Shown here: one piece after another, positions 1-64,000 of the stretch | Numbering within the stretch: position 1 is the stretch's first letter | Layout: each line of letters opens with the position of its first letter | Translations under genes and position numbers: made by a program | Notes under the pieces: generated by a model | What the model saw: only the letters and a program-made list of their open reading frames with translations | Database searches by the model: none | Told to the model about the DNA's origin: nothing | DNA from: a virus | IMG/VR virus record: IMGVR_UViG_3300028384_000991 | Location: 1 to 64,000 of that record | Length of the DNA: 64,000 nt | Direction: 5' to 3' (one strand)

Positions 1-380
1 TCATCACCTTCTGGTGTTAATTCTGTTGGAATTTCTTCAGCAACTTCTTCGTCTGATGCTTCGTCAACTTCTTCGTCTTTTGTTTCGTCAACTTCTTCAT
101 CTTTTGCTTCGTCTACTTCCTCGTCTTTTGACTCGTCAGTTTTTTCGTCTTCATCAGTTGCTTCGTTAGTTTCTTCGTCATCATTTTTTGATGCTTCATC
201 TACTTCTTCGTCCTTGTCAGACTCTTTAACATCTAAGTCTTCCATGTCATCTTCAAGTAGATTTTCATAAATTGTTCTTGATTTTTCAACTACGATCTCG
301 TGGAACAGTTCTTCTGCACCTTTGCGATCTTCGTTAACTAATTTTTCGAGCATTTCCTCGAATTTGTTACGATCTGCCAT
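1..380 (-). CDS. Acidic prohead core/scaffold-like protein, partial
   Basis: The gene reads leftward from ATG at 378-380 and is cut by the window edge after about 126 codons. The N-terminus (MADRNKFEEMLEKLVNEDRK) is predicted helical. From about residue 55 it becomes a run of Asp, Glu and Lys with four tandem eight-residue KDEEVDEA-type units. A strong AGGAGG ribosome site sits 6 bases before the ATG, as expected for an abundant late product. In T4 the small acidic core proteins gp67 and gp68 lie just downstream of portal gene 20, and this gene has the same placement behind gp20 here. Position plus acidity suggest an internal scaffold-core role, with protein lost or cleaved during head maturation. 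The identity is by context and composition, not by a diagnostic motif. Confidence 0.55.
   Translation of the reverse strand, partial: MADRNKFEEMLEKLVNEDRKGAEELFHEIVVEKSRTIYENLLEDDMEDLDVKESDKDEEVDEASKNDDEETNEATDEDEKTDESKDEEVDEAKDEEVDETKDEEVDEASDEEVAEEIPTELTPEGD
33..128 (-). repeat. Four tandem 24-bp units encoding KDEEVDEA
   Basis: Units at 105-128, 81-104, 57-80 and 33-56 each encode an eight-residue acidic block: KDEEVDEA, KDEEVDET, KDEEVDEA and SDEEVAEE. They are in frame within the acidic core protein. Copy number could vary between related phages by slippage. Confidence 0.85.
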
Positions 381-496
381 TTTGGTACCTCCTGTAATGT
401 TTTATATATGGTAAGGCTGTCAATAATATTTACATATAATTGGAAATATACGCGGAAAACAGGCTCAAAACGCAGGATTTTGAAACCCGAATGTGA

Positions 497-1093
497 TTAG
501 TTGAAGTTTCTTTTGAACTCTTCAACTGTAATATGTGTTAGGTTTGAGAATTTTTGTAAACTTTTAGGTACGAAAATATCTCCTTCTTCTACTACTCTTA
601 TATATCTTTTTTTGCTATTTCTTTGCAATATAATGCCAACTTGGCGTTCCCAGTTACCAAAGTATGTTGCAGGATCTGTTGGTCTTTTGTAGTTAAAAGT
701 GCCTGCATATAGGTTATTTACAAGGTCTCCTGCTTTACCTGTACCTGTAGTTCCTTTAAAATCAAACCCTAAAATATACATTGTTTCATTGCCGTGTTCT
801 GTTGCTAAGTCCAATGCTGTAGGACCCGAACTCCATCCTTTAGACGGATTTAGAATTTTAAGATTTTGTATATCTGCAAACATTTTATTGTGGTTTGTAT
901 ATACTTTATGTGTCTTTTGCCAGCCTGTTTTTGCTATTTCTAATATCATTTTAGCATCAACAGCAACAAGATGATCAGGTTCAAACTCTCTGTAAAGAGC
1001 GTTACAACCGTAAATTTGTCCGATGTTTTTTAAGGGGTGTAAGTCTATTGGTCTTCTGCTGGTTCCGTTACCAACAACAAATGCTGTAGACAC
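497..1093 (-). CDS. Conserved phage protein, Rossmann-like, unknown function
   Basis: A 198-residue protein starting at GTG (1091-1093), with GGAG 8 bases upstream. The N-terminus, VVGNGTSRRPIDLHPL, has a glycine-turn pattern after a beta-strand, as in MptE/DUF115-like or sialyltransferase-like Rossmann folds. A later stretch, GPTALDLATEHGNETMYILGFDF, has the alternating strand-helix look of such a fold. It lies 13 bases after the 79-residue gene and before the prohead-core gene, inside the head-gene block. That position argues for a structural or assembly-associated function despite the enzyme-like fold. No catalytic residues can be assigned with confidence. Confidence 0.5.
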   Translation of the reverse strand: MSTAFVVGNGTSRRPIDLHPLKNIGQIYGCNALYREFEPDHLVAVDAKMILEIAKTGWQKTHKVYTNHNKMFADIQNLKILNPSKGWSSGPTALDLATEHGNETMYILGFDFKGTTGTGKAGDLVNNLYAGTFNYKRPTDPATYFGNWERQVGIILQRNSKKRYIRVVEEGDIFVPKSLQKFSNLTHITVEEFKRNFN

Positions 1094-1106
1094 TTGTTAA
1101 ACTCCG

Positions 1107-1346
1107 TTATACTTCAGGTTGTGATGCAATCCCGTACATCTGTCTTACAAAATGAAGTTCTTTTTGATTTTCTTCATTGTGAAATTCTGATGCTCTACGT
1201 GCTTTATTGATCTGACGGAGTGTTAGTCTTGTTTTGCGAGTATCATCTACTTTGATTACAGACTCATCATCTTGCGGATCGTAGGACTTGTCCTCGACCG
1301 GCTCTAAAGTTTCTTTGTCAAAATAAAATAATTCTCTCAATATCAT
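1107..1346 (-). CDS. Small conserved protein between gp20 and prohead genes
   Basis: A 79-residue protein starting at ATG 1344-1346. It is strongly charged, with the conserved-looking core DDTRKTRLTLRQINKARRAS followed by a predicted helix ending in FVRQMYG. Small proteins of this type occur next to the portal gene in marine T4-like phages, but I cannot name a function. A GGAC a few bases upstream of CTAAATAGTAAT-ATG may be its ribosome site. It is 14 bases downstream of gp20 and co-oriented with it, so probably co-transcribed. A role in portal or prohead assembly is a guess from location. Confidence 0.5.
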   Translation of the reverse strand: MILRELFYFDKETLEPVEDKSYDPQDDESVIKVDDTRKTRLTLRQINKARRASEFHNEENQKELHFVRQMYGIASQPEV

Positions 1347-1360
1347 ATTACTATTTAGTC

Positions 1361-3121
1361 CTATTGTGCTGGAGGTGCTTCTCCACCGCCTGCTGGTGGT
1401 GCACCTGTTGTTGTATCAGGTGCCGCGCCTGTACCGCCATCAACTGGTGCTGGTTCTGCTTCAGGATCAACGTCTTCCATGCCGCCCATGTCTGCATCCA
1501 TTCCTGCACCACTAATACCAACGCCACGCATTTCGCCTGCGGCATCAGTTGGTAATGGTTTTAGATTTTCATCATTTTCTTCACGCCACATACGTTCGTT
1601 CTCTGCAATCTCTTCTTCTGTTAAACCCAAGAAACGTTTCATTGCATAACGATTTGATAAAAACGGAATTGCTTGGATTTGTGTAAATGTTGGAATACGT
1701 ACATTATCAAGTTCACTTTGTCTGTAACTTGCAAAGTTCATAGGTGGTTCAATCTTAAGATCAAACATACTAATATCAATATTAACACCTTTTTCTAACA
1801 AATAACGTTTAAATTCTTGGTTAAATTCTTCTGTAACAAGGTTTTGTAAACGTTCACAGTACTTGTTAAAGCGTAGTTCTTGAATGTATGCTGTACCAAC
1901 TCTACCATCGTTGTATTGACTTTGTCCTTCATCCTGTGCCGCACTTGGTAAGTATGAACTTGGAATACGTAAACCTCTAATAAGTTTATTAGTAAAGTAT
2001 TTTAAATCATCAATTTCACCTAAGTTAGTACCACCAGGTAGTGTTTCAACTTTAGATCCACGTCCTTCTGCTGTTTGTGGAAAGAAATAGTCTTCGTTAG
2101 TTGATAATGGATTGTACGCACTATCAATAACACTTGTTGAACCGCCCGATGCACTTGGAATACGTCTTTGATGAATTTCTGTTTTAACACGCTCAACAAA
2201 TTGCATTGCCAAGTGTGATGGCATATTACCTACATCAATATAGAACACACGTCTTTCTGGTGCTCTCTGTGTACGATAAATGATAATAGCATCTTCAAGT
2301 AATTCTTTTTGTTTGTAAACTTTAAAAATTGATTCTAACAGTGAATTACCAAATGGATAGTTGTTGTCTAAACCTTCTGATAGTGATAGGTGTACAACGT
2401 GTTCTGCATCAATTGCAAATTCTCTTTGTCCTGTTTGGAATCTTGAACCTGCCTGTGAAGTTCCAGTATTTCCTACCATACCCTGTGCGCCACCACTTTG
2501 ATAACCTGTAGAAGGTTGTGAAGCGCCGCCGCCTGTTACATTTCCTGATGTAACATATGGGTCAGTGATTACTTGATCTCTAAAGTTAAAATTAATATCT
2601 TTAATGATATACTGTTCTGGTTTTTTACCTTCTGATTCATTTACAATAATACGAGAAACTTTTGCAGGATCAATGTAATACCATTTTTTAGTTTCTGGAT
2701 CTCTTACAAAGAATGCATCTCCGTATTTGAATACATTACGTAAGATACGAAACATCTTAGTATCAAACTTTTGTAACTTGCTCCATTGCTGTAGGTATTG
2801 ACTTAATATTTTAACTTCTGTGTTTGTTGCTTTACTATTAAAGTGTAAATTAAAACTTGTGTGATTAGCAGGATTTTTTTGAGAACAAAACTCTGCAAGA
2901 ATATCCAAAGCCGCATTGACTTCAGAGTCGTTATCCATTACATTATATTGACCATAGCGTTCAACACGATTTGGTGAACCTACGTATACGTCTGGAAGAT
3001 ATGATGAATAATTAGAACGGGCAGGACCTGGTTCTGCGCCGCCTCGTCCACTAAATGGACTCATTGTACCCATGCTGTTATCAGCAGTTGGTACATTAGT
3101 AAAGTATCTTTTCCAACTCAT
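1361..3121 (-). CDS. gp20: Portal vertex protein gp20
   Basis: A 586-residue protein (T4 gp20 is about 520) forming the dodecameric portal through which DNA is packaged and where head joins neck. The segment at residues 41-83, YLPDVYVGSPNRVERYGQYN then VMDNDSEVNAALDILAEF, is the conserved portal region used in marine g20 surveys. Further conserved blocks follow (FRILRNVFKYGDAFFVRD; the RAPERRVFYIDVGNMP region). The C-terminal 60 or so residues from about 528 are a Gly/Pro/Ala/Asp-rich tail not present in T4 and probably disordered. The start at 3121 is 3 bases after the upstream stop, with AGGA inside the end of that gene, implying coupling to the tape-measure-like gene. Confidence 0.93.
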   Translation of the reverse strand: MSWKRYFTNVPTADNSMGTMSPFSGRGGAEPGPARSNYSSYLPDVYVGSPNRVERYGQYNVMDNDSEVNAALDILAEFCSQKNPANHTSFNLHFNSKATNTEVKILSQYLQQWSKLQKFDTKMFRILRNVFKYGDAFFVRDPETKKWYYIDPAKVSRIIVNESEGKKPEQYIIKDINFNFRDQVITDPYVTSGNVTGGGASQPSTGYQSGGAQGMVGNTGTSQAGSRFQTGQREFAIDAEHVVHLSLSEGLDNNYPFGNSLLESIFKVYKQKELLEDAIIIYRTQRAPERRVFYIDVGNMPSHLAMQFVERVKTEIHQRRIPSASGGSTSVIDSAYNPLSTNEDYFFPQTAEGRGSKVETLPGGTNLGEIDDLKYFTNKLIRGLRIPSSYLPSAAQDEGQSQYNDGRVGTAYIQELRFNKYCERLQNLVTEEFNQEFKRYLLEKGVNIDISMFDLKIEPPMNFASYRQSELDNVRIPTFTQIQAIPFLSNRYAMKRFLGLTEEEIAENERMWREENDENLKPLPTDAAGEMRGVGISGAGMDADMGGMEDVDPEAEPAPVDGGTGAAPDTTTGAPPAGGGEAPPAQ

Positions 3122-3124
3122 ATC

Positions 3125-5587
3125 TTATCCTAATCCTTTCAACAAGTTACCTTGTAATCCTTTAATAGCAGATAACTGTGCTTTAAGAAGTCTATTTTGT
3201 TCATATAATAATTCAGCAACAGCACTACTCATGTCGCCGCCCATAGTATTTACATCGGCGGTTGCCATCGCTCCGTCTTTTCCGGCAATAGCCTGAGTCA
3301 ATGCAGGATCCATTTTTTCTACTTCTGTGGGCGACGGCATCATAGCAGTTGTAACTTGATCTGGACTGTAACCTGCTAATTTACGTTTTTCGTCTTCAGT
3401 AAGTGGAATTCCTGTAACTTCTGATTTGGTTTCGGCAATTTTTTTCTCTGCTTCGTCTTCGTCATCGTCACCACCAAACCAACTAAATGGATTCAATGCT
3501 TTAATTTTACCCCAAATCCAATCTACAGTCTCACCAATCCATCCAAACATTCCACTGATAACATTGTATATTGTATTAATTGGAGTTTTAACCTTGTCAT
3601 AGATCCAAGAAAATATATCTCCAATCCAACCAAACATAGTTCCTATTACACTCCATAAGCCGCTGACTATTGGTTCTACTTTACCCCATATCCATTTAAA
3701 CATATCACCTATTTTTTCAAAAACAAAGAACATCATATCTAATGCTTCACCTACCCAACTTTTGATTGTTTCCCAACCAAAGATTGCCGCCAGTGCTAAA
3801 CCAATTGCAAGGAATGGTGCTATAATTGGACCCACTATGGCTCCTACAATAGTGCCTAACAATCCAACAACGAGTTTGGTTACAACTATTCCTGCTAAGG
3901 CTCCGATAGTACCAGCAATTAATTTTCCAATGTGTTTAGTAAAGAAATCTCCAAACCAACTTCCAAAAATTGTACCAATCTTTTCCATCGCTCTTGACAA
4001 TGCTGGAGCAAGTTTTTCTTCCCAGATTGTTGAAAAGAATTTACCCAAATCACCATCAGCCGCTTTCCAAGCATCTTTCAAGAACCCTGCAAACTCGTCA
4101 ATATATACAAGGGCATCTTCCATTACCTTGCCAATAGAATCTGTTAAACCTTCACCGTTATCAGTAAACCATTTAAGTAAATCACCAAACTTGTCGCCTA
4201 ATTTATCAAGAACACCGCTGTCGAGCAAGGCTTTCATAATTTTTGATCTAATCTCAGCAATCTTTGTTTCAAAGTTTGCAAGTTGGCTGGTCATCTTGTC
4301 GCGTTCTTTTTGTTCTTCTTCCATTTTTTTGAAATCAGCATTTCGATACTTGGTAGAGAACTTGTTATATTCTGCCATACCGCTCATCATTTCGCCAAAG
4401 CCGTCTTTGCCCATTAATGATTGAACCATAGCAGGATCCATCGATTTAACAAAGTCGTTAATCTGTGGACCAAACGCCGCCATCTTCTTGGCATATTCTT
4501 CTTGGCTTAAACTACCGTTGGCCATTTGTACTTGCAAGTCTTGGAATCCTGGAATTGTTGCCGCAAGTTTTTGTGCAAGTGGTGTTTGTGCTACACCGTC
4601 TGCCATGTCTTTGATTGCGTTACTAAAGCCAGGAAGTTCTGAATCCACAAACGCAATATTACTTTGAAAGTTTTCTAAAGCCTTACCTGACAGTTTACTT
4701 GCCATAACTTGTACGTTTGCTTCTGCCGCTTGTTTCTTAAGTAATGCTTCTGCTTCTTTACGTGATTTACCTGTAACTTTTGCAAGTCTGTCAATCTGCA
4801 TTAAGTAATCTTCAGAACCTTTTCTAAGTTCTGCTTGACTCATGCCAGATAGTCTGCCTTGCATTGCTAACTGATCCATGTATTCTACAGTGTGTTCGTT
4901 AAGAGCCTCAAAAGTAAAACCCATGCCTTGGAAATCTTTGTTACTATTTCTTATCTGTCTTGTTAGTAATCCAAACTGTTTTGCACCTTCTGTAGTTGTG
5001 CCTCCTAACAACATCATGTTTTGTGAATTTTGTCCTACAAATTCTGTAAACTGTGCTACACCCATACCAGCATCAGTTGCCGCTCTGGTTAATCCTAAAA
5101 CGCTGTTACCAAAACCTGCACCAACTTCTGATAAGTCTCTAAAATTATCAACCTGTCCTTCTAACATACTTGTTAATCCACCAAGTGCATTTCCAACAAT
5201 AGGAATATGCTGAAGAAAGTCTGACATTCTGTTACCGCCGGAAATTAATTCCATTGCTAACCCTTGGGCACTTGTAGCGGCCATTCCAAATGCGCCGCTA
5301 ACCATACCGCCTATCAGTTTTAGACCATTTCCAAAATCTTGTAGTGCAGTTGTTGTGTTGTTTATTTCGTCAGTGTATTTTCCTGTGCTTTTTGTTGCTT
5401 TTTGCATAATGCCAGCAAAACCGCCTTGTGCGCCGCCGCCTGCGCCACCTCCGGCACCGCCTGCGCCGCCGCCAGAACTACTCCCCTTGCCTTGTAAGGC
5501 ACGAAGTATTTCCTTCATTGTTGATTCTTCGGCCGCGTTTTTTGCTTCTACGACTCCAAACCCTGGTATATCTACCTGAACTGCCAT
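3125..5587 (-). CDS. Tape-measure-like tail protein
   Basis: An 820-residue protein with the features of a phage tail tape measure. It has a Gly-rich linker at about residues 33-58, long helical/coiled stretches (about 60-500), and a strongly hydrophobic segment at about 542-606 (LIAGTIGALAGIVVTKLVVG and on) that could insert in the host membrane. From about 615 to 700, amphipathic Trp-rich repeats of the form MFGWIG..WI..KV/IK recur. In T4 the equivalent is gp29 (590 residues); I infer the role from architecture rather than from a signature. It is immediately upstream of gp20 and divergent from gp26 across a 67-base gap. An alternative is another internal or ejected virion protein. Confidence 0.6.
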   Translation of the reverse strand: MAVQVDIPGFGVVEAKNAAEESTMKEILRALQGKGSSSGGGAGGAGGGAGGGAQGGFAGIMQKATKSTGKYTDEINNTTTALQDFGNGLKLIGGMVSGAFGMAATSAQGLAMELISGGNRMSDFLQHIPIVGNALGGLTSMLEGQVDNFRDLSEVGAGFGNSVLGLTRAATDAGMGVAQFTEFVGQNSQNMMLLGGTTTEGAKQFGLLTRQIRNSNKDFQGMGFTFEALNEHTVEYMDQLAMQGRLSGMSQAELRKGSEDYLMQIDRLAKVTGKSRKEAEALLKKQAAEANVQVMASKLSGKALENFQSNIAFVDSELPGFSNAIKDMADGVAQTPLAQKLAATIPGFQDLQVQMANGSLSQEEYAKKMAAFGPQINDFVKSMDPAMVQSLMGKDGFGEMMSGMAEYNKFSTKYRNADFKKMEEEQKERDKMTSQLANFETKIAEIRSKIMKALLDSGVLDKLGDKFGDLLKWFTDNGEGLTDSIGKVMEDALVYIDEFAGFLKDAWKAADGDLGKFFSTIWEEKLAPALSRAMEKIGTIFGSWFGDFFTKHIGKLIAGTIGALAGIVVTKLVVGLLGTIVGAIVGPIIAPFLAIGLALAAIFGWETIKSWVGEALDMMFFVFEKIGDMFKWIWGKVEPIVSGLWSVIGTMFGWIGDIFSWIYDKVKTPINTIYNVISGMFGWIGETVDWIWGKIKALNPFSWFGGDDDEDEAEKKIAETKSEVTGIPLTEDEKRKLAGYSPDQVTTAMMPSPTEVEKMDPALTQAIAGKDGAMATADVNTMGGDMSSAVAELLYEQNRLLKAQLSAIKGLQGNLLKGLG

Positions 5588-5588
5588 T

Positions 5589-5622
5589 AATTAAGTACTC
5601 ACTTTATTATACACTATAAATA
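5589..5622 (+). promoter_or_regulatory. Extended T4-type late promoter for gp26
   Basis: TATAAATA at 5615-5622 is an exact match to the T4 late promoter core recognised by gp55-containing RNA polymerase. Thirteen bases upstream lies AATTAAGTACTCA (5589-5601). The same 13-mer occurs at the same distance before the gp6 late element. The gp26 ATG follows at 5655 behind AGGAG (5644-5648). Confidence 0.75.
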
Positions 5623-5654
5623 TATGTGCTAATACTATTTAGCAGGAGAAAAAA

Positions 5655-6554
5655 ATGGCAGAAAATAATACACCACGAGGCCCTATACCAATTCAGCCTC
5701 AAGGTCAAAACCCGCTGGCAAAACACTTTAGACAGCCTAAGATCTATCTTAGATTGCCTACAGGCGGCAAGTACTGGCCGGAAGGTTCAATTGATATGCC
5801 TGAAAACGGTGAGTTGCCAGTCTATTCAATGACCGCAAAAGACGAATTGGTCTTGAAAACTCCAGACGCACTTATTAACGGTCAATCAACTGTTAATATG
5901 ATTAAGAGTTGTATTCCAGCAATTAAAGATGGTTTTGCAATTCCAAGTTTGGATCTTGATGCAATCCTTGTTGCAATTAGAATTGCAACCTACGGAGAAA
6001 CATTAACAATTAGTACTGAAATTCCAAATACAAAGATTGAAAAAGAATATCAGGTTAACTTAGTTGAACTTTTAGATACTATGCAAACAAGAGTGTGGGA
6101 AGACCGCATTCATAGTCATGGTTTTACATTTGTGTTAAGGCCAAGTAACTATCTACAGTTTACCCAAGCGGCTTTAAAAGCATTTGAAGAACAGAGGATG
6201 GTTAAATCAATTGACGACTCTGAACTTAATGAAGAAGAAAAGTTAGCGAAGTTTAATGTTAGTTTTCAAAAACTAACACAACACAACTTAGAGATGGTTG
6301 TTCAACAGGTTGTTAGTGTACAGTTTCAAAATGAAGAACCAGTTACCAATGTAAATCATATTAGAGATTTCTTTGAAGGAACAGATGGTGAAATTTTTGA
6401 GGCTGTAAAAGAACATCTTGAAAAAATGAAGAACGAGTTTAACATCAAGCCACTTACAGTGATTACTGATGAAGAGGAACGTAAAGCAGGTGCTCCAGAA
6501 AAATTTGAAGTACCTATCTCGTTTGATCAATCAAATTTTTTCGCACGTCGATAG
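5655..6554 (+). CDS. gp26: gp26 baseplate/tail-assembly protein (T4_baseplate family)
   Basis: A 299-residue protein. Residues 21-75 (LAKHFRQPKIYLRLPTGGKY, then WPEGSIDMPENGELPVYSMT and AKDELVLKTPDALINGQS) followed by CIPAIKDGF and DAILVAIRIATYG are the hallmark of the T4 gp26 family. T4 gp26 (208 residues) is needed for baseplate-hub assembly but is hard to find in the finished tail, which fits an assembly factor. ATG at 5655 follows AGGAG and a late promoter. It diverges from the tape-measure-like gene, the usual neighbour of tail-assembly chaperones in other phages. The 3' end carries a slippery run leading into a -1 frame extension (see next entries). Confidence 0.88.
   Translation: MAENNTPRGPIPIQPQGQNPLAKHFRQPKIYLRLPTGGKYWPEGSIDMPENGELPVYSMTAKDELVLKTPDALINGQSTVNMIKSCIPAIKDGFAIPSLDLDAILVAIRIATYGETLTISTEIPNTKIEKEYQVNLVELLDTMQTRVWEDRIHSHGFTFVLRPSNYLQFTQAALKAFEEQRMVKSIDDSELNEEEKLAKFNVSFQKLTQHNLEMVVQQVVSVQFQNEEPVTNVNHIRDFFEGTDGEIFEAVKEHLEKMKNEFNIKPLTVITDEEERKAGAPEKFEVPISFDQSNFFARR
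6533..6542 (+). other. Candidate -1 ribosomal frameshift site
   Basis: The gp26 zero frame reads AAT TTT TTC here. Both A-AAT-TTT (6533-6539) and T-TTT-TTC (6536-6542) fit the X-XXY-YYZ slippery pattern. A -1 slip enters an open frame that runs to 6772 and encodes a conserved-looking domain lacking any ATG, GTG or TTG near its start. I see only a weak hairpin (ACGT/ACGT, 6545-6548 with 6556-6559) downstream, so the stimulator, if any, is unclear. Confidence 0.65.
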
Positions 6555-6772
6555 CACGTCTGCCTCTTGACCAAATCTTAAAGGAAACTAAACGCCTTGA
6601 AGATGAGTCTAAGCAAATCAAACATGACCTTCTAAAAATTGTTTGGTATATGCGAGGCGGCGTAACATTGACTGAAGCATATGAATTTGGTCCAGAAGAT
6701 CGTGAAATTGTAAAAAAAGTTATCGACGATAATCTTGAAACAACTAAGAAATCAGGACTACCATTCTTTTAA
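6542..6772 (+). CDS. gp51-like extension of gp26, reached by -1 frameshift
   Basis: This frame encodes about 76 residues after the slip: LPLDQILKETKRLEDE, then IKHDLLKIVWYMRGGVTLTE and ending NLETTKKSGLPFF. It is conserved-looking and helix-rich, like the assembly proteins following gp26 in T4-like phages (gp51 type), though far shorter than T4 gp51 (about 250 residues). The frame opens at 6527 and contains no ATG, GTG or TTG before the ATG inside VWYMRGG at about 6653, which would remove half the domain. With the slippery run at 6533-6542 this gives a gp26-fusion of about 372 residues beside the 299-residue gp26. The arrangement is that of tail-assembly chaperone pairs such as lambda G/GT. 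Alternatively it starts at a rare ATC, ATA or CTG codon. The stop at 6772 abuts the convergent stop at 6773. Confidence 0.68.
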   Translation, partial: RTSIARLPLDQILKETKRLEDESKQIKHDLLKIVWYMRGGVTLTEAYEFGPEDREIVKKVIDDNLETTKKSGLPFF

Positions 6773-7045
6773 TTACTGAATGGTAGCGCCTTGTTTTGAA
6801 GTGTCTTGGAATCTTGTTCCTGCTTTCGCACCGCTCGGTGCTGGTGCAGTTGCCGCTGTTGCCGCTTTCGATTTTAATTGTTTTGTTACTTGAGCATCTT
6901 TAGTTTTTGCTTTAACACCTGGTGATGTTAGTTGATCTTTAACAAGTTTAGCAACATTTGCTTTTTGAATTTCTTTAGCAAGTTCTTCAAGATCTGGTCT
7001 ACCAAGTCCTGGTGAGTCAGCACTTGCGGCTTTTGCTGTTTGCAT
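6773..7045 (-). CDS. Small Ala/Lys-rich protein, unknown
   Basis: A 90-residue basic, low-complexity protein (MQTAKAASADSPGLGRPDLE, then KAKTKDAQVTKQLKSKAATA). One predicted helix around residues 15-40 (DLEELAKEIQKANVAKLVKD) is the only structured-looking part. It is the last of three co-oriented Ala/Gly-rich genes, with 6 bases between the previous stop and its ATG. No Shine-Dalgarno is visible; the preceding bases are AATAAATAAAT. Its stop at 6773 directly abuts the convergent gp26/gp51-like stop. A virion-internal or DNA-associated role is possible from its composition. Confidence 0.45.
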   Translation of the reverse strand: MQTAKAASADSPGLGRPDLEELAKEIQKANVAKLVKDQLTSPGVKAKTKDAQVTKQLKSKAATAATAPAPSGAKAGTRFQDTSKQGATIQ

Positions 7046-7051
7046 ATTTAT

Positions 7052-9103
7052 TTATTGTATTCGTATACAAATTTGATCTACACCATTTGACTGTCTAATA
7101 AGTCCAATGTTGCGTCCGTCTCTATCTGCTTCAATTGGTCCATCCATTGCAGGATTTTTATCTACAAGTGCGGCATCTTTCTTAACCCACTTAGCAATTT
7201 CGTCTTTAGAAGCACGTCTTTCGCCTTTTGCTCCAGCAGTAGCGCCACCGCTTTGACCACCGCTTGTTGACGCTGTATCCGCTTTAGAACCGCCATCTGC
7301 GCCTGCTTTAGTATCTGTGCCACCTTGTGCGTTATCTTGTGCACCTGTGCCACCTTGTGCTGTTGCTGTATCACCACCTTCTGGTGCTCCTGCATCTGCT
7401 CCTGCATCTGCTTTTGGTGCTGTTGATGACGCTGGTAAATCTACTTTTTTCTCTTGTGCAAGTGCTGAAATATCATCGTTTGTCATTCCTGCGTCTGCAA
7501 GAATGTTTGAAATACTTCCTGCGTCTGTAGGTTCGCCTGCCGCTTTCCATGCTTTGTTAAGTTTGTTTGCAGTTACTTTGTTTCCGATATCCTTAGCGGC
7601 TTGTTTAACGCCTGCGGCCGCTTTGCCTGCCGCACCTTTTACTGCTCCACCTACTTTACTTGCAAGATTGCCTAAACCTTTTTTAAGTTTTGCACCTGCT
7701 GTGTTAGGATTGTCTAATGGTAATTCTTGTTGTGCCGGATCTGCTTCTGCAATATATTGTTCTAACAAATATTTGTATGATGTTTCGTAGTCAATTGACT
7801 CAGTACCACGCACTGCAACTTTATCATCTGCTGGAGCATCTTCTCCACCTTTTAAACTTAATTCAAGTTGTTTCTTTTCTTCCGGATCAATCGGTTTAGC
7901 ATTAACCTTGTTCTTTGCATTGTCGTCGACTGTTGCAAGAGCACCTTGTGCCGCGGCCGCCGCGCCACCGCCTACGTCCATAATCTTTTCAATTGCCGCA
8001 TCAGCATTGTCAAGTACCGCAATAGCCGCATCAAGTTGATCGCCTGTTAGCATATCTCTTGGAATATCTGCTACTGTTTTTGCAAGAGCAGTTAGACTTT
8101 CATTTTGATCTTGTGTCGCTGATAAAAATCCGTGTAATTCTCCTGCCGCTTTGTAGTATTCTGGGCTAAATGCTTCTGCACTCGCCGCCGCATCGGACAA
8201 TGCTTTGTATTGTGCAACTTGATCAGCAGTCATTGTTAAATCGTAGTTGTAATTAAATGCATTAATATTACCGGTCATTTGTAAGTTTTGAGCACCATCA
8301 AGTACGCCTGCTTCAAATCCTGCATCTGCTACTGCTTTATCTACTGCCGCAGTGAAGTTGGCTTTTTGGAATTGATCCATCATAGCATCTGCTTCTGCTT
8401 CACTACCCATTGCAATGTTATCAACCATGTTGTCAGTTAAGCCTTGAATTGCTAAACCAGCAAGAGCACCATATGCCGCTGTTTTAACTGACTTACCAAC
8501 TGCTGTTGATAATTTCTCGCCTTGTAGTAAATCTTTTGAAGCACGTAGTATCAAACCAGCCGCGGCACCACCTGCAGGACCACCTGCAAACGCCGCAATG
8601 GTTGTTAAGATACCTACAGCAATACTTGCCTTGCCTGGATTTTCTTTTGCCCAGTCACTTACTTTTTGTATGCCTTGTACAATTTTTGAATCTGAATTTT
8701 CTGCACTAATTTTCTTTTTAAGTTCTTCAAACTTAGCATCTGCATTTTTAACTGGTCCAGCGTTTTGTGCAAGTCTACCAAGTTCGTTGATTTTAGCATC
8801 AACCTTCTTGGCAATGTCAACTGGAAGTTTTGCGGCCGCCGCCACACCCGAACCTACTTTGCCTGCAATGGTTTTATTGTTGCCACCGGCCATTGCACGT
8901 TCTTCAGCACCTTTGAAGATATCTTGAATTTGATCAGCAGTTAGTTCTGCTTCAGCAAGTTTTGTATACTCTTCAAGTAAAGGCCAAAGTTCACGTTCCC
9001 ATCTGTTAAGATAAATCTTTTGTGTTTCAGTTAGGTCTTGATAACCTTCTGTTAAGATTTGTGAAGTTCTATTGTTTGGTGTATTAAGTTCGTATAGTTT
9101 CAT
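7052..9103 (-). CDS. Large Ala/Gly-rich protein, possible internal head protein
   Basis: A 683-residue protein of unknown family. The first 19 residues, MKLYELNTPNNRTSQILTE, resemble T4 capsid-targeting peptides, which begin MK and end in an (L/I)xE prohead-protease site. A helical domain follows (about 22-75, with ELWPLLEEYTKLAEAELT). At about 154-226 lies a hydrophobic Ala/Gly-rich segment (KASIAVGILTTIAAFAGGPA and on) that could enter membranes. Residues from about 440 to the end are Gly/Ala/Asp/Thr-rich and probably disordered. Start and upstream stop share a TAATG, so it is coupled to the 213-residue gene. I infer packaging in the head and possible ejection; an ordinary minor structural protein is the alternative. 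Confidence 0.5.
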   Translation of the reverse strand: MKLYELNTPNNRTSQILTEGYQDLTETQKIYLNRWERELWPLLEEYTKLAEAELTADQIQDIFKGAEERAMAGGNNKTIAGKVGSGVAAAAKLPVDIAKKVDAKINELGRLAQNAGPVKNADAKFEELKKKISAENSDSKIVQGIQKVSDWAKENPGKASIAVGILTTIAAFAGGPAGGAAAGLILRASKDLLQGEKLSTAVGKSVKTAAYGALAGLAIQGLTDNMVDNIAMGSEAEADAMMDQFQKANFTAAVDKAVADAGFEAGVLDGAQNLQMTGNINAFNYNYDLTMTADQVAQYKALSDAAASAEAFSPEYYKAAGELHGFLSATQDQNESLTALAKTVADIPRDMLTGDQLDAAIAVLDNADAAIEKIMDVGGGAAAAAQGALATVDDNAKNKVNAKPIDPEEKKQLELSLKGGEDAPADDKVAVRGTESIDYETSYKYLLEQYIAEADPAQQELPLDNPNTAGAKLKKGLGNLASKVGGAVKGAAGKAAAGVKQAAKDIGNKVTANKLNKAWKAAGEPTDAGSISNILADAGMTNDDISALAQEKKVDLPASSTAPKADAGADAGAPEGGDTATAQGGTGAQDNAQGGTDTKAGADGGSKADTASTSGGQSGGATAGAKGERRASKDEIAKWVKKDAALVDKNPAMDGPIEADRDGRNIGLIRQSNGVDQICIRIQ

Positions 9104-9744
9104 TATAGTAACGCCGCCAATCGTTTTTTATCAGGATCATTTAATAAATCAAGTTGTGCTTGAATGTTTGGTGGAATCTCAGTAGCCGGACCGCCTGCAC
9201 TACCATTACCTGTTGGAGGTGCTTTGCCATCTGGTGCTGTTGAACTACCTGTTGCTGTTGCTTTATTAACTGCTCCTGTATCAGTAGTTCCTTGTTTTGC
9301 ATTGGCGCCTGCTCCTTGAGATGCGCCAGCACCTGCGCCAGCCGCTGGTTGTGCAGTACTACCTGCTCCGCTTGACACTCTTTTGTTATCCTGAACTACC
9401 TGTAAAAGAATTTTATCTAATTGTTTTTTATTAATCTGTCCTGTTTGTGGTTGGACTTTATCTGTAGGATATTTTTTAGACTTTAGCCAAGCAATAAGTT
9501 CACCGGTTTCGATGTTTTTCATTGCTTGTCCTGTAGATCCCATGTAATTTTGAAATTCTCCACGCAATTTGTTTGCTTCATCACCCGTATCTGCTTGACC
9601 AGCCAGTCCTAACGCAGTGTCTTTGGCACCTAATTTAGCCGCCGCTTTAGCGCCAAACTTGGTTAAACCCTGTTTAATTTTGCCTACAGGTGCTTCATTT
9701 GTGGTTTGTTTTTTGGATTCCACTACAATTTGCGATACTTTCAT
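9103..9744 (-). CDS. Ala/Gly-rich protein with capsid-targeting-like N-terminus
   Basis: A 213-residue protein starting MKVSQIVVESKKQ, close in form to T4 internal-protein targeting peptides (IPIII begins MKTYQEFIAE). A short ordered region (about 55-120) contains LRGEFQNYMGSTGQAMKNIE and ELIAWLKSKKYPTDKVQPQT, reminiscent of domains in other marine phage structural proteins. It is followed by a long Ala/Gly/Thr/Pro linker and a C-terminal helix (PPNIQAQLDLLNDPDKKRLA). It is first in the minus-strand trio, with AAGGAC before the ATG and a late-promoter-like element at 9773-9780. Function is unknown; internal head protein is my inference. Confidence 0.5.
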   Translation of the reverse strand: MKVSQIVVESKKQTTNEAPVGKIKQGLTKFGAKAAAKLGAKDTALGLAGQADTGDEANKLRGEFQNYMGSTGQAMKNIETGELIAWLKSKKYPTDKVQPQTGQINKKQLDKILLQVVQDNKRVSSGAGSTAQPAAGAGAGASQGAGANAKQGTTDTGAVNKATATGSSTAPDGKAPPTGNGSAGGPATEIPPNIQAQLDLLNDPDKKRLAALL

Positions 9745-9772
9745 TATAAAGTCCTTGTTTGTTATGTATTAC

Positions 9773-9780
9773 TATTTATT
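9773..9780 (-). promoter_or_regulatory. Late-promoter-like AATAAATA for minus-strand trio
   Basis: AATAAATA on the minus strand, one base off the T4 TATAAATA consensus, ends 28 bases before the ATG at 9744, leaving room for a short leader with AAGGAC. The plus strand of this 65-base gap would have to serve the divergent gene at 9810; there only ATTAAATA (9794-9801) is seen. Confidence 0.5.
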
Positions 9781-9809
9781 TCTTATAACTAATATTAAAT
9801 ATTTCTACG

Positions 9810-9992
9810 ATGACTACAAACAATTATATAGTGGTTGCTAAGAAAGATATCACCAAAGCCGGAAATGAGGCCGAAGCCTATGATATTATCTCGCAACTCC
9901 AACTTAACAACCCCCACGAGGAATACGAAGTACTGGAAGTACACCCGCAAAGACCAAAAGGTTTAGGCAGGGATCCAGACTTGTATGATTAA
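9810..9992 (+). CDS. Small conserved phage protein, unknown
   Basis: A 60-residue protein (MTTNNYIVVAKKDITKAGNE, then EVLEVHPQRPKGLGRDPDLY). It has a beta-strand start, a central helix and a distinctive basic/proline C-terminal motif that looks under selection. It lies in the gap between two minus-strand blocks and is followed after 3 bases by another tiny gene. No clear Shine-Dalgarno is seen. Codon use and the ordered sequence favour a real gene over chance; the function is unknown. Confidence 0.5.
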   Translation: MTTNNYIVVAKKDITKAGNEAEAYDIISQLQLNNPHEEYEVLEVHPQRPKGLGRDPDLYD

Positions 9993-9995
9993 TAC

Positions 9996-10190
9996 ATGAA
10001 TAAAAAAGAAGTTGTTGAATTAGAATCAGCGTTTCTAAATTTTATGGAAAAAGCAGAATCGTTAGGATTTTATTTTACACGTGATAGTGAAATAACCGCT
10101 AAACATAATACCGGAACTGAAAATCAGATTAATACCGAAGTAAAATTACGTCCTAATGATTATCTTAAAGACGTAAGTGGTAAGTTTTAG
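9996..10190 (+). CDS. Small hypothetical protein
   Basis: A 64-residue acidic protein starting at ATG 9996, 3 bases after the previous stop, so likely coupled to it. It begins MNKKEVVELESAFLNFMEKA, a probable helix, then a less ordered region ending LRPNDYLKDVSGKF. No recognised domain. A hairpin terminator directly follows the stop, which supports a short two-gene plus-strand transcript. Confidence 0.45.
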   Translation: MNKKEVVELESAFLNFMEKAESLGFYFTRDSEITAKHNTGTENQINTEVKLRPNDYLKDVSGKF

Positions 10191-10191
10191 T

Positions 10192-10218
10192 AGATGTGCT
10201 AAAGCACATCTTGTTTTC
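10192..10218 (+). terminator. Rho-independent terminator after the two small genes
   Basis: AGATGTGC (10192-10199), loop TAAA, GCACATCT (10204-10211), followed by TGTTTTC. A perfect 8-bp stem and a T-rich tail directly after the stop at 10190. On the other strand the hairpin is not followed by a T run. Confidence 0.75.
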
Positions 10219-10224
10219 GCTATC

Positions 10225-10367
10225 GCTCAAACACATTATCTTAAACAATAATTGCGAAGCAATTTAGCATCATGTAGATAGTTGAGCCACAATTCGCCCG
10301 TTGCCGGACGAATTAAAAATTTGGCTTCACATCATGTGAGTTAGCATCGCCATTCTGTTTAAGAAGA
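10225..10367 (-). ncRNA. Candidate structured small RNA with pseudoknot and GNRA hairpin
   Basis: No gene fits here, but nested pairings do. P1: TCTTAAACA (10364-10356) with TGTTTAAGA (10247-10239), 9 bp, enclosing the rest. P2: TGGC/GCCA (10352-10349 with 10325-10322) around TCAC/GTGA (10327-10339). P3: AATTCGTCCG, loop GCAA, CGGGCGAATT (10314-10291), 10 bp; read on the minus strand the loop is a GNRA tetraloop and the one mismatch becomes a G-U pair. P4: AATTGC/GCAATT (10264-10250). GCTCAA in the junction (10287-10282) can pair with TTGAGC beyond P1 (10230-10225), a pseudoknot. A sigma70-like promoter ends a few bases before P1. I recognise no known family; riboswitch, phage sRNA or part of a larger RNA are all possible. 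Confidence 0.55.
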
Positions 10368-10373
10368 TTACAT

Positions 10374-10403
10374 ATAATATGTGCGGAGGCGGCAGACCGT
10401 CAA
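10374..10403 (-). promoter_or_regulatory. Possible sigma70-type promoter of the structured RNA
   Basis: Minus strand: TTGACG (10403-10398), 18-base spacer, TATTAT (10379-10374). This predicts initiation around 10367, just before the closing helix of the RNA candidate at 10364. The same TTGAC bases could instead pair within the GC-rich region upstream, so the two readings compete. Confidence 0.45.
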
Positions 10404-10620
10404 CCCCCTACTTCAGCATTCGCAATATCCGCGGAAGGCAGTTGATCCCAAACAGTCGAAATCACTTACCTGTGTGTTGTATCTTTTTCACAGAGCACAC
10501 ATCTTTTATGCCTGTAGTTAGCATTGTCCTTGCAACGCACCAGTATCTGAATGCACATTACTTTCGTAAGCATCCTCAAGGTGAGTCGAGGTTCCCCGAC
10601 CAAACAGTGTTGCTATTTCT
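10380..10620 (-). ncRNA. GC-rich gene-free region, possible larger structured RNA
   Basis: By hand count, 115 of 240 bases in 10381-10620 are G or C (48 percent), well above the neighbouring genes. No convincing protein frame exists on either strand. Several hairpins fit the minus strand better, because the opposite strand has a C-A mismatch where minus has G-U: GTCGGG/CTCGAC (about 10600-10585) and GCGTTG/CAATGC (10538-10521). Others are TTAC-GAAA-GTAA (10569-10558, GNRA loop), an outer TCAAC/GTTGA helix, and an inner CTTC/GAAG helix around 10410-10450. It lies directly downstream of the GIY-YIG-like gene on that strand. It may form one RNA with 10225-10367, or be a decayed gene; I cannot decide. 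Confidence 0.35.
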
Positions 10621-10623
10621 TGC

Positions 10624-11049
10624 CTATTTTATTTTTTTCAACGCTTCTTTTAAAACTTTGCTACTACCTACACGCACATTAATAATGCCGTTGTAGTATT
10701 CGTCAGTTTCTAAGACACGTCTGTCGAATTGTTCTTTGGCTTCAAGATAACTTAGTACGCCTTTGCTTTCACAGTAGTGTAAAATTTCTCGTGTAAACTT
10801 TTCTGGGCCTATGTTTTGTACATCTTCAAGTAAATGTTCTGAAGATCCCCAATAGTCTCTCCAGTCTGATTCTACTTTTTCACGTCTTTTGTTTTTTCTG
10901 CCTTTGAGTGGTGGGCGAGTTTTTTTGAATTTTGCGAGTTTTTTGCCTACGTACTTACGATTGTTTGTTAAATTGGTTATAAGGTAAACAAAGCCTTCTA
11001 TGCCTTCTGGTATTTCTGTTACTTCTTGTCCTTTGTAAGTCCATTGCAT
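10624..11049 (-). CDS. GIY-YIG-like nuclease
   Basis: A 141-residue protein with an N-terminal GFVYLITNLTNNRKYVGKK (residues 19-37), a variant of the GIY-(about 10)-YIG nuclease core. A basic stretch (KFKKTRPPLKGRKNKRREKV), a DWRDYWGSS motif and later YLEAKEQFDRRVL with a conserved Glu follow; in GIY-YIG enzymes the late Glu binds the metal. Relatives in T4-like phages include endonuclease II and intron or free-standing homing nucleases. No intron is evident around it. It is the last protein gene in the minus-strand operon after gp46 and stands next to the structured RNA region. A homing role versus host-DNA degradation cannot be decided here. Confidence 0.7.
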   Translation of the reverse strand: MQWTYKGQEVTEIPEGIEGFVYLITNLTNNRKYVGKKLAKFKKTRPPLKGRKNKRREKVESDWRDYWGSSEHLLEDVQNIGPEKFTREILHYCESKGVLSYLEAKEQFDRRVLETDEYYNGIINVRVGSSKVLKEALKKIK

Positions 11050-11067
11050 ATGGATACTTACCCGAGC

Positions 11068-11274
11068 CTACTCTGCCTTGGTGTCTTTTTTGGAATCGTA
11101 AGTGTTTTTTACTTCTTCCATACGTATTTTAGCAAGTGTACGTATTTCTCTGAGCCACTTCCGAGTTTCCTGCATGGTTCTGACACCACGATTTTTTTCA
11201 AAACGTTCATTTGCTTTGAAATATTCCAAATATGCTTTTGTTAATTTGTCGTGAGTGTCGTCTTGTATGCTCAT
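11068..11274 (-). CDS. Small charged helical protein next to gp46
   Basis: A 68-residue protein (MSIQDDTHDKLTKAYLEYFK, then RKWLREIRTLAKIRMEEVKN). It is almost entirely predicted helix with alternating charge. Its ATG overlaps the gp46 stop by 4 bases (ATGA), which indicates translational coupling. Small basic helical proteins accompany the recombination genes of marine T4-like phages, but no function is assigned. Binding to DNA or to the gp46/47 complex is a plausible guess. Confidence 0.55.
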   Translation of the reverse strand: MSIQDDTHDKLTKAYLEYFKANERFEKNRGVRTMQETRKWLREIRTLAKIRMEEVKNTYDSKKDTKAE

Positions 11275-13040
11275 TGTACTACATCAATGTCGTTTGCATA
11301 ACTGGTAAAGCCGTTTTCTTTTACAACCTTAAGTACATTATTAACACGACCTTGCAATTCGTCTTTGTGCGAGATCAAATAAATGTTCTTTTTACGTTCT
11401 CTACCCATTTTCTTAAGAATAGCCAAACTGTGTTCTACACCTGCTGTGTCCATTCCGCTGTCAATAAGTTCATCAACAAACAACAAGTTAATGTTTTGAT
11501 ATAAACTTTCCCATACATCACGGAATGCAAAACTTAATCCTAAGATTAATCTGTTACGTTCACCTCTTGACAAGTTATCAAAGTCTAAATCCTGTCCAAG
11601 TTGTGTAATCATAACTGTAAGATCGTTTTGGAATACAACAGTATGCGGCAATCCAATTTTATCAAGATAGTATGTGAGTCTATTGTTAAGATATGCAAGA
11701 TTTTGTTCAATAATTTTCTTACGAATAAACGAATCTTTGTTTGTCAACAGTTTATATAAGAACGCTTGATGTTCTTGCTCTACAGTTAGTTCGTTAACTT
11801 TGTCCCAGTTTACTTCTTGAATAGCAGTGTTCTCAAGTTCTTCAATTTGATCTACATAAGGATCGCTTTCTGTTTCTTTTGATTTTAATGCTTGTTTTAG
11901 ATTCTCAACATTGCTTCTATGATCATATGCTTCTTTTGCAGTTTCATAAAATGTAGTTGGTTTAGAATCTAAATCACCTAATTCAGAAAGTTTAGTTTGA
12001 ACCTTTTCAAACTTTGTGTTAATTTCAAATAGATATGACATGGTTTCGCCATATTCTTCTTGAAGTTTAGATTCAATTTCGTGTTTTTTATCTTCGTGTA
12101 AGTCTTGTCCACAAGCATGACACTTTGCATCATTCAAACCTTCTAAGTCTTTTGTAAGTTTATCAATCTGTCTGTCTGTTTGACTTAATGCACTTTCAAG
12201 TGTAGCACGTTCTTTTTCTAAATTGCGTTTGTGTTTGTCGTTTTCGGACCATTTAGATAGCAATTCGTGATTTGCAAGTTCTGTTTCAATGTCCAGGTGT
12301 TCTAATTCGTCAATGCCGTTTTGCAAACGTTCGCAGTCTTTGGCATTTTGTTGACGCCATGCACTTGATTTTACTTTCAAACTTTCAATAGTTTCTGCAA
12401 CTTTTTCATTTGCAGTTTGAATACCGTTTATTCTTGCAGTTTCTTCTGTAATACCGTCACGTGTTTCTTTTTGTTTTACTTTTAATTGTTCTGCTTTTTC
12501 AGAAAGTATAGTAATACCAAGTAATTGTTCAATAATAGCACGTTGATCATTTGGTTTTAAACTTAAGAATGGTTCGGTATATGTGTTTAGTGCAACCAAA
12601 TGCTTAAACATATCGTGACTCATTTGTAACAAGTCGTCAATTTCTTTTTGTGTTTCTCTTGAATCGCCTTGCGACTCGTCTGTAATTTCTTTTTCTTCTT
12701 CGTTAATAAAAAACTTTAGTACATTAGGTCCTCGACCTCTTTCAATTCTATATTTTGTACCATTCTTTTCAAAATTAAGTGTAACTAACATTCCTTTGCC
12801 GTTAGTTTTATTAATTAGGTTGTTTCTACGAATGTTAGTTAGTGCTTGTCCATACAATGCATATGAAAGGGCATTAATGATAGTGGTCTTACCAGTTCCG
12901 TTTCGGGAGCCACTATCATCGCCTCCTTGATCAAGATTCTCTCCAAGGACAAGTGTAAGTTGTCTATTGCTGAAATCAACAGCCTGCGTTTGATTACCAA
13001 CGCTCATAAAGTTTTTTACGGTTAAATCTTTGATCAACAT
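11271..13040 (-). CDS. gp46: gp46 recombination endonuclease subunit (SMC/Rad50-like)
   Basis: A 589-residue ATPase of the Rad50/SbcC family that with gp47 resects DNA ends during recombination-dependent replication and degrades host DNA. Walker A is GSRNGTGKTT at residues 44-53, separated from the usual LGENL by an extra loop. Two coiled coils flank a zinc hook, CHACGQD, near residue 306. The ABC signature is LSRGERNRLILGLSF near 490, and Walker B is LLFVDELIDSGMD near 520. Length matches T4 gp46 (560). It starts 3 bases after gp47 and its end overlaps the next gene by 4, so the three form one operon under the sigma70-type promoter at 14078-14106. Confidence 0.95.
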   Translation of the reverse strand: MLIKDLTVKNFMSVGNQTQAVDFSNRQLTLVLGENLDQGGDDSGSRNGTGKTTIINALSYALYGQALTNIRRNNLINKTNGKGMLVTLNFEKNGTKYRIERGRGPNVLKFFINEEEKEITDESQGDSRETQKEIDDLLQMSHDMFKHLVALNTYTEPFLSLKPNDQRAIIEQLLGITILSEKAEQLKVKQKETRDGITEETARINGIQTANEKVAETIESLKVKSSAWRQQNAKDCERLQNGIDELEHLDIETELANHELLSKWSENDKHKRNLEKERATLESALSQTDRQIDKLTKDLEGLNDAKCHACGQDLHEDKKHEIESKLQEEYGETMSYLFEINTKFEKVQTKLSELGDLDSKPTTFYETAKEAYDHRSNVENLKQALKSKETESDPYVDQIEELENTAIQEVNWDKVNELTVEQEHQAFLYKLLTNKDSFIRKKIIEQNLAYLNNRLTYYLDKIGLPHTVVFQNDLTVMITQLGQDLDFDNLSRGERNRLILGLSFAFRDVWESLYQNINLLFVDELIDSGMDTAGVEHSLAILKKMGRERKKNIYLISHKDELQGRVNNVLKVVKENGFTSYANDIDVVQ

Positions 13041-13043
13041 ATT

Positions 13044-14048
13044 CTATAACTCGTTATAAATGTTTAGCAGTGTTTGTTTGTTGTAGTTTTCACTTTCGAT
13101 AGCGTTAATTTCTTCTGCTACAATCTGGTCAACGCTTTCAAATTTAGTAATATCGATGTCAGTGTTAATTTGATCATCTTGTAAACTTGGAATAAGTGTA
13201 ATTTCGCGACAATTAAACTGACGTTGGAATTCTTCTTTGATAAAACTTGCTTCTTCGTAACTAATATTAATATCAAGTGTTACTCTAAGATACATTTTTT
13301 CTTTCATCAATGTATCTTTTTGATCAATTAGTTGGCTAAGTTTTACAGTTCTATACTTAGGACAACCTTCCCAATCAAGATATTGAGGTTCTCCACCATG
13401 TTCGAGAATCATCATACCACGCTTGTCGTCCCAAGCATCTGCATAGTTGTGCGGAAATGCATTACCAATATATGTTACATTACCTTGTGTTTGTCTTTTA
13501 TGGAAGTGTCCACTAAACACATAGTCCTGATGTACAAAATGTTTTGATTGTAGTTCGCCTGTTTCAGGCATTTGTACCATAGCATTCATATAAAAGTTTG
13601 GAAGTTCAAAGTGACCAAACATATATTTGCTTTTGATCTTAGGAATCTTTTTCCATTCTTCACCAACTAACCACGGAACCATAGTGCTATCGCCAATGGT
13701 TGTAATTTCGTCAACAACAGTAATACCTTCAATATGTTTTGCAAACTCTACACTTTGAATATCTCTTTTATCTTTGTAATACAGATCGTGATTGCCTGGA
13801 AAGTAAAAGAACTGTTCAAATGCTTTTCCAAGTTTTTCAAGACTACGGATTGAATAATCCATAGTAACAATATTCAAACTGTTTCTGTTATGATGCCAAT
13901 CGCCCATAAAGATGCCTGTTTCACATCCATGTTCTTTGGCTTTTTCAATATACCAATCAATAAATTCTTCACAGTCTTCGTTGTGCGCCTTTGAGTTAGA
14001 TTTTAACCCAAAGTGAATGTCTGTAAATACTGCACATTTTTTAAACAA
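13044..14048 (-). CDS. gp47: gp47 recombination endonuclease subunit (Mre11/SbcD-like)
   Basis: A 334-residue metallophosphoesterase, the nuclease partner of gp46. Phosphodiesterase motifs in order are D10-I-H12, G49-D-W-H-H-N54, G85-N-H-D88, then GHFELPN and SGHFHKRQ, covering both metal sites. The start is TTG at 14046-14048 (not ATG), chosen because FKKCAVFTDIHFG begins the fold directly and GAGG lies 7 bases upstream. Length matches T4 gp47 (339). A TTGACT/TAAAAT promoter lies in the 62-base gap before it. Confidence 0.94.
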   Translation of the reverse strand: MFKKCAVFTDIHFGLKSNSKAHNEDCEEFIDWYIEKAKEHGCETGIFMGDWHHNRNSLNIVTMDYSIRSLEKLGKAFEQFFYFPGNHDLYYKDKRDIQSVEFAKHIEGITVVDEITTIGDSTMVPWLVGEEWKKIPKIKSKYMFGHFELPNFYMNAMVQMPETGELQSKHFVHQDYVFSGHFHKRQTQGNVTYIGNAFPHNYADAWDDKRGMMILEHGGEPQYLDWEGCPKYRTVKLSQLIDQKDTLMKEKMYLRVTLDINISYEEASFIKEEFQRQFNCREITLIPSLQDDQINTDIDITKFESVDQIVAEEINAIESENYNKQTLLNIYNEL

Positions 14049-14077
14049 AATAATACCTCTATTTTTACTGTCTTAAT

Positions 14078-14106
14078 ATTTTACAACAAAAATTTAATAA
14101 AGTCAA
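14078..14106 (-). promoter_or_regulatory. Sigma70-type promoter for gp47-gp46 operon
   Basis: Minus strand TTGACT (14106-14101), 17-base spacer, TAAAAT (14083-14078). One mismatch per hexamer and ideal spacing. It lies between the gp55 stop and the gp47 start, with room for a leader carrying GAGG. Expected to work with unmodified host polymerase early in infection. Confidence 0.72.
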
Positions 14107-14110
14107 GAAC

Positions 14111-14944
14111 TTATTCGCCCTTAGCCATTTTTGCTCTTTGTTCTTCAACTTGTCTTTCCCATTCCCCTTGGCTTTGACGAGTGTAACTCGGAGTCATATC
14201 GTTCATTTCAAGTATGTCATCACGTATATTTTGATTACGTTTTTCAATATTAATGACTCTTACGAACGAATTTGTAACGGCCGCTGTGTAGTATGCAAAC
14301 GGGTTTTGTGACTTTGATTCGTCAAATTGCAAGCCAATTTGGGTAAGTTGTAGAATTGCTTGACCACGCATTTCATCATTGTAGGTATAGCCTCTTACAT
14401 TACCTCTTGTTGCATAACGATCACATAATTTCATCCACATACGAGCAAGTTTTTCAGTTGCTTTGCCTGCTCTCAAGTTAAATGCACCATTTTCCATGCC
14501 ACCTTCCCAGTGGCTTTTGCCCACACAAATCAAGTTATCGTTATCATCAAACTTGAAGTGTTGGAACGGTGGAAAATTTAATTTTACTTTTGTATCTGCT
14601 ACTGTTTTAGGATTTTTCTTACGTCCTTTTTCTTCCGGAATATGATCAAATGTCATAATACGGAAAATTAGTTCTTCTTTTGTAATTTTTCTATAGTCTA
14701 TAGCACAGTCTGCTTGTTTTACTTTTTCGCCTGCTTCTTTACGTGCGGCATAGTCCGCATCACCTAATCTTTTTGCTTTGTTTCTTTTTGCTTCTGCAAT
14801 GGTTCTAACGTTAATTTTATCAATGCTGGGTAAAATAATGTCAAATTGATGGTAGTCTTGGTCTACAAAACTGCAATAACTGCTTTTTGATTTGTGTATC
14901 TCTGCCAATAGGTCCTTGTTGTTCAGATAGTTTACTCTTTTCAC
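14111..14944 (-). CDS. gp55: gp55 late-transcription sigma factor
   Basis: A 277-residue protein matching T4 gp55 at both ends of its conserved part. VNYLNNKDLLAEI near the N-terminus corresponds to T4 YNYVNNKELLQAI. RGYTYNDEMRGQAILQLTQI then FDESKSQNPFAYYTAAVTNS then FVRVINIEKRNQN (about 190-245) corresponds to the sigma region-2-like core. T4 gp55 has 185 residues; this one carries an insertion of about 90 between the two blocks (about residues 25-150, including KVKLNFPPFQHFKFDDNDNL and an HWEGG motif). gp55 redirects host RNA polymerase to TATAAATA promoters with sliding clamp gp45. The start is GTG at 14944 with GGAG upstream, under a perfect sigma70 promoter. Confidence 0.86.
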   Translation of the reverse strand: MKRVNYLNNKDLLAEIHKSKSSYCSFVDQDYHQFDIILPSIDKINVRTIAEAKRNKAKRLGDADYAARKEAGEKVKQADCAIDYRKITKEELIFRIMTFDHIPEEKGRKKNPKTVADTKVKLNFPPFQHFKFDDNDNLICVGKSHWEGGMENGAFNLRAGKATEKLARMWMKLCDRYATRGNVRGYTYNDEMRGQAILQLTQIGLQFDESKSQNPFAYYTAAVTNSFVRVINIEKRNQNIRDDILEMNDMTPSYTRQSQGEWERQVEEQRAKMAKGE

Positions 14945-14968
14945 ACTTTTTCTCCATTTATAGTCCTT

Positions 14969-14997
14969 ATTATAATATACTCTGATAATTTTGTCAA
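14969..14997 (-). promoter_or_regulatory. Perfect-consensus sigma70 promoter for gp55
   Basis: Minus strand TTGACA (14997-14992), exactly 17 bases, TATAAT (14974-14969): both hexamers match the bacterial housekeeping consensus. Predicted initiation near 14961 gives a short leader with GGAG before the GTG start. The -35 overlaps the divergent late element by 2 bases. Confidence 0.88.
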
Positions 14998-15003
14998 TAA
15001 ATA
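14996..15003 (+). promoter_or_regulatory. Late promoter for baseplate operon
   Basis: AATAAATA on the plus strand, one base off TATAAATA, 22 bases before the ATG at 15026 with AAGGA between. It overlaps the -35 of the divergent gp55 promoter, so polymerases on the two elements would exclude each other. TACTC lies about 17 bases upstream, similar to the TACTC of the extended elements at 5589 and 20750. Confidence 0.65.
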
Positions 15004-15025
15004 CTTGTAATAAGGATTACCAATT

Positions 15026-15889
15026 ATGGCTGACACATTTGACTTTAACGAATTTAAAACTCCGGTAACTACAGGAGATATCATTGACACGACTAAAGAT
15101 TTAGCCAAACAAACTGTCGATGTATTATCTGCGGGTGGCAAAGGTTTTATGAAAGCAATTCGTTCTCGCACAATTCCAACAGATGGAGAACCACCAAATA
15201 TTGAAGTTGCAAGTGCAAGTTGGGCACAGGATCCTAATTCAAAGGATTGGAGAGTCAAACTAAGTATACCTCCTCTTAAAGCATTTACAGAAAGTCCTTA
15301 CATTCAACGTTTGATTACTTCTACGGGCGGATTGTGTTTTCCATATACGCCTACAATTATTATGAGTCATCAAGCAAGTTATAATGCAATTCAACCAGTA
15401 CATAGTAATTATCCGTTCTTTGCATATCAGAATTCAAGTGTGGATGCAATGACTTTGACAGGACAGTTTATTGTACAGAATAGTTTAGAAGGCGAGTATT
15501 GGATTGCAATGTTGCATTATTTGCGAAGCATTACAAAAATGTTTTACGGCCAAACATCAAACCAAGGTGCTCCGCCACCGATTGTAAAACTAAACGGATA
15601 TGGAGATTACGTATTCAAAGATGTTCCTGTTATTATTACAAACTTCACTTTGGATATGCCAACCGATGTTGACTATCTTGCTGTAGATCTTGATTTTGGC
15701 TTCAATGGTGCAGATACTATTAATACTATTACAAGAAACACTGACAGAGGACAAATTGCTTATGTTCCTGTTGAAAGTCAAGTAACAGTTACGCTACAAC
15801 CAATCTACTCAAGAGCAGAAGTAGAAAAATTCAGTTTAGACAGTTTTGTAAAAGGCGACTATATTGAAAGTGGTAAAGGATTTATTTAA
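15026..15889 (+). CDS. Tail-tube/baseplate junction protein (gp48/gp54-like)
   Basis: A 287-residue structural protein. The central part (CFPYTPTIIMSHQASYNAIQ, PVHSNYPFFAYQNSSVDAMT, then YWIAMLHYLRSITKMFYGQT) is the pattern of marine T4-like baseplate tail-tube proteins, which cap the baseplate and start tube growth. T4 has two such proteins, gp48 (364) and gp54 (320); which one this is cannot be told from sequence alone. It opens the plus-strand structural operon and its stop shares TAATG with gp53. The N-terminal 60 residues are less conserved. Confidence 0.75.
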   Translation: MADTFDFNEFKTPVTTGDIIDTTKDLAKQTVDVLSAGGKGFMKAIRSRTIPTDGEPPNIEVASASWAQDPNSKDWRVKLSIPPLKAFTESPYIQRLITSTGGLCFPYTPTIIMSHQASYNAIQPVHSNYPFFAYQNSSVDAMTLTGQFIVQNSLEGEYWIAMLHYLRSITKMFYGQTSNQGAPPPIVKLNGYGDYVFKDVPVIITNFTLDMPTDVDYLAVDLDFGFNGADTINTITRNTDRGQIAYVPVESQVTVTLQPIYSRAEVEKFSLDSFVKGDYIESGKGFI

Positions 15890-16182
15890 TGGCTAATAAT
15901 TCTCCATGGGGTAAAACACGTTTTGTAAGAAACCAATACTTGGATATTTTAAGTATTCGCACAGTGCCAGAAGATGGTGACGATGTAGTGTATGAAATTC
16001 AACCACAGTATCATCAAAGACCTGATCTGTTAGCATACGATATGTATGGTGATCCAAAACTTTGGTGGGTGTTTGCTCAGAGAAATATGGACTCTCTTAA
16101 AGATCCAGTGTTTGATTTTAGATCAGGTTTAGAAATATATGTTCCTAAGGGCAGTAGACTAAGACAGTTGTTGGGAGAATAA
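15889..16182 (+). CDS. gp53: gp53 baseplate wedge protein
   Basis: A 97-residue protein with the gp53 signature: HQRPDLLAYDMYGDPKLWWV then FAQRNM, and a LysM-like end (GLEIYVPKGSRLRQL). T4 gp53 has 196 residues, so this is the compact form. gp53 bridges wedges in the T4 baseplate. ATG overlaps the previous stop (TAATG), indicating coupled translation. Confidence 0.87.
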   Translation: MANNSPWGKTRFVRNQYLDILSIRTVPEDGDDVVYEIQPQYHQRPDLLAYDMYGDPKLWWVFAQRNMDSLKDPVFDFRSGLEIYVPKGSRLRQLLGE

Positions 16183-16185
16183 ACA

Positions 16186-18798
16186 ATGGCCAAACCATTA
16201 GCACCCCCAGGAAAAAGTCCAACAGATCTAATGAAAGACTTTGTTAATGAAAACAAAGATGCCCTAAATGCTGATGCTAATCAATTTACTGATGGTGATT
16301 ATGGTCCAGGAACACCAGATAGTCCAGACATTGATACCAATGCATCGTCCACTGACACTACAGTTAATAAAGAAAAGGCAACAGACGCACCAGAAGAAAA
16401 AGCAGTACCCAGTGAGACAAAACAAACTGTTGTTGAAAAGGTAACAATTGATCCTCAAAAGACAGCATACACAGCAGATGGTAGAGTTTTACAATTACCT
16501 TTGCCTAATTCGCTAAGACAGTTTGCAAGTTACAATTACATTATTGGAATGTATGCACTTACAAACGAAGAGATAAACAATCCAGATGCAACTTATAAAA
16601 TTAAAAAACCAGAAATTGCAATTATGCAAAGCGGCGGTGGCTTAGGAAATTCAAAAGTTTTAACAGCATATGAAAGCAGTGGTAGGAAGATTGAATTTTT
16701 CTGCAACAGTTTAGAAATTGAAAGTATTATTTCACCAAGTAGAAAAAAAGGCACAACTAATGCTGTAGGATTTCGTTTAGAAATTTTAGAGCCTTACAGT
16801 ATGGGATTATTTTTACAAACACTGCAAATGGCGGCATATCAAGCAGGACATCAAAACTATACTGAAAGTCCTTTTTTGTTAACTTTGGATTTTGTTGGTT
16901 ATGATCAAGATGGTAATGCAATCAATGTTCCACAGGCATCAAAAAAATTACCTTTCAAACTTGTAGGCAGTGATCTCGAAGTTACTAATGGCGGCAGTTC
17001 TTATGTTGTAGAGGGAGTTGCATACAATGAAGGCGCATTAAAAGATGCTACTCAAAGCATTCCTGTAGACGTAACTTTGACAGGTAGAACACTTGAAGAT
17101 CTATTACAAAGTAGTCCAAAAAGTTTAGCAAATGAATTAAACAAATATTTTGCTAAAAAAGCCATTGACGGTACAATTAGCACAGCAGATCAATACTTTA
17201 TAGTATTTCCTAAGTCTCGTGCTACCAAAGGCAATCTTTCGGGTGTTACCAGTGACGGCGGAAACAGTGCAACCACTGCACAAAACAATGCCGCACCGAG
17301 TGTATCTGTAAGCAGTCAGAAGTCAACACGCAACACAGTTAGCAGTGAAAAGATTCAAGAAATATACAAAAAATTAAAAGACGGTGATATACCTGAAGAA
17401 GAGTTTGAATCATATATTGAAAACCTAACCACAATGGTATCAACAACTTCGTTAGGACAAGAGATAACAGACAAACAAACAGGTAAAGAAAATGCCAACG
17501 AAATTGGTACATCGGAAATGTTTAACCTTGAAGAACTTGGTTCAACACAACAACCATTTGGTGACGCAAGTTTTACTTGGAATAAAGATTTAAATGTTTG
17601 GGCCAGAGATGGCGGACAAATGCAAATTGCACCAGGACTTGGAGAAATCAAGTTTGCACAAGGAACACGCATTCAAGATATTATTGAAGAACTTATTATT
17701 ATTAGTTCTTATGGTAGAAATGTTATTAGTGCACCGAGTGATGGAACAGGATTCAAAGACTGGTTTAAAATTGACACACAGGTGTTTAACATAACAGACC
17801 CTACAACAGAAAAGAAAACAGGTCAGCCTCCAAGAATTTATGTGTTTAGAATTTTACCATACAAGGTACACGAGGCTAAGTTTTTATCACCTGATAAAAT
17901 TCCTTACGGTATTGCCGCATTGAAAAAACAAGTGTGTAAAGAATACAACTACATCTACAGTGGTAGGAACGAAGACATTATTAACTTCAACATTAACTTA
18001 GACAATACGTTCTTTAAAAGCATGAGTCCGGGTGTTTTACCAAGACTTAATGTTGAAGAAGCAGGTAAAGAAGGTGAAAACCCAGAACAGCATATTGAAC
18101 AAACACCTGCAGACAACGATCAAGCAATTAGCGGTAAGTCTGCTCCTGTGTTAGAAAACAAAAGTATTGCCGCAGGTGCAGTTAATGTTGATGATATGCG
18201 AGTAGAAATAGCACGTAGATTCAACGACGCTATTGTAAACTCAGATGCTGACTTGTTATCTGTTGAAATGGAAATTTGGGGAGATCCTTATTATCTTTCA
18301 GACAGCGGAATCGGAAACTACAATTCTGAGAACACAGAACTTATAAACATTGATGCAGACGGAAACGTTGACTATCAATATGGCGAAGTGGATATTGTTA
18401 TTAATTTTAGAACACCGGTTGATTACAAAGAAAACGGAATGATGGGATTCCCAGATGAAACAGTTTCAGTTGATGCATTTAGCGGATTGTATATGGTGAC
18501 CACAGTCAAGAATTTAATAGCAGATGGTCAGTTCAAGCAAACACTTGAATGTATACGTAGAAGCAATCAGTATCCTAAGAAACCTACTTCACAGGATACA
18601 GAGAGCAAAGGTAATCAGGAAATTCGACCTAAACTTACTGGCAGTGCAATCAAGGATATACAAAAAGCACAGTTGGCTGAAGAAGTGGGCGAAGATGGAG
18701 AAAATGCAGACTTGATTATTGCAAGTCAAAACAATCAAAGAATATTAAACGCTGAAGCCGCGGCACAGGGCCAAGGCGCTTTGAATAGTACAACGTAG
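16186..18798 (+). CDS. Large baseplate/hub structural protein, unassigned
   Basis: An 870-residue protein between gp53 and gp5. After a disordered acidic/Thr-rich N-terminus (about 1-90) comes a beta-rich domain (RVLQLPLPNSLRQFASYNYI then IGMYALTNEEINNPDATYKI). A second region, LSTVELTG-like in style, contains VDVTLTGRTLEDLLQSSPKS, and another long linker lies at about 345-450. The final domain (about 480-800) contains WFKIDTQVFNIT and DLLSVEMEIWGDPYYLSDSG. Its place directly before the spike gene suggests a hub protein, perhaps doing the job of T4 gp27, for which I see no other candidate in the window. That is inference; the sequence shows no diagnostic gp27 motif to me. Confidence 0.55.
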   Translation: MAKPLAPPGKSPTDLMKDFVNENKDALNADANQFTDGDYGPGTPDSPDIDTNASSTDTTVNKEKATDAPEEKAVPSETKQTVVEKVTIDPQKTAYTADGRVLQLPLPNSLRQFASYNYIIGMYALTNEEINNPDATYKIKKPEIAIMQSGGGLGNSKVLTAYESSGRKIEFFCNSLEIESIISPSRKKGTTNAVGFRLEILEPYSMGLFLQTLQMAAYQAGHQNYTESPFLLTLDFVGYDQDGNAINVPQASKKLPFKLVGSDLEVTNGGSSYVVEGVAYNEGALKDATQSIPVDVTLTGRTLEDLLQSSPKSLANELNKYFAKKAIDGTISTADQYFIVFPKSRATKGNLSGVTSDGGNSATTAQNNAAPSVSVSSQKSTRNTVSSEKIQEIYKKLKDGDIPEEEFESYIENLTTMVSTTSLGQEITDKQTGKENANEIGTSEMFNLEELGSTQQPFGDASFTWNKDLNVWARDGGQMQIAPGLGEIKFAQGTRIQDIIEELIIISSYGRNVISAPSDGTGFKDWFKIDTQVFNITDPTTEKKTGQPPRIYVFRILPYKVHEAKFLSPDKIPYGIAALKKQVCKEYNYIYSGRNEDIINFNINLDNTFFKSMSPGVLPRLNVEEAGKEGENPEQHIEQTPADNDQAISGKSAPVLENKSIAAGAVNVDDMRVEIARRFNDAIVNSDADLLSVEMEIWGDPYYLSDSGIGNYNSENTELINIDADGNVDYQYGEVDIVINFRTPVDYKENGMMGFPDETVSVDAFSGLYMVTTVKNLIADGQFKQTLECIRRSNQYPKKPTSQDTESKGNQEIRPKLTGSAIKDIQKAQLAEEVGEDGENADLIIASQNNQRILNAEAAAQGQGALNSTT

Positions 18799-18806
18799 GA
18801 AATAGA

Positions 18807-20282
18807 ATGGCACAAGAAACACGTACCGCAGGCAATGAACCTAAATATTTTCCCGGGCCGTATATCGGCAGGGTAGTAGGCCACCTTGATCCTAACTACA
18901 TGGGTGCTATTGAAGTTGAGTTAATCAAACTAAGCACAAGCAGTAACCAAGGACTTGACGGACAAACAGTAAAAGTAAAATACGGTGGACCGTTTGTAGG
19001 ACAAACTCCTGCAACAGGACTTACTAAAAATCAAGGACACAAATACACACAACAAGCATATGGCTTTTGGATGACTCCTCCAGACATTGGCACTCGAGTC
19101 ATTGTGGTGTTTATTGAAGGACAAGTTAATATGGGATTCTGGATTGGTTGTATTCAGGACAACTATATTAACTTCTCAATGCCTGACAGGGTAGCAACAA
19201 CACACTACACTGGTTCTCCTCAAACCAAAGGCAGTGTAGACAGTGTTTTCTACACAGGCAAAGCAGTTGTTGGCGAAATAAACAAAAAGAATCTTGAAGA
19301 TAACAAAGGCAACGATCCTACTAAGTTTAAAAAACCCATCAATGAAGACTGGATGGAAATATTAGGCCAACAAGGATTAGCCAGTGATGGTGTGCGTGGA
19401 CTGAGTACTGCAAGTGCAAGGCGTGAAGTGCCAAGCATGGTATTTGGTATCTCAACTCCAGGACCTTACGATAAAAGACCAGGCTATCAAAAAGCCAAGT
19501 ACGGTAGTGCAGGAACACAAGCGGATATTCCATTCGGCCGCCTCGGCGGAACGCATTTTGTAATGGATGACGGTGACGACAAATTTTTACGCAAAGGTTT
19601 TGCCACAAACACTAAAAAAGAATATGCAAATGTAGGTAAAGGTGATACATCTGGACGTGCAGATTTACCAGCAAATGAATTGATGCGTATTAGAACACGT
19701 ACAGGACATCAAATACTTTTTCATAACACAGAAGATCTTGTGCGTATAGATCATGGTAGTGGTAATTCGTGGATTGAAATGAGTGCTAATGGTAAAATTG
19801 ATGTGTACGCAAAAGACTCAATCAGTATGCACACTGAGAACGATCTAAACATTACTGCTGACAGAGATATTAATTTACAGGCAGGCAGAAACACAAACGT
19901 TCTCAGCAAAGACAGTGTTCAAATTGAAACTGAAAGAAATATCAATACACTTTCAGGATTGAATACTGTGATTACAAGTTTAGGCAGTTCAAACATCAAC
20001 AGTGCATTAGGACATTTTGAAACAGCACTTGTGATTCACATGAACGGCCCAACCGCTTTAGCCGCAACTCCGTTGTCCACTCACGTGGTTCCCGGCGCTA
20101 CCGCTACCGCTATCGCGTCCTTACACAAACGCTTACCACAGCATGAGCCGTGGGGACACCACGAAAACGTGGATCCAGCACAGTATTCACCTGAGCAAAC
20201 AGATAGAACAAATGATGTTGAGATTCCATCTGCTCCGGACATAGATACAATACCAGATACATTTAAGAAAGACGGTGCGTAA
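18807..20282 (+). CDS. gp5: gp5 baseplate spike, lysozyme-less
   Basis: A 491-residue protein. The N-terminal OB-fold (about 14-135: GPYIGRVVGHLDPNYMGAIE, then DIGTRVIVVFIEGQVNMGFW) is typical of gp5/VgrG. Residues about 311-405 (VRIDHGSGNSWIEMSANGKI, then short DIN/NT repeats such as DINLQAGRNTNVLSKDSVQI) form the trimeric beta-helix that pierces the outer membrane. T4 gp5 has a lysozyme domain between these. Here that stretch shows no T4-lysozyme catalytic pattern, as reported for marine relatives. The C-terminus continues past the helix with HKRLPQHEPWGHHENVDPAQ, a conserved-looking His/Pro motif, instead of ending at the needle tip. Confidence 0.85.
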   Translation: MAQETRTAGNEPKYFPGPYIGRVVGHLDPNYMGAIEVELIKLSTSSNQGLDGQTVKVKYGGPFVGQTPATGLTKNQGHKYTQQAYGFWMTPPDIGTRVIVVFIEGQVNMGFWIGCIQDNYINFSMPDRVATTHYTGSPQTKGSVDSVFYTGKAVVGEINKKNLEDNKGNDPTKFKKPINEDWMEILGQQGLASDGVRGLSTASARREVPSMVFGISTPGPYDKRPGYQKAKYGSAGTQADIPFGRLGGTHFVMDDGDDKFLRKGFATNTKKEYANVGKGDTSGRADLPANELMRIRTRTGHQILFHNTEDLVRIDHGSGNSWIEMSANGKIDVYAKDSISMHTENDLNITADRDINLQAGRNTNVLSKDSVQIETERNINTLSGLNTVITSLGSSNINSALGHFETALVIHMNGPTALAATPLSTHVVPGATATAIASLHKRLPQHEPWGHHENVDPAQYSPEQTDRTNDVEIPSAPDIDTIPDTFKKDGA

Positions 20283-20287
20283 AAGCA

Positions 20288-20295
20288 CATAAATA
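20288..20295 (+). promoter_or_regulatory. CATAAATA late-like element at gp25 start
   Basis: CATAAATA lies only 5 bases before the gp25 ATG (20301). If it is a late promoter, the transcript would begin at or inside the start codon. It may simply be AT-rich leader sequence. No Shine-Dalgarno is visible between it and the ATG. Confidence 0.3.
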
Positions 20296-20300
20296 TTGAT

Positions 20301-20747
20301 ATGAGTAGTTTAGAAAAAGACACAATTAAGAATGTAAAAGTAAAGGAAAATCTAAAGCAAAAGCCTGTTGTAAAACAACAAACTTACAGAGGTTTAAGCA
20401 CAGTTAATCCTGATAACTTATCTTATACACTGTACGACATAGGCTTGATCAAACAAGACCTACTAAACCATTTTCATATTAGACAAGGAGAAAAATTAGA
20501 AAATCCTGAATTTGGAACAATTATTTGGGACGTTTTATTTGAACCGTTAACAGAAACACTAAAAGAAGCAATAGCAGACAATGTTTCAACAATTATTAAC
20601 AGTGATCCAAGGATTAATGCAAACAGAGTAATTGTTGATCAGTATGAAAGTGGGATCCAAATTGAGTGTGAACTACAATACCTACCTTATAACATCTCTG
20701 AGCAAATGAAATTGCAGTTTGATCAGAAGAATGGCTTCTTAGATTAA
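20301..20747 (+). CDS. gp25: gp25 baseplate wedge protein
   Basis: A 148-residue member of the gp25 family, which has a lysozyme-like fold without activity. The conserved core is LIKQDLLNHFHIRQGEKLEN, then PEFGTIIWDVLFEPLTETLK (EFG..IWD..FEP is the family mark), with a C-terminal strand pair. A basic N-terminal extension of about 30 residues precedes it. gp25 seeds sheath attachment together with the gp6 ring, and gp6 is the next gene. Confidence 0.92.
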   Translation: MSSLEKDTIKNVKVKENLKQKPVVKQQTYRGLSTVNPDNLSYTLYDIGLIKQDLLNHFHIRQGEKLENPEFGTIIWDVLFEPLTETLKEAIADNVSTIINSDPRINANRVIVDQYESGIQIECELQYLPYNISEQMKLQFDQKNGFLD

Positions 20748-20749
20748 AG

Positions 20750-20783
20750 AATTAAGTACTCAGTTAATCGAATCAAATAAATA
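20750..20783 (+). promoter_or_regulatory. Extended late promoter for gp6 and downstream giant gene
   Basis: AATTAAGTACTCA at 20750-20762 repeats exactly the 13-mer at 5589-5601, and AATAAATA at 20776-20783 follows after the same 13-base gap. The gp6 ATG is at 20804 behind GAGG. The identical arrangement at two unrelated genes makes a functional element likely. Confidence 0.72.
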
Positions 20784-20803
20784 CTTTATAACGAGGAAAG
20801 CGG

Positions 20804-23800
20804 ATGTCAACAACAGATAGACAGAACAGATTATTACTTGCAGAAGATTGGAAGCGAGTATATCAAACATTTAAAAACGCAGACTTTAAGTCGTATGATT
20901 TTGATAGTCTACGTCGAACAATGATCTCCTATCTGCGTGAAAATTATCCAGAAGATTTCAACGATTATATTGAAAGTTCAGAGTACCTTGCACTTATTGA
21001 TTTAATTGCATACTTAGGTCAAAACCTTGCTTTCCGTGTAGACCTAAATGCTCGTGAAAATTACTTAGAACTTGCAGAGCGTAGAGAAAGTGTATTGCGT
21101 TTAGCAAGACTGCTTTCTTACAATCCAAAACGTAATCAAACAGCAAACGGTTTGTTAAAGTTTGAAAGTGTACAAACGTCAGAAGATATTACAGATAGCA
21201 ACGGAGTAAATCTTTCAAATCAAACAATTATTTGGAACGATCCAAGTAATCCAGATTGGTCAGAGCAGTTCCGCAAAGTTTTGAATGCGGCATTACCTGA
21301 AAATGCTATCGTTGGTCGCCCAATTAAAAAAGAAACAATTAACGGTATTACAACAGAACAGTATCGTTATAATGCTACAAATGCAAACTTGCCAGTTTAT
21401 AGTTTTAACAAAAATGTTGGCGAGAAAAATATGGTGTTTGAAGTTACATCTGCAGGTATTACACCAGACAAAATTTACGAAGAAACACCTTTACCTGGTA
21501 ACAGTTTAGCATTCTTATATAGAGAAGATGGCAAAGGCGCTGGTAGTTCTAATACAGGATACTTCTTCCATTTTAGACAAGGTGTTTTAGACAACGGAAC
21601 ATTTACAATTGATACACCTACCACAAACCAAACAGTTGCAATTGATGCAACTAATATTAATAACAGTGATGTTTGGCTTTATAAATTAGATTCAAATGGT
21701 AACGAAGAATCGCAATGGACGAAGGTTGATGCAATTGAAGGTAACAATGTAATTTACAATAGCCTTAGCAAAAGCCAAAGAGATATCTATACTGTACTAA
21801 CACGTATTGAAGATAGAATTAGTTTATTATTTGCAGACGGAACATTTGGTAATTTACCTAAAGGAAGATTTAGAGTTTACTACAGAAAATCTATTGGTAG
21901 AAGATTTGCAATTCAACCAGAAGAATTAACGAATATTTCTATTACTGTTCCTTATGAAAGTAGAGCAGGCAGTAGCGAAACTATTACCATTACTGCTTCA
22001 TTAAAATATACAGTTGATAATGCAAGTGCTACAGAAACAAACACAAGTATTAAAACAAATGCACCGTCAACATTTTATACACAAAATAGAATGATTACAG
22101 GTGAAGATTATCAAGTAGCACCGAGATCAATCAGCCAAGAAATTATTAAAAGTAAAAGTATTAATAGAACATCAAGTGGTATTAGTAGATATTTTGACTT
22201 GATTGATTCTACAGGAAAATATTCAAGCACAAACATCTATGGAGATGACGGTGCAATTTATAGAGAAGTATTTGACAAAAAAATTAACTTTTCATTTGTA
22301 ACAAGAACAGATGTTGAAGGTGCTATTGAAAATACTGTACAACCTATTTTAAGAAATATTCTTATTAAGAATTTTTATCTTAGCGAGTTTCCAAAAACAG
22401 CGGCAGATGATTTAGGAGCAACGTGGACACAGGTTGCAAGACAGACTAATAATTCAAGTGGTTACTTAGAAGACACAAATAATATTAAATTAACTACAGG
22501 AACATTTACAGGTAGTACACTGAGATATTTAGAACCAGGTGCCCTTATTAAATTTATTGCTCCTGCTGGTAAACATTTTATGACCAACGATTATAATAAG
22601 TTGATGGACGGTCCTGCGGATCATCCAAATGCTACAACTTTTATTTGGACAAAAGTAGTTCAAGTTAACAGTGACGGTACTGAGAATTATGAAGATGGTC
22701 AAGGTCCGATTATTTTTAATGATGTTATCCCAACAGGTGCATTGTTAAATGAAATCAAACCTAAGTTTGCAACAGCACTTACAGATGATGTAATTTCACA
22801 AATGATTGACCAAATTTTTGCGTATAAAACATTTGGTTTACGTTACAGTCTTGCAGATCGAGAATGGAGAGTTATTTTAAACAGCAACCTAAGTATTGGT
22901 AATGCATTTAACACAGGTAGAACTGGTGATTCATCTAATCAAAACTTAGATTCAAGTTGGCTATTATTGTTTGAAACAGATGGCGAGAAATATACAATTA
23001 CATATAGAGGTGTAAGATATATTTTTGAAAGCGACAAAGAAGTAAGATTTTACTATGACGAAACAGATCAAATCTATGACAGTAGATCTGGTAAAATAAT
23101 TACTGATAAAATAAACCTATTGTCTATTAATAAAAAGCCTGGTAGTACAGAAGCATTTACAATTGACTATCCTTGGCAAATTACAAAAGAATATAGAGAT
23201 GAAGAAGGTTATGTAAACAGTAAGAAAGTTGAAATAAGTTTCTTTGACAGTGATGCTGACGGAGTTATTGATAATCCAGATTCATTTTTAAATTTTGTTG
23301 CACCCGATGTTGATCCGTTAACCAAATGGGTGTTTTTAAAAGAAGAAATTACAAACAATCAGTCAACTAATTTTAATTATGTAGATCCAGCAGTAGAAAA
23401 TATTAAAGTTTACGAATTTGAAGCATCAACCGGTCCACTATCAACATTTGATGATGGAACAATTTTTTACTTTACAGATGCAGATGTCTTTAAACAATAC
23501 AGTTCTTCTACAGGAGTATTAACATTAATTACAAACTACAGAGCATACAAAGGTAGAGATAAAATTAAATTCCAGTATGTTCATAGTGCAGATGAAAATA
23601 ATAGATTAGATCCAAGCAGTACAAATATAATTGACACTTATCTATTAACATCAACATATGATAGAAGTTTTAGACAATATTTAAATGGTGCTGTAAGCGA
23701 TAAGCCTTTACCTCCAAGTTCAGATGAGTTATTCCAAAACTTTGGATCAAGTATTAATAAGATTAAGAGTATCAGTGACGAAGTAATTTATCATCCTGTA

Positions 23801-24274
23801 AAATATAAAATATTGTTTGGTGACAAAGCAGACACTGATTTACAAGCAACATTTAAAGTAGTAAAAAATTCTGAACAAGTAACAAATGACAATGATATTA
23901 AGTTACGTATTGTTACAGCAATTAATCAATTCTTTAGTTTAGAGTTTTGGGACTTTGGCGATAAGTTTAGTTTTACAGAGTTAGCAACTTTCATTATGAA
24001 TAGTTTAGCACCGGATATTAATACAATAGTGTTAGTACCAAAACAAACTGACAAAGTTTTCGGAAGTTTATATGAAATTACAACCGAAAGTGATGAGATC
24101 TTTATTTCAAGTGCAACAGTAGAAGATGTTGAAATCATAGACAGTATTACAGCATCAAGGCTAAAAGCATCTGGCGCTGTTGTAACAACAGCATCAACGC
24201 AAAATGCTGGTATTACATCAAGTGCTAACACAAGTACAAGTACAAGTTCTAACACTGGAGGAAGTAGTTACTAA
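20804..24274 (+). CDS. gp6: gp6 baseplate wedge ring protein
   Basis: A 1,156-residue protein (T4 gp6 is 660). The N-terminal conserved block, FKSYDFDSLRRTMISYLREN then YIESSEYLALIDLIAYLGQN, then RESVLRLARLLSYNPKR, is the gp6 signature also shared with gpJ-type wedge proteins. The extra length lies in the middle and C-terminal half, in beta-rich and DSDADGV-type acidic segments. The C-terminus returns to gp6-like sequence (FFSLEFWDFGDKFSFTELAT) and then a Ser/Thr tail of about 40 residues. gp6 dimers join wedges into the ring that changes shape on infection. Its stop shares TAATG with the giant gene, so stoichiometry may be coupled. Confidence 0.9.
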   Translation: MSTTDRQNRLLLAEDWKRVYQTFKNADFKSYDFDSLRRTMISYLRENYPEDFNDYIESSEYLALIDLIAYLGQNLAFRVDLNARENYLELAERRESVLRLARLLSYNPKRNQTANGLLKFESVQTSEDITDSNGVNLSNQTIIWNDPSNPDWSEQFRKVLNAALPENAIVGRPIKKETINGITTEQYRYNATNANLPVYSFNKNVGEKNMVFEVTSAGITPDKIYEETPLPGNSLAFLYREDGKGAGSSNTGYFFHFRQGVLDNGTFTIDTPTTNQTVAIDATNINNSDVWLYKLDSNGNEESQWTKVDAIEGNNVIYNSLSKSQRDIYTVLTRIEDRISLLFADGTFGNLPKGRFRVYYRKSIGRRFAIQPEELTNISITVPYESRAGSSETITITASLKYTVDNASATETNTSIKTNAPSTFYTQNRMITGEDYQVAPRSISQEIIKSKSINRTSSGISRYFDLIDSTGKYSSTNIYGDDGAIYREVFDKKINFSFVTRTDVEGAIENTVQPILRNILIKNFYLSEFPKTAADDLGATWTQVARQTNNSSGYLEDTNNIKLTTGTFTGSTLRYLEPGALIKFIAPAGKHFMTNDYNKLMDGPADHPNATTFIWTKVVQVNSDGTENYEDGQGPIIFNDVIPTGALLNEIKPKFATALTDDVISQMIDQIFAYKTFGLRYSLADREWRVILNSNLSIGNAFNTGRTGDSSNQNLDSSWLLLFETDGEKYTITYRGVRYIFESDKEVRFYYDETDQIYDSRSGKIITDKINLLSINKKPGSTEAFTIDYPWQITKEYRDEEGYVNSKKVEISFFDSDADGVIDNPDSFLNFVAPDVDPLTKWVFLKEEITNNQSTNFNYVDPAVENIKVYEFEASTGPLSTFDDGTIFYFTDADVFKQYSSSTGVLTLITNYRAYKGRDKIKFQYVHSADENNRLDPSSTNIIDTYLLTSTYDRSFRQYLNGAVSDKPLPPSSDELFQNFGSSINKIKSISDEVIYHPVKYKILFGDKADTDLQATFKVVKNSEQVTNDNDIKLRIVTAINQFFSLEFWDFGDKFSFTELATFIMNSLAPDINTIVLVPKQTDKVFGSLYEITTESDEIFISSATVEDVEIIDSITASRLKASGAVVTTASTQNAGITSSANTSTSTSSNTGGSSY

Positions 24275-27200
24275 TGGCATATGATAACGATCAAAACGAG
24301 TTTCCGATTAGTCCAGATGGTGAAAATGAAAAAAGAACCAGTCTAAGCCACCTACCTCGTTATTTTAGAACTCCAGCAAATAAAAAGTTTTTAACAAGCA
24401 CACTTGACCAATTAACACAGCCAGGTGTAGTTGAAAAACTTAATTCCTATTATGGTAGAAAAGATGCGAAAGCATTTACACAAGACGACAACTATGTAGG
24501 TGATGTTTCAAAACAAAGAGAAGATTATCAATTAGAACCAGCAGTGGTTTTAAAAGATAATGTAGATAATGTAAATTTCTACAAGGACTATAACGACTAC
24601 ATTAATCAGTTACGTTCTTTTGGTAACAATAACAAAGATCATAGCAAGATTAATGCACAAGAATATTATGCATGGAATCCGCATATTGATTGGGACAAGT
24701 TTGTTAACTTTAGAGAATATTATTGGTTACCAAGCGGCCCGCAGGTATTACCTATCTATGGACAAAACAAAGAGATAGTTTCTACTTTTAAAGTATCATT
24801 GGAGGAGAATGATGACAACGTAGTTTACAAATTTACCCCAACAGGTTTAACACAAAATCCTACTTTAAAACTTTACAAAGGTCAAACTTACATTTTTGAA
24901 GTTGATTGTCCGGGACATCCTATAGCATTCGCAACTAATAGAGCCTTTACTCCGGGACAAGCAATTATTACCGAAACAGTAGAAGGTGTGTTGGCACCTG
25001 GTAAGTTTGAAGCAGAACTTTTTGACAGCGACGGCTATGATACTGGCGAATACATAGTAGAACCAGTTGAAGGCGGAATTACAGGATGGACAGAAGGCGA
25101 TAACGTTTCTACACTTTATACAGATGGCGTAGAATCAGCAACAGTGTTTGTTGAGAAAGGAACACTTAAATTTACGGTGCCTTTAGACGCACCAGATAGG
25201 TTATTCTATATTAGTAAAAATGATGTTAATACAAGTGGTACTATATTAATGTATAACATCTTAGAAAATACAGAAATTAATGTAGAAGAAGAAATACTTC
25301 AAAAGAAAACATACACAACAAGAACAGATGTTGATTTATCAAACGGTATGCTTGTTGAATTTCTTGGTGATGTAACTCCTGCAAAATACGGCGAAGGTAC
25401 CTGGTATGTAGAAGGCGTAGGAGATAGTATCAAACTTATTAATAAAAATGATTTAGAAATCACAGGTGCTTACAGTTCTAATTTGTTTGTACCTTTTGAT
25501 ACAGAAAATTTTGACAAACTTCCGTTTGGTCAAGCACTAAATTATCCTAAGGAACAAGATTATATTACAATCAATCGTGCGGCAATTGACGGTAACCAAT
25601 GGTCGAGACACAATAGATGGTTCCATAGAGATGTTATTGAAAAAGTTGCAAAAGCAAACGGTACAGAAGTTGATATTGATCAATCACAACGTGCTAAAAG
25701 ACCTATTATTGAATTTGACCCAGGATTAAGATTATACAATTATGGATCTAAGTTTAAATCAAATGTTGATTTAATTGATGATAAAACTAATGATGTGTTT
25801 TCGATCATTGAAGGCTCTATCGGTTACAACGTTGATGGAGTTGATTTAATTGAAGGTCAACGAGTATTGTTTACAGCAGATCCTGATATCAGAGTAAATG
25901 GTAGAATCTATAAAGTCAAGTTTATTAATCATCTTGGTACAAGACAAATTGCATTACAGGAAGAAACAGATACAGATCCTCAAACAAACGAAACTGTATT
26001 AGTACAGAACGGTACAGAAAATCAAGGTAAAATTTATTGGTATAATGGTACTAAGTGGATCAAAGCACAAGATAAATTAACTTCAAATCAAGCACCGTTA
26101 TTTGATTTGTATGATGACAGCGATACTACGTTTTCAACATACGAAAGCAATACTTTTACAGGAACAAAATTATTTTCATATAAAGAAGGTAATGGTGCAA
26201 ATGACTCGGTACTTGGGTTTCCATTAACTTATAGAAATATCGAAAACAGTGGTGATATTGTTTTTAGTTTCGATTTACTTAATAATGAATTTACATATCA
26301 AGTTGGACAAGTTAGTTATACGCAAAAAACTGATGTTGCAACATTAAGAAAATATACTGATCTAAATGCATACGAAAATGTAAGTGGCTGGAAAAAAGCG
26401 GCAACAGATAGTAAACAAAAAGTTATACGTCAGTATGTAGTTGAAGGACAAAAGAATAATTTTGCAGTTGATGTTTATAATAGAAGCGGTGATCTAAATG
26501 AGTTAGACGTCAAAGTTTTTGTAAACAACGAACGCAGAACTGATTGGGAAATTAATAGAGAAAACGGAATAGCATACATTACGTTTACTAAAAATTTAAC
26601 AAACGGTGATAATATTATTTTACACTGTACAAGCGAAGCAGATAAAAACGATAATGGACATTATGCATTTCCTATTAACTTACAAAATAATCCATTGAAT
26701 GATAATATAGTTGATTTTACATATGGCGAAGTTGCTGATCATGTAACAACTATTATTGAAAATGTTGAAGGATTTACAGGAAACTATCCAGGAAGTAGTA
26801 ATTTACGAAACTTAGGACAGTTATCTGAGTACGGTACAAAATTTGTACAACACAGTGGTCCTGTATCTCTTGCAAGTTATCATATCACAAACAAAAATTA
26901 TAACATTGTAAAATCGCTAAGATTTGCAAGAAAAGAATATGCAAAATTTAAAAGATCGTTTATTTCAATTGCCAGTGAATTAGGCATTGACGGTAATGCA
27001 AGATTCCTTACTGATAAAATTATTGAAAAGTTTAAGTCAGAGAAATCTAAACAAACAGCATTTTATTGGACTGATATGATTGGCAGTGGTGCAAGTACCA
27101 AGCGTTCATTTACAGTTGTTGACACAGGAAATAAATTTTACAGTTTAACAAATCCTTTTAATTTAAATGATGTTTCTGCAAAAGCAGTATATGTTTATGT

Positions 27201-30200
27201 TAACGATGAACAACTATTACACAATAGAGATTATACATTTACTAACGAAGGGTTTATTCAAATTACTGATAAGGTAACTTTGGCAGTAGATGATATTGTA
27301 GATGTTTACGAGTATGAGTCAACTGATGCTTCGTACATTCCGCCTACTCCAACAAAGTTAGGATTATGGCCTTTGCACATTCCGGAAAAATACACGGACA
27401 ACACTTATCAAACTCCGCAGACTGTAATTAAAGGTCATGACGGTAGTATTATAAAAGCATATGGCGATTATCGTGACGATGTTATTTTAGAGTTAGAAAA
27501 AAGAATTTATAATAATGTCAAAGTAGCATACGATAAAGAAATTTTTGACGTTGATAGTTTTATTGGGCACAAGTCCAGAGATACAGGATTTACAAACGAA
27601 GATTTAGATGATATTATCATCACAGATTTTGCTGAATGGTTGGCAATAGCAGGTGATCCTGACTATACAGATAATAGTTTTTATGATAGAACAAATAGTT
27701 TTACATGGAACTACAGTTATATGTCAGATCCAGATAGTAAACCTCTACCTGGTTTTTGGAGAGCAATCTATAAACAATACTTTGGAACTGATACTCCTCA
27801 CACAACACCTTGGAAGATTTTAGGATTTATTGATAAGCCTGATTGGTGGGAAACAGTTTATGGTCCAGCACCATATACAAAAGAAAATTTAATTTTATGG
27901 GAAGATTTACAAGAAGGTAGAGTACGCCAGCCTGATAATCCTATAAGATATAGACCTAATTATGCAAGAAAAGATTTATTAAAATATATTCCAGTTGATA
28001 GTCAAGGTACATTATTAAGTCCATACGAGTCTGGTTATGCACAAGGATTAATTGTTCCAGAAACAAATAGACAGTTTGTCTTTGGAGATGAAGCACCAAC
28101 AGAAACAGCATGGCGTAGAAGTTCTGAACTTCCGTTTGCATATATTACTGCATGGGCAATTCATCAACCTGCAAAAGTTATTGGTCTTGGTTTTGATAGA
28201 TCAAGAATTAAACGTAATGCGGCAAACGATTTAGTGTACACAGGAAACGATAAGCGTGTTAGATTAAGCGATCTAATTTTCCCTAACACCTCAGATAGCA
28301 CAGTCAGGGTAACTACCGCTGGTTTGGTAAATTATATTTTTAATTACATCAATGCAGATGTTACTAAACTTAATGAAACTTATAGTAGCGAAGTAAAAAA
28401 TCTATCCGTTCAACTTGGATTTAAGATTGGCGGATTTACTACAAAAGACAAGTTTAGATTAATTTTAGATTCTCGTACACCTAATAACAAAGGTAACGTG
28501 TTTATTCCAGAAGAAAACTATAAACTATTTGTAAACACATCTTCGCCTATTGACACAGTATCTTATAGTGGTGTAATTATTGAAAAACGTCCAGGCGGTT
28601 ATATTGTAAGAGGATACGATAAAGCAAAGCCTTACTTTAATTATTATCCTTATATTGAACGTGCAAAGGATCCTGTAATTAATGTAGGCGGTGTTAGTGA
28701 ATCGTTTCTTGAATGGCAATCCGGACAGCGTTACCAAAAAGATCAGATTGTTAGATTTGGTGACAATTACTTTAGAGTTAAAGTAAGCGGAACGTTTGAT
28801 ACTTTCGAACAAGACAATTTTGCAAAACTTGCAGAACTTCCTATCGAAGGAGGTAAAGATGCAATACTGCGTAGAAACTTTGAAACAGAAACAGCAAAGT
28901 TAAACTATGGTACTTTGTATAGAACCACACAGGAAGTAGTAGACTTTTTACTTGGATATGGAAAATACTTAGAAGATAAAGGATTTGTCTTTAGTAAATT
29001 TAACAATAACATAGAGACTATTGAAAATTGGGAATTAAGTGCAAGAGAATTTTTATTCTGGACTACACAAAATTGGAATTCGGGTGCGTTAATTACATTG
29101 TCTCCAAGTGCAGTTAATCTACAGTTTTACAGAGACTATGCAGTTGTAGACAATATATTTGATAATTTCTATGATTATACATTGTTAAAAGCAGACGGGC
29201 AGAAACTTCAAGAAGACTTTGCTAACACAATTAGAAGCAGTCAAAATGAATTTGGATTAACTCTTAAAAATACAGCAGATGGAATTTACTTTGTAAAATT
29301 ACCACTTGTACAAAAAGAACACGTATGTTTACTTGATAATAAAACTGTGTTCAATGACACAATTTACAATCCTGGACCAGGATATAGACAGCAAAGAGTT
29401 AGAGTACTTGGTTACAGAAGTGTAGACTGGAACGGAAGTATTAACATTCCAGGATTTACTCTTGATAATGTAAAAATTACAGACTGGGCAGAAAATGTAG
29501 ATTATAATATTTCAGATGTTGTTTATTATAAAACACGTTATTATAGTGCAAAATATAAAATTCCTGGTGCTACAGAATTCAATGATGATGATTGGTATTT
29601 GTTAACTGATAAACCAGAACCTAAACTTATTCCAAACTTTGATTACAAAGCAAATCAGTTTGCAGATTTTTATGATCTTGATACAGATAACTTTGACAGT
29701 GAGCAACAGCGTCTTGCACAACATTTAATAGGATATCAAAAACGTACATATCTTGAAAATATTATCAATGACGATGTATCACAATATAAGTTCTATCAAG
29801 GATTTATTCAAGATAAAGGTACATTAAATTCTTTAGAAAAATTATTTGATGCGTTATCAAATACAGAAAATTCAAGTTTAGAATTTTTTGAAGACTGGGC
29901 ATTCAAAGTAGGACAATACGGTGCAAGTGATTCGTTTGAAGAAGTTGAATACGAAATTGATGAATCTAAAATAAGACTTAGTCCGCAACCGTTTCAATTA
30001 ACACAAACTATTGATCCTCTTGCCACAGACTTGGTTTATAGATATACTCCGGTTGATGTTTATAACAAACCTGAAAATTATAATCATGCACCGTTCCCAA
30101 CAAAATATATTGATGAAAATGATTCGTATATTAAGACTGCTGGCTATGTTGCAGAAGAAGATGTTGATTTTAAAGTAACAAATTATAATGATATTTTAGA

Positions 30201-33200
30201 TTTAGATCTAAACCAAGTTAGTGTTGGGCAGTATATTTGGGTAGCCAAGAGAGCACAAACTTGGGACGTACTTCGTCAAACTGAAACTGATATGAAAGTT
30301 GTCAGTATTATTAATAGTGACAGTTCTAAATCTATAGAAATTAAAACACGTAAAGCACCAACAGTTGAGAAAGATGATATAATTGGTGTATTGGGTGTTG
30401 GTACATCACAAAATAGATTCTATAAAGTTTTAAGAGTAAGTTTAGATGTTATCTATGCAGAAACCACAGGCGAAGTTGACGATGCTGAAGAAACAAGTGG
30501 ATTTATTTTAAAACTTATTAGTTCACGTGTATCAACATTGAATGATGTAAACAGCAAAATTACAAGAGACAATTATTCTACACAAGAGCGAGTTTGGGTT
30601 GACAATGACGAAAACAATAGATGGACAGTTGTTGAAAACACAAATAACTATGAACTACGTCAAAGTCTTGTTAATAGCACTATTCCAGGTACATTAGGAA
30701 CAGACACAAGATCTTTTGGAACAAGCATTTCTGCAAACAATAATAATACAATAGTTGTTGCAGGATCGCCAGGAACAACAGAAGCAGGTAGAGTAGATAT
30801 TCACTTTAGACCTGGAGAAAATATTAATCTTGTGTTATCACAATCAATTGATTGTCCAGAAAATTATCTAAGTGGCGAAAATAGTTTTGGTCGTGCAACA
30901 GCATTAAGTTCAGACGGTAAGTGGTTGTTTGTTGGTGTGCCGTATGCATCTAATGTTAAAACAAAATACAGAGGACAATTTGCACCAGCGGCAGTTTACC
31001 AAAAAGATGAAATTGTAAAATATACTAATCAATATTGGAAAGCAAAAAGCATTATTGAGCCAACAGATCCAAGTTTAGATTTTCCAAGTTTTAGTTCGCA
31101 CTTGCAACATTTGATTAGCACATATGACACAACCACTAATCAATATGATAACATTTATTATATTCTTAGAGGAAACTTCTTATTCCAAGAAGAACAAACC
31201 GATCATGTTCTAATTAGAGCACCAAGGCTTGCATACGTTGCAACAACACCAGGAGACGAACTTGAATTAGTATGGAATGATATTAATACAAGATACCCGA
31301 GCGGTGTGCAACCATTTAATGGCAATCCTACATTAAGTAAAACATTCTTTGACGGCAGACACGAAATTGCAGACAAAATTGATGATATATTATTAGTTGA
31401 TAATACACAGGCAATTCCAAGTGTAGGTGAAACTATATCAAGTTCGACAGCAGTTGGTATAGTTGCATTTGCATATACAACAGGTGATAACAGAACATTA
31501 ATTTATATTAGAGATGCTAATGGTGACTTTGAATCTACAGGTAATTTATTTGTAGGTGACATTGGCATTGGGGCATATGAAAGAGCAGTTGAACAAGATG
31601 TAGACGGACTTGGCGGTTGGTGGAAAATTAATGTTGGAAGTGATTATCAATCTATTGCAACTATTGAAACAAAACCATACCTTGTTATTAAAGATGTAAT
31701 TCAAGAAGGATCGGGTAGAACACCAAACTACTATGAAAATGTTTTAAGAATTACAGACGATCCAAGTTCACCTACAACAACATCGTACATTGAGTCACTT
31801 ACATTTACAGGTGACGACGGTGACGAAATTGCTGACAAGTGGGTATTTAGAGCACCAAGGTCTTTAGATGCTAATTTAGCAGTAGGTGATACATTAAACT
31901 TTTTCTTTAATGAATATAGAAATGCAGATAATTTACTACAAGATCCGTCAGTGATTTCAAGTGTTATTACACATGACTATCTCAACAACAATGCTCATAC
32001 AATTGATGATTTGTGGGACGGTTGGATTGAAGTAAACCTAACAAACTTTGATGATAGAGGATCTCCAACTGAAGGTGATGCTGATTACAATCCTAATTAC
32101 GGTAATCCATTTATTCCAGTTGTTGGTGATATTGTACAAGACAACGACACACTTGCTACTGCTGAAGTTACCTATGTTGAAAAAACATTTAATGATTTAA
32201 GACTATGGGTGAAAAATACAACAGGAACTTGGAAACTTGGTTTAAACAACGGAAACATATCAAGTTTAAGTATTGTGGGTGGCTCGCAAGGTGTAGGTGT
32301 TATCAGACTTGTAGGTACAACCGATACAGTAAATTTACAGTCAACAACAGCAGGCTTTATTGTTGTAGTTGATAGAGGAACAAATCTTCCAAGAGGAACA
32401 ACACGTACACTACAAGGTTTTGAATATTGGGTGTACAAGTCACAGTTATTAGATGGTATTGCAAGAGATGCTAATCCCCCATCTAAAACCAACAATGACT
32501 GGCAAAGGGTTTATAATATTCCAGCAGATGAAAGCGGAACAGCAAGTACGTTGCAAAGACAAGGTGCATATGCAATCTACGAACGTAATGCAAGTAACTT
32601 CTATCAATTAAACGGAATTTATGTAACACCAGATCTTGAAGCAGAACGTTATCTTGGCAGTGATATTAAAATTGTATCACATACAAATAATACCTACAGT
32701 GCTTACATTTTAAGTAAGGGTAATGGCACATTTGATCAACCAGGAAGAATAAACATTATAAACTGGTCAGCAGACGGCGGTTGGAAACTTGGTGCAGATG
32801 AAGATTATAGAGGTGACTTCTTAACCACTGTAACTTATTTCAAAGACGAATATGTAAAACAAAACGGAAATGTATATCAAGCAAAAACTAATCTAATACC
32901 AGGTGCGTTTGATGTAAATGACTGGGAAGAAATTACAACTGGTGTTGACCTAAACGGATTCCTACCAAACAGCACAGGATTTATCGTAGGCACTGACAGT
33001 GCAATTGAAACTGATAATTTATATGAGTTTGGAACCCAGTTCGGTGTAAGTTTCACAGGTGATGTATTAGCAACCATTGCCAAGTACGGTGATGCTGTTG
33101 ATAGTTCTATAGCAACAAGAAAGTTAGTAATTTACAGAAAATCGTTGTTAGGTCATTATGTATTTGATCAGATGATAGACGCTCCGTATGCTAATATCAA

Positions 33201-36200
33201 TTATGGTGACTCAATTGCAGTGTCCACTGATGGAAAGTTTATTGCAGTTGGTGCACCTAATTATACTGACACATATGCAAATCAAGGCACAGTATTCATA
33301 TACGAACAGGTTAACGGAAGATTTGAACAAGTACAGCATCTAACAGGTCCTAAAGGATTACCAAACGAAAAATTTGGTACAGTAGTTAGATACGACAATG
33401 ATAGAATTGTTGTACACTCAGCAGGTGGTGATCTGTTTAGTAATACCGAGATAGATTCAGGTACTACAGTGTTTGATAATGCTACAACAAGATTTACATC
33501 AAAACTTGTTGATACAGGTGAAGTTTTTGTATTTGAATTATTAGGTAATAGATACGTTTACAGTGACAAATTAGAATTTGCAGATACAAGAACATTGTAC
33601 TTTGGTAGAACAATGTTAATCAAAGGCAATCACATTTATGTTTCATTGCCACAATACACACGTGAAAATAATAATTCGTCAGGATTAGTTTTAGATTATA
33701 GAGTAAAATCTAATTCAAGACTTTGGGAAAGAAAACGTAATGCAAGGCCTCTGGTTAATCTTGACAAGATCAAAAGCATTTCTGTTTATAATAAAGATAC
33801 AAAAATTGTTGAAGAATATTTAGATTACATTGATCCAATCCAAGGAAAAATTGCTGGAACAGCAGAAGTAGAGTTATCCTTTAAAACATCATTCGATCCT
33901 GCAACATATAATAATGTAATAGAAGGAAAAGTAAACAAAGACATTACTACATTTACAGCAGGCGAAATGGTAGGAAAACTTTGGTGGGATACTGATGCTG
34001 TTAGATTTATTAATCCATATAGTAATACTGGAAACATATTTAATGTAAGCAATACAATGAATACAATTTTCCCAGGTACAGAAATTGAAGTTTACGAATG
34101 GGTTGAAAGTTTACTAACACCAGAACAATGGGACGCAGAAGCAGACTCAGAAAGTGGAGTTGCAAGAGGTATCAGTGGTACAACCAAGTACGGAATGAAT
34201 GCGTATAGTACTAAGAAAGTATATGATAAACCTGCACAAAAATTTACAACTTATTATTACTACTGGGTAAGAAATAAGAAAACTGTTCCAGATGTACCTG
34301 GTAGAACAGTAAGTGCCGCTGATGTACAAGAATTAATAAGAGATCCGTCAGGTCAAGGATACAAATATATTTCATTGTTGAACAACAACGAATGGACTAC
34401 ACATAATATTGAAAGCACTATTAGAGGATTAAACACTATTCTAAAATTTGCTTATTGGACTATTGACAATACTGAGAAAAATATTCACAATCAATATGCA
34501 ATTATTACAGATGGATTAGAAACAAGTGTTCCTAAATCCGATCTTGAACGCAAGTGGTTTGATAGTTTGATTGGTTATGACGAACAAGGTAGAGAAGTTC
34601 CTGATAGATTCTTAAGCGAAAAACAACGTTATGGTATTCTTAATACACCAAGACAAACAATGTTTGTTAACAGAATTGAGGCACTAAAACAACTTGTAGA
34701 AAGAATTAACGGAGTGTTAATTAAGAATGTTTTAATTGACGACTTTGACTTATCTAATTTAGAAGAGAATGATCCTATACCAACATTAGCGTCAAGACGT
34801 TATGATGTACAGATTGATTCCAATAAAGAATTAGAATTTGTAGCAGTAGGAAGAGTACAACGTGCAACATTATCTGCAACAATTCAAGATGGTAAAATTT
34901 TAAGAGTTGATATTACCAATCCTGGTAGAGGATATAAAACAGTACCAACTGTAAAAATCAACAGTTCTACCGGTGAAGATGCAGAAATTGCATTAGAGAT
35001 TAATAATGTAGGTACTGTTACAAGTGCTACAGTAATTGACAGCGGAAGAAATTACCAACAAGGCGATACAATTACTGTGAGAAACTTTACAGTATTAACA
35101 ACTGTAGATGAAAGTTATGCAAATAAATGGTCGTTATATGAATACCAAGGCGGTACTGATCCTTGGGATAGAGTTGCAAGTCAACGTTTTGATGTTAAGC
35201 CTTATTGGAATTATGTAGATTGGTATGCAACAGGTTATAACGATTTAACAAAAGCAGACTTTGTTATTGATGAAACATATGAATTGGAATCTTTAGATGA
35301 TTCGTTTGGTAGTATTGTTAAAATTAATTCTGTAGGTTCGGGCGGATGGCTATTGCTTAGAAAAATTGATGATCAAGCCAATGTTGACTATACAGTTAAC
35401 TACGAAACTATTGGTAGACAAAATGCTACTATACAATTAGATAAATCTATTTACGATTACAATGATCAATTGGTTGGCTTTGATAGTTTTGGTTATGACG
35501 ATAGTGCATTTGATTTACAACCAGTTGACGAATTAAGAATAATCTTTAAAGCACTAAGAGATAAAATTTTAGTTGATAATTTAGCAATTCATTACAATGA
35601 ATTATTTTTTGCACAGATGCGTTATGTGTTATCAGAACAAAAATTTGTTGATTGGATGTTTAAGACAAGTTTTGTAAAAGCAAAACACAATATTGGTAAA
35701 CTAAGAAAAGATATAACATTTAATAATGACTTCTTAGAAAGTTATGAAGCGTATGCTAATGAAGTAAAACCATACAAAACTAAGATAAGAGAATACCTAA
35801 GCACATATGAAGGTGAAGAAAAATCTCAAACAATGGTTACGGATTTTGACTTACCAGCAGTGTATGACGAACAGCAAGGAAAAATTGTTCCTCAAAATGC
35901 TGTTGTAGTAGATGACGAAGTACGTGTTGCAAGTGATGTAATTAATTCTTATCCATACAAACATTGGAAAGACAATGCAAGTTTTCAAATCAAAGAAATT
36001 AGCATTGCTGATGCAGGTTCAGGATATGAAAATGCTCCTGGTGTTGAATTTGTCGGCGGTGGCGGCACAGGCGCTACAGCAACAGCATATGTTGGTGGCG
36101 GAAAAATTACTGAAATAAAAATTGATAATCCTGGAACAGGTTATGTAAGTGCGCCAAGTATTGTTCTAAATGGTTCGGTTGCAGATGGCGGTAGAACTGC

Positions 36201-39156
36201 AAAAGTCAGTGCTGTTCTTGGTAATACTAATCTAAGAACAACACACTTTAGAGTAAAGTTTGATAGAGTTACAGGTACATTCTTTATTACTACACTTGAT
36301 GAAACAGAAACATTTTTAGGATCAGGCAGTAAGTTTACATATAAATTAAAATGGCCAGCAGATGTTAGAACCGATAAAGTAAAAATAACTGTTGGTGACG
36401 AAGAAGTTTTACCAAGCAGATACACTATTGAAAATGTTGATGATAGCACAGGTAGAACACACGAAAGAAAAATTGCAAAAATAACTTTTGATACACCACC
36501 TGCTAATAATAAAACAATTACTGTTGAATACAAAAAAGATATTTCTTTACTAAGTGCGGCAGATAGAATTAACTTGTTCTATGATCCAGAAACAGGAATG
36601 GTGGCAAACGATCTTGGTCAATTACTTGATGGTATTGACTACGGTGGAGTACAAGTTAAGAGTTTCGACTTTGGCGGAGGCTCGGGTTGGAGTGCAGATG
36701 AATGGTTTACATCTGCATATGATACGTATGATAATACATACGAAGACGAAGTTTTCCGTTTAAGTGACGACAGTACGAAAGTTTACGACTTTGCAAAAAC
36801 ACTTGAAACAGATGTAACATACAACGTTTACAAAAACGGTACAAGAATTGACGATCCTAACTTTGGAACCCCAGAGCAAACAAATCCTAATGCATTAATC
36901 AGCAGTATTACAGGTGCTGGACAAACAGGATTTATTTTAACAGATGACGGTACCGAAGTTGCTTCAACTGTAATTAAGTTTGACGAAGAAGTTGTTCCAA
37001 CGCAAAGCGGTGATGTAATTGTTATTAGAAAAAATACATCCGACGGTTCATTTATTCCTGATCCAAGAGCGTATGATACTATTGTAACAGGCGGTGATCT
37101 TGCTTACTCAAGTGCAACAGGTTTAAATCCAGAAGATATTAACATTGATGGTGATGGATTTGTTACGCCTACAACTTCAAAAGGTCCAGAAGAACTTGTT
37201 CCTGGACAAGTACTTGATACTTTAGATATTAAAGTATACGACAGAGTTGGTGAAGGCGGAAGTATTATTGAAAGTGTTTCACACGTAGCAGACGGAACAA
37301 CAGCAACTTATTCATTTACTGGTATACCGCAAAGCAAAGATGCAGTGTTTGTAAAAGTTGATAATGTTATTGTTTACAATTACACAGTAAATTACAAAGA
37401 TAAAGAAATTACATTTACATCTGCTCCAGCAAATAATGATAGAATTAATATTATTACAATGAGTGGCAACGGTGAAGCAATTCTTGATATGGATACATTT
37501 ACAGGTGACGGGTCAACTCTCCAGTATGTAACACAGGTTGATTGGAGAGATGAATTAAACAGTATTGTTACAGTAAATGGCGAGAAAGTAAACTATATTT
37601 TAGAAACAACAGATAGTTCATATGATTCAGCAAACAAAGTTGTAATTAGTTTTGGTGCACCACCTGCAGATAATTCAGTAATTAACTTTGCAATATACGC
37701 AAGTGAAGCACAAACATTTAGTGAAATTATCACAGACAACTTAGTAGCAGACGGAAGCAGTGTTAATTACAGTTTAAGTGTAACTCCGTTCAGTAGTTTA
37801 CCTTCAAGTCATAACATAATTGTTAAGGTAGGTGATAATATTCTAAATGCTGGATATAATGAAAAGTTCACAGTAGATAATAGAATCGAATATCAATTAC
37901 GTAACTGGCAACAACCAGGTGGTACACTTGGTGCAGATGACATTATTGTATTGCTTAACGGCAGACAATTAACATACACATCAGACTTTATTTTCCGTCC
38001 AGCAAACTCAAGTGTTGAAATTTTTGAAAACGTTGCTCAACAAGGCGATACATTAGAAGTGTTTGTTACTACAGATGGCGAATACACAATAAGTGGAAAT
38101 ACTTTAACATTAGATACTGCTCCTGCAGAAGATACTACAATCAAAGTAACACACTTTAGTAAACATGATGTACAGCAAATTGATCGTAAAAATTATGATA
38201 TTGTAACCAGAACAACTATTCAGTTTGAAAGTGTTGCTGATATAGAGTATAATCATTTACTTGCAGGATTAATTAAACTGCAAAGACCAACAATTGATGC
38301 TGAATATGTTTGGATTATTGTAAATGGTAGATTACAAACTCCAAGTGTTGACTATAAAGTAACAAATGACAGACTGTTTGTACGTATGGCACAGCCGTTA
38401 AACGAAAATGATACCATTGAAGTTATTCAGTTTGCTGAAGACGGTCCAACAGTTGCTAAGTTTGGTTACAGACAGTTTAAAGATATGTTGAATAGAACTG
38501 TTTATAAACGCTTAGGTGATGTAAATAGTTACAGATTAGCACAGGATCTTAAAGTATTTGATAAAGAAATTGTAGTTGATGATGCATCAACTATGTTTGT
38601 ACCAGATAAAGATTCAAACACACCAGGTGTATTGTTTGTAAACGGCGAACGTATTGAGTATATGGTCAAAGATGGTAATAGTTTACAGCAACTTCGCAGA
38701 GGTACAATGGGTACTGGTGTTAAAGATCTACATAATATTGGAGATCAACTGTTTGATCAAGGCTTCCAGCAGACTGTTCCATACCAAGATCAAACATTGG
38801 TTAACACATTTGACGGAGATGGAACTACAACAGCATTTAACTTAGATTGGGAACCTAACAGTGTTAACGAATTTGAAGTATTTGTAGGCGGTAAACGCTT
38901 ACGAAAAACAGCCATTCAGGTGTTTGATGTAACTGTGGATCAAGATTCACCAGAGGGCGATGTAACAGCACCAGCAGAATTTAGTATTAGTTCGCCAAAT
39001 ATACTAACTATTACTAATCCACCTGCAGACGGTGTGCGTGTTACAGTAATTAGAAAAATTGGTAAAATATGGAATGAGCCAGGAAAAACGTTAGGCAAGT
39101 CGGAAAATGCAATAGCACAGTTCTTAAGAGCAGAAGACGTTGACTTACCTAAATAA
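24274..39156 (+). CDS. Giant 4,960-residue virion protein, baseplate/adhesin-like
   Basis: One unbroken frame of 14.9 kb in the place of T4 genes 7-10. The N-terminus (SHLPRYFRTPANKKFLTSTL, then PGVVEKLNSYYGRKDAKAFT) probably anchors to the baseplate. Visible modules: VNxxxL-type beta-sandwich repeats near 745, 970, 4035, 4355, 4430, 4560, 4680 and 4866; carbohydrate-binding-module-like motifs (YQKDQIVRFGDNYFRV near 1485; similar near 1744, 2242 and 2855); FG-GAP-type propeller blades near 2148, 2203, 2923, 2976, 3033 and 3109 (YGDSIAVSTDGKFIAVGAP); and G.GY..P repeats near 3547, 3587, 3910 and 3950 (IDNPGTGYVSAPSIVL). Together these suggest a wedge-attached host-binding adhesin. Large structural proteins occur here in marine T4-like phages; this one is extreme. 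Composition matches its neighbours. Confidence 0.75.
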   Translation: MAYDNDQNEFPISPDGENEKRTSLSHLPRYFRTPANKKFLTSTLDQLTQPGVVEKLNSYYGRKDAKAFTQDDNYVGDVSKQREDYQLEPAVVLKDNVDNVNFYKDYNDYINQLRSFGNNNKDHSKINAQEYYAWNPHIDWDKFVNFREYYWLPSGPQVLPIYGQNKEIVSTFKVSLEENDDNVVYKFTPTGLTQNPTLKLYKGQTYIFEVDCPGHPIAFATNRAFTPGQAIITETVEGVLAPGKFEAELFDSDGYDTGEYIVEPVEGGITGWTEGDNVSTLYTDGVESATVFVEKGTLKFTVPLDAPDRLFYISKNDVNTSGTILMYNILENTEINVEEEILQKKTYTTRTDVDLSNGMLVEFLGDVTPAKYGEGTWYVEGVGDSIKLINKNDLEITGAYSSNLFVPFDTENFDKLPFGQALNYPKEQDYITINRAAIDGNQWSRHNRWFHRDVIEKVAKANGTEVDIDQSQRAKRPIIEFDPGLRLYNYGSKFKSNVDLIDDKTNDVFSIIEGSIGYNVDGVDLIEGQRVLFTADPDIRVNGRIYKVKFINHLGTRQIALQEETDTDPQTNETVLVQNGTENQGKIYWYNGTKWIKAQDKLTSNQAPLFDLYDDSDTTFSTYESNTFTGTKLFSYKEGNGANDSVLGFPLTYRNIENSGDIVFSFDLLNNEFTYQVGQVSYTQKTDVATLRKYTDLNAYENVSGWKKAATDSKQKVIRQYVVEGQKNNFAVDVYNRSGDLNELDVKVFVNNERRTDWEINRENGIAYITFTKNLTNGDNIILHCTSEADKNDNGHYAFPINLQNNPLNDNIVDFTYGEVADHVTTIIENVEGFTGNYPGSSNLRNLGQLSEYGTKFVQHSGPVSLASYHITNKNYNIVKSLRFARKEYAKFKRSFISIASELGIDGNARFLTDKIIEKFKSEKSKQTAFYWTDMIGSGASTKRSFTVVDTGNKFYSLTNPFNLNDVSAKAVYVYVNDEQLLHNRDYTFTNEGFIQITDKVTLAVDDIVDVYEYESTDASYIPPTPTKLGLWPLHIPEKYTDNTYQTPQTVIKGHDGSIIKAYGDYRDDVILELEKRIYNNVKVAYDKEIFDVDSFIGHKSRDTGFTNEDLDDIIITDFAEWLAIAGDPDYTDNSFYDRTNSFTWNYSYMSDPDSKPLPGFWRAIYKQYFGTDTPHTTPWKILGFIDKPDWWETVYGPAPYTKENLILWEDLQEGRVRQPDNPIRYRPNYARKDLLKYIPVDSQGTLLSPYESGYAQGLIVPETNRQFVFGDEAPTETAWRRSSELPFAYITAWAIHQPAKVIGLGFDRSRIKRNAANDLVYTGNDKRVRLSDLIFPNTSDSTVRVTTAGLVNYIFNYINADVTKLNETYSSEVKNLSVQLGFKIGGFTTKDKFRLILDSRTPNNKGNVFIPEENYKLFVNTSSPIDTVSYSGVIIEKRPGGYIVRGYDKAKPYFNYYPYIERAKDPVINVGGVSESFLEWQSGQRYQKDQIVRFGDNYFRVKVSGTFDTFEQDNFAKLAELPIEGGKDAILRRNFETETAKLNYGTLYRTTQEVVDFLLGYGKYLEDKGFVFSKFNNNIETIENWELSAREFLFWTTQNWNSGALITLSPSAVNLQFYRDYAVVDNIFDNFYDYTLLKADGQKLQEDFANTIRSSQNEFGLTLKNTADGIYFVKLPLVQKEHVCLLDNKTVFNDTIYNPGPGYRQQRVRVLGYRSVDWNGSINIPGFTLDNVKITDWAENVDYNISDVVYYKTRYYSAKYKIPGATEFNDDDWYLLTDKPEPKLIPNFDYKANQFADFYDLDTDNFDSEQQRLAQHLIGYQKRTYLENIINDDVSQYKFYQGFIQDKGTLNSLEKLFDALSNTENSSLEFFEDWAFKVGQYGASDSFEEVEYEIDESKIRLSPQPFQLTQTIDPLATDLVYRYTPVDVYNKPENYNHAPFPTKYIDENDSYIKTAGYVAEEDVDFKVTNYNDILDLDLNQVSVGQYIWVAKRAQTWDVLRQTETDMKVVSIINSDSSKSIEIKTRKAPTVEKDDIIGVLGVGTSQNRFYKVLRVSLDVIYAETTGEVDDAEETSGFILKLISSRVSTLNDVNSKITRDNYSTQERVWVDNDENNRWTVVENTNNYELRQSLVNSTIPGTLGTDTRSFGTSISANNNNTIVVAGSPGTTEAGRVDIHFRPGENINLVLSQSIDCPENYLSGENSFGRATALSSDGKWLFVGVPYASNVKTKYRGQFAPAAVYQKDEIVKYTNQYWKAKSIIEPTDPSLDFPSFSSHLQHLISTYDTTTNQYDNIYYILRGNFLFQEEQTDHVLIRAPRLAYVATTPGDELELVWNDINTRYPSGVQPFNGNPTLSKTFFDGRHEIADKIDDILLVDNTQAIPSVGETISSSTAVGIVAFAYTTGDNRTLIYIRDANGDFESTGNLFVGDIGIGAYERAVEQDVDGLGGWWKINVGSDYQSIATIETKPYLVIKDVIQEGSGRTPNYYENVLRITDDPSSPTTTSYIESLTFTGDDGDEIADKWVFRAPRSLDANLAVGDTLNFFFNEYRNADNLLQDPSVISSVITHDYLNNNAHTIDDLWDGWIEVNLTNFDDRGSPTEGDADYNPNYGNPFIPVVGDIVQDNDTLATAEVTYVEKTFNDLRLWVKNTTGTWKLGLNNGNISSLSIVGGSQGVGVIRLVGTTDTVNLQSTTAGFIVVVDRGTNLPRGTTRTLQGFEYWVYKSQLLDGIARDANPPSKTNNDWQRVYNIPADESGTASTLQRQGAYAIYERNASNFYQLNGIYVTPDLEAERYLGSDIKIVSHTNNTYSAYILSKGNGTFDQPGRINIINWSADGGWKLGADEDYRGDFLTTVTYFKDEYVKQNGNVYQAKTNLIPGAFDVNDWEEITTGVDLNGFLPNSTGFIVGTDSAIETDNLYEFGTQFGVSFTGDVLATIAKYGDAVDSSIATRKLVIYRKSLLGHYVFDQMIDAPYANINYGDSIAVSTDGKFIAVGAPNYTDTYANQGTVFIYEQVNGRFEQVQHLTGPKGLPNEKFGTVVRYDNDRIVVHSAGGDLFSNTEIDSGTTVFDNATTRFTSKLVDTGEVFVFELLGNRYVYSDKLEFADTRTLYFGRTMLIKGNHIYVSLPQYTRENNNSSGLVLDYRVKSNSRLWERKRNARPLVNLDKIKSISVYNKDTKIVEEYLDYIDPIQGKIAGTAEVELSFKTSFDPATYNNVIEGKVNKDITTFTAGEMVGKLWWDTDAVRFINPYSNTGNIFNVSNTMNTIFPGTEIEVYEWVESLLTPEQWDAEADSESGVARGISGTTKYGMNAYSTKKVYDKPAQKFTTYYYYWVRNKKTVPDVPGRTVSAADVQELIRDPSGQGYKYISLLNNNEWTTHNIESTIRGLNTILKFAYWTIDNTEKNIHNQYAIITDGLETSVPKSDLERKWFDSLIGYDEQGREVPDRFLSEKQRYGILNTPRQTMFVNRIEALKQLVERINGVLIKNVLIDDFDLSNLEENDPIPTLASRRYDVQIDSNKELEFVAVGRVQRATLSATIQDGKILRVDITNPGRGYKTVPTVKINSSTGEDAEIALEINNVGTVTSATVIDSGRNYQQGDTITVRNFTVLTTVDESYANKWSLYEYQGGTDPWDRVASQRFDVKPYWNYVDWYATGYNDLTKADFVIDETYELESLDDSFGSIVKINSVGSGGWLLLRKIDDQANVDYTVNYETIGRQNATIQLDKSIYDYNDQLVGFDSFGYDDSAFDLQPVDELRIIFKALRDKILVDNLAIHYNELFFAQMRYVLSEQKFVDWMFKTSFVKAKHNIGKLRKDITFNNDFLESYEAYANEVKPYKTKIREYLSTYEGEEKSQTMVTDFDLPAVYDEQQGKIVPQNAVVVDDEVRVASDVINSYPYKHWKDNASFQIKEISIADAGSGYENAPGVEFVGGGGTGATATAYVGGGKITEIKIDNPGTGYVSAPSIVLNGSVADGGRTAKVSAVLGNTNLRTTHFRVKFDRVTGTFFITTLDETETFLGSGSKFTYKLKWPADVRTDKVKITVGDEEVLPSRYTIENVDDSTGRTHERKIAKITFDTPPANNKTITVEYKKDISLLSAADRINLFYDPETGMVANDLGQLLDGIDYGGVQVKSFDFGGGSGWSADEWFTSAYDTYDNTYEDEVFRLSDDSTKVYDFAKTLETDVTYNVYKNGTRIDDPNFGTPEQTNPNALISSITGAGQTGFILTDDGTEVASTVIKFDEEVVPTQSGDVIVIRKNTSDGSFIPDPRAYDTIVTGGDLAYSSATGLNPEDINIDGDGFVTPTTSKGPEELVPGQVLDTLDIKVYDRVGEGGSIIESVSHVADGTTATYSFTGIPQSKDAVFVKVDNVIVYNYTVNYKDKEITFTSAPANNDRINIITMSGNGEAILDMDTFTGDGSTLQYVTQVDWRDELNSIVTVNGEKVNYILETTDSSYDSANKVVISFGAPPADNSVINFAIYASEAQTFSEIITDNLVADGSSVNYSLSVTPFSSLPSSHNIIVKVGDNILNAGYNEKFTVDNRIEYQLRNWQQPGGTLGADDIIVLLNGRQLTYTSDFIFRPANSSVEIFENVAQQGDTLEVFVTTDGEYTISGNTLTLDTAPAEDTTIKVTHFSKHDVQQIDRKNYDIVTRTTIQFESVADIEYNHLLAGLIKLQRPTIDAEYVWIIVNGRLQTPSVDYKVTNDRLFVRMAQPLNENDTIEVIQFAEDGPTVAKFGYRQFKDMLNRTVYKRLGDVNSYRLAQDLKVFDKEIVVDDASTMFVPDKDSNTPGVLFVNGERIEYMVKDGNSLQQLRRGTMGTGVKDLHNIGDQLFDQGFQQTVPYQDQTLVNTFDGDGTTTAFNLDWEPNSVNEFEVFVGGKRLRKTAIQVFDVTVDQDSPEGDVTAPAEFSISSPNILTITNPPADGVRVTVIRKIGKIWNEPGKTLGKSENAIAQFLRAEDVDLPK

Positions 39157-39159
39157 ATA
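39152..39159 (+). promoter_or_regulatory. Late promoter AATAAATA after the giant gene
   Basis: AATAAATA overlaps the giant gene stop codon and lies 17 bases before the ATG at 39177, with AGGA between. One base off TATAAATA. It would let the tail-fibre genes be transcribed independently of the 15-kb gene upstream. Confidence 0.55.
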
Positions 39160-39176
39160 CAATGTAGGATAACAAA

Positions 39177-39791
39177 ATGACAGACAACTTATTAGACAAA
39201 AACGGAGTATTAGTGCAAGGGCATATTAAGATATTTGACCCCGAATCTAAGGAAATTTTAATAGATAAACGCAATGCTATTCATTATGAAAATATGAGTA
39301 TAGCACTTGCTGAATCTTTGGCCAACGCAGGACAAGGATTTGTATACGAAATGGCATTTGGTAATGGTGGTACAAGTGTTGATCCTACAGGCATTATTAC
39401 ATACCTAACACCAAATTCAACAGGAACAAACGCAAGTCTTTACAATCAAACATATAAAAAGATCGTAGATGATCAGTCTGTCAACAACGTCGATCCTAAC
39501 AGAAACAAGATTGAAACAAGACACGTAACAGGTACAAATTACACAGATATCATTGTTCAATGTTTACTTGACTATGGAGAGCCAAACGGTCAAGAAGCAA
39601 ATGATACAGCAACAAGCACAGAAAGTCAATTTGTATTTGATGAATTAGGACTTGTTAGTTATTCTCCAACAGGAGACGGCAGATTACTTACACACGTAAT
39701 TTTCCATCCAGTACAAAAGAGTTTAAACAGATTAATTCAAATTGACTATACAGTTAGAATACAATCATTAACTGGTTTTAACGAGGGGTAA
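39177..39791 (+). CDS. Conserved virion structural protein, unassigned
   Basis: A 204-residue protein beginning LLDKNGVLVQGHIKIFDPES then KEILIDKRNAIHYENMSIAL. It has a central FGNGGTSVDPTGIITYLTPN and a beta-rich C-terminus (FVFDELGLVSYSPTGDGRLL then THVIFHPVQKSLNRLIQIDY). The pattern resembles small baseplate or fibre-connecting proteins that follow gp6 and the giant protein in marine T4-like phages. T4 gp8 or gp9 would lie near here, but I see no specific similarity. It precedes three fibre genes and is 4 bases from the next start. Confidence 0.55.
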   Translation: MTDNLLDKNGVLVQGHIKIFDPESKEILIDKRNAIHYENMSIALAESLANAGQGFVYEMAFGNGGTSVDPTGIITYLTPNSTGTNASLYNQTYKKIVDDQSVNNVDPNRNKIETRHVTGTNYTDIIVQCLLDYGEPNGQEANDTATSTESQFVFDELGLVSYSPTGDGRLLTHVIFHPVQKSLNRLIQIDYTVRIQSLTGFNEG

Positions 39792-39795
39792 TTAA

Positions 39796-41877
39796 ATGGC
39801 ATATTCAATTAATTACACAGACATTACAAACAAAGGTAGTATTGTAATTGAAGATAATACTGTTGATACTACAACAACCTTAAGTATCCCAGGAAGATTT
39901 ACAACAGACTATGGTTCGTTAATTGGTCAAAACTTTTTACAATTATTAGAAAATTTTGCAAACAACAATGCACCTCAAAGACCTATTGAAGGACAACTTT
40001 GGTATGACACAAGCATTGGTGTTAATCTACTTAAACTTTATGACGGTACTAACTGGATTGAAGCAGGTGGTTTAAAGCGAGGCGAATCAGCACCAGATGT
40101 TGCTAACTCTGTTGCAGGAGACCTTTGGGCAGATACAGACAATCAACAACTTTATTTGTTTACAGGTTCGGGTTGGATTCTTGTAGGACCAGAGTTTAGT
40201 GATGGGTTAGCCGCAGGTGTTAGACCTACTACACTAACAGGTACAGACAACATTAACTATACTGCACTTCAAGTTGAGATTGGCGGTAAAGTACTTGCAA
40301 TTTATGCAACAAGTGCATTTACACCTAAGTCAACAATTACAGGATTTACAACAATCAAACCTGGCTTTAATATGAGCAGTAGTAATATTACTGGAGCAGG
40401 TGTTCCTAAGTATTACGGCGTTGCAGAAAAAGCAGAAGCATTAATTATTCCTGGTGAACCAGAACCAGTACCAGCGTCAAACTTTTTAAGAGGTGACAAA
40501 TTATCTGTATCAGGACAAGCACTTACTATTAGAAATAACTCCGGGGTATCAATTGGTAGTGATGCAGTTGTCCAAGTTGGTATTGAAGGACAGAATGCAA
40601 TTATTTCAAATAATACATCAGGTGCAAACATTGACCTACGTATTAACAATGCAGGTAACCTACAACCTGTACTAAGAATTGACTCAACACAAAAAGTTGG
40701 TATTAATAACCTATCACCACAAGAAGCACTTGATGTTACAGGTAATGCAATTATTTCAAATAATCTTGTTGTCAACGGAATTGCAGAAGCAGTTAATATT
40801 GGAACAGGTAGTATTACTACAAAAGGTGGTCTTGGTGTTGCTAAGAGTTTACGAGTTGGTAATAACTTTGAAGTCAACGGTAACACAACATTTGGCGGAA
40901 CAATTTTACCAGATACAACCAATGCAATTAACATTGGATCAACAACATTTAAATTTGCAGAAATAAATGCAAACACAGTTAGAGCAAACTTAGTAGGTAA
41001 TGTTACAGGAACAGTTACAGGACGTTCAGGAAGTTCAGACAAACTTGCAAGTAGAACTACATTTAGAATTAGTGGTGATGTAACAGCCCCAGATGTAATT
41101 TATGATGGACAGTATACTGCACCGGGCGAAACTACACTTGTAAAAGAATTTGATATTACTGTAAACAGTACATTTATTACTAACAAACCTGGAGTACCAA
41201 GTTCAAGATTTGACGATGAAATTTTAATCAACAGAGTCAATGATGAAAACGGTAGTGGTACAGGTGTTAAGAAGATTTCAAGAAGCAACTTATTTGCTTC
41301 ATTACCAGTTAATCCAATTGGTATTATTACACCTTATGCAGGTGAAATGACAACAGCAAGAGAACAAGAACTTGATTTAGCAGGTTGGTTACCATGTGAT
41401 GGTAGAGAAGTTTTTATTGTTGACCACACTGACTTGTATGATGTTATTGGTACAAGGTACAAAGCAAACCCAACTATTGGTAAATTTGCACTACCAGATT
41501 TACGTGGTAGATTTCCATTAGGTATGGACAACATGGGTACAACACAAGGATCGGCAAATAGAGTTGTAAACGAAAACGCAGATGTTGTTGGTGGTACTGC
41601 TGGAGTTGAAAAGAAACCAATTGCAGTTGAAAACTTACCAGAACACGAACACGATTTACGTGGACCAAGTGGTACACAATATTATGTAACACGAGATGTT
41701 CAAGGTACACCAATTGATGACGATGCTACTCAGACAGATGCACCAACAGGTACAAATGCAGGACAGAAGTTTCCGTTCTCGGGTGGTGTTGTAAGTAATA
41801 ATCAAGTAGGCCAAGATTTTGATGTAATGAATCCATACTTGGCTGTTAATTACATAATTTACGCGGGGGCAGACTAA
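39796..41877 (+). CDS. Tail fibre with collar domain (fibre paralogue 1)
   Basis: A 693-residue fibre. The first 140 or so residues are shared with the next two genes, including LLENFANN..PQRPIEGQLWYD and GDLWADTDNQQLYLFTGSGW, and probably form the common attachment module. The middle is repetitive beta-structure (NNLVVNGIAEAVNIGTGSIT). Residues about 500-580 are a phage tail-collar domain (IGIITPYAGEM, GWLPCDGREV, ALPDLRGRFPLGMDN), as in T4 gp12 and many short fibres. After it come His-containing EHEHDLRG and a C-terminal FDVMNPYLAVNYIIYAGAD typical of collar proteins. It likely contacts host surface sugars. A GAGGGG ribosome site precedes the ATG. Confidence 0.85.
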   Translation: MAYSINYTDITNKGSIVIEDNTVDTTTTLSIPGRFTTDYGSLIGQNFLQLLENFANNNAPQRPIEGQLWYDTSIGVNLLKLYDGTNWIEAGGLKRGESAPDVANSVAGDLWADTDNQQLYLFTGSGWILVGPEFSDGLAAGVRPTTLTGTDNINYTALQVEIGGKVLAIYATSAFTPKSTITGFTTIKPGFNMSSSNITGAGVPKYYGVAEKAEALIIPGEPEPVPASNFLRGDKLSVSGQALTIRNNSGVSIGSDAVVQVGIEGQNAIISNNTSGANIDLRINNAGNLQPVLRIDSTQKVGINNLSPQEALDVTGNAIISNNLVVNGIAEAVNIGTGSITTKGGLGVAKSLRVGNNFEVNGNTTFGGTILPDTTNAINIGSTTFKFAEINANTVRANLVGNVTGTVTGRSGSSDKLASRTTFRISGDVTAPDVIYDGQYTAPGETTLVKEFDITVNSTFITNKPGVPSSRFDDEILINRVNDENGSGTGVKKISRSNLFASLPVNPIGIITPYAGEMTTAREQELDLAGWLPCDGREVFIVDHTDLYDVIGTRYKANPTIGKFALPDLRGRFPLGMDNMGTTQGSANRVVNENADVVGGTAGVEKKPIAVENLPEHEHDLRGPSGTQYYVTRDVQGTPIDDDATQTDAPTGTNAGQKFPFSGGVVSNNQVGQDFDVMNPYLAVNYIIYAGAD

Positions 41878-43979
41878 TGGCATATCAGATTAATAAAACT
41901 AACGGAGATTTGTTAGTAGAATTAGTTGACGGACAACTTAATACACAAACAACTGACATTTCACTGATTGGTAGAAATTATTCTGGCTTTGGTGAAAGCA
42001 TCAACGAAAACTTCGTTAAGATGTTAGAAAACTTCACTAACACACAAGCACCTGCAAATCCTCTTACTGGTCAATTATGGTACGACAGCGGAGAAGCAAG
42101 ATTAAAAATCTGGAATGGTACAAATTTTAAAAGTGCAGGCGGACCTATTGTAAGTCCTACACAACCGCAATTAGTATCAGGCGATCTTTGGATTGATAAT
42201 CAAAACAACAAATTATATTTTTATGATGGAACTGATTTGGTTCTTGTTGGACCGCAGTATGCAAGTTCGGAAGGACTATCTGGTTTTTCAACAGAAACAG
42301 TTCTTGATACAACACAAACAAACAGAACACTTGTAAACTTAAATGTAGGTGGACAAACTGAAGCAGTAATTTCAAGAATTAGATTTACACCTGATGCAAG
42401 TAATCCTATTAATGGCATTACTGGTGCTGTAGAAAAAGGTATTAATGTACTTAACGATGATTTTAAATTCCACGGTACAGCAACATCTGCAGATACAATT
42501 ATTAACGCACAAGGTGTTAAGAAAAATGCATCTCAATTTTTACCTACAGACGCCAATGGTGTAACCAACGGTACAATTACTACAATTAACAACGGTGGTA
42601 TTACAGTAGGTCCTGAAGATAATATTGTTATAAAAATTGATTCAAATCAAACAGTAATTGCTAACCAAGTAAGAGATAGAAATCTTACATTTAAAGTTAG
42701 ACAAGCAGGCGGCGAAGCAAGTGCAATTAAAGTACAAACACAACAAGGGTATCTTGGAATATTTAATGACAATCCAACAGCAACTCTTGATGTAGGCGGC
42801 GATGTTAAAATCAGCGGTAACTTAACAATTACAGGTGAAACTTTTCAAACAGATACAGAAAATTTACGTATCCAAGATAAAAATATTGAACTTGCAATTT
42901 CATCAGATAGTACACTTTTAACTGACGCACAAGTAGATGATGCAGGTATTATTGTTAGAGCAACTCCGAGCAATAAAGAAATATTATGGAAGCAAACAAC
43001 AAATGCATTTACTTCAAATGTATTTTGGGATTCTACACAAGGTTACAAACTTAACGGCAACACAGTATTAAGTGGAACAAGTTTAAGTTATGTAACAAGT
43101 GCTCCTGATATGCAAACACTTGGAACACTTACAAATCTTAATGTCGATAATGTAAACATTGATGCACAAAAAGTTTCTTCAACTGTTGGTAACTTGCAAC
43201 TTGAAAGTACTTCAGGCGAAATTGAAGTTTTAAGTTCAAATAGAATTACAGGTTTAGGTACGCCTACATCGGGTAGTGATGCGGCAAACAAAGATTATGT
43301 AGATAGTGCAATTGACAGTGAAGGTGTTGTGATGGCACTTAACATTACAGGATTAGGATATGATCCAGTGCAAAACGGAGGCGCAACTTTTGCTTCTAAC
43401 ATTACAACATTACTTGAAGAAATTGTACCAGCAAATACAAAACGAAATGGTACTATTGCAAAAATTCATGCAACAGACCAAACAGGTGCTTCTGCAACAC
43501 TTTCAGCGGCAGATTTAAATACTGCTCTTGAAGAAAGCACAGTATCAGTAGATAAAACTGTTACAGTAGCAACAAGAACAATTACAAGCGTGACAACTGG
43601 TGCAACAACTATTTTAACATTAGATGCTGTACACGGATATGATGCAGGACGTAACGTGGTAATAGCAGGAGCAACATATAATACAGGAACAGCGTGGGCT
43701 AATTTAAACGGAACATGGAATATTGAACGTATTGTTAGTTCAACGCAAATAGAAGTATCAGCAGACACAAGTACAGATGGTGCGTTTGCGTATGATGCTT
43801 CAAGTGGTACTACAGAAAGGGTCACCGAAACAGGTCAAGAAAACGAAGACGTACTAAAAGACGTTGAATTTACTGATGTAACCGGTGCTGTAACACTAAC
43901 AGTGAACAGATATGTCCTAACTTGTACTGTAACAGGAGGTGCTTGGACTTATACCAGCGGAGCAAGTTCTGCGGTATAA
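41877..43979 (+). CDS. Tail fibre (fibre paralogue 2)
   Basis: A 700-residue fibre whose N-terminus (ENFVKMLENFTNTQAPANPL, TGQLWYDSGEARLKIWNGTN, GDLWIDNQNNKLYFYDGTDL) aligns with the neighbours at 39796 and 44013. A fibre shaft follows (LDVGGDVKISGNLTITGETF and AANKDYVDSA, a motif common in phage fibres), then a C-terminal domain of unclear type (about 540-700, with VTVATRTITSVTTGATTILT) and no collar domain. Its ATG overlaps the previous stop (TAATG). The different C-terminus suggests a distinct ligand or a distinct fibre segment. Confidence 0.8.
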   Translation: MAYQINKTNGDLLVELVDGQLNTQTTDISLIGRNYSGFGESINENFVKMLENFTNTQAPANPLTGQLWYDSGEARLKIWNGTNFKSAGGPIVSPTQPQLVSGDLWIDNQNNKLYFYDGTDLVLVGPQYASSEGLSGFSTETVLDTTQTNRTLVNLNVGGQTEAVISRIRFTPDASNPINGITGAVEKGINVLNDDFKFHGTATSADTIINAQGVKKNASQFLPTDANGVTNGTITTINNGGITVGPEDNIVIKIDSNQTVIANQVRDRNLTFKVRQAGGEASAIKVQTQQGYLGIFNDNPTATLDVGGDVKISGNLTITGETFQTDTENLRIQDKNIELAISSDSTLLTDAQVDDAGIIVRATPSNKEILWKQTTNAFTSNVFWDSTQGYKLNGNTVLSGTSLSYVTSAPDMQTLGTLTNLNVDNVNIDAQKVSSTVGNLQLESTSGEIEVLSSNRITGLGTPTSGSDAANKDYVDSAIDSEGVVMALNITGLGYDPVQNGGATFASNITTLLEEIVPANTKRNGTIAKIHATDQTGASATLSAADLNTALEESTVSVDKTVTVATRTITSVTTGATTILTLDAVHGYDAGRNVVIAGATYNTGTAWANLNGTWNIERIVSSTQIEVSADTSTDGAFAYDASSGTTERVTETGQENEDVLKDVEFTDVTGAVTLTVNRYVLTCTVTGGAWTYTSGASSAV

Positions 43980-43980
43980 C

Positions 43981-43988
43981 GATAAATA
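43981..43988 (+). promoter_or_regulatory. Late promoter GATAAATA for fibre paralogue 3
   Basis: GATAAATA lies 24 bases before the ATG at 44013, with AAAGGGG between as a strong ribosome site. One base off the T4 late consensus. Confidence 0.58.
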
Positions 43989-44012
43989 CATACAATAAAG
44001 GGGTTATTAACT

Positions 44013-45491
44013 ATGGCATATATTATTAATAGAACTGATGGGTCACAAATTGCAGTAGTAGAAGACGGTACCGTCGATCAAACTACTGATTTGAAACTTG
44101 TTGGTAAAAACTATGCTGGTTATGGTGAAATCCAAAACGAAAATTTCGTACACTTACTTGAAAACTTTGCAAGTGCTAATTCACCATCCAGAGCAATTAG
44201 AGGTCAAATTTGGTTTGATTCAGGTGTAAGCAAACTAAAATTTTATGACGGTACAAAATTTAGAACAACAGGCGGGGCTGAAGTAAGTTCTACACAACCA
44301 TCAGGTTTAACTGAAGGTGATTTTTGGTGGGATAATTCAAACAACCAACTGTATGCAAACACTGGTGCAGGCTTTGTACTGATTGGTCCACAATCACAAG
44401 GTGATACAGTTACATCGTTTGTAACAGACACTATTAGAGATATTGCAAACGTTCAAAGAACAGTCATTAAAGGTACAGTAAATGATGAAGTAGTTGTTGT
44501 ACTTTCATCGTCAGACTTTACGATTGACTCATCCGACCCTGATAATGCCATAACAGGATTTGATGTCATTCACCAAGGTATGACCCTAAAGAATACAACC
44601 AATGCACAGCAAGGTGTTACATCAACTGGACACAGGTGGTGGGGTACTGCTACTAACTCAGAAAAACTTGGCGGCAGAGCGGCAAGTGAATACGTTGTAA
44701 GTATTCCAGGACAAGAATCAACATTTACAGAAATTGTTAGATTCTCAGATGCAGGTTTTACTGTAGGTGCTTCAAACGATTTACGTGTTGCTATTGAGAA
44801 TGACAATCAAGCAGTAATTTCAAATGAAGTTGGTACAGTAATTAGATTCAAAGTTGATAATGCACAAGCACAATCAACAGAGCCAGTACAAATCAAAGCA
44901 GAAGGAATTGTACCTGGTGCAAACAATACATATGATATTGGTACAAATGCTAATAAGTTTAGAGACATTTATGCTACACTGTTTAATGGAACTGCAACAG
45001 CGGCAAACGCCTTAGTAGTTGGTTCAAACAATAGAACAGCAAGTACAAGTGCTACTAACGATACTGTAGCAGTTAGAGATAGTTCGGGTAACATCAATGC
45101 TAACTTGTTCAACGGTACTGCAACAACTGCACGTTATGCTGACTTAGCAGAAAAATATACCACAGACGATGACTATCCTACAGGTACAGTTATGACAGTA
45201 AGTGCAAATGATGATGCTGAAACAACATATTGTGATATTGACGGTATGCCAATTGGTGTTATATCAGCAAAACCAGCGGTACTTATGAATGCTGAAGCAG
45301 AAGGACAAGCGATTGCACTTAAAGGTCGTGTTCCTCTCAGAGTTGTAGGTCCTGTAGCAAAAGGTGATAAATTATATGTAGGAGTGAACGGTACAGCACA
45401 AAAAGCCAATGAAGGTGAATTAGTAGGTGTTGCACTTGAATCAAACGACAGACATGAAGAAAAACTTGTTGAAGTCGTATTAAAAGTATAA
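44013..45491 (+). CDS. Tail fibre (fibre paralogue 3)
   Basis: A 492-residue fibre with the shared N-terminal module (ENFVHLLENFASANSPSRAI, RGQIWFDSGVSKLKFYDGTK, GDFWWDNSNNQLYANTGAGF). It has a short shaft (YDIGTNANKFRDIYATLFNG) and a C-terminal domain of about 110 residues beginning ADLAEKYTTDDDYPTGTVMT and ending KLVEVVLKV. That domain type is found at fibre ends in many phages and may be a trimerisation or self-cleavage domain; I see no clear catalytic set. Its own late promoter and strong ribosome site suggest higher or separate expression. Confidence 0.8.
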   Translation: MAYIINRTDGSQIAVVEDGTVDQTTDLKLVGKNYAGYGEIQNENFVHLLENFASANSPSRAIRGQIWFDSGVSKLKFYDGTKFRTTGGAEVSSTQPSGLTEGDFWWDNSNNQLYANTGAGFVLIGPQSQGDTVTSFVTDTIRDIANVQRTVIKGTVNDEVVVVLSSSDFTIDSSDPDNAITGFDVIHQGMTLKNTTNAQQGVTSTGHRWWGTATNSEKLGGRAASEYVVSIPGQESTFTEIVRFSDAGFTVGASNDLRVAIENDNQAVISNEVGTVIRFKVDNAQAQSTEPVQIKAEGIVPGANNTYDIGTNANKFRDIYATLFNGTATAANALVVGSNNRTASTSATNDTVAVRDSSGNINANLFNGTATTARYADLAEKYTTDDDYPTGTVMTVSANDDAETTYCDIDGMPIGVISAKPAVLMNAEAEGQAIALKGRVPLRVVGPVAKGDKLYVGVNGTAQKANEGELVGVALESNDRHEEKLVEVVLKV

Positions 45492-45503
45492 AGGAAGTAG
45501 AAT

Positions 45504-46436
45504 ATGGCAATCATTACCGCGGCAAGATACAACGATTTACAAGCAAAGGTTGCTAACGTTTTAGGTAACGGTAGTGGACAGTTCGGATACGGACAAACAC
45601 TTGTAAGTTCACAGGTAGCGGCAGAAACAATTATTGACTCACAGCATATGTCAGACTTATACACTGACATCATCAATGCAAGAGTTCATCAAGTAGGTAG
45701 TGTGCCACAATCACTTGCAACTATTTCCGCAGGTCAAGTAATTGAAGAAGACGGAACCGATACAGGAACCAACAGAGGTGTTATCCAATACGAAGATATG
45801 GCTGACACACTTGAAACAGACAAAGATTTAATTTACACTGCTGATACTTCACAAAGCACTATTACAGCACTTAAGACAAGTTCACAAAGAACAACTTCTT
45901 GGGCAGGTGTTATTGATCATGTTGTAACAGTGACTTTTGCAAGTGCAGATGCACGTAGACACTTTTTTAATGCAGGTGGTGAAATTAGATTTACAGCAGA
46001 TTTAGATCCTTCAGCATCAAACGGTAAAAACAACGACTGGAATAATTTATTGGCCGCTATGGGTACAGCAAAGTTTAAATCCAACGGTTGTGCATCAGAT
46101 GGTTCTGCTCCGGGAACTGATTTAGGTATTGGTAACTTTGATCTTACAGATACATATCAAACAATATTCCAAAAAGACGGTAGCGGTGTATATGCAGAAA
46201 ACGATTACAACATTGCCGCAAAAGAAAACAGTTCATCAATAATCCAATTTAGAATTCAATTTAGAGATGATGATGTAGGTGATGATGCCGGCGATTCAAA
46301 CAACGACGGTGCTATCAATCCAATCGATGAAAGTGTAACAGGTACTTTGGACAGTATTGTAGGTGAAAGACTTCCTACAGGTACAAGAGTATCACTTCCA
46401 TCACCAACTTTTGCAACCACAAACAATCTAACATAA
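45504..46436 (+). CDS. Putative tail fibre/tip structural protein
   Basis: A 310-residue protein (MAIITAARYNDLQAKVANVL then GNGSGQFGYGQTLVSSQV). The helical N-terminus precedes a beta-rich body with VTVTFASADARRHFFNAGGE then IRFTADLDPSASNGKNNDWN, a pattern I associate with structural proteins beside fibres in marine myoviruses. An Asp/Gly-rich loop (DDDVGDDAGDSNNDGAINPI) could bind calcium. AAGGAAG precedes the ATG, 12 bases after the fibre stop. No specific T4 counterpart is assigned. Confidence 0.6.
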   Translation: MAIITAARYNDLQAKVANVLGNGSGQFGYGQTLVSSQVAAETIIDSQHMSDLYTDIINARVHQVGSVPQSLATISAGQVIEEDGTDTGTNRGVIQYEDMADTLETDKDLIYTADTSQSTITALKTSSQRTTSWAGVIDHVVTVTFASADARRHFFNAGGEIRFTADLDPSASNGKNNDWNNLLAAMGTAKFKSNGCASDGSAPGTDLGIGNFDLTDTYQTIFQKDGSGVYAENDYNIAAKENSSSIIQFRIQFRDDDVGDDAGDSNNDGAINPIDESVTGTLDSIVGERLPTGTRVSLPSPTFATTNNLT

Positions 46437-46446
46437 TAATCTACAT

Positions 46447-46454
46447 AGTAAATA
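46447..46454 (+). promoter_or_regulatory. AGTAAATA late-like element before the accessory block
   Basis: AGTAAATA, two bases off TATAAATA, ends 7 bases before the ATG at 46462. Weak match and very short leader, so it may be chance. It is the only promoter-like element I can place at the start of the accessory block. Confidence 0.3.
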
Positions 46455-46461
46455 CTTTACT

Positions 46462-46803
46462 ATGGACGAGAAACTTCAAAAAGCCTTAGAGTTTGGCAAT
46501 TACAGCACGACTCTTGAAAATCAAAAGCGTATGTTACACGAAAAGTTTGTAACAGATACTATCTATTTTCATTCAGGTGGTCAATTTACAATTAACAAAG
46601 AACTAATAAACTTTGTTTTTATGTTACAACAAACAGGTCAAGACACATCTGTTATTGTTGATGATAACAATATTCCTATTGAAGTCGATGTAAATCAGTT
46701 TTTAGAAAATATATCAGATAAATTTTTCACAGCATCTAACGAATATCATACAGCATTTAAGAAGTTACAAACAAGTAGGTCGGTAGACGGTTTAACAGAA
46801 TGA
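46462..46803 (+). CDS. Conserved hypothetical phage protein
   Basis: A 113-residue protein (NYSTTLENQKRMLHEKFVTD then TIYFHSGGQFTINKELINFV) with helix-strand-helix character. It has no recognised domain. It overlaps the next gene by 4 bases (ATGA), so it is coupled to the glycosyltransferase-like gene. It stands between the tail genes and the accessory block and could belong to either. Confidence 0.55.
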   Translation: MDEKLQKALEFGNYSTTLENQKRMLHEKFVTDTIYFHSGGQFTINKELINFVFMLQQTGQDTSVIVDDNNIPIEVDVNQFLENISDKFFTASNEYHTAFKKLQTSRSVDGLTE

Positions 46804-47621
46804 CATCTGGTGTATTATTATTTGCATATAACAACGAACAGATAGATTATGTTGCACAGGCTTGCTTTTTAGCAAAGCGTATCAAGCAATATATGAATCT
46901 ACCAACAACTCTTGTTACAGACGATAAAGAGCGTGTTCTAAAATTCTATAACGGTGCAGAAGTATTTGATCAAATTATTACATCCGACATTATTCGTAAA
47001 AATAAAAAAACATATCATGATGGAAGTTTATCAAAAAAGGTATTAGACTTTAAAAATTTCAATAGAAGTGATGCATATGATCTTACTCCGTATGACAAAA
47101 CACTAATTATGGATACGGATTATATTATTTCAAATAGTCTATTAGCAAATTGCTTTGATAGTGCAAATGATCTAATGATGTATTCGACTTGTATGGATAT
47201 ATCAGGTTGGAGAGATGAGGATGAATTTCATTATATTAGTGAAACAAGTATAAAATTTTATTGGGCAACTTGTGTTTACTTTACAAAAAATAAAAGAAAC
47301 AAAGCATTCTTTGATTTTGTAAAACACATCAAAGAAAACTATCAGCATTATAGAAACTTATACCAAATAACAAGCACAGTATTTAGAAACGATTATGCAT
47401 TTAGTATTGCGGCTCACGTATTAGGTCATGTAAAAGAACTTCCAGGTACTATGATCTATAGCACACACAAAGATATATTACAAAATATACACAATGACGA
47501 AATAAAGTTACTTGTAGAAAAGTATGATAGGGTTGGTGAGTATACATTATTAAAATCTACCGGCTTAAATGTACACGTTATGAATAAGTTTAGTTTGAAT
47601 AGGGAAATGATCAATGCCTAA
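46800..47621 (+). CDS. Glycosyltransferase-like protein (DxD type), copy A
   Basis: A 273-residue protein with a GT-A-like start (GVLLFAYNNEQIDYVAQACF), an AKRIKQYMNLPTTLVTDDKE strand-helix unit and a metal/nucleotide-binding-type DxD in LIMDTDYII near residue 104. The order matches nucleotide-sugar transferases such as glycogenin-like enzymes, though homology is inferred from motif and layout. The following gene is similar in design (copy B). A role in glycosylating virion proteins or a surface glycan is likely but unproven. It overlaps both neighbours. Confidence 0.65.
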   Translation: MTSGVLLFAYNNEQIDYVAQACFLAKRIKQYMNLPTTLVTDDKERVLKFYNGAEVFDQIITSDIIRKNKKTYHDGSLSKKVLDFKNFNRSDAYDLTPYDKTLIMDTDYIISNSLLANCFDSANDLMMYSTCMDISGWRDEDEFHYISETSIKFYWATCVYFTKNKRNKAFFDFVKHIKENYQHYRNLYQITSTVFRNDYAFSIAAHVLGHVKELPGTMIYSTHKDILQNIHNDEIKLLVEKYDRVGEYTLLKSTGLNVHVMNKFSLNREMINA

Positions 47622-48447
47622 TTTTACATTTCTTGCACAAAACAATGACCAAGATAATTATATACGCCAAGCAGAATTGTTGGCAATGAGTATTCGCCAG
47701 TCAAATCCTGACAGTAAGATTTGTTTAATAACAAATGAAGATACCGAATGGATCAAAGAACATCTGTTTGATGACATTGTACCTATTCCGTGGGAAGATA
47801 AAGCAGACGAACACAAATGGAAGGTACAAAATAGATGGAAAATTTATCATGCTTGTCCGTACGATGAAACTTTTGTATTAGATACTGATATGTTAGTGTT
47901 ACATGATTTAACTAATTGGTGGAAACTAATGCAAAATTATGAAGTATTTTACACAACAAATGTTACAGATTATAAACAATGTAAACTAAACACAACATAT
48001 TATAGAAAAATGTTTATTCAAAATGATTTACCAGACATTTATGTAGCATTACACTATTTTAAAAAATCAGACTTTGCAAAAAAGTTCTATACTTGCTTAG
48101 AAGAAGTAATGAAGAACTGGGAATACTATTATGAAAAGTATGCTCCTAAAAAAATGCAAAAATTTTTAAGTGTTGATGTGTGTACAGCAATTACTATTAG
48201 GGTATTAGGGGTTGAAGATAAAGTAACTAACACTGTAACACCGTTTCCTACTTTTGTACACATGAAACCTTATGCACAACCTTGGAAAACACAAACTAAA
48301 AAATGGCAGGATAGAATTACTTGTTTTGTAAATGATGATAAACAAATGCGTGTTGGCGGACATTTACAAAATACTGTTTTTCATTATACTGAAAAAGACT
48401 TTACGGAGAAATTTTATGACAGATTCAATTATACAGTTTCCTGTTAA
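47614..48447 (+). CDS. Glycosyltransferase-like protein (DxD type), copy B
   Basis: A 277-residue protein: FTFLAQNNDQDNYIRQAELL then AMSIRQSNPDSKICLITNED is the nucleotide-sugar-binding half. TFVLDTDMLVLHDLTNWWKL near residue 88 holds the DxD motif. A later basic, aromatic segment (CLEEVMKNWEYYYEKYAPKK) and a HMKPYAQPW motif are characteristic of this pair. The design parallels the gene before it, suggesting ancient duplication. It overlaps the previous gene by 8 bases and the next by 32, implying coupling. Confidence 0.7.
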   Translation: MPNFTFLAQNNDQDNYIRQAELLAMSIRQSNPDSKICLITNEDTEWIKEHLFDDIVPIPWEDKADEHKWKVQNRWKIYHACPYDETFVLDTDMLVLHDLTNWWKLMQNYEVFYTTNVTDYKQCKLNTTYYRKMFIQNDLPDIYVALHYFKKSDFAKKFYTCLEEVMKNWEYYYEKYAPKKMQKFLSVDVCTAITIRVLGVEDKVTNTVTPFPTFVHMKPYAQPWKTQTKKWQDRITCFVNDDKQMRVGGHLQNTVFHYTEKDFTEKFYDRFNYTVSC

Positions 48448-48979
48448 GGCTACAAAATTAAAAGAACATAGTTCAATCAAGCAAGAATTATTAAATGAAA
48501 TAAATTCAACTACACTTGTTGAAAATATCTTTGGACCTAATAATAATATTACGCGATGCGATTGGGGACCAGGAAGGTACAACCCAGATAGAGCATGGTT
48601 AAAATGTTTACAGTTTCCTTTGAATGAACACTTGAAACAATGGAGTAAAGGATTTAATTACGAAACATTTACAATTCATGAAATTTGGTTTCAGCAGTAT
48701 GCAAAAGAAGCAAAACATTCATGGCACGTGCATGGTTGTAACTTTACAAGTGTATATTACTTAGACTTACCCGAAGATACTCCTAAGACACAATGGTTAG
48801 ATCCTATAACTGGACAAGAATGTGACTTTGAGGTTAGCGAAGGCGATATTATTACTTTTCCGAGTTGGACAATTCATAGAGCGCCAGTAAATGAAACTGA
48901 CAAAATTAAAACAATTATATCATGGAATATGGATGTAGATATAAGTGATTACTTTAGGACAGAAAATGATCAAAGATAA
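48416..48979 (+). CDS. 2-oxoglutarate/Fe(II) oxygenase-like protein (Oxy_5 type)
   Basis: I place the start at ATG 48416 (187 residues), not further upstream, because GGAG sits 8 bases before it. Iron-ligand-like motifs are WHVHG (H104, H106) followed by FTSVYYLDLP, and FPSWTIHRAP (H154) followed by IISWNMDV. This is the layout of phage 2OG-Fe(II) oxygenases with FPS..H and a final SWN. Such enzymes hydroxylate protein side chains or small molecules. It overlaps the preceding transferase by 32 bases. Substrate unknown; hydroxylation of a sugar, peptide or structural protein is possible. Confidence 0.7.
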   Translation: MTDSIIQFPVKATKLKEHSSIKQELLNEINSTTLVENIFGPNNNITRCDWGPGRYNPDRAWLKCLQFPLNEHLKQWSKGFNYETFTIHEIWFQQYAKEAKHSWHVHGCNFTSVYYLDLPEDTPKTQWLDPITGQECDFEVSEGDIITFPSWTIHRAPVNETDKIKTIISWNMDVDISDYFRTENDQR

Positions 48980-49520
48980 CGTAGCAACATATGTAGAGTT
49001 TGATCCTAAGTCGGGAGATTTGCTTAGTATCACAAGTTATCCTAATACAGAAAATTATATTGAAGTAGAATGGGATAAGGTTGAAGGTCTTGCAAATGGC
49101 GGAGAAAAATTTAAACACTATAAAGTTGTTTTTAATACAACATCTTTGATGTATGAACTTGTTAACGTGTATGAGCAAACACATTTTGAATACAATGTTA
49201 ATAACAGTATGTATAAATTACATAAAAATACAAATGCAGACATAATTTTATGTAAAAATTACATAAAACAGCAATGGGAAATTAAGTTTGGTAAATTGTT
49301 TGAAAAAACATTAAAAGCCAACAACGTTACACTAAATTCTGTCAAAGATTTTAGTATTGTTAAGAAAAACGATCCGTTTGTTTTGTATAGAGCATTAAAA
49401 TTTAATATGAGTTCTGATAATTTAGTCTTGCAATTTAACGATAGTGATGCTATAATGGACTTTGATGTTTATACAAATAAAATGTTCAATAGTTATGGAG
49501 TAGAAGTTGTCAAAGATTAA
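48966..49520 (+). CDS. Hypothetical protein in accessory block
   Basis: With the start at ATG 48966 (TAGGACAG upstream) the product has 184 residues. It begins MIKDNVATYVEFDPKSGDLL and contains FNTTSLMYELVNVYEQTHFE and a C-terminal LVLQFNDSDAIMDFDVYTNK. It looks like a beta-rich, possibly virion-associated protein, but I recognise no family. It overlaps both neighbours by 14 bases, so it is part of the coupled block. Confidence 0.5.
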   Translation: MIKDNVATYVEFDPKSGDLLSITSYPNTENYIEVEWDKVEGLANGGEKFKHYKVVFNTTSLMYELVNVYEQTHFEYNVNNSMYKLHKNTNADIILCKNYIKQQWEIKFGKLFEKTLKANNVTLNSVKDFSIVKKNDPFVLYRALKFNMSSDNLVLQFNDSDAIMDFDVYTNKMFNSYGVEVVKD

Positions 49521-50394
49521 AATACAAGATGTTGATATTATTTTCTTAAGTTATGACGAACCTAATGCTGAAGAAAATTGGGCAGATCTACAACGTAAAA
49601 TTCCGTGGGCAAAGAGAGTACATGGTGTAGAAGGTTCAGACGCCGCACACAAAGCCTGTGCAGACTTGTCAGAAACAAAACACTTTGTTACAGTAGACGG
49701 TGATACTATTGTAGACCCTAAGTTTATGCAAGTAGAATTAGATTTAGACAAATTAAATGTTGATGACGATTATCAATTCAGTTGGTGCGGAAAAATTGAA
49801 GCAAACGGACTTATGTATGGCAACGGCAGTTTAAAAATGTGGACAAAAGATTTTGTCAAGAATATGAAAACACATGAAAACACTGACGGCACCGATGAAA
49901 CAAGTATTGAATTTTGTTACTTTGACAACTATTATCAATTAAATGAAAACTACAGTACAAGTATTATTACTTCAACACCACAACAAGCCTGGAGAGCAGG
50001 ATTCCGTGAAGGTGTTAAGATGTCATTGGATAGAGGAAAGCCTGTAGAAGATATTAATACACTATGGTGGCAGAATAAACATAGATTATATATTTGGCAA
50101 ATGGTAGGTTGTGATATTCCAAATGGTATTTGGGCAGTATATGGTGCTCGCCTTGGTACATATATGAATATGTGTACAGAATGGGATCATACACAAACAA
50201 GAGATTTTACATATCTAAACAATCTATGGAAAGAACACGAAAGCATAGATGTTGCAGAAGAATGTAAAGAGTTAGGAAAAAAATTAATTAACGAATTAGA
50301 TTTGCCTATTGCTGTAGTGCCATTTGATAAATTACAAAGTGAATTTTTTAAAACTGTTTATCTAAACAGTGATAGAGTGATTAGACGTAAATGA
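49507..50394 (+). CDS. Glycosyltransferase family 2-like protein, copy 1
   Basis: A 295-residue protein starting at TTG 49507. The start VDIIFLSYDEPNAEENWADL and HFVTVDGDTIVDPKFM (DGD near residue 64) follow the GT2 layout: an N-terminal beta-strand, a loop with EPNA, then the DxD-like metal site. The gene at 58434 has the same start (IVFISYGEPNADNNWERL) and DGD, so the two are paralogues. GT2 enzymes transfer sugars from nucleotide donors. It overlaps the following radical SAM gene by 4 bases (ATGA). Confidence 0.7.
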   Translation: MSKIKIQDVDIIFLSYDEPNAEENWADLQRKIPWAKRVHGVEGSDAAHKACADLSETKHFVTVDGDTIVDPKFMQVELDLDKLNVDDDYQFSWCGKIEANGLMYGNGSLKMWTKDFVKNMKTHENTDGTDETSIEFCYFDNYYQLNENYSTSIITSTPQQAWRAGFREGVKMSLDRGKPVEDINTLWWQNKHRLYIWQMVGCDIPNGIWAVYGARLGTYMNMCTEWDHTQTRDFTYLNNLWKEHESIDVAEECKELGKKLINELDLPIAVVPFDKLQSEFFKTVYLNSDRVIRRK

Positions 50395-51770
50395 GCGAAG
50401 TAGATAGAATCAAGCAAATTATGCCTGAGATTGATAAAATCTCTCCTACGTTCTGCTTGGCTAAATGGCATCATGTTACTATCTATTTGCAAACAGGTGA
50501 AACACACAGTTGTTATCATCCAGCGCCTCATAAGATTCCGTTAGAAGGATTAATTGATAATCCAAGTCAGTTACATAACACTCCGCAAAAAAAGCAAGAA
50601 CGTAAACAAATGCTTGACGGAGAAAAACCAAGCGGTTGTCAATACTGTTGGAATATTGAATGTATGGGCAAAGACTATGTAAGCGACAGGCATATTAAAA
50701 CAGCAAGTATATATAGGCCAGATCGCATAGAAGAAATTACCAGTAACCCGTGGGATTATGATATCAACCCCGAGTATATTGAAGTAAACTTTAGTAACGA
50801 ATGTAATTTTAAGTGTGGTTACTGTCATCCTAAGTTTAGTACAAGTTACTTTAACGAAATTAAAAAGCACGGACCATATACTAAAAGCACAGCACATCGT
50901 AATGATATTGATTGGTTTGAATTGTATGAAGAAAGTGCAAACCCTTATGTAGACGCATGGTGGAAATGGTGGCCTGAAGTTTCCAAGACTCTTAATATTT
51001 TAAGAATTACAGGAGGTGAGCCTTTAATGCATAAGAGTACTTGGAGGCTTTTTGACGAACTTGAAAACAATCCTAAGCCTCATATCCAAATAGAACTTAA
51101 CAGTAATATGGGTGTAAAAGATAAACTTGTTAAAAAACTTGTCGAGCGTATTAAGTTACTAAAAGAAAAAAATTGTATTAGAAGTTTTAAATTGTATACA
51201 AGTATTGATACTTGGGGACCTCGTGCAAGTTATACACGTAGAGGACTTGACTTAGGATTATGGGAACGTAACCTTGATTATTATCTTAAAAATCTTGGTT
51301 ATCCTGTAACATTTATGATTACGTTTAATTTATTTGCAGTTACAAGTTTTGATAGGCTACTTAAAAAGATTTTAGAATGGCGCAGTAAGTATAACAAAAA
51401 TAATTTAACACAATGGCAAAATATTAGATTTGATACTCCGTATTTAAAAGAGCCAATCCAATTTGATATGAATATACTTCCTAAAGAAAAATTTATGCCT
51501 TATATGGAAAAGCATTTAAAATTTATTGCAGAAAATGTAGATGATGCAGATAAAACAAAATTTAGTCTGTTAGAGTATGAGCGTTTTCGTAGAGTAGTTG
51601 ATTATATGAGAACTACAGAATACAATGATGAAAAATTACTTGACGGCCATAAAAATTTTTATAATTGGTTTACAGAGTATGATAAACGTAGTAATACTAA
51701 CATAACTGAAATATTTCCTGAGTTAGAAGATTTTTATATTAGTTGTAAATCTAAAGTACTACCTGATTAG
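50391..51770 (+). CDS. Radical SAM enzyme with N-terminal twitch/SPASM-like cluster, copy 1
   Basis: A 459-residue protein. The radical SAM motif CNFKCGYC (C138, C142, C145) binds the [4Fe-4S] cluster that cleaves S-adenosylmethionine, and TGGEPL (207-212) binds its methionine part. Before it lies an extra cluster-type set C22, C41, C83, C86 and C91 (FCLAKWHHVTIYLQTGETHS, GCQYCWNIEC). This order, auxiliary domain first, is that of the N-terminal twitch-type radical SAM family. The gene at 62261 has the same spacing. Such enzymes modify peptides, sugars or cofactors; substrate unknown. Its last 20 bases overlap the convergent gene. Confidence 0.82.
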   Translation: MSEVDRIKQIMPEIDKISPTFCLAKWHHVTIYLQTGETHSCYHPAPHKIPLEGLIDNPSQLHNTPQKKQERKQMLDGEKPSGCQYCWNIECMGKDYVSDRHIKTASIYRPDRIEEITSNPWDYDINPEYIEVNFSNECNFKCGYCHPKFSTSYFNEIKKHGPYTKSTAHRNDIDWFELYEESANPYVDAWWKWWPEVSKTLNILRITGGEPLMHKSTWRLFDELENNPKPHIQIELNSNMGVKDKLVKKLVERIKLLKEKNCIRSFKLYTSIDTWGPRASYTRRGLDLGLWERNLDYYLKNLGYPVTFMITFNLFAVTSFDRLLKKILEWRSKYNKNNLTQWQNIRFDTPYLKEPIQFDMNILPKEKFMPYMEKHLKFIAENVDDADKTKFSLLEYERFRRVVDYMRTTEYNDEKLLDGHKNFYNWFTEYDKRSNTNITEIFPELEDFYISCKSKVLPD

Positions 51771-52776
51771 TATAGATTTTATAAGCGAGTTTTTGATTGT
51801 GTTCTAATATTTCATTCATCTCTTCAAGCATTATTTTACAATCATCAATACTTAACATTTTAATACTGTCTAACAAATGGCGTATCTTATTCATACGCTT
51901 AGTATGATCTTCTTCAGTATCGTAACTTTCGTCCCATGTAAATGTTTTAAATCCTAACTTGCGTATATACTCTAATGTATAAGGTGGTGCAACACATATG
52001 AAAGGGCGTTTGTGTATCATTGCATTTACAGTTTTTTCGCTGAAGTTTCCTGTAGGTTGATAAAAACGTGTTTCGTTAGCAACTACACAAAAACTTTTTT
52101 CATAGTATGTAGACAAACTACCTGGACCATTATTTTCTCCTTCAGGCCATTTTTTATGTGCCGGATCTATACTTTTTAATTGTGTATCAATACTTAACGG
52201 TGGTTCGGCAAATGCCCAACTATAATAACCCGGAGTGTCTTGTAGGTGTTCTATAATTAACCGTCTATGCAAACTATATCGCCAATTGGGACATATAAAA
52301 TGTTTCTCAATATTATTTCGTACAGTAATACTTCCGCCATTAAATTGATTACGCAAAAATATATCAAAGCATTTAAGTGTAAACGGGTAATCTGTAATAT
52401 GTTTTTCTACATTATAATCACACGTATATACAGTTATATTTGCATTTAGTTTTTTTGAAAATTCTTCTATGCTATCTAATTCGTCAGCACGTAGTTTTTC
52501 TCCGCCTTTGAATTCTGAGAAAAATTGTCTATTGTGTGTGGTTCCTTCTTGGTATAAACTTAATGGCTCGTATAAAAATATATCTAAAGTTTTTAATTTA
52601 CTAATTAATTTTTTAGATAAAGGAATGCTACTAAAGTCTATCTTATTTGTTCCTGTAAAAATAATATAAGGTCTGTTAGGCTTCCAATGTCTAAACAATT
52701 CATGAAACATTTTTCCACGTTTATCACGAATTGCTTTGATTGGTAGATTACCCCAGAAGATATCTTGTTTGAACAT
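51751..52776 (-). CDS. Glycosyltransferase-like protein with SEKT motif, copy 1
   Basis: A 341-residue protein ending in FSEKTVNAMIHKRPFICVAP then PYTLEYIRKLGFKTF and DESYD. The last part is typical of a C-terminal nucleotide-binding half in exostosin-type or related glycosyltransferases, where EKT/EK and a proline-rich loop recur. The gene at 55530 shares the pattern (TEKTYTPIYFKKPFLVWSVP), so they form a family. It is the last gene of the minus cassette and its end overlaps the radical SAM gene by 20 bases; its start shares TAATG with the oxygenase. Transferase activity is inferred, not shown. Confidence 0.5.
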   Translation of the reverse strand: MFKQDIFWGNLPIKAIRDKRGKMFHELFRHWKPNRPYIIFTGTNKIDFSSIPLSKKLISKLKTLDIFLYEPLSLYQEGTTHNRQFFSEFKGGEKLRADELDSIEEFSKKLNANITVYTCDYNVEKHITDYPFTLKCFDIFLRNQFNGGSITVRNNIEKHFICPNWRYSLHRRLIIEHLQDTPGYYSWAFAEPPLSIDTQLKSIDPAHKKWPEGENNGPGSLSTYYEKSFCVVANETRFYQPTGNFSEKTVNAMIHKRPFICVAPPYTLEYIRKLGFKTFTWDESYDTEEDHTKRMNKIRHLLDSIKMLSIDDCKIMLEEMNEILEHNQKLAYKIYTNQVVL

Positions 52777-53279
52777 TAGTAGTAGGTGCCTGTGATTTGT
52801 AGTGTGTATCTTGGTTCAACGCCAATGTTACTTGCGGCGTGTGGAGCATCCGGTGTCCATAAAACATATTCGCCTGCTTTGTAATTTACAACACCGTTAC
52901 CTTCAACTTCGAAATAGTGTCCCGGCTTCCATTCTTCTAAGAATACAATAGCACGTCTTACTTCTTTTCTATCTTTGTTAAACACTTTGCAATATGTGTT
53001 AAAATGATCAGTATGCACAGGCATAATATCTAATGTGTCCATTCTGTAAAAAACAAATCCAGGATTACGTAAATTCAATAAAGAAGCAACTTTATCTACC
53101 CATTCCGGCATTGGATTTCTACTATCATACATTTTACCTGTAGTAGTATCATGTGTATAACCTTGTTTACGCCAAGTTTCTGCTTCTTCACCTGTAATAG
53201 GTTGTCTTACGTAATCAAAATTTTTGTATTCTTCGTCCCATAAAATAGGAAGGAAACCTCTATAAAACATCTCTTTCAA
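52776..53279 (-). CDS. Fe(II)/2-oxoglutarate oxygenase-like protein (double-stranded beta-helix)
   Basis: A 167-residue protein with metal-binding H89-x-D91 (MPVHTDHFNTYCKV) and H147 (TPDAPHAASN), and R157 in RYTLQITG, which could hold 2-oxoglutarate. EWKPGHYFEVEGNGVVNYKA then GEYVLWTP supplies the jelly-roll strands. This is the layout of small non-haem oxygenases such as aspartyl hydroxylase or prolyl-hydroxylase relatives. It overlaps the amidinotransferase gene by 20 bases, so the two may act on the same product. The second of three such folds in the window. Confidence 0.72.
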   Translation of the reverse strand: MKEMFYRGFLPILWDEEYKNFDYVRQPITGEEAETWRKQGYTHDTTTGKMYDSRNPMPEWVDKVASLLNLRNPGFVFYRMDTLDIMPVHTDHFNTYCKVFNKDRKEVRRAIVFLEEWKPGHYFEVEGNGVVNYKAGEYVLWTPDAPHAASNIGVEPRYTLQITGTYY

Positions 53280-54228
53280 TATCCAATGTTACGCAGTGAA
53301 ATCCACCGCCTAAAGTTCTTTGATGCCTCATTGGCAACATAGCACACTCAATGCCTTGTGCTTCGAGTGCTTTACGTAGTGGCTCTTGATGTTTTTCAAG
53401 TGCAACTAACTTAGTATTTACACTAAACAAGTTCATGTTAATCCATGTACTTGCATTGCACCAACCCGGATAGTGTCCTATATCAACTGGTTCTGGACAC
53501 CATAGTATATCCCAACTTCTAAACGGTTCTGGTAAATCGTCCTTGCTTTTTATTCTACTTGGATTAGCAAGTAGTAATCCTTCACGTAAAAATGCAACAG
53601 TGCTATCAATATGCATATAACTATAAACATCTTTTAGTAGATGAACTTTTGCTCTATCACCTAATGCATTTTGTAATAATGTTGCACCTAATTCATTACC
53701 ACTATTGCTTACAAGATATAAAACGTGTTCATTGGCACGGATAATATTAGCGGCGTCAAACGCAGGTTCAAAGTCTGTTAGTGCAAGAATGTCTTTGTTA
53801 CCGATACAATCTGTATTGTATAACTTACTTTCATAGTAGCATCTTACATTTCGAGGATCGTTTAAATGTTTCTCAAATGCTCGCCACTCGCCCTTTCTTG
53901 CTCTAATTGGCATAGGGGTTGCAAGTGTTAATTTATCGTGTACAAATACTGAGTCTCGAGGACAATAATTATAATAGTTACAATCAGTAGTATCAGGACG
54001 TACAACTTCAACTGATTCTCCTTTTAAAAAATCTACAAAGGTTTCTAAATCTTCGTTTGCTTCATCTATTACTTGTTGTGGGTAAGGTCCTTTTTGAATT
54101 TCGCTTTCGTCTGTTTTGTCTGCAAAATTTACACAGCGTAAACTTATATCTATGTCTGTAGGAATTTTTGCATTATCTGCAATACCAACAATTACTTTTT
54201 TAAGTTTACCCCATTCATTTTTAGACAT
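53260..54228 (-). CDS. Arginine amidinotransferase-like enzyme
   Basis: A 322-residue member of the arginine deiminase/amidinotransferase fold. The catalytic set is complete: CPRDS (89-93), FDAAN (D158), MHIDSTVAFL (H206, D208) and GGGFHC with nucleophile C312, matching the Asp-His-Cys arrangement of glycine amidinotransferase. These enzymes move the amidino group of arginine to an amine acceptor, as in guanidinoacetate, streptomycin and inosamine pathways. Arginine hydrolysis (deiminase) is the alternative. In a glycan cluster with aminotransferases, an amino-sugar acceptor would make sense, but that is inference. It overlaps both neighbours. Confidence 0.82.
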   Translation of the reverse strand: MSKNEWGKLKKVIVGIADNAKIPTDIDISLRCVNFADKTDESEIQKGPYPQQVIDEANEDLETFVDFLKGESVEVVRPDTTDCNYYNYCPRDSVFVHDKLTLATPMPIRARKGEWRAFEKHLNDPRNVRCYYESKLYNTDCIGNKDILALTDFEPAFDAANIIRANEHVLYLVSNSGNELGATLLQNALGDRAKVHLLKDVYSYMHIDSTVAFLREGLLLANPSRIKSKDDLPEPFRSWDILWCPEPVDIGHYPGWCNASTWINMNLFSVNTKLVALEKHQEPLRKALEAQGIECAMLPMRHQRTLGGGFHCVTLDIERDVL

Positions 54229-54901
54229 ATGAAACTCTTCCAGGCCAATGTTCTAAAATAAGATCTTCTAATGTTAAATTATCCATTCTTGCATTTTCGC
54301 CTTTGATTTGTTGCACAATCGTTTCCATTTGTTGACACCAATCTTTGGTAGTTTGTTTTAATTTGTATCCGAGGTAAGGATAAATTGTTTTTTCAACATA
54401 ACGCATATGTTCTAATACACTGGGATGACTATCAGTTACATATACATTTTTTGTTGTAGGAAATATGTTTTCAGCACCTGGCAAATTTTTATCAACTTTA
54501 TCTTTGTGTCCTTGAAATAAATCTACGCCAAATGATTTTAAGTATGCATTAGTTTGTAATATTGCAGTTTTATTTCTAATTATATCGTTTTCTTCACTCC
54601 AGTGGTTACTTAGATATTCATCGCTGTAATAATCACTGTTTAAAATATTACCTTCAGTTACCCATTTGCCTTCTTTAAATAAATCAACTCTTTGCCAACT
54701 GCTCCATAAAATACAAACAAGATCGTCTTTGTTAAAGTTATGTTTTTCGTTTGCTTCAATAGTACGACAAGCAATACCTTGATTGCCCATGCCTGCTTTT
54801 GCATAATTATGATTTTCGCAGTCTAAATCTTTTGCAATTATATCACTCCATGTCGGCCAAATATATTCTGTGTACGAACACCCAAATGTAAAAAGTCTCA
54901 T
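54221..54901 (-). CDS. SGNH-hydrolase-like protein, copy 1
   Basis: A 226-residue protein with FTFGCSYTEY (nucleophile Ser9 in a GCS block I), AKAGMGNQGI (Gly/Asn blocks II-III) and TDSHPSVLEHMRY (D157-x-H159, the block V pair). These blocks define SGNH/GDSL esterases and acyl-transfer-linked hydrolases. Such proteins often remove or transfer O-acetyl groups on glycans. The gene at 57649 has the same GCSYT and is a distant paralogue. It overlaps neighbours by 8 and 4 bases. Substrate unknown. Confidence 0.75.
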   Translation of the reverse strand: MRLFTFGCSYTEYIWPTWSDIIAKDLDCENHNYAKAGMGNQGIACRTIEANEKHNFNKDDLVCILWSSWQRVDLFKEGKWVTEGNILNSDYYSDEYLSNHWSEENDIIRNKTAILQTNAYLKSFGVDLFQGHKDKVDKNLPGAENIFPTTKNVYVTDSHPSVLEHMRYVEKTIYPYLGYKLKQTTKDWCQQMETIVQQIKGENARMDNLTLEDLILEHWPGRVSYV

Positions 54902-55488
54902 TTAAATACCTCCATAGCAGGTAAGTAAGGATAGTCTTCGCTGGTCCATAACTTGTCTGGATTTACAGTTTTTAATTTTTCGATTCCAAGTTGAGCAGTT
55001 TCAGGAGTCATGTAATAGTGATATCCTATTTGTTTTATATTTTGTTCTGCCCAAGGTTTATCATCTGCTCTGCCGTCATATGCCATTTGTTTTAGAATTT
55101 TGTAATCTTGTTCTGTAGGACAAAGTATTGCACCGCCTCTACCAAGACTTAGCATTTTTTTATGTTGAAAACTTAGACACATAAATTGTCCTGGTAAGTA
55201 ACTGTCTTTTGCAAAGTTAACAGCACCATCGATAATTCTTGTTCCGCCAAGAAAGTAATAGCCTACCCATTCTGCATTTACAAATGTCCAATCAAGATTT
55301 AGTTTCATTAATGTAAACGGAATACTAATATATGTGCGGGTAGGAATTTGGATTTTGACCTGTGGGTTGATATACCTTAGGCATAATTCAATAGCATGGG
55401 TGCAACTATCTGTTGCCACAGCATATGGTGCATCGTAGTAGTCTGCAATTTGTTTTTCGAACTCTTTTACTGTTTCAAACATAAACAT
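54898..55488 (-). CDS. Compact DegT/DnrJ-type PLP aminotransferase
   Basis: ATG 55488-55486 or the next ATG 55482-55480 (MFETVKEFEK) gives 196 or 194 residues; I prefer a start here because upstream codons overlap the divergent gene and look non-coding. Blocks match the DegT/DnrJ/EryC1 family: AVATDSCTHAIELCLR (cofactor-phosphate loop), IQIPTRTYISIPFTLMKLN, RIIDGAVNF (the Asp pairing with the pyridoxal ring) and LSFQHKKMLSLGRGGAI (Schiff-base lysine K108 or K109). GYHYYMTPETAQLGIEKL is the late conserved segment. Usual members have about 370 residues, so the C-terminal domain is largely absent. The family makes amino sugars. First gene of the minus cassette. Confidence 0.75.
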   Translation of the reverse strand: MFMFETVKEFEKQIADYYDAPYAVATDSCTHAIELCLRYINPQVKIQIPTRTYISIPFTLMKLNLDWTFVNAEWVGYYFLGGTRIIDGAVNFAKDSYLPGQFMCLSFQHKKMLSLGRGGAILCPTEQDYKILKQMAYDGRADDKPWAEQNIKQIGYHYYMTPETAQLGIEKLKTVNPDKLWTSEDYPYLPAMEVFK

Positions 55489-55507
55489 ATTTATATGCGT
55501 ACTTAAT
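55488..55507 (-). promoter_or_regulatory. TATAAATA late element of the minus cassette
   Basis: Exact TATAAATA on the minus strand (55495-55488) directly after ATTAAGTACGCA (55507-55496), a variant of the 13-mer found at 5589 and 20750 but with no gap. It abuts the first ATG of the DegT-like gene, so the transcript may be leaderless or the true start is further in. Confidence 0.5.
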
Positions 55508-55512
55508 AAGTA
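55500..55512. promoter_or_regulatory. TACTTA-A-TAAGTA palindrome between divergent genes
   Basis: A 6-base inverted repeat around one central base in the short space between the divergent starts at 55488 and 55518/55530. Operator-like in form, but it also contains the late-promoter upstream motif; no regulator is known. Confidence 0.3.
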
Positions 55513-55529
55513 TATGTGTGAGTGAGACA

Positions 55530-56468
55530 ATGAATCTATTATTATGGCATAGGTCTTGGAGCCTAAATAAACTGTTAGAAGCAATCCAAAATAATTCTGA
55601 AACTAATATCAGAGTTTTAGGTGCAGAAGAATATGCAATAATGGGTTGGGACGATCCCGAAAATGAAAAAATTCTTAAACAAATTAAACAAGAAATATCT
55701 AATAGTACTAATACTATTGAGTTTGTTTGTGGCGGATTTCCTACAAGCAACTCTTTTCATCCAGGGCCTAATGTAACATATTGGACAACATTTTGGCCTA
55801 CCAAAACATACTACGAACTAAACAAATTTGGCCATGTTGCTAATAATAACAAATTTACAAAGGCGTATGTAAATCTTAATAACAAACCTTGGTACTTTCG
55901 TTGTGAAATGCTTGATGCATTATCTCAAAGAAACTTAATTTCTAAGGGAGCAATAAGTTGGAACGAAACAAATAACGATTATGATTTCAAACACTGGAAA
56001 CAACAAAGATTAGTAATTGATCCTGAGTATGCAAAAACAACAGAACAGTATGGATCTTTTCCGCCTCCGTTCCTTGAAAGTTTTATGAGTCTTGTAAGTG
56101 AATCTACAATGGATACTATTTTCCCAACAGAAAAAACGTATACACCAATATACTTTAAAAAACCTTTTTTAGTTTGGAGTGTACCTAACTTTCACAAAGC
56201 ATTACAAGATTTAGGTTTTGAACTGTATGATGAAATATTTGATTACAGTTTTGATTCAATTAGCAATAATAAGAAAAGACTAAATGAACTTTTAGATCAA
56301 GTTGAAACAATAGTTGACAAGGATTATCAAAAGTTGTATAATTTGGTTGCAGAAAAAGCAGAAAGAAACTATAATATACTAAAGAATATTAGGTTCGACA
56401 TCAGCAAAGTTCCGAGCAGTATTTTACAGCACGGTGGTTATGAACAATTAATTAAGGAAATGAAATGA
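55530..56468 (+). CDS. Glycosyltransferase-like protein with TEKT motif, copy 2
   Basis: About 312 residues from ATG 55530 (GAG just upstream); a GTG at 55518 would add four residues. It begins MNLLLWHRSWSLNKLL and has a central YFRCEMLDALSQRNLISKGA. The C-terminal PTEKTYTPIYFKKPFLVWSV then GFELYDEIFDYSFDS is shared with the gene at 51751. Function is inferred to be sugar transfer. It overlaps the dehydrogenase gene by 4 bases (ATGA) and starts the second plus-strand run. Confidence 0.5.
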   Translation: MNLLLWHRSWSLNKLLEAIQNNSETNIRVLGAEEYAIMGWDDPENEKILKQIKQEISNSTNTIEFVCGGFPTSNSFHPGPNVTYWTTFWPTKTYYELNKFGHVANNNKFTKAYVNLNNKPWYFRCEMLDALSQRNLISKGAISWNETNNDYDFKHWKQQRLVIDPEYAKTTEQYGSFPPPFLESFMSLVSESTMDTIFPTEKTYTPIYFKKPFLVWSVPNFHKALQDLGFELYDEIFDYSFDSISNNKKRLNELLDQVETIVDKDYQKLYNLVAEKAERNYNILKNIRFDISKVPSSILQHGGYEQLIKEMK

Positions 56469-57652
56469 GTACAATTGGTTTTATTGGCGTAGGTAAGTTA
56501 GGCGAGCCTTGTGCAGAAGAAATAGTTAAGAAGGGACATATAGTAAAAGGTTATGATATTTCTTCTTTTAGCAGTCAACATATTCAAACAACAGAGTCTA
56601 TTAAAGAATGTGTAGAAGATACAGATATTGTATTTGTTGCAGTGCCAACACCACATCATCCAGACTATGACGGTAAACGTCCGACCAGCCATTTAGAACC
56701 CAAAGACTTTGATTACAGTATTGTTATAGATGTTTTGAAAGAAGCAAACAAACATATGAACAAAGATCAACTTTTGGTGTTAATCTCAACAGTCTTACCA
56801 GGAACAACACGTAGAGAATTTGTTCCGCTTGTAACTAACACACGTTTTGTTTATAATCCTTATCTAATTGCAATGGGAACTGTAGGCTGGGACATGGTAA
56901 ATCCTGAAATGGTAATGATCGGAACCGACGATGGCAGTGAAACAGGTGATGCAAAACAGTTACGTGAATTTTATGATAGTGTAATGGAAAATAATCCTCG
57001 TTATGTAATTGGCACATATGATGAGTGTGAATGTATTAAGGTATTTTATAATACATTTATTAGTACAAAACTAAGTCTTGTAAACATGATGCAAGACGTT
57101 GCACAGCGTCAAGGTAATATCAATGTTGATGTTGTAACAAAAGCATTAGCAGAAAGCACACAACGTATTATGAGTCCTGCTTATATGACAGCAGGTATGG
57201 GCGATGGCGGCAGTTGTCACCCAAGAGATAATATTGCACTACGTTACATGGCAAAAGAACTAAATCTTGAATATGATATTTTTGATAGCATTATGACGGC
57301 CAGAGAAATACAAGCAAAAAATCTTGCAAAATTTGTTGTTGATACAAAAAACAAATATGGTGGTAGTATTTTCTTAAACGGTATTACATATAAACCTGGT
57401 GTAGAATATGTAGACGGGAGTTATGCGTTACTTGTAGATCATTACATAAAAGAACTTGGTGAAAAATGTATATACATTGATCCACTTGCTTGTGAAATGC
57501 CAAGCAGTGAAACAAGTCTTGGAGGCATTGTTTTACTTGCACATCCAACGCCTTATTTAAATTACTCAACAGATACAGTTTTTATTGATCCGTGGAGAAG
57601 TATGAAGCCTGATCCTAAATATTTAATTTTATCATACGGAAACACACGATGA
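56465..57652 (+). CDS. ugd: UDP-glucose/GDP-mannose dehydrogenase-like enzyme
   Basis: A 395-residue NAD-dependent enzyme that oxidises a nucleotide-sugar C6 hydroxyl to the acid. Motifs: GVGKLG (8-13) for NAD; FVAVPTPHHP; ISTVLPGTTRR; MGDGGSCHPRDN with catalytic C251; and a C-terminal NGITYKPGVEYVDGS, the sugar-binding domain (usual form FKPxTDD). These fit the UDP-glucose/GDP-mannose dehydrogenase family, with some divergence. It would supply uronic acids for a surface polysaccharide. Flanked by ATGA overlaps on both sides. Confidence 0.82.
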   Translation: MSTIGFIGVGKLGEPCAEEIVKKGHIVKGYDISSFSSQHIQTTESIKECVEDTDIVFVAVPTPHHPDYDGKRPTSHLEPKDFDYSIVIDVLKEANKHMNKDQLLVLISTVLPGTTRREFVPLVTNTRFVYNPYLIAMGTVGWDMVNPEMVMIGTDDGSETGDAKQLREFYDSVMENNPRYVIGTYDECECIKVFYNTFISTKLSLVNMMQDVAQRQGNINVDVVTKALAESTQRIMSPAYMTAGMGDGGSCHPRDNIALRYMAKELNLEYDIFDSIMTAREIQAKNLAKFVVDTKNKYGGSIFLNGITYKPGVEYVDGSYALLVDHYIKELGEKCIYIDPLACEMPSSETSLGGIVLLAHPTPYLNYSTDTVFIDPWRSMKPDPKYLILSYGNTR

Positions 57653-58446
57653 GATATACTAAGTCAGAACCGTTGCTATACTTTCCTGGCAAAGCAGGAA
57701 AAACTCTACAGTGGTATAACGGTGACGATTTAGAAAACTATAATGCAAGTAATAAACCAGATTGGAATTATTTTGGTAGTAAAGATAAACTGTTTTATGA
57801 ATTTAACAGTTTAGGATATAGAACAAGAGAATTAGATACACTTGATGATTACATTCTTGTGTTTGGGTGTAGTTATACAGAAGGCACAGGATTGTTTGAA
57901 AACGAAATATGGTGTAATGTATTAGGCAACGAATTAGGAATAGATATTTTAAATTTAGCAAAAGCAGGAACAGGTCCTGACGTTGTAAATCTTAACACCC
58001 AATTATTTGTAAAAAATAAATTTGTAAAACCTCGTGCAGTTATTAATCAATGGCCGCAATCTACAAGAAAAAGTTTTGCTTATATAGAACGTGAAGGATT
58101 ATTTAAAAAACAATTAAGATTAGAAGATCGTAATGTTAATAACTGGGTAGCAGGAGAAAATGCTGACAGTGATTGGTATTTTAATAGATGGTTAATGGAA
58201 GATGGACAATTAGAATATGAAAACAGTTTGCATATTAACAGTGTAACAAACCTTTGGAATGCTTTAGGAGTTCCTGTTTTCAATTGGACCTTTGGCGGCG
58301 ACTTTATGACAAAGTATAATAAAGAAATGGTATCTGTTCTAAAACTTGAAAATACAGATAGAGCAAGAGACAATGCACATGATGGTCCGTTGATACACAA
58401 AGAAGTAGTAGAAAAAATTAGAGATAAAGTTGAATGTATGATATAG
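57649..58446 (+). CDS. SGNH-hydrolase-like protein, copy 2
   Basis: A 265-residue protein with LVFGCSYTEGTG (Ser75), LAKAGTGPDVV (Gly/Asn block) and a late NAHDGPLIHKEVVEKI that can provide the Asp-His pair. The first 70 residues (FPGKAGKTLQWYNGDDLENY) are extra compared with the copy at 54221 and may bind substrate. Likely an esterase or acyl-transferase of the glycan pathway. It overlaps the next gene by 13 bases. Confidence 0.7.
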   Translation: MRYTKSEPLLYFPGKAGKTLQWYNGDDLENYNASNKPDWNYFGSKDKLFYEFNSLGYRTRELDTLDDYILVFGCSYTEGTGLFENEIWCNVLGNELGIDILNLAKAGTGPDVVNLNTQLFVKNKFVKPRAVINQWPQSTRKSFAYIEREGLFKKQLRLEDRNVNNWVAGENADSDWYFNRWLMEDGQLEYENSLHINSVTNLWNALGVPVFNWTFGGDFMTKYNKEMVSVLKLENTDRARDNAHDGPLIHKEVVEKIRDKVECMI

Positions 58447-59120
58447 TGTTTATAAGTTACGGTGAACCTAACGCTGATAATAATTGGGAAAGACTAAAGA
58501 GTCAATTTCCAATGGCTAAGCGTGTGAAAGATGTAGAAGGAATACATCAAGCACATATCACCGCGGCAAAAAAATGCTTTACAAAAATGTTTTGGGTAGT
58601 TGACGGAGATGCTGAACTACTTGATTTCAACTTTGACTATGAGGTTTCCGAGTGGGATTTAGAAACAGTTCATGTATGGAGAAGTATAAATCCTGTCAAT
58701 AACTTGGAATATGGATACGGTGGTGTTAAACTTCTCCCTCGCACACTCACGTTAAACATGGACACCACCGTACCCGACATGACTACAAGTATCAGTGATA
58801 AATTTAAGGCAGTAGATCAAATAAGCAATCTAACAGTTTTTAATACAGATCCTTGGAATGCATGGAAGAGTGGATTTAGAGAATGTTGTAAACTTGCAAG
58901 TAAAACAATTAAAGGACAAGTTGACGAAGAAACTGAAAAGCGTTTAGATATTTGGTGTACTGTAGGTGAAGATGCCGAGTTTGGCAAATATGCTATTCAT
59001 GGTGCACAAGTAGGTAGACACTTTGGCGAAGCACACAAAGACGATAAAGATATGCTTTACAAAATAAATGATTTTAAATGGTTGAAGGAGCAGTTTGATG
59101 ACTACGAAGATTCCATTTAA
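58434..59120 (+). CDS. Glycosyltransferase family 2-like protein, copy 2
   Basis: A 228-residue protein paralogous to that at 49507: IVFISYGEPNADNNWERLKS then MFWVVDGDAELLDFNFDY (DGD near 57), and DPWNAWKSGFRECCKL, matching copy 1 TPQQAWRAGFREGVKM. It is shorter at the C-terminus. Both copies sit directly before a radical SAM gene, so a transferase and a radical SAM enzyme may form a unit that was duplicated. It overlaps the SGNH gene by 13 bases and the next gene by 23. Confidence 0.68.
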   Translation: MYDIVFISYGEPNADNNWERLKSQFPMAKRVKDVEGIHQAHITAAKKCFTKMFWVVDGDAELLDFNFDYEVSEWDLETVHVWRSINPVNNLEYGYGGVKLLPRTLTLNMDTTVPDMTTSISDKFKAVDQISNLTVFNTDPWNAWKSGFRECCKLASKTIKGQVDEETEKRLDIWCTVGEDAEFGKYAIHGAQVGRHFGEAHKDDKDMLYKINDFKWLKEQFDDYEDSI

Positions 59121-60057
59121 TAATATTGTAAAGTTAGGTCAAAAGACAATGCTGGACAATAATTTGTTTTCAGTTAGTTGGATTATTGGGCGTTTTTGTA
59201 ATTACAAGTGTTCGTACTGTTGGCCATATGCTAACACAGATAAACCTGATTACTATGATTTACAAACATATAAAAATACTGTTGATGAAATAAAACGCCA
59301 AGCAATAGCCAATGGATTTGATAAATTTCATTTTAGTTTTAGTGGCGGAGAACCTACAGCCTATAAAGATTTATTAAAATTAATAGAACACTACGAAGAT
59401 TACAAGAGTGAATATCTAAGTATACACATGACAAGTAATTGTAGTCCGTCAAAGTCTTGGTGGAAGCGTTGGTTAGATATTACTCATGTAATGGATAGAA
59501 GAAGTATTACTGCAAGTTTTCATGCAGAGTTTGCCAATGAAAAAGCGTTTGGCGACAAATTATTATATTTACAGGACAACGATGTTTTCATTACTATTAA
59601 TCAAGTAATGGTTCCAAGTCTATGGGAGGAGTATTATGAAAGAAGTCAAAGATTCATTAAAAGAGGTTTGCACGTTACTCTTAAGCCGCAATCAGATCCT
59701 ACTGCGTCATTTGTGGTCGATGGTTACACGGAAGAACAAAAACAAATCTTGCAAAATGACAGCGAACAAGAATACAAACAAGTTCGCCTCCAAGATGATA
59801 AAGGAATAGAATACGAAATAGATCAAGCAGAAAGATTAAATGCGTATGGATTTAATAAGTTTAAAGGTTGGCAATGTAACAGTGGATATCAAAGTTGCAT
59901 TATTAGAGGCAATGAAGTAAAACGTAGTTACAGTTGTCATGACGAACCATTAGGAACACTTACTGATGGTTTTCAACTTTTTGATAAACCGATGCCTTGT
60001 ATCACACCAAGTTGTGTAAGCAGTGCAGATAGCAAAATACCGAAAGAAAAAATATGA
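59098..60057 (+). CDS. Radical SAM enzyme with C-terminal Cys-rich region, copy 2
   Basis: A 319-residue protein from ATG 59098 (AAGGAG 8 bases before); TTG 59095 would add one residue. Radical SAM motif FCNYKCSYC (C34, C38, C41), then FSFSGGEP (GGEP 83-86). The end carries a Cys set in GWQCNSGYQSCIIRGNEVK, RSYSCHDEP and MPCITPSC that could bind an auxiliary cluster, similar to SPASM/twitch domains. Unlike copies 1 and 4, the extra cysteines follow the core. Substrate unknown. It overlaps the next gene by 4 bases. Confidence 0.8.
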   Translation: MTTKIPFNNIVKLGQKTMLDNNLFSVSWIIGRFCNYKCSYCWPYANTDKPDYYDLQTYKNTVDEIKRQAIANGFDKFHFSFSGGEPTAYKDLLKLIEHYEDYKSEYLSIHMTSNCSPSKSWWKRWLDITHVMDRRSITASFHAEFANEKAFGDKLLYLQDNDVFITINQVMVPSLWEEYYERSQRFIKRGLHVTLKPQSDPTASFVVDGYTEEQKQILQNDSEQEYKQVRLQDDKGIEYEIDQAERLNAYGFNKFKGWQCNSGYQSCIIRGNEVKRSYSCHDEPLGTLTDGFQLFDKPMPCITPSCVSSADSKIPKEKI

Positions 60058-60653
60058 AAATAGAATTAGAAGATATTATGTTTTGGATGGACGCTATTCG
60101 TAACAGCGAGGATCGGGATCGTACACTTGAAAGTTTTTGGAAAGGTCAATTACGTAGTAAAGAAGCCTTGGTAAGAATGTTAGAATTCAAGTGTGATTAT
60201 AGAAAACAATATTCAATAACAATACACGGAGGTTGGAATGGAGTACTTGCCAGTTTACTTTTTAATAGTCGCATTGATATACGCAATATCAGATCAGTAG
60301 ACATAGATCCTGACTGCGAAGAAACAGCAAAGACTATGAATAAAAACCAAGAGATGGAAGGCAGATTTACTGCACACACAGGCGATATGTGTACAGATAA
60401 GTACAATGCAGACATTGTAATTAATACAAGTTGCGAACACGTAGATAAAGTCAAATTGCAACAATGGTTTGATAACATACCTCAAGGTACTATGTATGTT
60501 ATGCAAAGCAATAATTATTCGGAACTTGAAGAACATATTAACTGTGTTAACAGTGCAGGCGAACTGGCCGAGTCTGTTGGTGCTAAAGACTATGATGTAG
60601 AGGAAATCGTATTACCTAAGTATACAAGGTATATGATTAGTGGAATAAAATGA
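60054..60653 (+). CDS. Class I SAM methyltransferase-like protein
   Basis: A 199-residue protein. TIHGGWNGVLASLLF (56-70) stands in for the glycine-rich motif I, SVDIDPDCEETAKTMN (81-96) is the acidic motif II, GDMCTDKYNADIVINTSCEH (110-129) supplies the post-motif loop and motif IV. This is the Rossmann methyltransferase layout, though motif I is unusual. It may methylate a sugar or peptide in this pathway. Flanked by ATGA overlaps. Confidence 0.68.
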   Translation: MKIELEDIMFWMDAIRNSEDRDRTLESFWKGQLRSKEALVRMLEFKCDYRKQYSITIHGGWNGVLASLLFNSRIDIRNIRSVDIDPDCEETAKTMNKNQEMEGRFTAHTGDMCTDKYNADIVINTSCEHVDKVKLQQWFDNIPQGTMYVMQSNNYSELEEHINCVNSAGELAESVGAKDYDVEEIVLPKYTRYMISGIK

Positions 60654-61270
60654 ATTACGAAACACTTACACAATACGGAAGTTTTATAGAATTAGATGTA
60701 GTTACTGATGCAGAGCAATTAGTTGCTTGGGCAAATGATTTCGAATGGGTCAAATACAATCCACGTAAAGATGTAAACAGATGGGGACTTAGTATTACAA
60801 GTCTTGACGGAGGCTTGTCAGGTGTTCCTGACTTAGATAGTTTGTACGAATACAACAAAGAAAATAACACAAATTACAAAGAAGAAGATTTTAAAGTTCC
60901 AACTCCTGTACTAAACAAACAAATACATGATATACTTAAACCTTGGAATGGATATTATTATAGAACACACTTTTTAAAATTTGGTCCAGGCGGATTTTTC
61001 CCTCCGCATAGAGATTGGAATTACATGACTGGTGTTCCTAAAGACTTTAGATTAATTATGCCATTGCGTAATGTTAATCCTCCATCATTTAATTTTGTCT
61101 ATGAAGATAAAACACTGCATTGGGAAACAGGAAGAATGTATTTCTTAGATACTCAGCGTATGCATTATTTGTTTAACAGTAGTTTCACAGATAGTTATTG
61201 GATGGTAGTTAATGTAGCACTAAACACAGAAACTATTATGCGAACATTAGAAAGGTTAAATCAGAAGTAA
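60650..61270 (+). CDS. Aspartyl/asparaginyl beta-hydroxylase-like oxygenase
   Basis: A 206-residue protein. FLKFGPGGFFPPHRDWNYMT (H120-x-D122) and MYFLDTQRMHYLFNSS (H172) provide the Fe(II) ligands in the order expected for the Asp/Asn beta-hydroxylase branch of 2-oxoglutarate oxygenases, with RLIMPLRNVNPPSFNF between. Target unknown; family members hydroxylate protein side chains. It shares TAATG with the following radical SAM gene. Third such fold in the window. Confidence 0.75.
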   Translation: MNYETLTQYGSFIELDVVTDAEQLVAWANDFEWVKYNPRKDVNRWGLSITSLDGGLSGVPDLDSLYEYNKENNTNYKEEDFKVPTPVLNKQIHDILKPWNGYYYRTHFLKFGPGGFFPPHRDWNYMTGVPKDFRLIMPLRNVNPPSFNFVYEDKTLHWETGRMYFLDTQRMHYLFNSSFTDSYWMVVNVALNTETIMRTLERLNQK

Positions 61271-62268
61271 TGTATAACTATGAAGATATTACCTCAATAC
61301 ATTTAGAAGTTACATCTAAATGCCAAGCACGTTGTCCCATGTGTCCGAGACGAATTCATGGCGGACCGTTATTAGACAGTATTGATTTAGAAGAAATTGA
61401 TTTAGGAACTTTTGTAAATTGGTTTCCAAGAGACTTTGTTCGTCAATTACATTTTCTTAATATGTGCGGAAACTTAGGTGATCCTATTGTAGCAAAAGAT
61501 ACACTTGAAATTTTCAAATACTTGCGTGAAACAAATCAAGGTATGACTTTACAAATGCATACTAACGGAAGTGGAAGATCAAAAGAGTGGTGGCAAGAAC
61601 TTGCTCAGCAAAATGTAAAAGTTGTATTCGGTATTGACGGATTAAAAGATACCCATGCATTGTACAGAGTAAACACTGACTGGGATAAAATTATAAACAA
61701 TGCTACACATTTTATTCATGCCGGCGGAGATGCACGTTGGGATATGTTAGTGTTCGAACACAATGAAGATCAAGTAGAAACTTGCGAACAAATGAGTAAA
61801 GAGTTAGGTTTCAAAGGCTTTAGTATCAAACATACAACAAGATTCAAAGATGGTAGATTTGATGTGTTAGATGATGATTATAATATTACACATACATTGT
61901 TTCCTTCTAAGAAAAGTCGCGATATGATTAAGCCAGCCAAAGAAGCACAAAAAGAAAAAATGCCAACAATTAGTTGTAAGGCAAAAAATGATAATCAAAT
62001 GTATATTAGTGCAAACGGCAACGTAAGTCCTTGCTGTTGGTTAGACTTAGAATGGTTACCACAGCACAGTTACAGTAGATTAGATTACATGGTTAAAATT
62101 AAAAAATATCCTAATTTGCATAAGAATACTATGCAAGAAATATTTGATTCAAACTTTTTCCGTGACATTGAAAAGACATGGACTACTTGTGGTATGCTTG
62201 AATGTTCTAAGCAATGCGGAAGTTTTGACAAACTAAACAAACAGTTTGAAAGGATAGAGCATGAGTAA
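61270..62268 (+). CDS. Radical SAM enzyme with C-terminal SPASM-like domain, copy 3
   Basis: A 332-residue protein with CQARCPMC (C18, C22, C25) near the N-terminus and MCGNLGDPI in place of the usual GGEP loop, as in some SPASM-class enzymes. The C-terminal ISCKAKNDNQMYISANGNVS then PCCWLD and CGMLECSKQCG provides the auxiliary Fe-S ligands. SPASM radical SAM enzymes modify peptides (carbon-sulfur or carbon-carbon bonds) or, in some cases, sugars. It overlaps the next gene by 8 bases. Confidence 0.84.
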   Translation: MYNYEDITSIHLEVTSKCQARCPMCPRRIHGGPLLDSIDLEEIDLGTFVNWFPRDFVRQLHFLNMCGNLGDPIVAKDTLEIFKYLRETNQGMTLQMHTNGSGRSKEWWQELAQQNVKVVFGIDGLKDTHALYRVNTDWDKIINNATHFIHAGGDARWDMLVFEHNEDQVETCEQMSKELGFKGFSIKHTTRFKDGRFDVLDDDYNITHTLFPSKKSRDMIKPAKEAQKEKMPTISCKAKNDNQMYISANGNVSPCCWLDLEWLPQHSYSRLDYMVKIKKYPNLHKNTMQEIFDSNFFRDIEKTWTTCGMLECSKQCGSFDKLNKQFERIEHE

Positions 62269-63562
62269 AACGTTTTGTCCTTTGCCTTGGATACACTTAG
62301 CAACCAGACCAAACGGTGACGTTCGTGTTTGCTGTACAGCAAATGCTTCTGGTGCAGGCAAAGAAGATGACAAAACAGCAGGACTTGTAAAGCAAGATGG
62401 TGTTGCTATGAACTTGCGTGATCATACTATTGAACAAGTATGGAACAGTGAACATATGCGTAGAACAAGACTACAAATGCTTAATGATGAAATACCAGAA
62501 AGTTGTCGTAAATGTTTTTACGAAGAATCAAAAGGTATTGTTAGTAAGCGTCAATGGGAAACAGAAGTATGGAAACAAAGATTAGACATTGACAGCATTG
62601 TAGCAAAAACCGATGAGCAAGGAAACTTGCCTGTTGATATTCCATACTTTGATTTACGTTTAGGCAATATGTGTAATCTAAAATGTACAATGTGTTCGCC
62701 GCATGATAGTTCAAGTTGGATTAAAGAATGGAAGTTACTGTATCCTAAATATACAAATGAAGATCTAAAACGTGATCAAAGTTGGGACGAAAACTTTGAT
62801 TATACTTGGTATAAAAAAGGAACGTTCTTAGACAGTATGAAAGATCAAGCAAAGTATATTAAAGAATTGTATTTTGCAGGCGGCGAACCTTTGATGATTC
62901 CTGAACACTATAACATTTTACAGTTTATGGTTGATGAAGGTTATGCAAAAGATTGCTGTATAAGATACAACTCAAATGGAACTGTGTTAGAAGATAAACT
63001 GTTTGTACTATGGTCGCATTTTAAAGAAGTCACTTTTAATTTTAGCATTGATGCATATGGTGACAAGAATGATTATATCCGTTATCCAAGTCAATGGAAA
63101 GAAATAGAAAATAATTTAAGAATATTAGACGATAGTGGTACTAACACAAGAATTAATATTGCCTCAGCAGTACAATTATTAAATGCACCGTACCTTGGAG
63201 AATTAGCCGAATGGAAAGCAAGTCAGAAATTTCACAAAGTAAACAATATGCCTTTTGGTGGCGGACTTATTAGTACACATCTTGTTTATTTTCCAAGTTA
63301 TCTAAATGTAAGAGTATTGCCAAAAGAATTAAAAGAATTTACAAAATCACAAATAGAAATGTTTGTTGAAAGACAAAAGTTTAATACTGATTGGAATAGA
63401 AGTCCAATGGGTAAAACAAGATGGTTAGGATTAATTGATTACATGATGGCAGAAGATTGGACAAACAAACTACCACAACTAAAAGACTATTTAGAAACGC
63501 TTGACAAATCAAGAGGTACAGACTTTAGAAAAACTTTTCCTGAGTTAGGAGAATATATCTAA
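62261..63562 (+). CDS. Radical SAM enzyme with N-terminal twitch domain, copy 4
   Basis: A 433-residue protein. The N-terminal cluster set is FCPLPWIHLATRPNGDVRVC (C6, C24, C25) and SCRKCFYEE (C82, C85). The core motif GNMCNLKCTMC (C138, C142, C145) is followed by FAGGEPL (GGEP 207-210). Core cysteines fall at the same residue numbers as in the gene at 50391, so the two share one architecture and probably one origin. The stop shares TAATG with the aminotransferase gene. Substrate unknown. Confidence 0.84.
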   Translation: MSKTFCPLPWIHLATRPNGDVRVCCTANASGAGKEDDKTAGLVKQDGVAMNLRDHTIEQVWNSEHMRRTRLQMLNDEIPESCRKCFYEESKGIVSKRQWETEVWKQRLDIDSIVAKTDEQGNLPVDIPYFDLRLGNMCNLKCTMCSPHDSSSWIKEWKLLYPKYTNEDLKRDQSWDENFDYTWYKKGTFLDSMKDQAKYIKELYFAGGEPLMIPEHYNILQFMVDEGYAKDCCIRYNSNGTVLEDKLFVLWSHFKEVTFNFSIDAYGDKNDYIRYPSQWKEIENNLRILDDSGTNTRINIASAVQLLNAPYLGELAEWKASQKFHKVNNMPFGGGLISTHLVYFPSYLNVRVLPKELKEFTKSQIEMFVERQKFNTDWNRSPMGKTRWLGLIDYMMAEDWTNKLPQLKDYLETLDKSRGTDFRKTFPELGEYI

Positions 63563-64000
63563 TGTACAAAGGTTTAATATTAGGCAGACAACAAGACGTT
63601 AATGTTGATACTGAACATTGGAAATTTGGTATCGTTAGGAACAATAAAAAGATTGTTGATACGATGTTACATTATACAGCATTTCCGTTAGCATATAATG
63701 ATCACGGTATTATAGATGCTGTATGTGAAAATCTCAAAAAGTATAAACCAGAAACAGGTGATAATGCATTTAAAGCATTTGAACCAACACTTAATAGTCC
63801 GCATATAGAACTATCAAATAAACTTTATGAAATGAGTAACGGTTATAGATCTGTATATACATTATCGGGTAGTGATGGTATTGAAGTTGCTATAAAACTT
63901 GCGTTTGCTTATCATGAAAAAAAGCAAAACAATAAAAAGAAAATTGTAAGTTTTACAGATGCATATCATGGTGCAACACTATTATCTCTTTCTTGTGGAG
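63562..64000 (+). CDS. Class III aminotransferase-like enzyme, partial
   Basis: The first 146 codons are present; the window ends inside the gene. LHYTAFPLAYNDHGIIDAVC, then YTLSGSDGIEVAIKLAFAYH (cofactor-phosphate loop SGSDG) and IVSFTDAYHGATLLSLSCG are the ordered blocks of PLP fold-type I class III aminotransferases, such as glutamate-1-semialdehyde aminomutase and ornithine-type enzymes. The active-site lysine lies beyond the edge. It likely adds an amino group to a small molecule or sugar precursor in the accessory pathway. Coupled to the gene before by TAATG. Confidence 0.78.
   Translation, partial: MYKGLILGRQQDVNVDTEHWKFGIVRNNKKIVDTMLHYTAFPLAYNDHGIIDAVCENLKKYKPETGDNAFKAFEPTLNSPHIELSNKLYEMSNGYRSVYTLSGSDGIEVAIKLAFAYHEKKQNNKKKIVSFTDAYHGATLLSLSCG

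Follow-up and report, generated by a model that had tools for sequence, protein, structure and literature searches.

A near-invariant slippery site at the end of a gp26-like gene points to a frameshifted tail assembly chaperone in T4-like phages

The gp26-like gene and the frame overlapping its end

The window, the whole stretch of DNA analyzed here, comprises the first 64,000 nucleotides of virus record IMGVR_UViG_3300028384_000991. Read directly from the sequence, its gp26-like open reading frame ends in AAT TTT TTC GCA CGT CGA TAG, and an open −1 frame spans 6527 to 6772 (81 codons). The initial annotation had proposed that a programmed −1 frameshift fuses these two frames, on the grounds that the second one lacks an ATG, GTG or TTG for more than 40 codons; its earliest such codon is indeed the ATG at 6650, 41 codons in. 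Two slippery heptamers had been named as well, and both are present in the X_XXY_YYZ phase. The features of the locus are as follows.

1361 to 3121, minus strand: T4-like portal protein gp20, given as context (PF07230, 1.7e-107)
3125 to 5587, minus strand: tape measure protein of 820 aa, divergent neighbor (phrog_58, 6.1e-21; phrog_1535, 1.4e-17)
5655 to 6554, plus strand: gp26-like open reading frame (T4_baseplate, PF12322), putative short tail assembly chaperone, 299 aa, stop codon TAG at 6552 to 6554
6533 to 6539, plus strand: heptamer A_AAT_TTT, also in phase, not conserved and probably incidental
6536 to 6542, plus strand: slippery heptamer T_TTT_TTC in zero-frame phase, seen in the sequence and kept among relatives
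6542 to 6772, plus strand: −1 frame extension after the slip, 76 codons and stop codon TAA
6562 to 6571, plus strand: GCCTCTTGAC element, at constant spacing from the slip site within the window's clade

A shift on T_TTT_TTC would read C6542 twice and yield a long form of 372 aa, made up of 296 zero-frame codons and the 76 codons after the slip. The adjacent tape-measure-like gene, which had also been pointed out earlier, is borne out by its profile matches. Among five neighbors examined in relatives, none matched a tape measure family at an E-value of ≤0.01; two matched a "virion structural protein" family and three had no match. The gp26-like open reading frame is the sole PF12322 match in the whole 156,563-base record. 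A second copy is possible because the record may be a fragment.

The window also holds a single open reading frame of 4960 codons (24274 to 39156), very long by the standards of phage structural genes, and several Cys-rich open reading frames (50391 to 51770, 59095 to 60057, 61270 to 62268, and 62261 to 63562), whose translations look radical SAM/SPASM-like by eye and which adjoin glycosyltransferase-like and methyltransferase-like open reading frames.

Conservation of the slip site and of the −1 frame

Loci for comparison were chosen by homology of the first, gp26-like protein and not by the slip site. The first set had 86 entries (the window, 80 viral-contig loci that were the best 80 of 315 relatives, and 5 phage records), of which three (L014, L044, and L082) were dropped, their gene ends being lost at contig ends. 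In this set, including the best 80 of 315 relatives, T_TTT_TTC lay in phase near the stop codon in 83/83 gp26-like open reading frames. The second set of 83 loci was collected with the gp26 proteins of cyanophage P-SSM2, Vibrio phage nt-1, and Rhizobium phage I1_9 as queries; 82 carried TTTTTTC and one TTTTTTG, and of the 570 relatives found with P-SSM2 this set again holds the best 80. Ten more phage records bring the total to 176 gene ends, 172 of them with TTTTTTC in phase, a count that includes the best 80 of 315 and the best 80 of 570 relatives. Many of these loci are near-duplicates, and we recounted them as protein-identity clusters: T_TTT_TTC is present in 70/74 clusters at 90%, 34/37 at 70%, and 10/13 at 50% identity. 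Hence, the comparison of homologues proposed in the initial annotation came out in favor of a conserved slippery run. The relatives that bear the site include cyanophages, KVP40-like phages, and jumbo phages at 25 to 33% protein identity, and the same arrangement is found in the cultured phages Atu_ph07, Phosso, MIJ3, 121Q, S-PM2, P-SSM2, and nt-1.

The four exceptions are two TTTTTTG sites (L095 and L182, both Rhizobium I1_9-like), one TTTTTTA site (Pseudoalteromonas phage XG4, L097), and one gene end without the site (Vibrio phage D532, L091). In all four the −1 frame is still open, with an ATG close by. A search of the viral contigs with the D532 protein found no relatives. Elsewhere within the same open reading frames, Phe-Phe is encoded by TTTTTC in 5/125 cases, and an in-phase TTTTTTC occurs only twice across the 176. 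Of the two heptamers named initially, only T_TTT_TTC can thus be assigned a likely role; we rejected A_AAT_TTT as a working heptamer, since the triplet preceding the T run varies.

A search of genome contigs returned two relatives (L189 and L190), both on contigs of one Neomarinimicrobiota metagenome-assembled genome and outside the count of 176, which share the TTTTTTC junction. They are either phage contigs binned with the bacterium or a hint to a host.

The −1 frame evolves as protein-coding sequence, judging by its substitutions: in 95 pairs with 10 to 60 differences, drawn from 56 distinct −1 sequences of equal length, codon positions 1, 2, and 3 carried 938, 409, and 2,235 changes. Conservation in the alignment starts at the Phe-Phe of the slip site, and 35 −1 domain sequences share nine invariant residues (F1, F2, R3, W37, M39, R40, G41, R56, and K71). 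Both the kept heptamer and the coding −1 frame support the programmed −1 frameshift that had been proposed.

How could ribosomes enter this frame? Within the window's clade, 0/25 loci have an ATG among the first 20 codons of this frame, and 3/25 have a GTG or TTG there. Because there is no ATG in this stretch, a frameshift is the sole obvious route of entry. The expectation that the second frame has no start of its own holds in this clade; it fails in the cyanophages (an ATG within 20 codons in 82/82) and in most loci from cultured jumbo phages or others (11/15); other marine loci have one in 15/53. Some of these near ATGs overlap the zero-frame stop codon. A separate C-domain protein is possible in the cyanophages and the other loci because of this ATG, and there frameshifting and an own start could both operate, to judge from the sequences. 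The codons ahead of the near ATG are mostly kept as Phe-Phe-Arg. Several records annotate a "gp51" from the near ATG or from a later one. In S-RIM2 (L191, 5738 to 6636) the annotated second gene starts about 50 nt past gp26, and in Atu_ph07 (L002, 3316 to 3552) about 100 nt past it. Since the annotated starts lie well 3′ of where the conserved −1 domain begins, the "gp51" proteins in the databases are truncated.

Elements around the slip site and relationship to gp26 and gp51

While the heptamer is kept, its surroundings differ between groups. In the cyanophages and the marine relatives, the local fold energy in 50-nt windows has a minimum +5 to +10 nt past the site (−13.4 and −11.9 kcal/mol, respectively, against about −5 kcal/mol in the surroundings); no such minimum was found past the site in the window's clade. 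Codon-shuffled controls over 60 nt gave mean z scores of −3.0 for the cyanophages (n = 11, chosen), −2.7 for the marine group (n = 17, chosen), and −0.2 for the window's clade (n = 13), which reached −1.8 over 120 nt. For the window's clade we rejected a conserved stem downstream of the site, the alifold energy being 0 over 80 nt. The cyanophage stem starts 5 nt past the heptamer and its pairs are kept in 45 to 47 of 47 sequences; the support for it is conservation and position, because covariation is almost absent. RNAalifold found no common structure in the marine groups, though single sequences fold strongly, so the marine stems either cannot be aligned across the group or differ.

The cyanophages also have a Shine-Dalgarno (SD)-like GAGGG at −14. 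An SD-like tetramer is present in 57/60 of them, and the Glu codon at −14 is GAG in 55/58, compared with 241/1,149 elsewhere. The window's clade has an SD-like tetramer in 0/11 sequences. Lacking both the stem and the SD-like motif, this clade may shift with low efficiency or may need another stimulator. The GCCTCTTGAC element, at slip +26, is identical in 10/11 distinct sequences of the clade and uses minority codons (elsewhere, Pro is CCT in 24/85, Leu is CTT in 50/173, and Asp is GAC in 37/156). A search for a pairing partner from −300 to +330 nt found at best a place common to 4/11 sequences.

The N part of the window's protein belongs to the family of T4 gp26 by its match to PF12322 (32.7 bits, cut-off 24.5) and to the baseplate hub family phrog_150 (8e-9). 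In T4, genes 26 and 51 are separate, as the initial annotation had stated, and we find them to be two divergent and paralogous genes: each product matches PF12322 across its full length, the two match each other with an E-value of 2e-6, and gp51 carries an additional C-terminus. This C-terminus is matched by the cyanophage −1 domain with an E-value of 1.1e-12 in hhalign, and phrog_634, the gp51 C-terminal domain, is matched by 11/11 cyanophage and other such −1 domains. The term "gp51-like" is therefore well founded for the cyanophages. The window's own −1 domain has weak hhalign matches to the cyanophage domain (E-value of 5.7e-4) and to the gp51 family (4.4e-4), both at a probability of about 30%, and it did not match phrog_634 in a comparison with PHROG; position and pattern suggest that it is likely gp51-like. 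The homology between the window and T4 runs through the cyanophages, with an E-value of 1.2e-12 between the N part of the window plus jumbo phages and the cyanophage gp26 group. Scored with an HMM of the window and jumbo phage fusions, T4 gp26 and gp51 themselves fell under any meaningful score.

The model of the N part (pLDDT of 83.6) has T4-like baseplate hub assembly proteins among its BFVD matches; in the PDB, Foldseek gave no match at an E-value of ≤0.001. Aligned with the HK97 gp13 chaperone (2OB9) in VIA-align, it reached a Z of 5.9 and an rmsd of 5.8 over 88 residues, with unrelated rows scoring up to 7.7. The −1 domain is modeled by AlphaFold as helical (mean pLDDT of 85), and no match to the C part was found in BFVD at an E-value of ≤0.001.

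The fold of the N part (5655 to 6551) also matches, in BFVD, uncharacterized proteins of 450 to 690 aa from other jumbo phages (among them Erwinia phage Special G, Ralstonia phages RSF1 and RP12, Klebsiella phage Eowyn, and phiEaH2). These model-based matches make it possible that such proteins are unrecognized chaperones.

A predicted frameshifted chaperone, its alternatives and its relatives

We consider it very probable that the locus, from a marine T4-like virus, encodes a tail assembly chaperone with a programmed −1 frameshift, giving a short form of 299 aa and a long form of 372 aa. What leads to this reading, and is established at the level of sequence comparison, is the conserved site, the coding −1 frame, the lack of an ATG in the window's clade, the neighborhood, and the family of the N part. 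That the slip occurs, its rate, and the functions of both forms we infer by analogy. Most ribosomes would stay in the gp26-like frame until the TAG at 6552 and produce the short form; a minority would slip by −1 on U_UUU_UUC (6536 to 6542), bypass the stop codon, gain 76 residues, and produce the long form. If the analogy with lambda gpG and gpGT holds, the tape measure protein (3125 to 5587, minus strand) would be coated by many copies of the short form, and a few long forms would recruit the tail tube protein.

Vibrio phage D532, without a slip site, speaks against the frameshift. The second frame could instead be expressed as a small protein in its own right, through coupled reinitiation or from its own start, with the T run kept merely as Phe-Phe coding. 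The near ATG in 82/82 cyanophage and 11/15 other loci, in some of them overlapping the zero-frame stop, and the "gp51" annotated there in several records fit this explanation, which we nevertheless find unlikely: the window's clade has a near ATG in 0/25 loci and the other marine group in just 15/53, nearly all loci keep Phe-Phe-Arg ahead of the first ATG, and the Phe-Phe of the slip site is almost always TTT TTC, compared with 5/125 elsewhere. Slippage of RNA polymerase on the T run would give mixed mRNAs and thereby both products, and a six-T run is indeed present in every kept site. Six U residues are short for slippage by a bacterial polymerase. Moreover, C follows the T6 run in 172/175 sites lying in the X_XXY_YYZ phase, and the spacing of the stems and SD-like motifs present in two groups is ribosomal, all of which makes this explanation very improbable. 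Homopolymer runs are also frequent places of sequencing error, and what is truly one open reading frame could look split through misassembly or gene decay. This we regard as next to negligible, given that the arrangement recurs across more than 80 separate contigs as well as cultured phages and that the −1 frame is coding; independent records already refute it.

Frameshifted tail chaperones were reportedly surveyed by Xu, Hendrix and Duda in 2004. Lambda, with the slippery sequence G_GGA_AAG, resembles the window in its two overlapping frames, a −1 shift close to where the first frame ends, and an adjacent tape measure gene. The slippery sequence of the window is a different one, no sequence homology to lambda was shown, and the window's tape measure gene, unlike lambda's, is on the opposite strand and divergent. 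Another −1 frameshift system is E. coli dnaX, to which the cyanophage members are similar in having an SD-like motif before the slip site and, about 5 nt past it, a stem; dnaX uses another heptamer, and the window's clade is without either element. Passages of PMC5009743 describe the lambda gpG/gpGT chaperone frameshift, our model for the functions of the two forms. Closer in kind are the Vandenendeviridae and Andersonviridae, for which parts of PMC12846349 (the Adele paper) report a chaperone frameshift with a GTTTTT motif. Like the phage of the window, these are myoviruses in which TAC-N ends with an invariant poly-T and the −1 frame is open; they differ in family and motif.

The T4-like phages themselves have been discussed in this light. 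As cited in passages of PMC10885494 and PMC12846349, Vladimirov, Gautam and Davidson (2022) identified gp26 and gp51 as the short and long tail assembly chaperones of T4. According to the same passages, some T4-like phages use a short gene and a longer fused gene rather than frameshifting (PMC10885494), and poly-T slippery sequences are known in T4-like TAC-N genes (PMC12846349). The link between T4 genes 26 and 51 and the frameshifted chaperones, drawn in the initial annotation, therefore holds and is not new, as far as these passages go. Because the principle is already published, the window is a new case of a known principle. Our literature search, made outside the text of Vladimirov et al. 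(2022), found no paper that names the site in the marine or the 121Q/Atu_ph07-like clades; possible novelties are the near-invariant site, the swapped stimulators, and the GCCTCTTGAC element.

The N part of the window shares the PF12322 family with T4, which has the separate genes 26 and 51 where the window has a single PF12322 gene and a −1 extension. T4 gp26 has kept the Phe-Phe in the nonslippery form TTC TTT, in contrast to TTT TTC in the window. A possible, if rather doubtful, history is that the common ancestor of T4-like phages already had U_UUU_UUC and that its helpers have been swapped since, with an SD-like motif and a stem in the cyanophages, a stem in the marine group, and a new stimulator, GCCUCUUGAC, 19 nt past the heptamer in the window's clade, while T4 would have duplicated the gene into 26 and 51 and so escaped frameshifting.

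In summary, our work corrects the usual "gp51" annotation in cyanophages and jumbo phages, in that the conserved protein begins at the slip site, before the annotated ATG. The family provides a natural series with a constant slippery site and changing stimulators, as well as a clean system for asking how T4 swapped a frameshift for a gene duplication.

What the first reader, a model, noticed from the sequence alone, without database searches (positions are those of the whole stretch)
10225..10367. Structured RNA candidate: closed multi-helix with GNRA hairpin and pseudoknot
A 9-bp closing helix (10239-10247 with 10356-10364) encloses three hairpins, and a junction GCTCAA can pair with TTGAGC beyond the closing helix to form a pseudoknot. 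One hairpin is a continuous 10-bp stem capped by GCAA only when read on the minus strand, where a C-A mismatch becomes G-U. A sigma70-like promoter predicts a start about 3 bases before the closing helix. This is far beyond what a chance gap should show in AT-rich DNA, and I cannot match it to a known RNA class.
Basis: partly seen in the sequence, partly recalled or inferred. Interest (0 to 1): 0.85.

Follow-up and report, generated by a model that had tools for sequence, protein, structure and literature searches.

The report
Large paired-code RNA in ocean phages
Between two genes of a T4-like aquatic phage lies a real, previously undescribed ~425-base structured RNA, shared by hundreds of uncultured phages, which carries two copies of a six-base word that differ between phages but nearly always match each other within one phage, so it probably recognises something outside itself twice.

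Summary
Relatives in IMG/VR show the gene runs from about 10617 to 10192 on the minus strand (~425 nt), right after a GIY-YIG (SegE-like) ORF. Of 93 non-redundant loci, 88 have gp46 and 84 the GIY-YIG gene upstream on the same strand.

In 25 relatives an 18-helix model gives 49 of 93 pairs with two-sided changes (235 cells; 70 in shuffles; 0/500); G-U far exceeds A-C, fixing the strand. The GNRA hairpin is real. The 9-bp closing helix holds only in this window, the promoter is spurious, and the pseudoknot is conserved in this subtype without two-sided changes.

No Rfam family matches the window's RNA; some relatives carry Rfam Polynucleobacter-1 as 5' domain.

All types keep two copies of a hexamer [CG]AU[GA]A[AU] around the hairpin. 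All eight versions occur; copies agree in 139 of 145 distinct segments, and four mismatch scans of 2.9 million contigs found no true RNA. No partner was found in the RNA, at orthologous phage gene starts, or in neighbouring proteins.

Best reading: a trans-acting phage ncRNA offering one recognition element twice to a host partner. Structure is shown; partner and effect are inferred.

The parts
10192..10617 (-). whole RNA gene (5' end near 10617, right after the GIY-YIG stop; 3' end at or near the hairpin 10211-10192)
   Evidence: conserved across relatives with indels; 18 helices, 49 of 93 pairs with two-sided changes
10532..10613 (-). 5' domain: P1 GCAAC/GUUGC closing helix enclosing P2-P4
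   Evidence: P1 and P3 100% paired with two-sided changes
10549..10575 (-). hairpin P4, sequence highly variable, strongest covariation (all six pairs of helix 4 change on both sides)
10472..10500 (-). hairpin P6: variable stem (GUGUG/CACAC, GACGG/CCGUC, GUGG/CCAC...) around conserved CUCUGnGAAAAAG sequence
10438..10470 (-). hairpin P7 (two stacked helices), covarying
   Evidence: helices 8 and 9
10385..10408 (-). hairpin P8 GGGGG..CGG..CCG-CCUCC; a similar GUAGG...CCG-CCU stretch is seen in type C/E relatives
10330..10340 (-). copy 1 of the recognition element, CUCA-CAUGAU-G (hexamer 10336-10331)
10291..10314 (-). GNRA hairpin AAUUCGUCCG-GCAA-CGGGCGAAUU between the two copies
10268..10278 (-). 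copy 2 of the recognition element, UCUA-CAUGAU-G (hexamer 10274-10269)
10250..10264 (-). hairpin P12 AAUUGC-UUC-GCAAUU, covarying
   Evidence: helix 15
10213..10232 (-). hairpin P13 GUUU-GA-GC-GAUA-GC-GA-AAAC, tandem G.A flanked by helices; inner pairs GC/GC, AC/GU, GU/AC across relatives
10192..10211 (.). terminal hairpin AGATGTGC/GCACATCT, covarying; on the plus strand an intrinsic-terminator-like site behind the 64-aa gene, on the minus strand the RNA's last hairpin, without a good U-tract here
10624..11049 (-). GIY-YIG (SegE-type, PF19835) ORF, near-constant upstream neighbour
11068..14944 (-). upstream genes conserved with the RNA: gp55 sigma factor, gp47, gp46, 68-aa protein

Best explanation
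The locus encodes a ~425-nt structured noncoding RNA of T4-like aquatic phages, read in the same direction as and just behind the gp55-gp47-gp46-orf68-GIY-YIG genes (shown by sequence). It is not a leader of a gene: no same-strand gene follows within about 450 nt. The fold is a multi-helix 5' domain that differs between phage lineages plus a 3' domain kept in all types, in which a hairpin (GNRA-capped here) separates two copies of one short element, [CUC/UCU]-A-[CG]AU[GA]A[AU] (shown). The two copies change together between phages with no matching change elsewhere in the RNA, so each is read by the same partner (inferred). No conserved complementary site was found in phage genes, and neighbouring proteins do not track the hexamer, so the partner is most likely a host RNA or RNA-binding protein. 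The RNA would act in trans, presenting the element twice on a rigid scaffold to bind, sequester or redirect that partner during infection (inferred, not shown). Above 0.95: a real structured RNA. About even: trans-acting with a two-site host partner.
For: Covariation: 49/93 pairs with two-sided changes, 235 cells vs 70.2 in shuffles, covariation score 0.309 vs 0.139, slid controls 0.047-0.087. Strand: 213 G-U vs 22 A-C cells; full-length z -3.5 minus, -1.6 plus. Not coding. Context: RNA on the same strand as the GIY-YIG gene in 156 of 156 loci holding both; gp46 in 88 and GIY-YIG in 84 of 93 non-redundant loci. One copy per genome in 15 of 15 long contigs. Hexamer: 139 of 145 distinct segments identical in both copies, all eight versions, mostly from a pattern that let the copies vary independently. 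Scans for C/G, G/C, G/A and T/A mismatched copies gave 1, 0, 1 and 1 hit, each inside a protein-coding gene and not an RNA. On a gp46 tree the hexamer changed at least 14 times, and in 16 of 16 independent supported pairs both copies changed the same way. In type A the first position is matched perfectly only by the other copy. No partner at a fixed place in the RNA.
Against: No transcript was seen; expression is inferred from conservation alone. No partner or target was identified. A direct contact between the two copies, or a phage protein encoded elsewhere, is not excluded. The third variable position is looser: four segments (e.g. L111) have CATGAA in copy 1 and CATGAT in copy 2. The tests for phage-encoded targets covered nine genomes or fragments and 80 gene clusters and required 6-7 exact complementary bases.
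Confidence: 0.5

Rival explanations
1. A scaffold or assembly RNA (in the manner of GOLLD or ROOL), in which the two identical elements make symmetric contacts with each other or between RNA copies, so that they must match for structural reasons and no outside partner exists.
For: Large, ornate, phage-borne, modular 5' half and conserved 3' half; the only determinant of each copy found is the other copy; GOLLD, ROOL and OLE form homo-oligomeric complexes (PMC12286853, abstract).
Against: Identical strands do not pair by Watson-Crick rules, the hexamers are not palindromic, and no complementary site exists at a fixed place elsewhere in the RNA, so kissing contacts between copies are not available. 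No Rfam match to GOLLD or ROOL.
Confidence: 0.2
2. A cis element: the structured 3' untranslated region of the gp47-gp46-GIY-YIG transcript, protecting it or ending it, with protein-binding sites that regulate these genes.
For: Near-invariable position directly behind this gene block on the same strand; no conserved promoter found between the GIY-YIG ORF and the RNA; terminal hairpin covaries.
Against: ~425 nt with many domains is far more than a 3' stabiliser needs; a few loci have the RNA more than 600 nt from, or without, the GIY-YIG gene; the hexamer does not track GIY-YIG residues better than those of gp46.
Confidence: 0.2
3. A decoy for a host defence ribonuclease or toxin: two repeats imitate the host's RNA antitoxin, and their sequence follows the host's version.
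For: Two copies identical within a phage, different between phages, no phage-encoded partner found; phage decoys of this type are known in principle (own knowledge: type III toxin-antitoxin systems).
Against: No Rfam antitoxin family matches; the 5' domain has no role in this model; hosts are unknown.
Confidence: 0.08
4. A DNA element (replication origin, recombination site) whose repeats and palindromes look like RNA structure.
For: Direct repeats around a hairpin.
Against: Strong G-U over A-C bias on one strand (213 vs 22) and strand-specific folding excess are signs of RNA; one constant orientation relative to genes.
Confidence: 0.02

Closest known systems
Polynucleobacter-1 RNA (Rfam RF01718; Weinberg et al. 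2010, PMC2864571)
   Same: The 141-position model matches the 5' domain of type C relatives at the same genomic place and on the same strand (59-87 bits, cut-off 37; L032, L038, L047, L182, L202, L269).
   Different: The window's own RNA does not match it. The family as curated covers only about the 5' third of a longer RNA and lacks the duplicated element and the 3' domain.
GOLLD and ROOL RNAs
   Same: Large ornate noncoding RNAs, phage-associated according to the literature (own knowledge); for GOLLD a variable 5' part and a conserved 3' part.
   Different: No sequence-structure match; this RNA is shorter and has another gene context; a matched pair of hexamers is not, to my knowledge, described for them.
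HEARO / OMEGA RNAs (RNA beside an HNH nuclease gene)
   Same: A structured RNA next to a nuclease gene in a constant arrangement.
   Different: No Rfam match; the nuclease here is a 141-aa GIY-YIG, a close homologue of which occurs without the RNA (Melnitz phage, 75% identical), and it does not coevolve with the hexamer.
Two-piece tmRNA with glutamine riboswitch of phage Melnitz (PMC9004378)
   Same: Structured noncoding RNA in a marine T4-like phage.
   Different: ARAGORN finds no tRNA or tmRNA in the whole 156.6-kb record; no riboswitch match.

Membership tests
Polynucleobacter-1 (RF01718) | covariance-model score at or above 37 bits in the window | tested here: not met
   window: no match at gathering nor up to E = 5
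Polynucleobacter-1 (RF01718) | model match in relatives at the homologous place | tested here: met
   six type C loci, 59-87 bits, in the RNA behind the GIY-YIG gene
GOLLD / ROOL | Rfam model match | tested here: not met
GOLLD / ROOL | homo-oligomeric RNA complex | not testable with these tools
   needs purified RNA
riboswitch / 5' leader | lies upstream of a gene it controls, same strand | tested here: not met
   next same-strand gene starts at 9744, about 450 nt past the RNA, behind two opposite-strand ORFs
tmRNA (one- or two-piece) | tRNA-like domain and tag frame | tested here: not met
   ARAGORN and Rfam negative
group I / group II intron | catalytic core matching Rfam models | tested here: not met
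retron / DGR RNA | reverse transcriptase in the genome | tested here: not met
   no PF00078 match in G000 and three related records (records may be incomplete)
type III antitoxin RNA | tandem repeats beside a ToxN-like gene | not tested
   annotated neighbours show no toxin, but no dedicated toxin search was run

The most novel reading that the evidence does not exclude
A widespread phage RNA family uses a short variable code word, written twice in the same molecule and set by the host, to recognise one host nucleic acid: a phage-borne RNA specificity code of a kind not described before, unnoticed because cultured relatives are missing and Rfam holds only a fragment of some members.
Probability: 0.25. 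Interest if true: 0.88.

Novelty: new variant of a known kind. Interest (0 to 1): 0.72.

Why it matters
Many uncultured aquatic phages devote about 0.3% of their genome to this RNA, conserved at one place beside their recombination and late-sigma genes, so it probably does something important in infection. The matched hexamers turn 'an RNA of unknown function' into a testable question: what reads the code, and does it differ between hosts? It also shows that the Rfam family Polynucleobacter-1 matches only a fragment of a larger RNA in these phages, giving that orphan a genomic home in T4-like phages.

Tried and rejected
Known RNA class for the window: none at gathering or E up to 5 beyond chance matches. 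Protein-coding: rejected. Complementary partner inside the RNA or within 800 nt: none at a fixed place. Hexamer as a repeated genomic motif (operator, promoter): its own version is not specifically enriched in nine genomes; the enriched upstream words are NATAAATAC late promoters instead. Phage mRNA targets: no orthologous gene start carries the own-version complement. GIY-YIG as the reader of the code: its residues predict the hexamer worse than those of gp46. Reverse transcriptase link: none. Cultured phages: blastn with the window and three other RNA types finds no homologue in 50,697 records. Homology to a ~0.9-kb gene-poor region in Pseudomonas phage Paride was seen by eye (ACATAGCA, CUCUGnnGAAAAAG), but BLAST is no better than a reversed control: left open. 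The published PA5oct transcriptome paper is not held.

Full report
The observation. One scan of IMG/VR with 18 bases of that hairpin returned 80 stretches, and the surrounding sequence is plainly conserved in 41 distinct ones. Aligning further upstream showed that conservation continues, even more strongly, for another ~250 nt, up to the stop codon of the GIY-YIG gene.

Is it RNA? On 25 relatives (alignment A2) I wrote an 18-helix, 93-pair structure and counted pairs: 91.2% of cells are standard pairs (81.2% in shuffles), 49 pairs have two-sided changes (28.2), 235 cells (70.2), covariation score 0.309 (0.139), with 0 of 500 shuffles reaching these values; slid structures score 0.047-0.087. 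Hairpins P4, P6, P7, P12 and the terminal hairpin carry most of the signal. The structure was read from the window's sequence with RNAalifold as a guide, so the percentage paired is biased, but that does not explain the two-sided changes. Helix 13 (around copy 1) is weak, 58% paired, and may be misaligned. G-U cells outnumber A-C cells 213 to 22, which fixes the strand; all frames on both strands hold stops in every sequence and most indels are not multiples of three. Full-length folding is significant on the minus strand (z -3.5) and not convincingly on the plus strand (z -1.6).

The closing helix is complete only in the window; in relatives 2-8 of 9 pairs remain. The pseudoknot letters are nearly invariant in this subtype; in L070 a G-C becomes G-U, in L173 it breaks, and type B lacks the GCTCAA partner. 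It is possible, not shown. The sigma-70-like site lies within the RNA, with its -10 in a hairpin whose sequence is exchanged between relatives. A weak promoter-like site (TTTAAA-N17-TAAAAT, 10654-10626) would start just at the true 5' end, but it lies in the end of the GIY-YIG frame and is not clearly conserved. Whether the RNA has its own promoter or is cut from the operon transcript is open.

Family and context. A profile of 20 sequences finds the RNA in 163 of the first 179 loci, and in all 156 loci that also hold the GIY-YIG ORF it is on the same strand. More distant relatives keep the 3' domain (model positions ~238-461; E 2e-31 for L038, 2e-16 for L027) but have different 5' domains (types B, C and others). 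In 93 non-redundant loci gp46 is upstream in 88 and GIY-YIG in 84, with gp47 and gp55 beyond where the contig reaches, always same strand (PHROGs: late sigma factor, SbcD- and SbcC-like; Pfam PF19835 SegE for the GIY-YIG). Fifteen long contigs each hold one copy. The window's record is a 156.6-kb virus without tRNA, tmRNA or any Rfam RNA. Nearest cultured phages by gp46/gp55 are jumbo phages of Pseudomonas and Sinorhizobium at 43-48% identity; no cultured phage in the collection has the RNA by blastn.

The known fragment. In type C members Rfam's Polynucleobacter-1 (RF01718) covers the 5' domain behind the GIY-YIG gene, 59-87 bits against a cut-off of 37. The 2010 paper holds the name once in its main text (PMC2864571). 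The window's type A has no such match, so it is not a member of RF01718 as curated; RF01718 is a domain of some relatives in the wider family.

The paired code. Every type keeps two short elements on either side of the hairpin: CUCA-SAURAW-G and UCUA-SAURAW-R. Three positions vary (C/G, G/A, A/U). A scan that let the copies vary independently gave, with the earlier loci, 145 distinct segments; 139 have identical hexamers, all eight combinations are seen, and the six exceptions are four A/T differences at the last position plus two others, one of which, L263, is a protein-coding chance match. Scans of 2.9 million viral contigs for unequal copies (C then G; G then C; G then A; T then A) found 1, 0, 1 and 1 stretches, all inside protein genes. 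The reverse A-then-G and A-then-T scans were not run; the 145-segment sample holds none of the former and the four known cases of the latter. On a gp46 tree the three positions changed at least 5, 8 and 7 times, and in 16 of 16 independent supported pairs both copies went the same way. Only the other copy explains a copy: in type A the next best column reaches 0.82 of the information and lies in a hypervariable hairpin.

Looking for the partner. No complementary hexamer sits at a fixed place in the RNA or within 800 nt. The own version is not specifically enriched in nine genomes and occurs between genes almost only in the RNA itself. No orthologous gene start carries the own-version complement. 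GIY-YIG residues associate with the hexamer less than gp46 residues do; orf68 associates most but is contradicted by the L244/L292 pair. L105 and L108 carry a type A RNA with the GATGAT hexamer and an orf68 like that of type C phages L038 and L082, so the code seems to follow the phage's background, or its host, and not the RNA's type.

Mechanism. Shown: a structured RNA, its strand, extent, context, one copy per genome, modular 5' domain, and the matched duplicated element. Inferred: it acts in trans; one partner reads both copies; the partner is a host RNA or protein. Uncertain: whether the two copies touch each other directly (scaffold rival), and what binding does to the infected cell. I put the RNA itself above 0.95 and the two-site outside partner near 0.5.

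Novelty. Large phage RNAs of unknown function are a known kind; this is a new, very widespread family partly overlapping one orphan Rfam entry, with a property I have not found described: two variable words that must be the same. Literature searches found no description, but the library holds open-licence papers only.

Noticed in passing
L308 (Pseudomonas phage Paride) 7178-8100 and L309 (Sinorhizobium phage Phosso) 7402-8415: Downstream of the same gp46 block both cultured jumbo phages have ~0.9-1 kb without convincing genes and strongly foldable, in Paride GC-shifted and ending in a T-run; a large unannotated RNA is likely. Paride shows ACATAGCA and GUUG-CUCUGGUAGAAAAAGAU-CAAC, reminiscent of the window's RNA, but BLAST homology is not significant.
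   Followed up: partly
window 11068-11274 (-): 68-aa basic protein between gp46 and GIY-YIG in 63 of 93 loci, no confident Pfam or PHROGs match; the pattern of some members (NSAAGTRARKALAELGKLVKARRNEI) recalls histone H1-like bacterial proteins.
   Followed up: partly
G000, intergenic regions: T4-type late promoters of the form NATAAATAC are the most enriched upstream words in this genome and in two relatives.
   Followed up: no
L304 (Methylophilales phage Melnitz) 5998-6438: A 75% identical GIY-YIG (SegE-like) gene sits in a ribonucleotide reductase operon without the RNA, so the gene can live without it; PHROGs and several phage records call this family 'NAD synthetase', which looks like a wrong name.
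   Followed up: partly
L294 and L295: Contigs of 335 kb and 153 kb binned in a Neomarinimicrobiota MAG carry the RNA and the GIY-YIG gene; probably misbinned phage contigs.
   Followed up: no
window 10379-10696 (+): 105-aa plus-strand ORF (MCGGGRPSTP...) overlapping the RNA is a by-product of RNA conservation, not a gene; in many relatives its start codon and frame are lost.
   Followed up: yes
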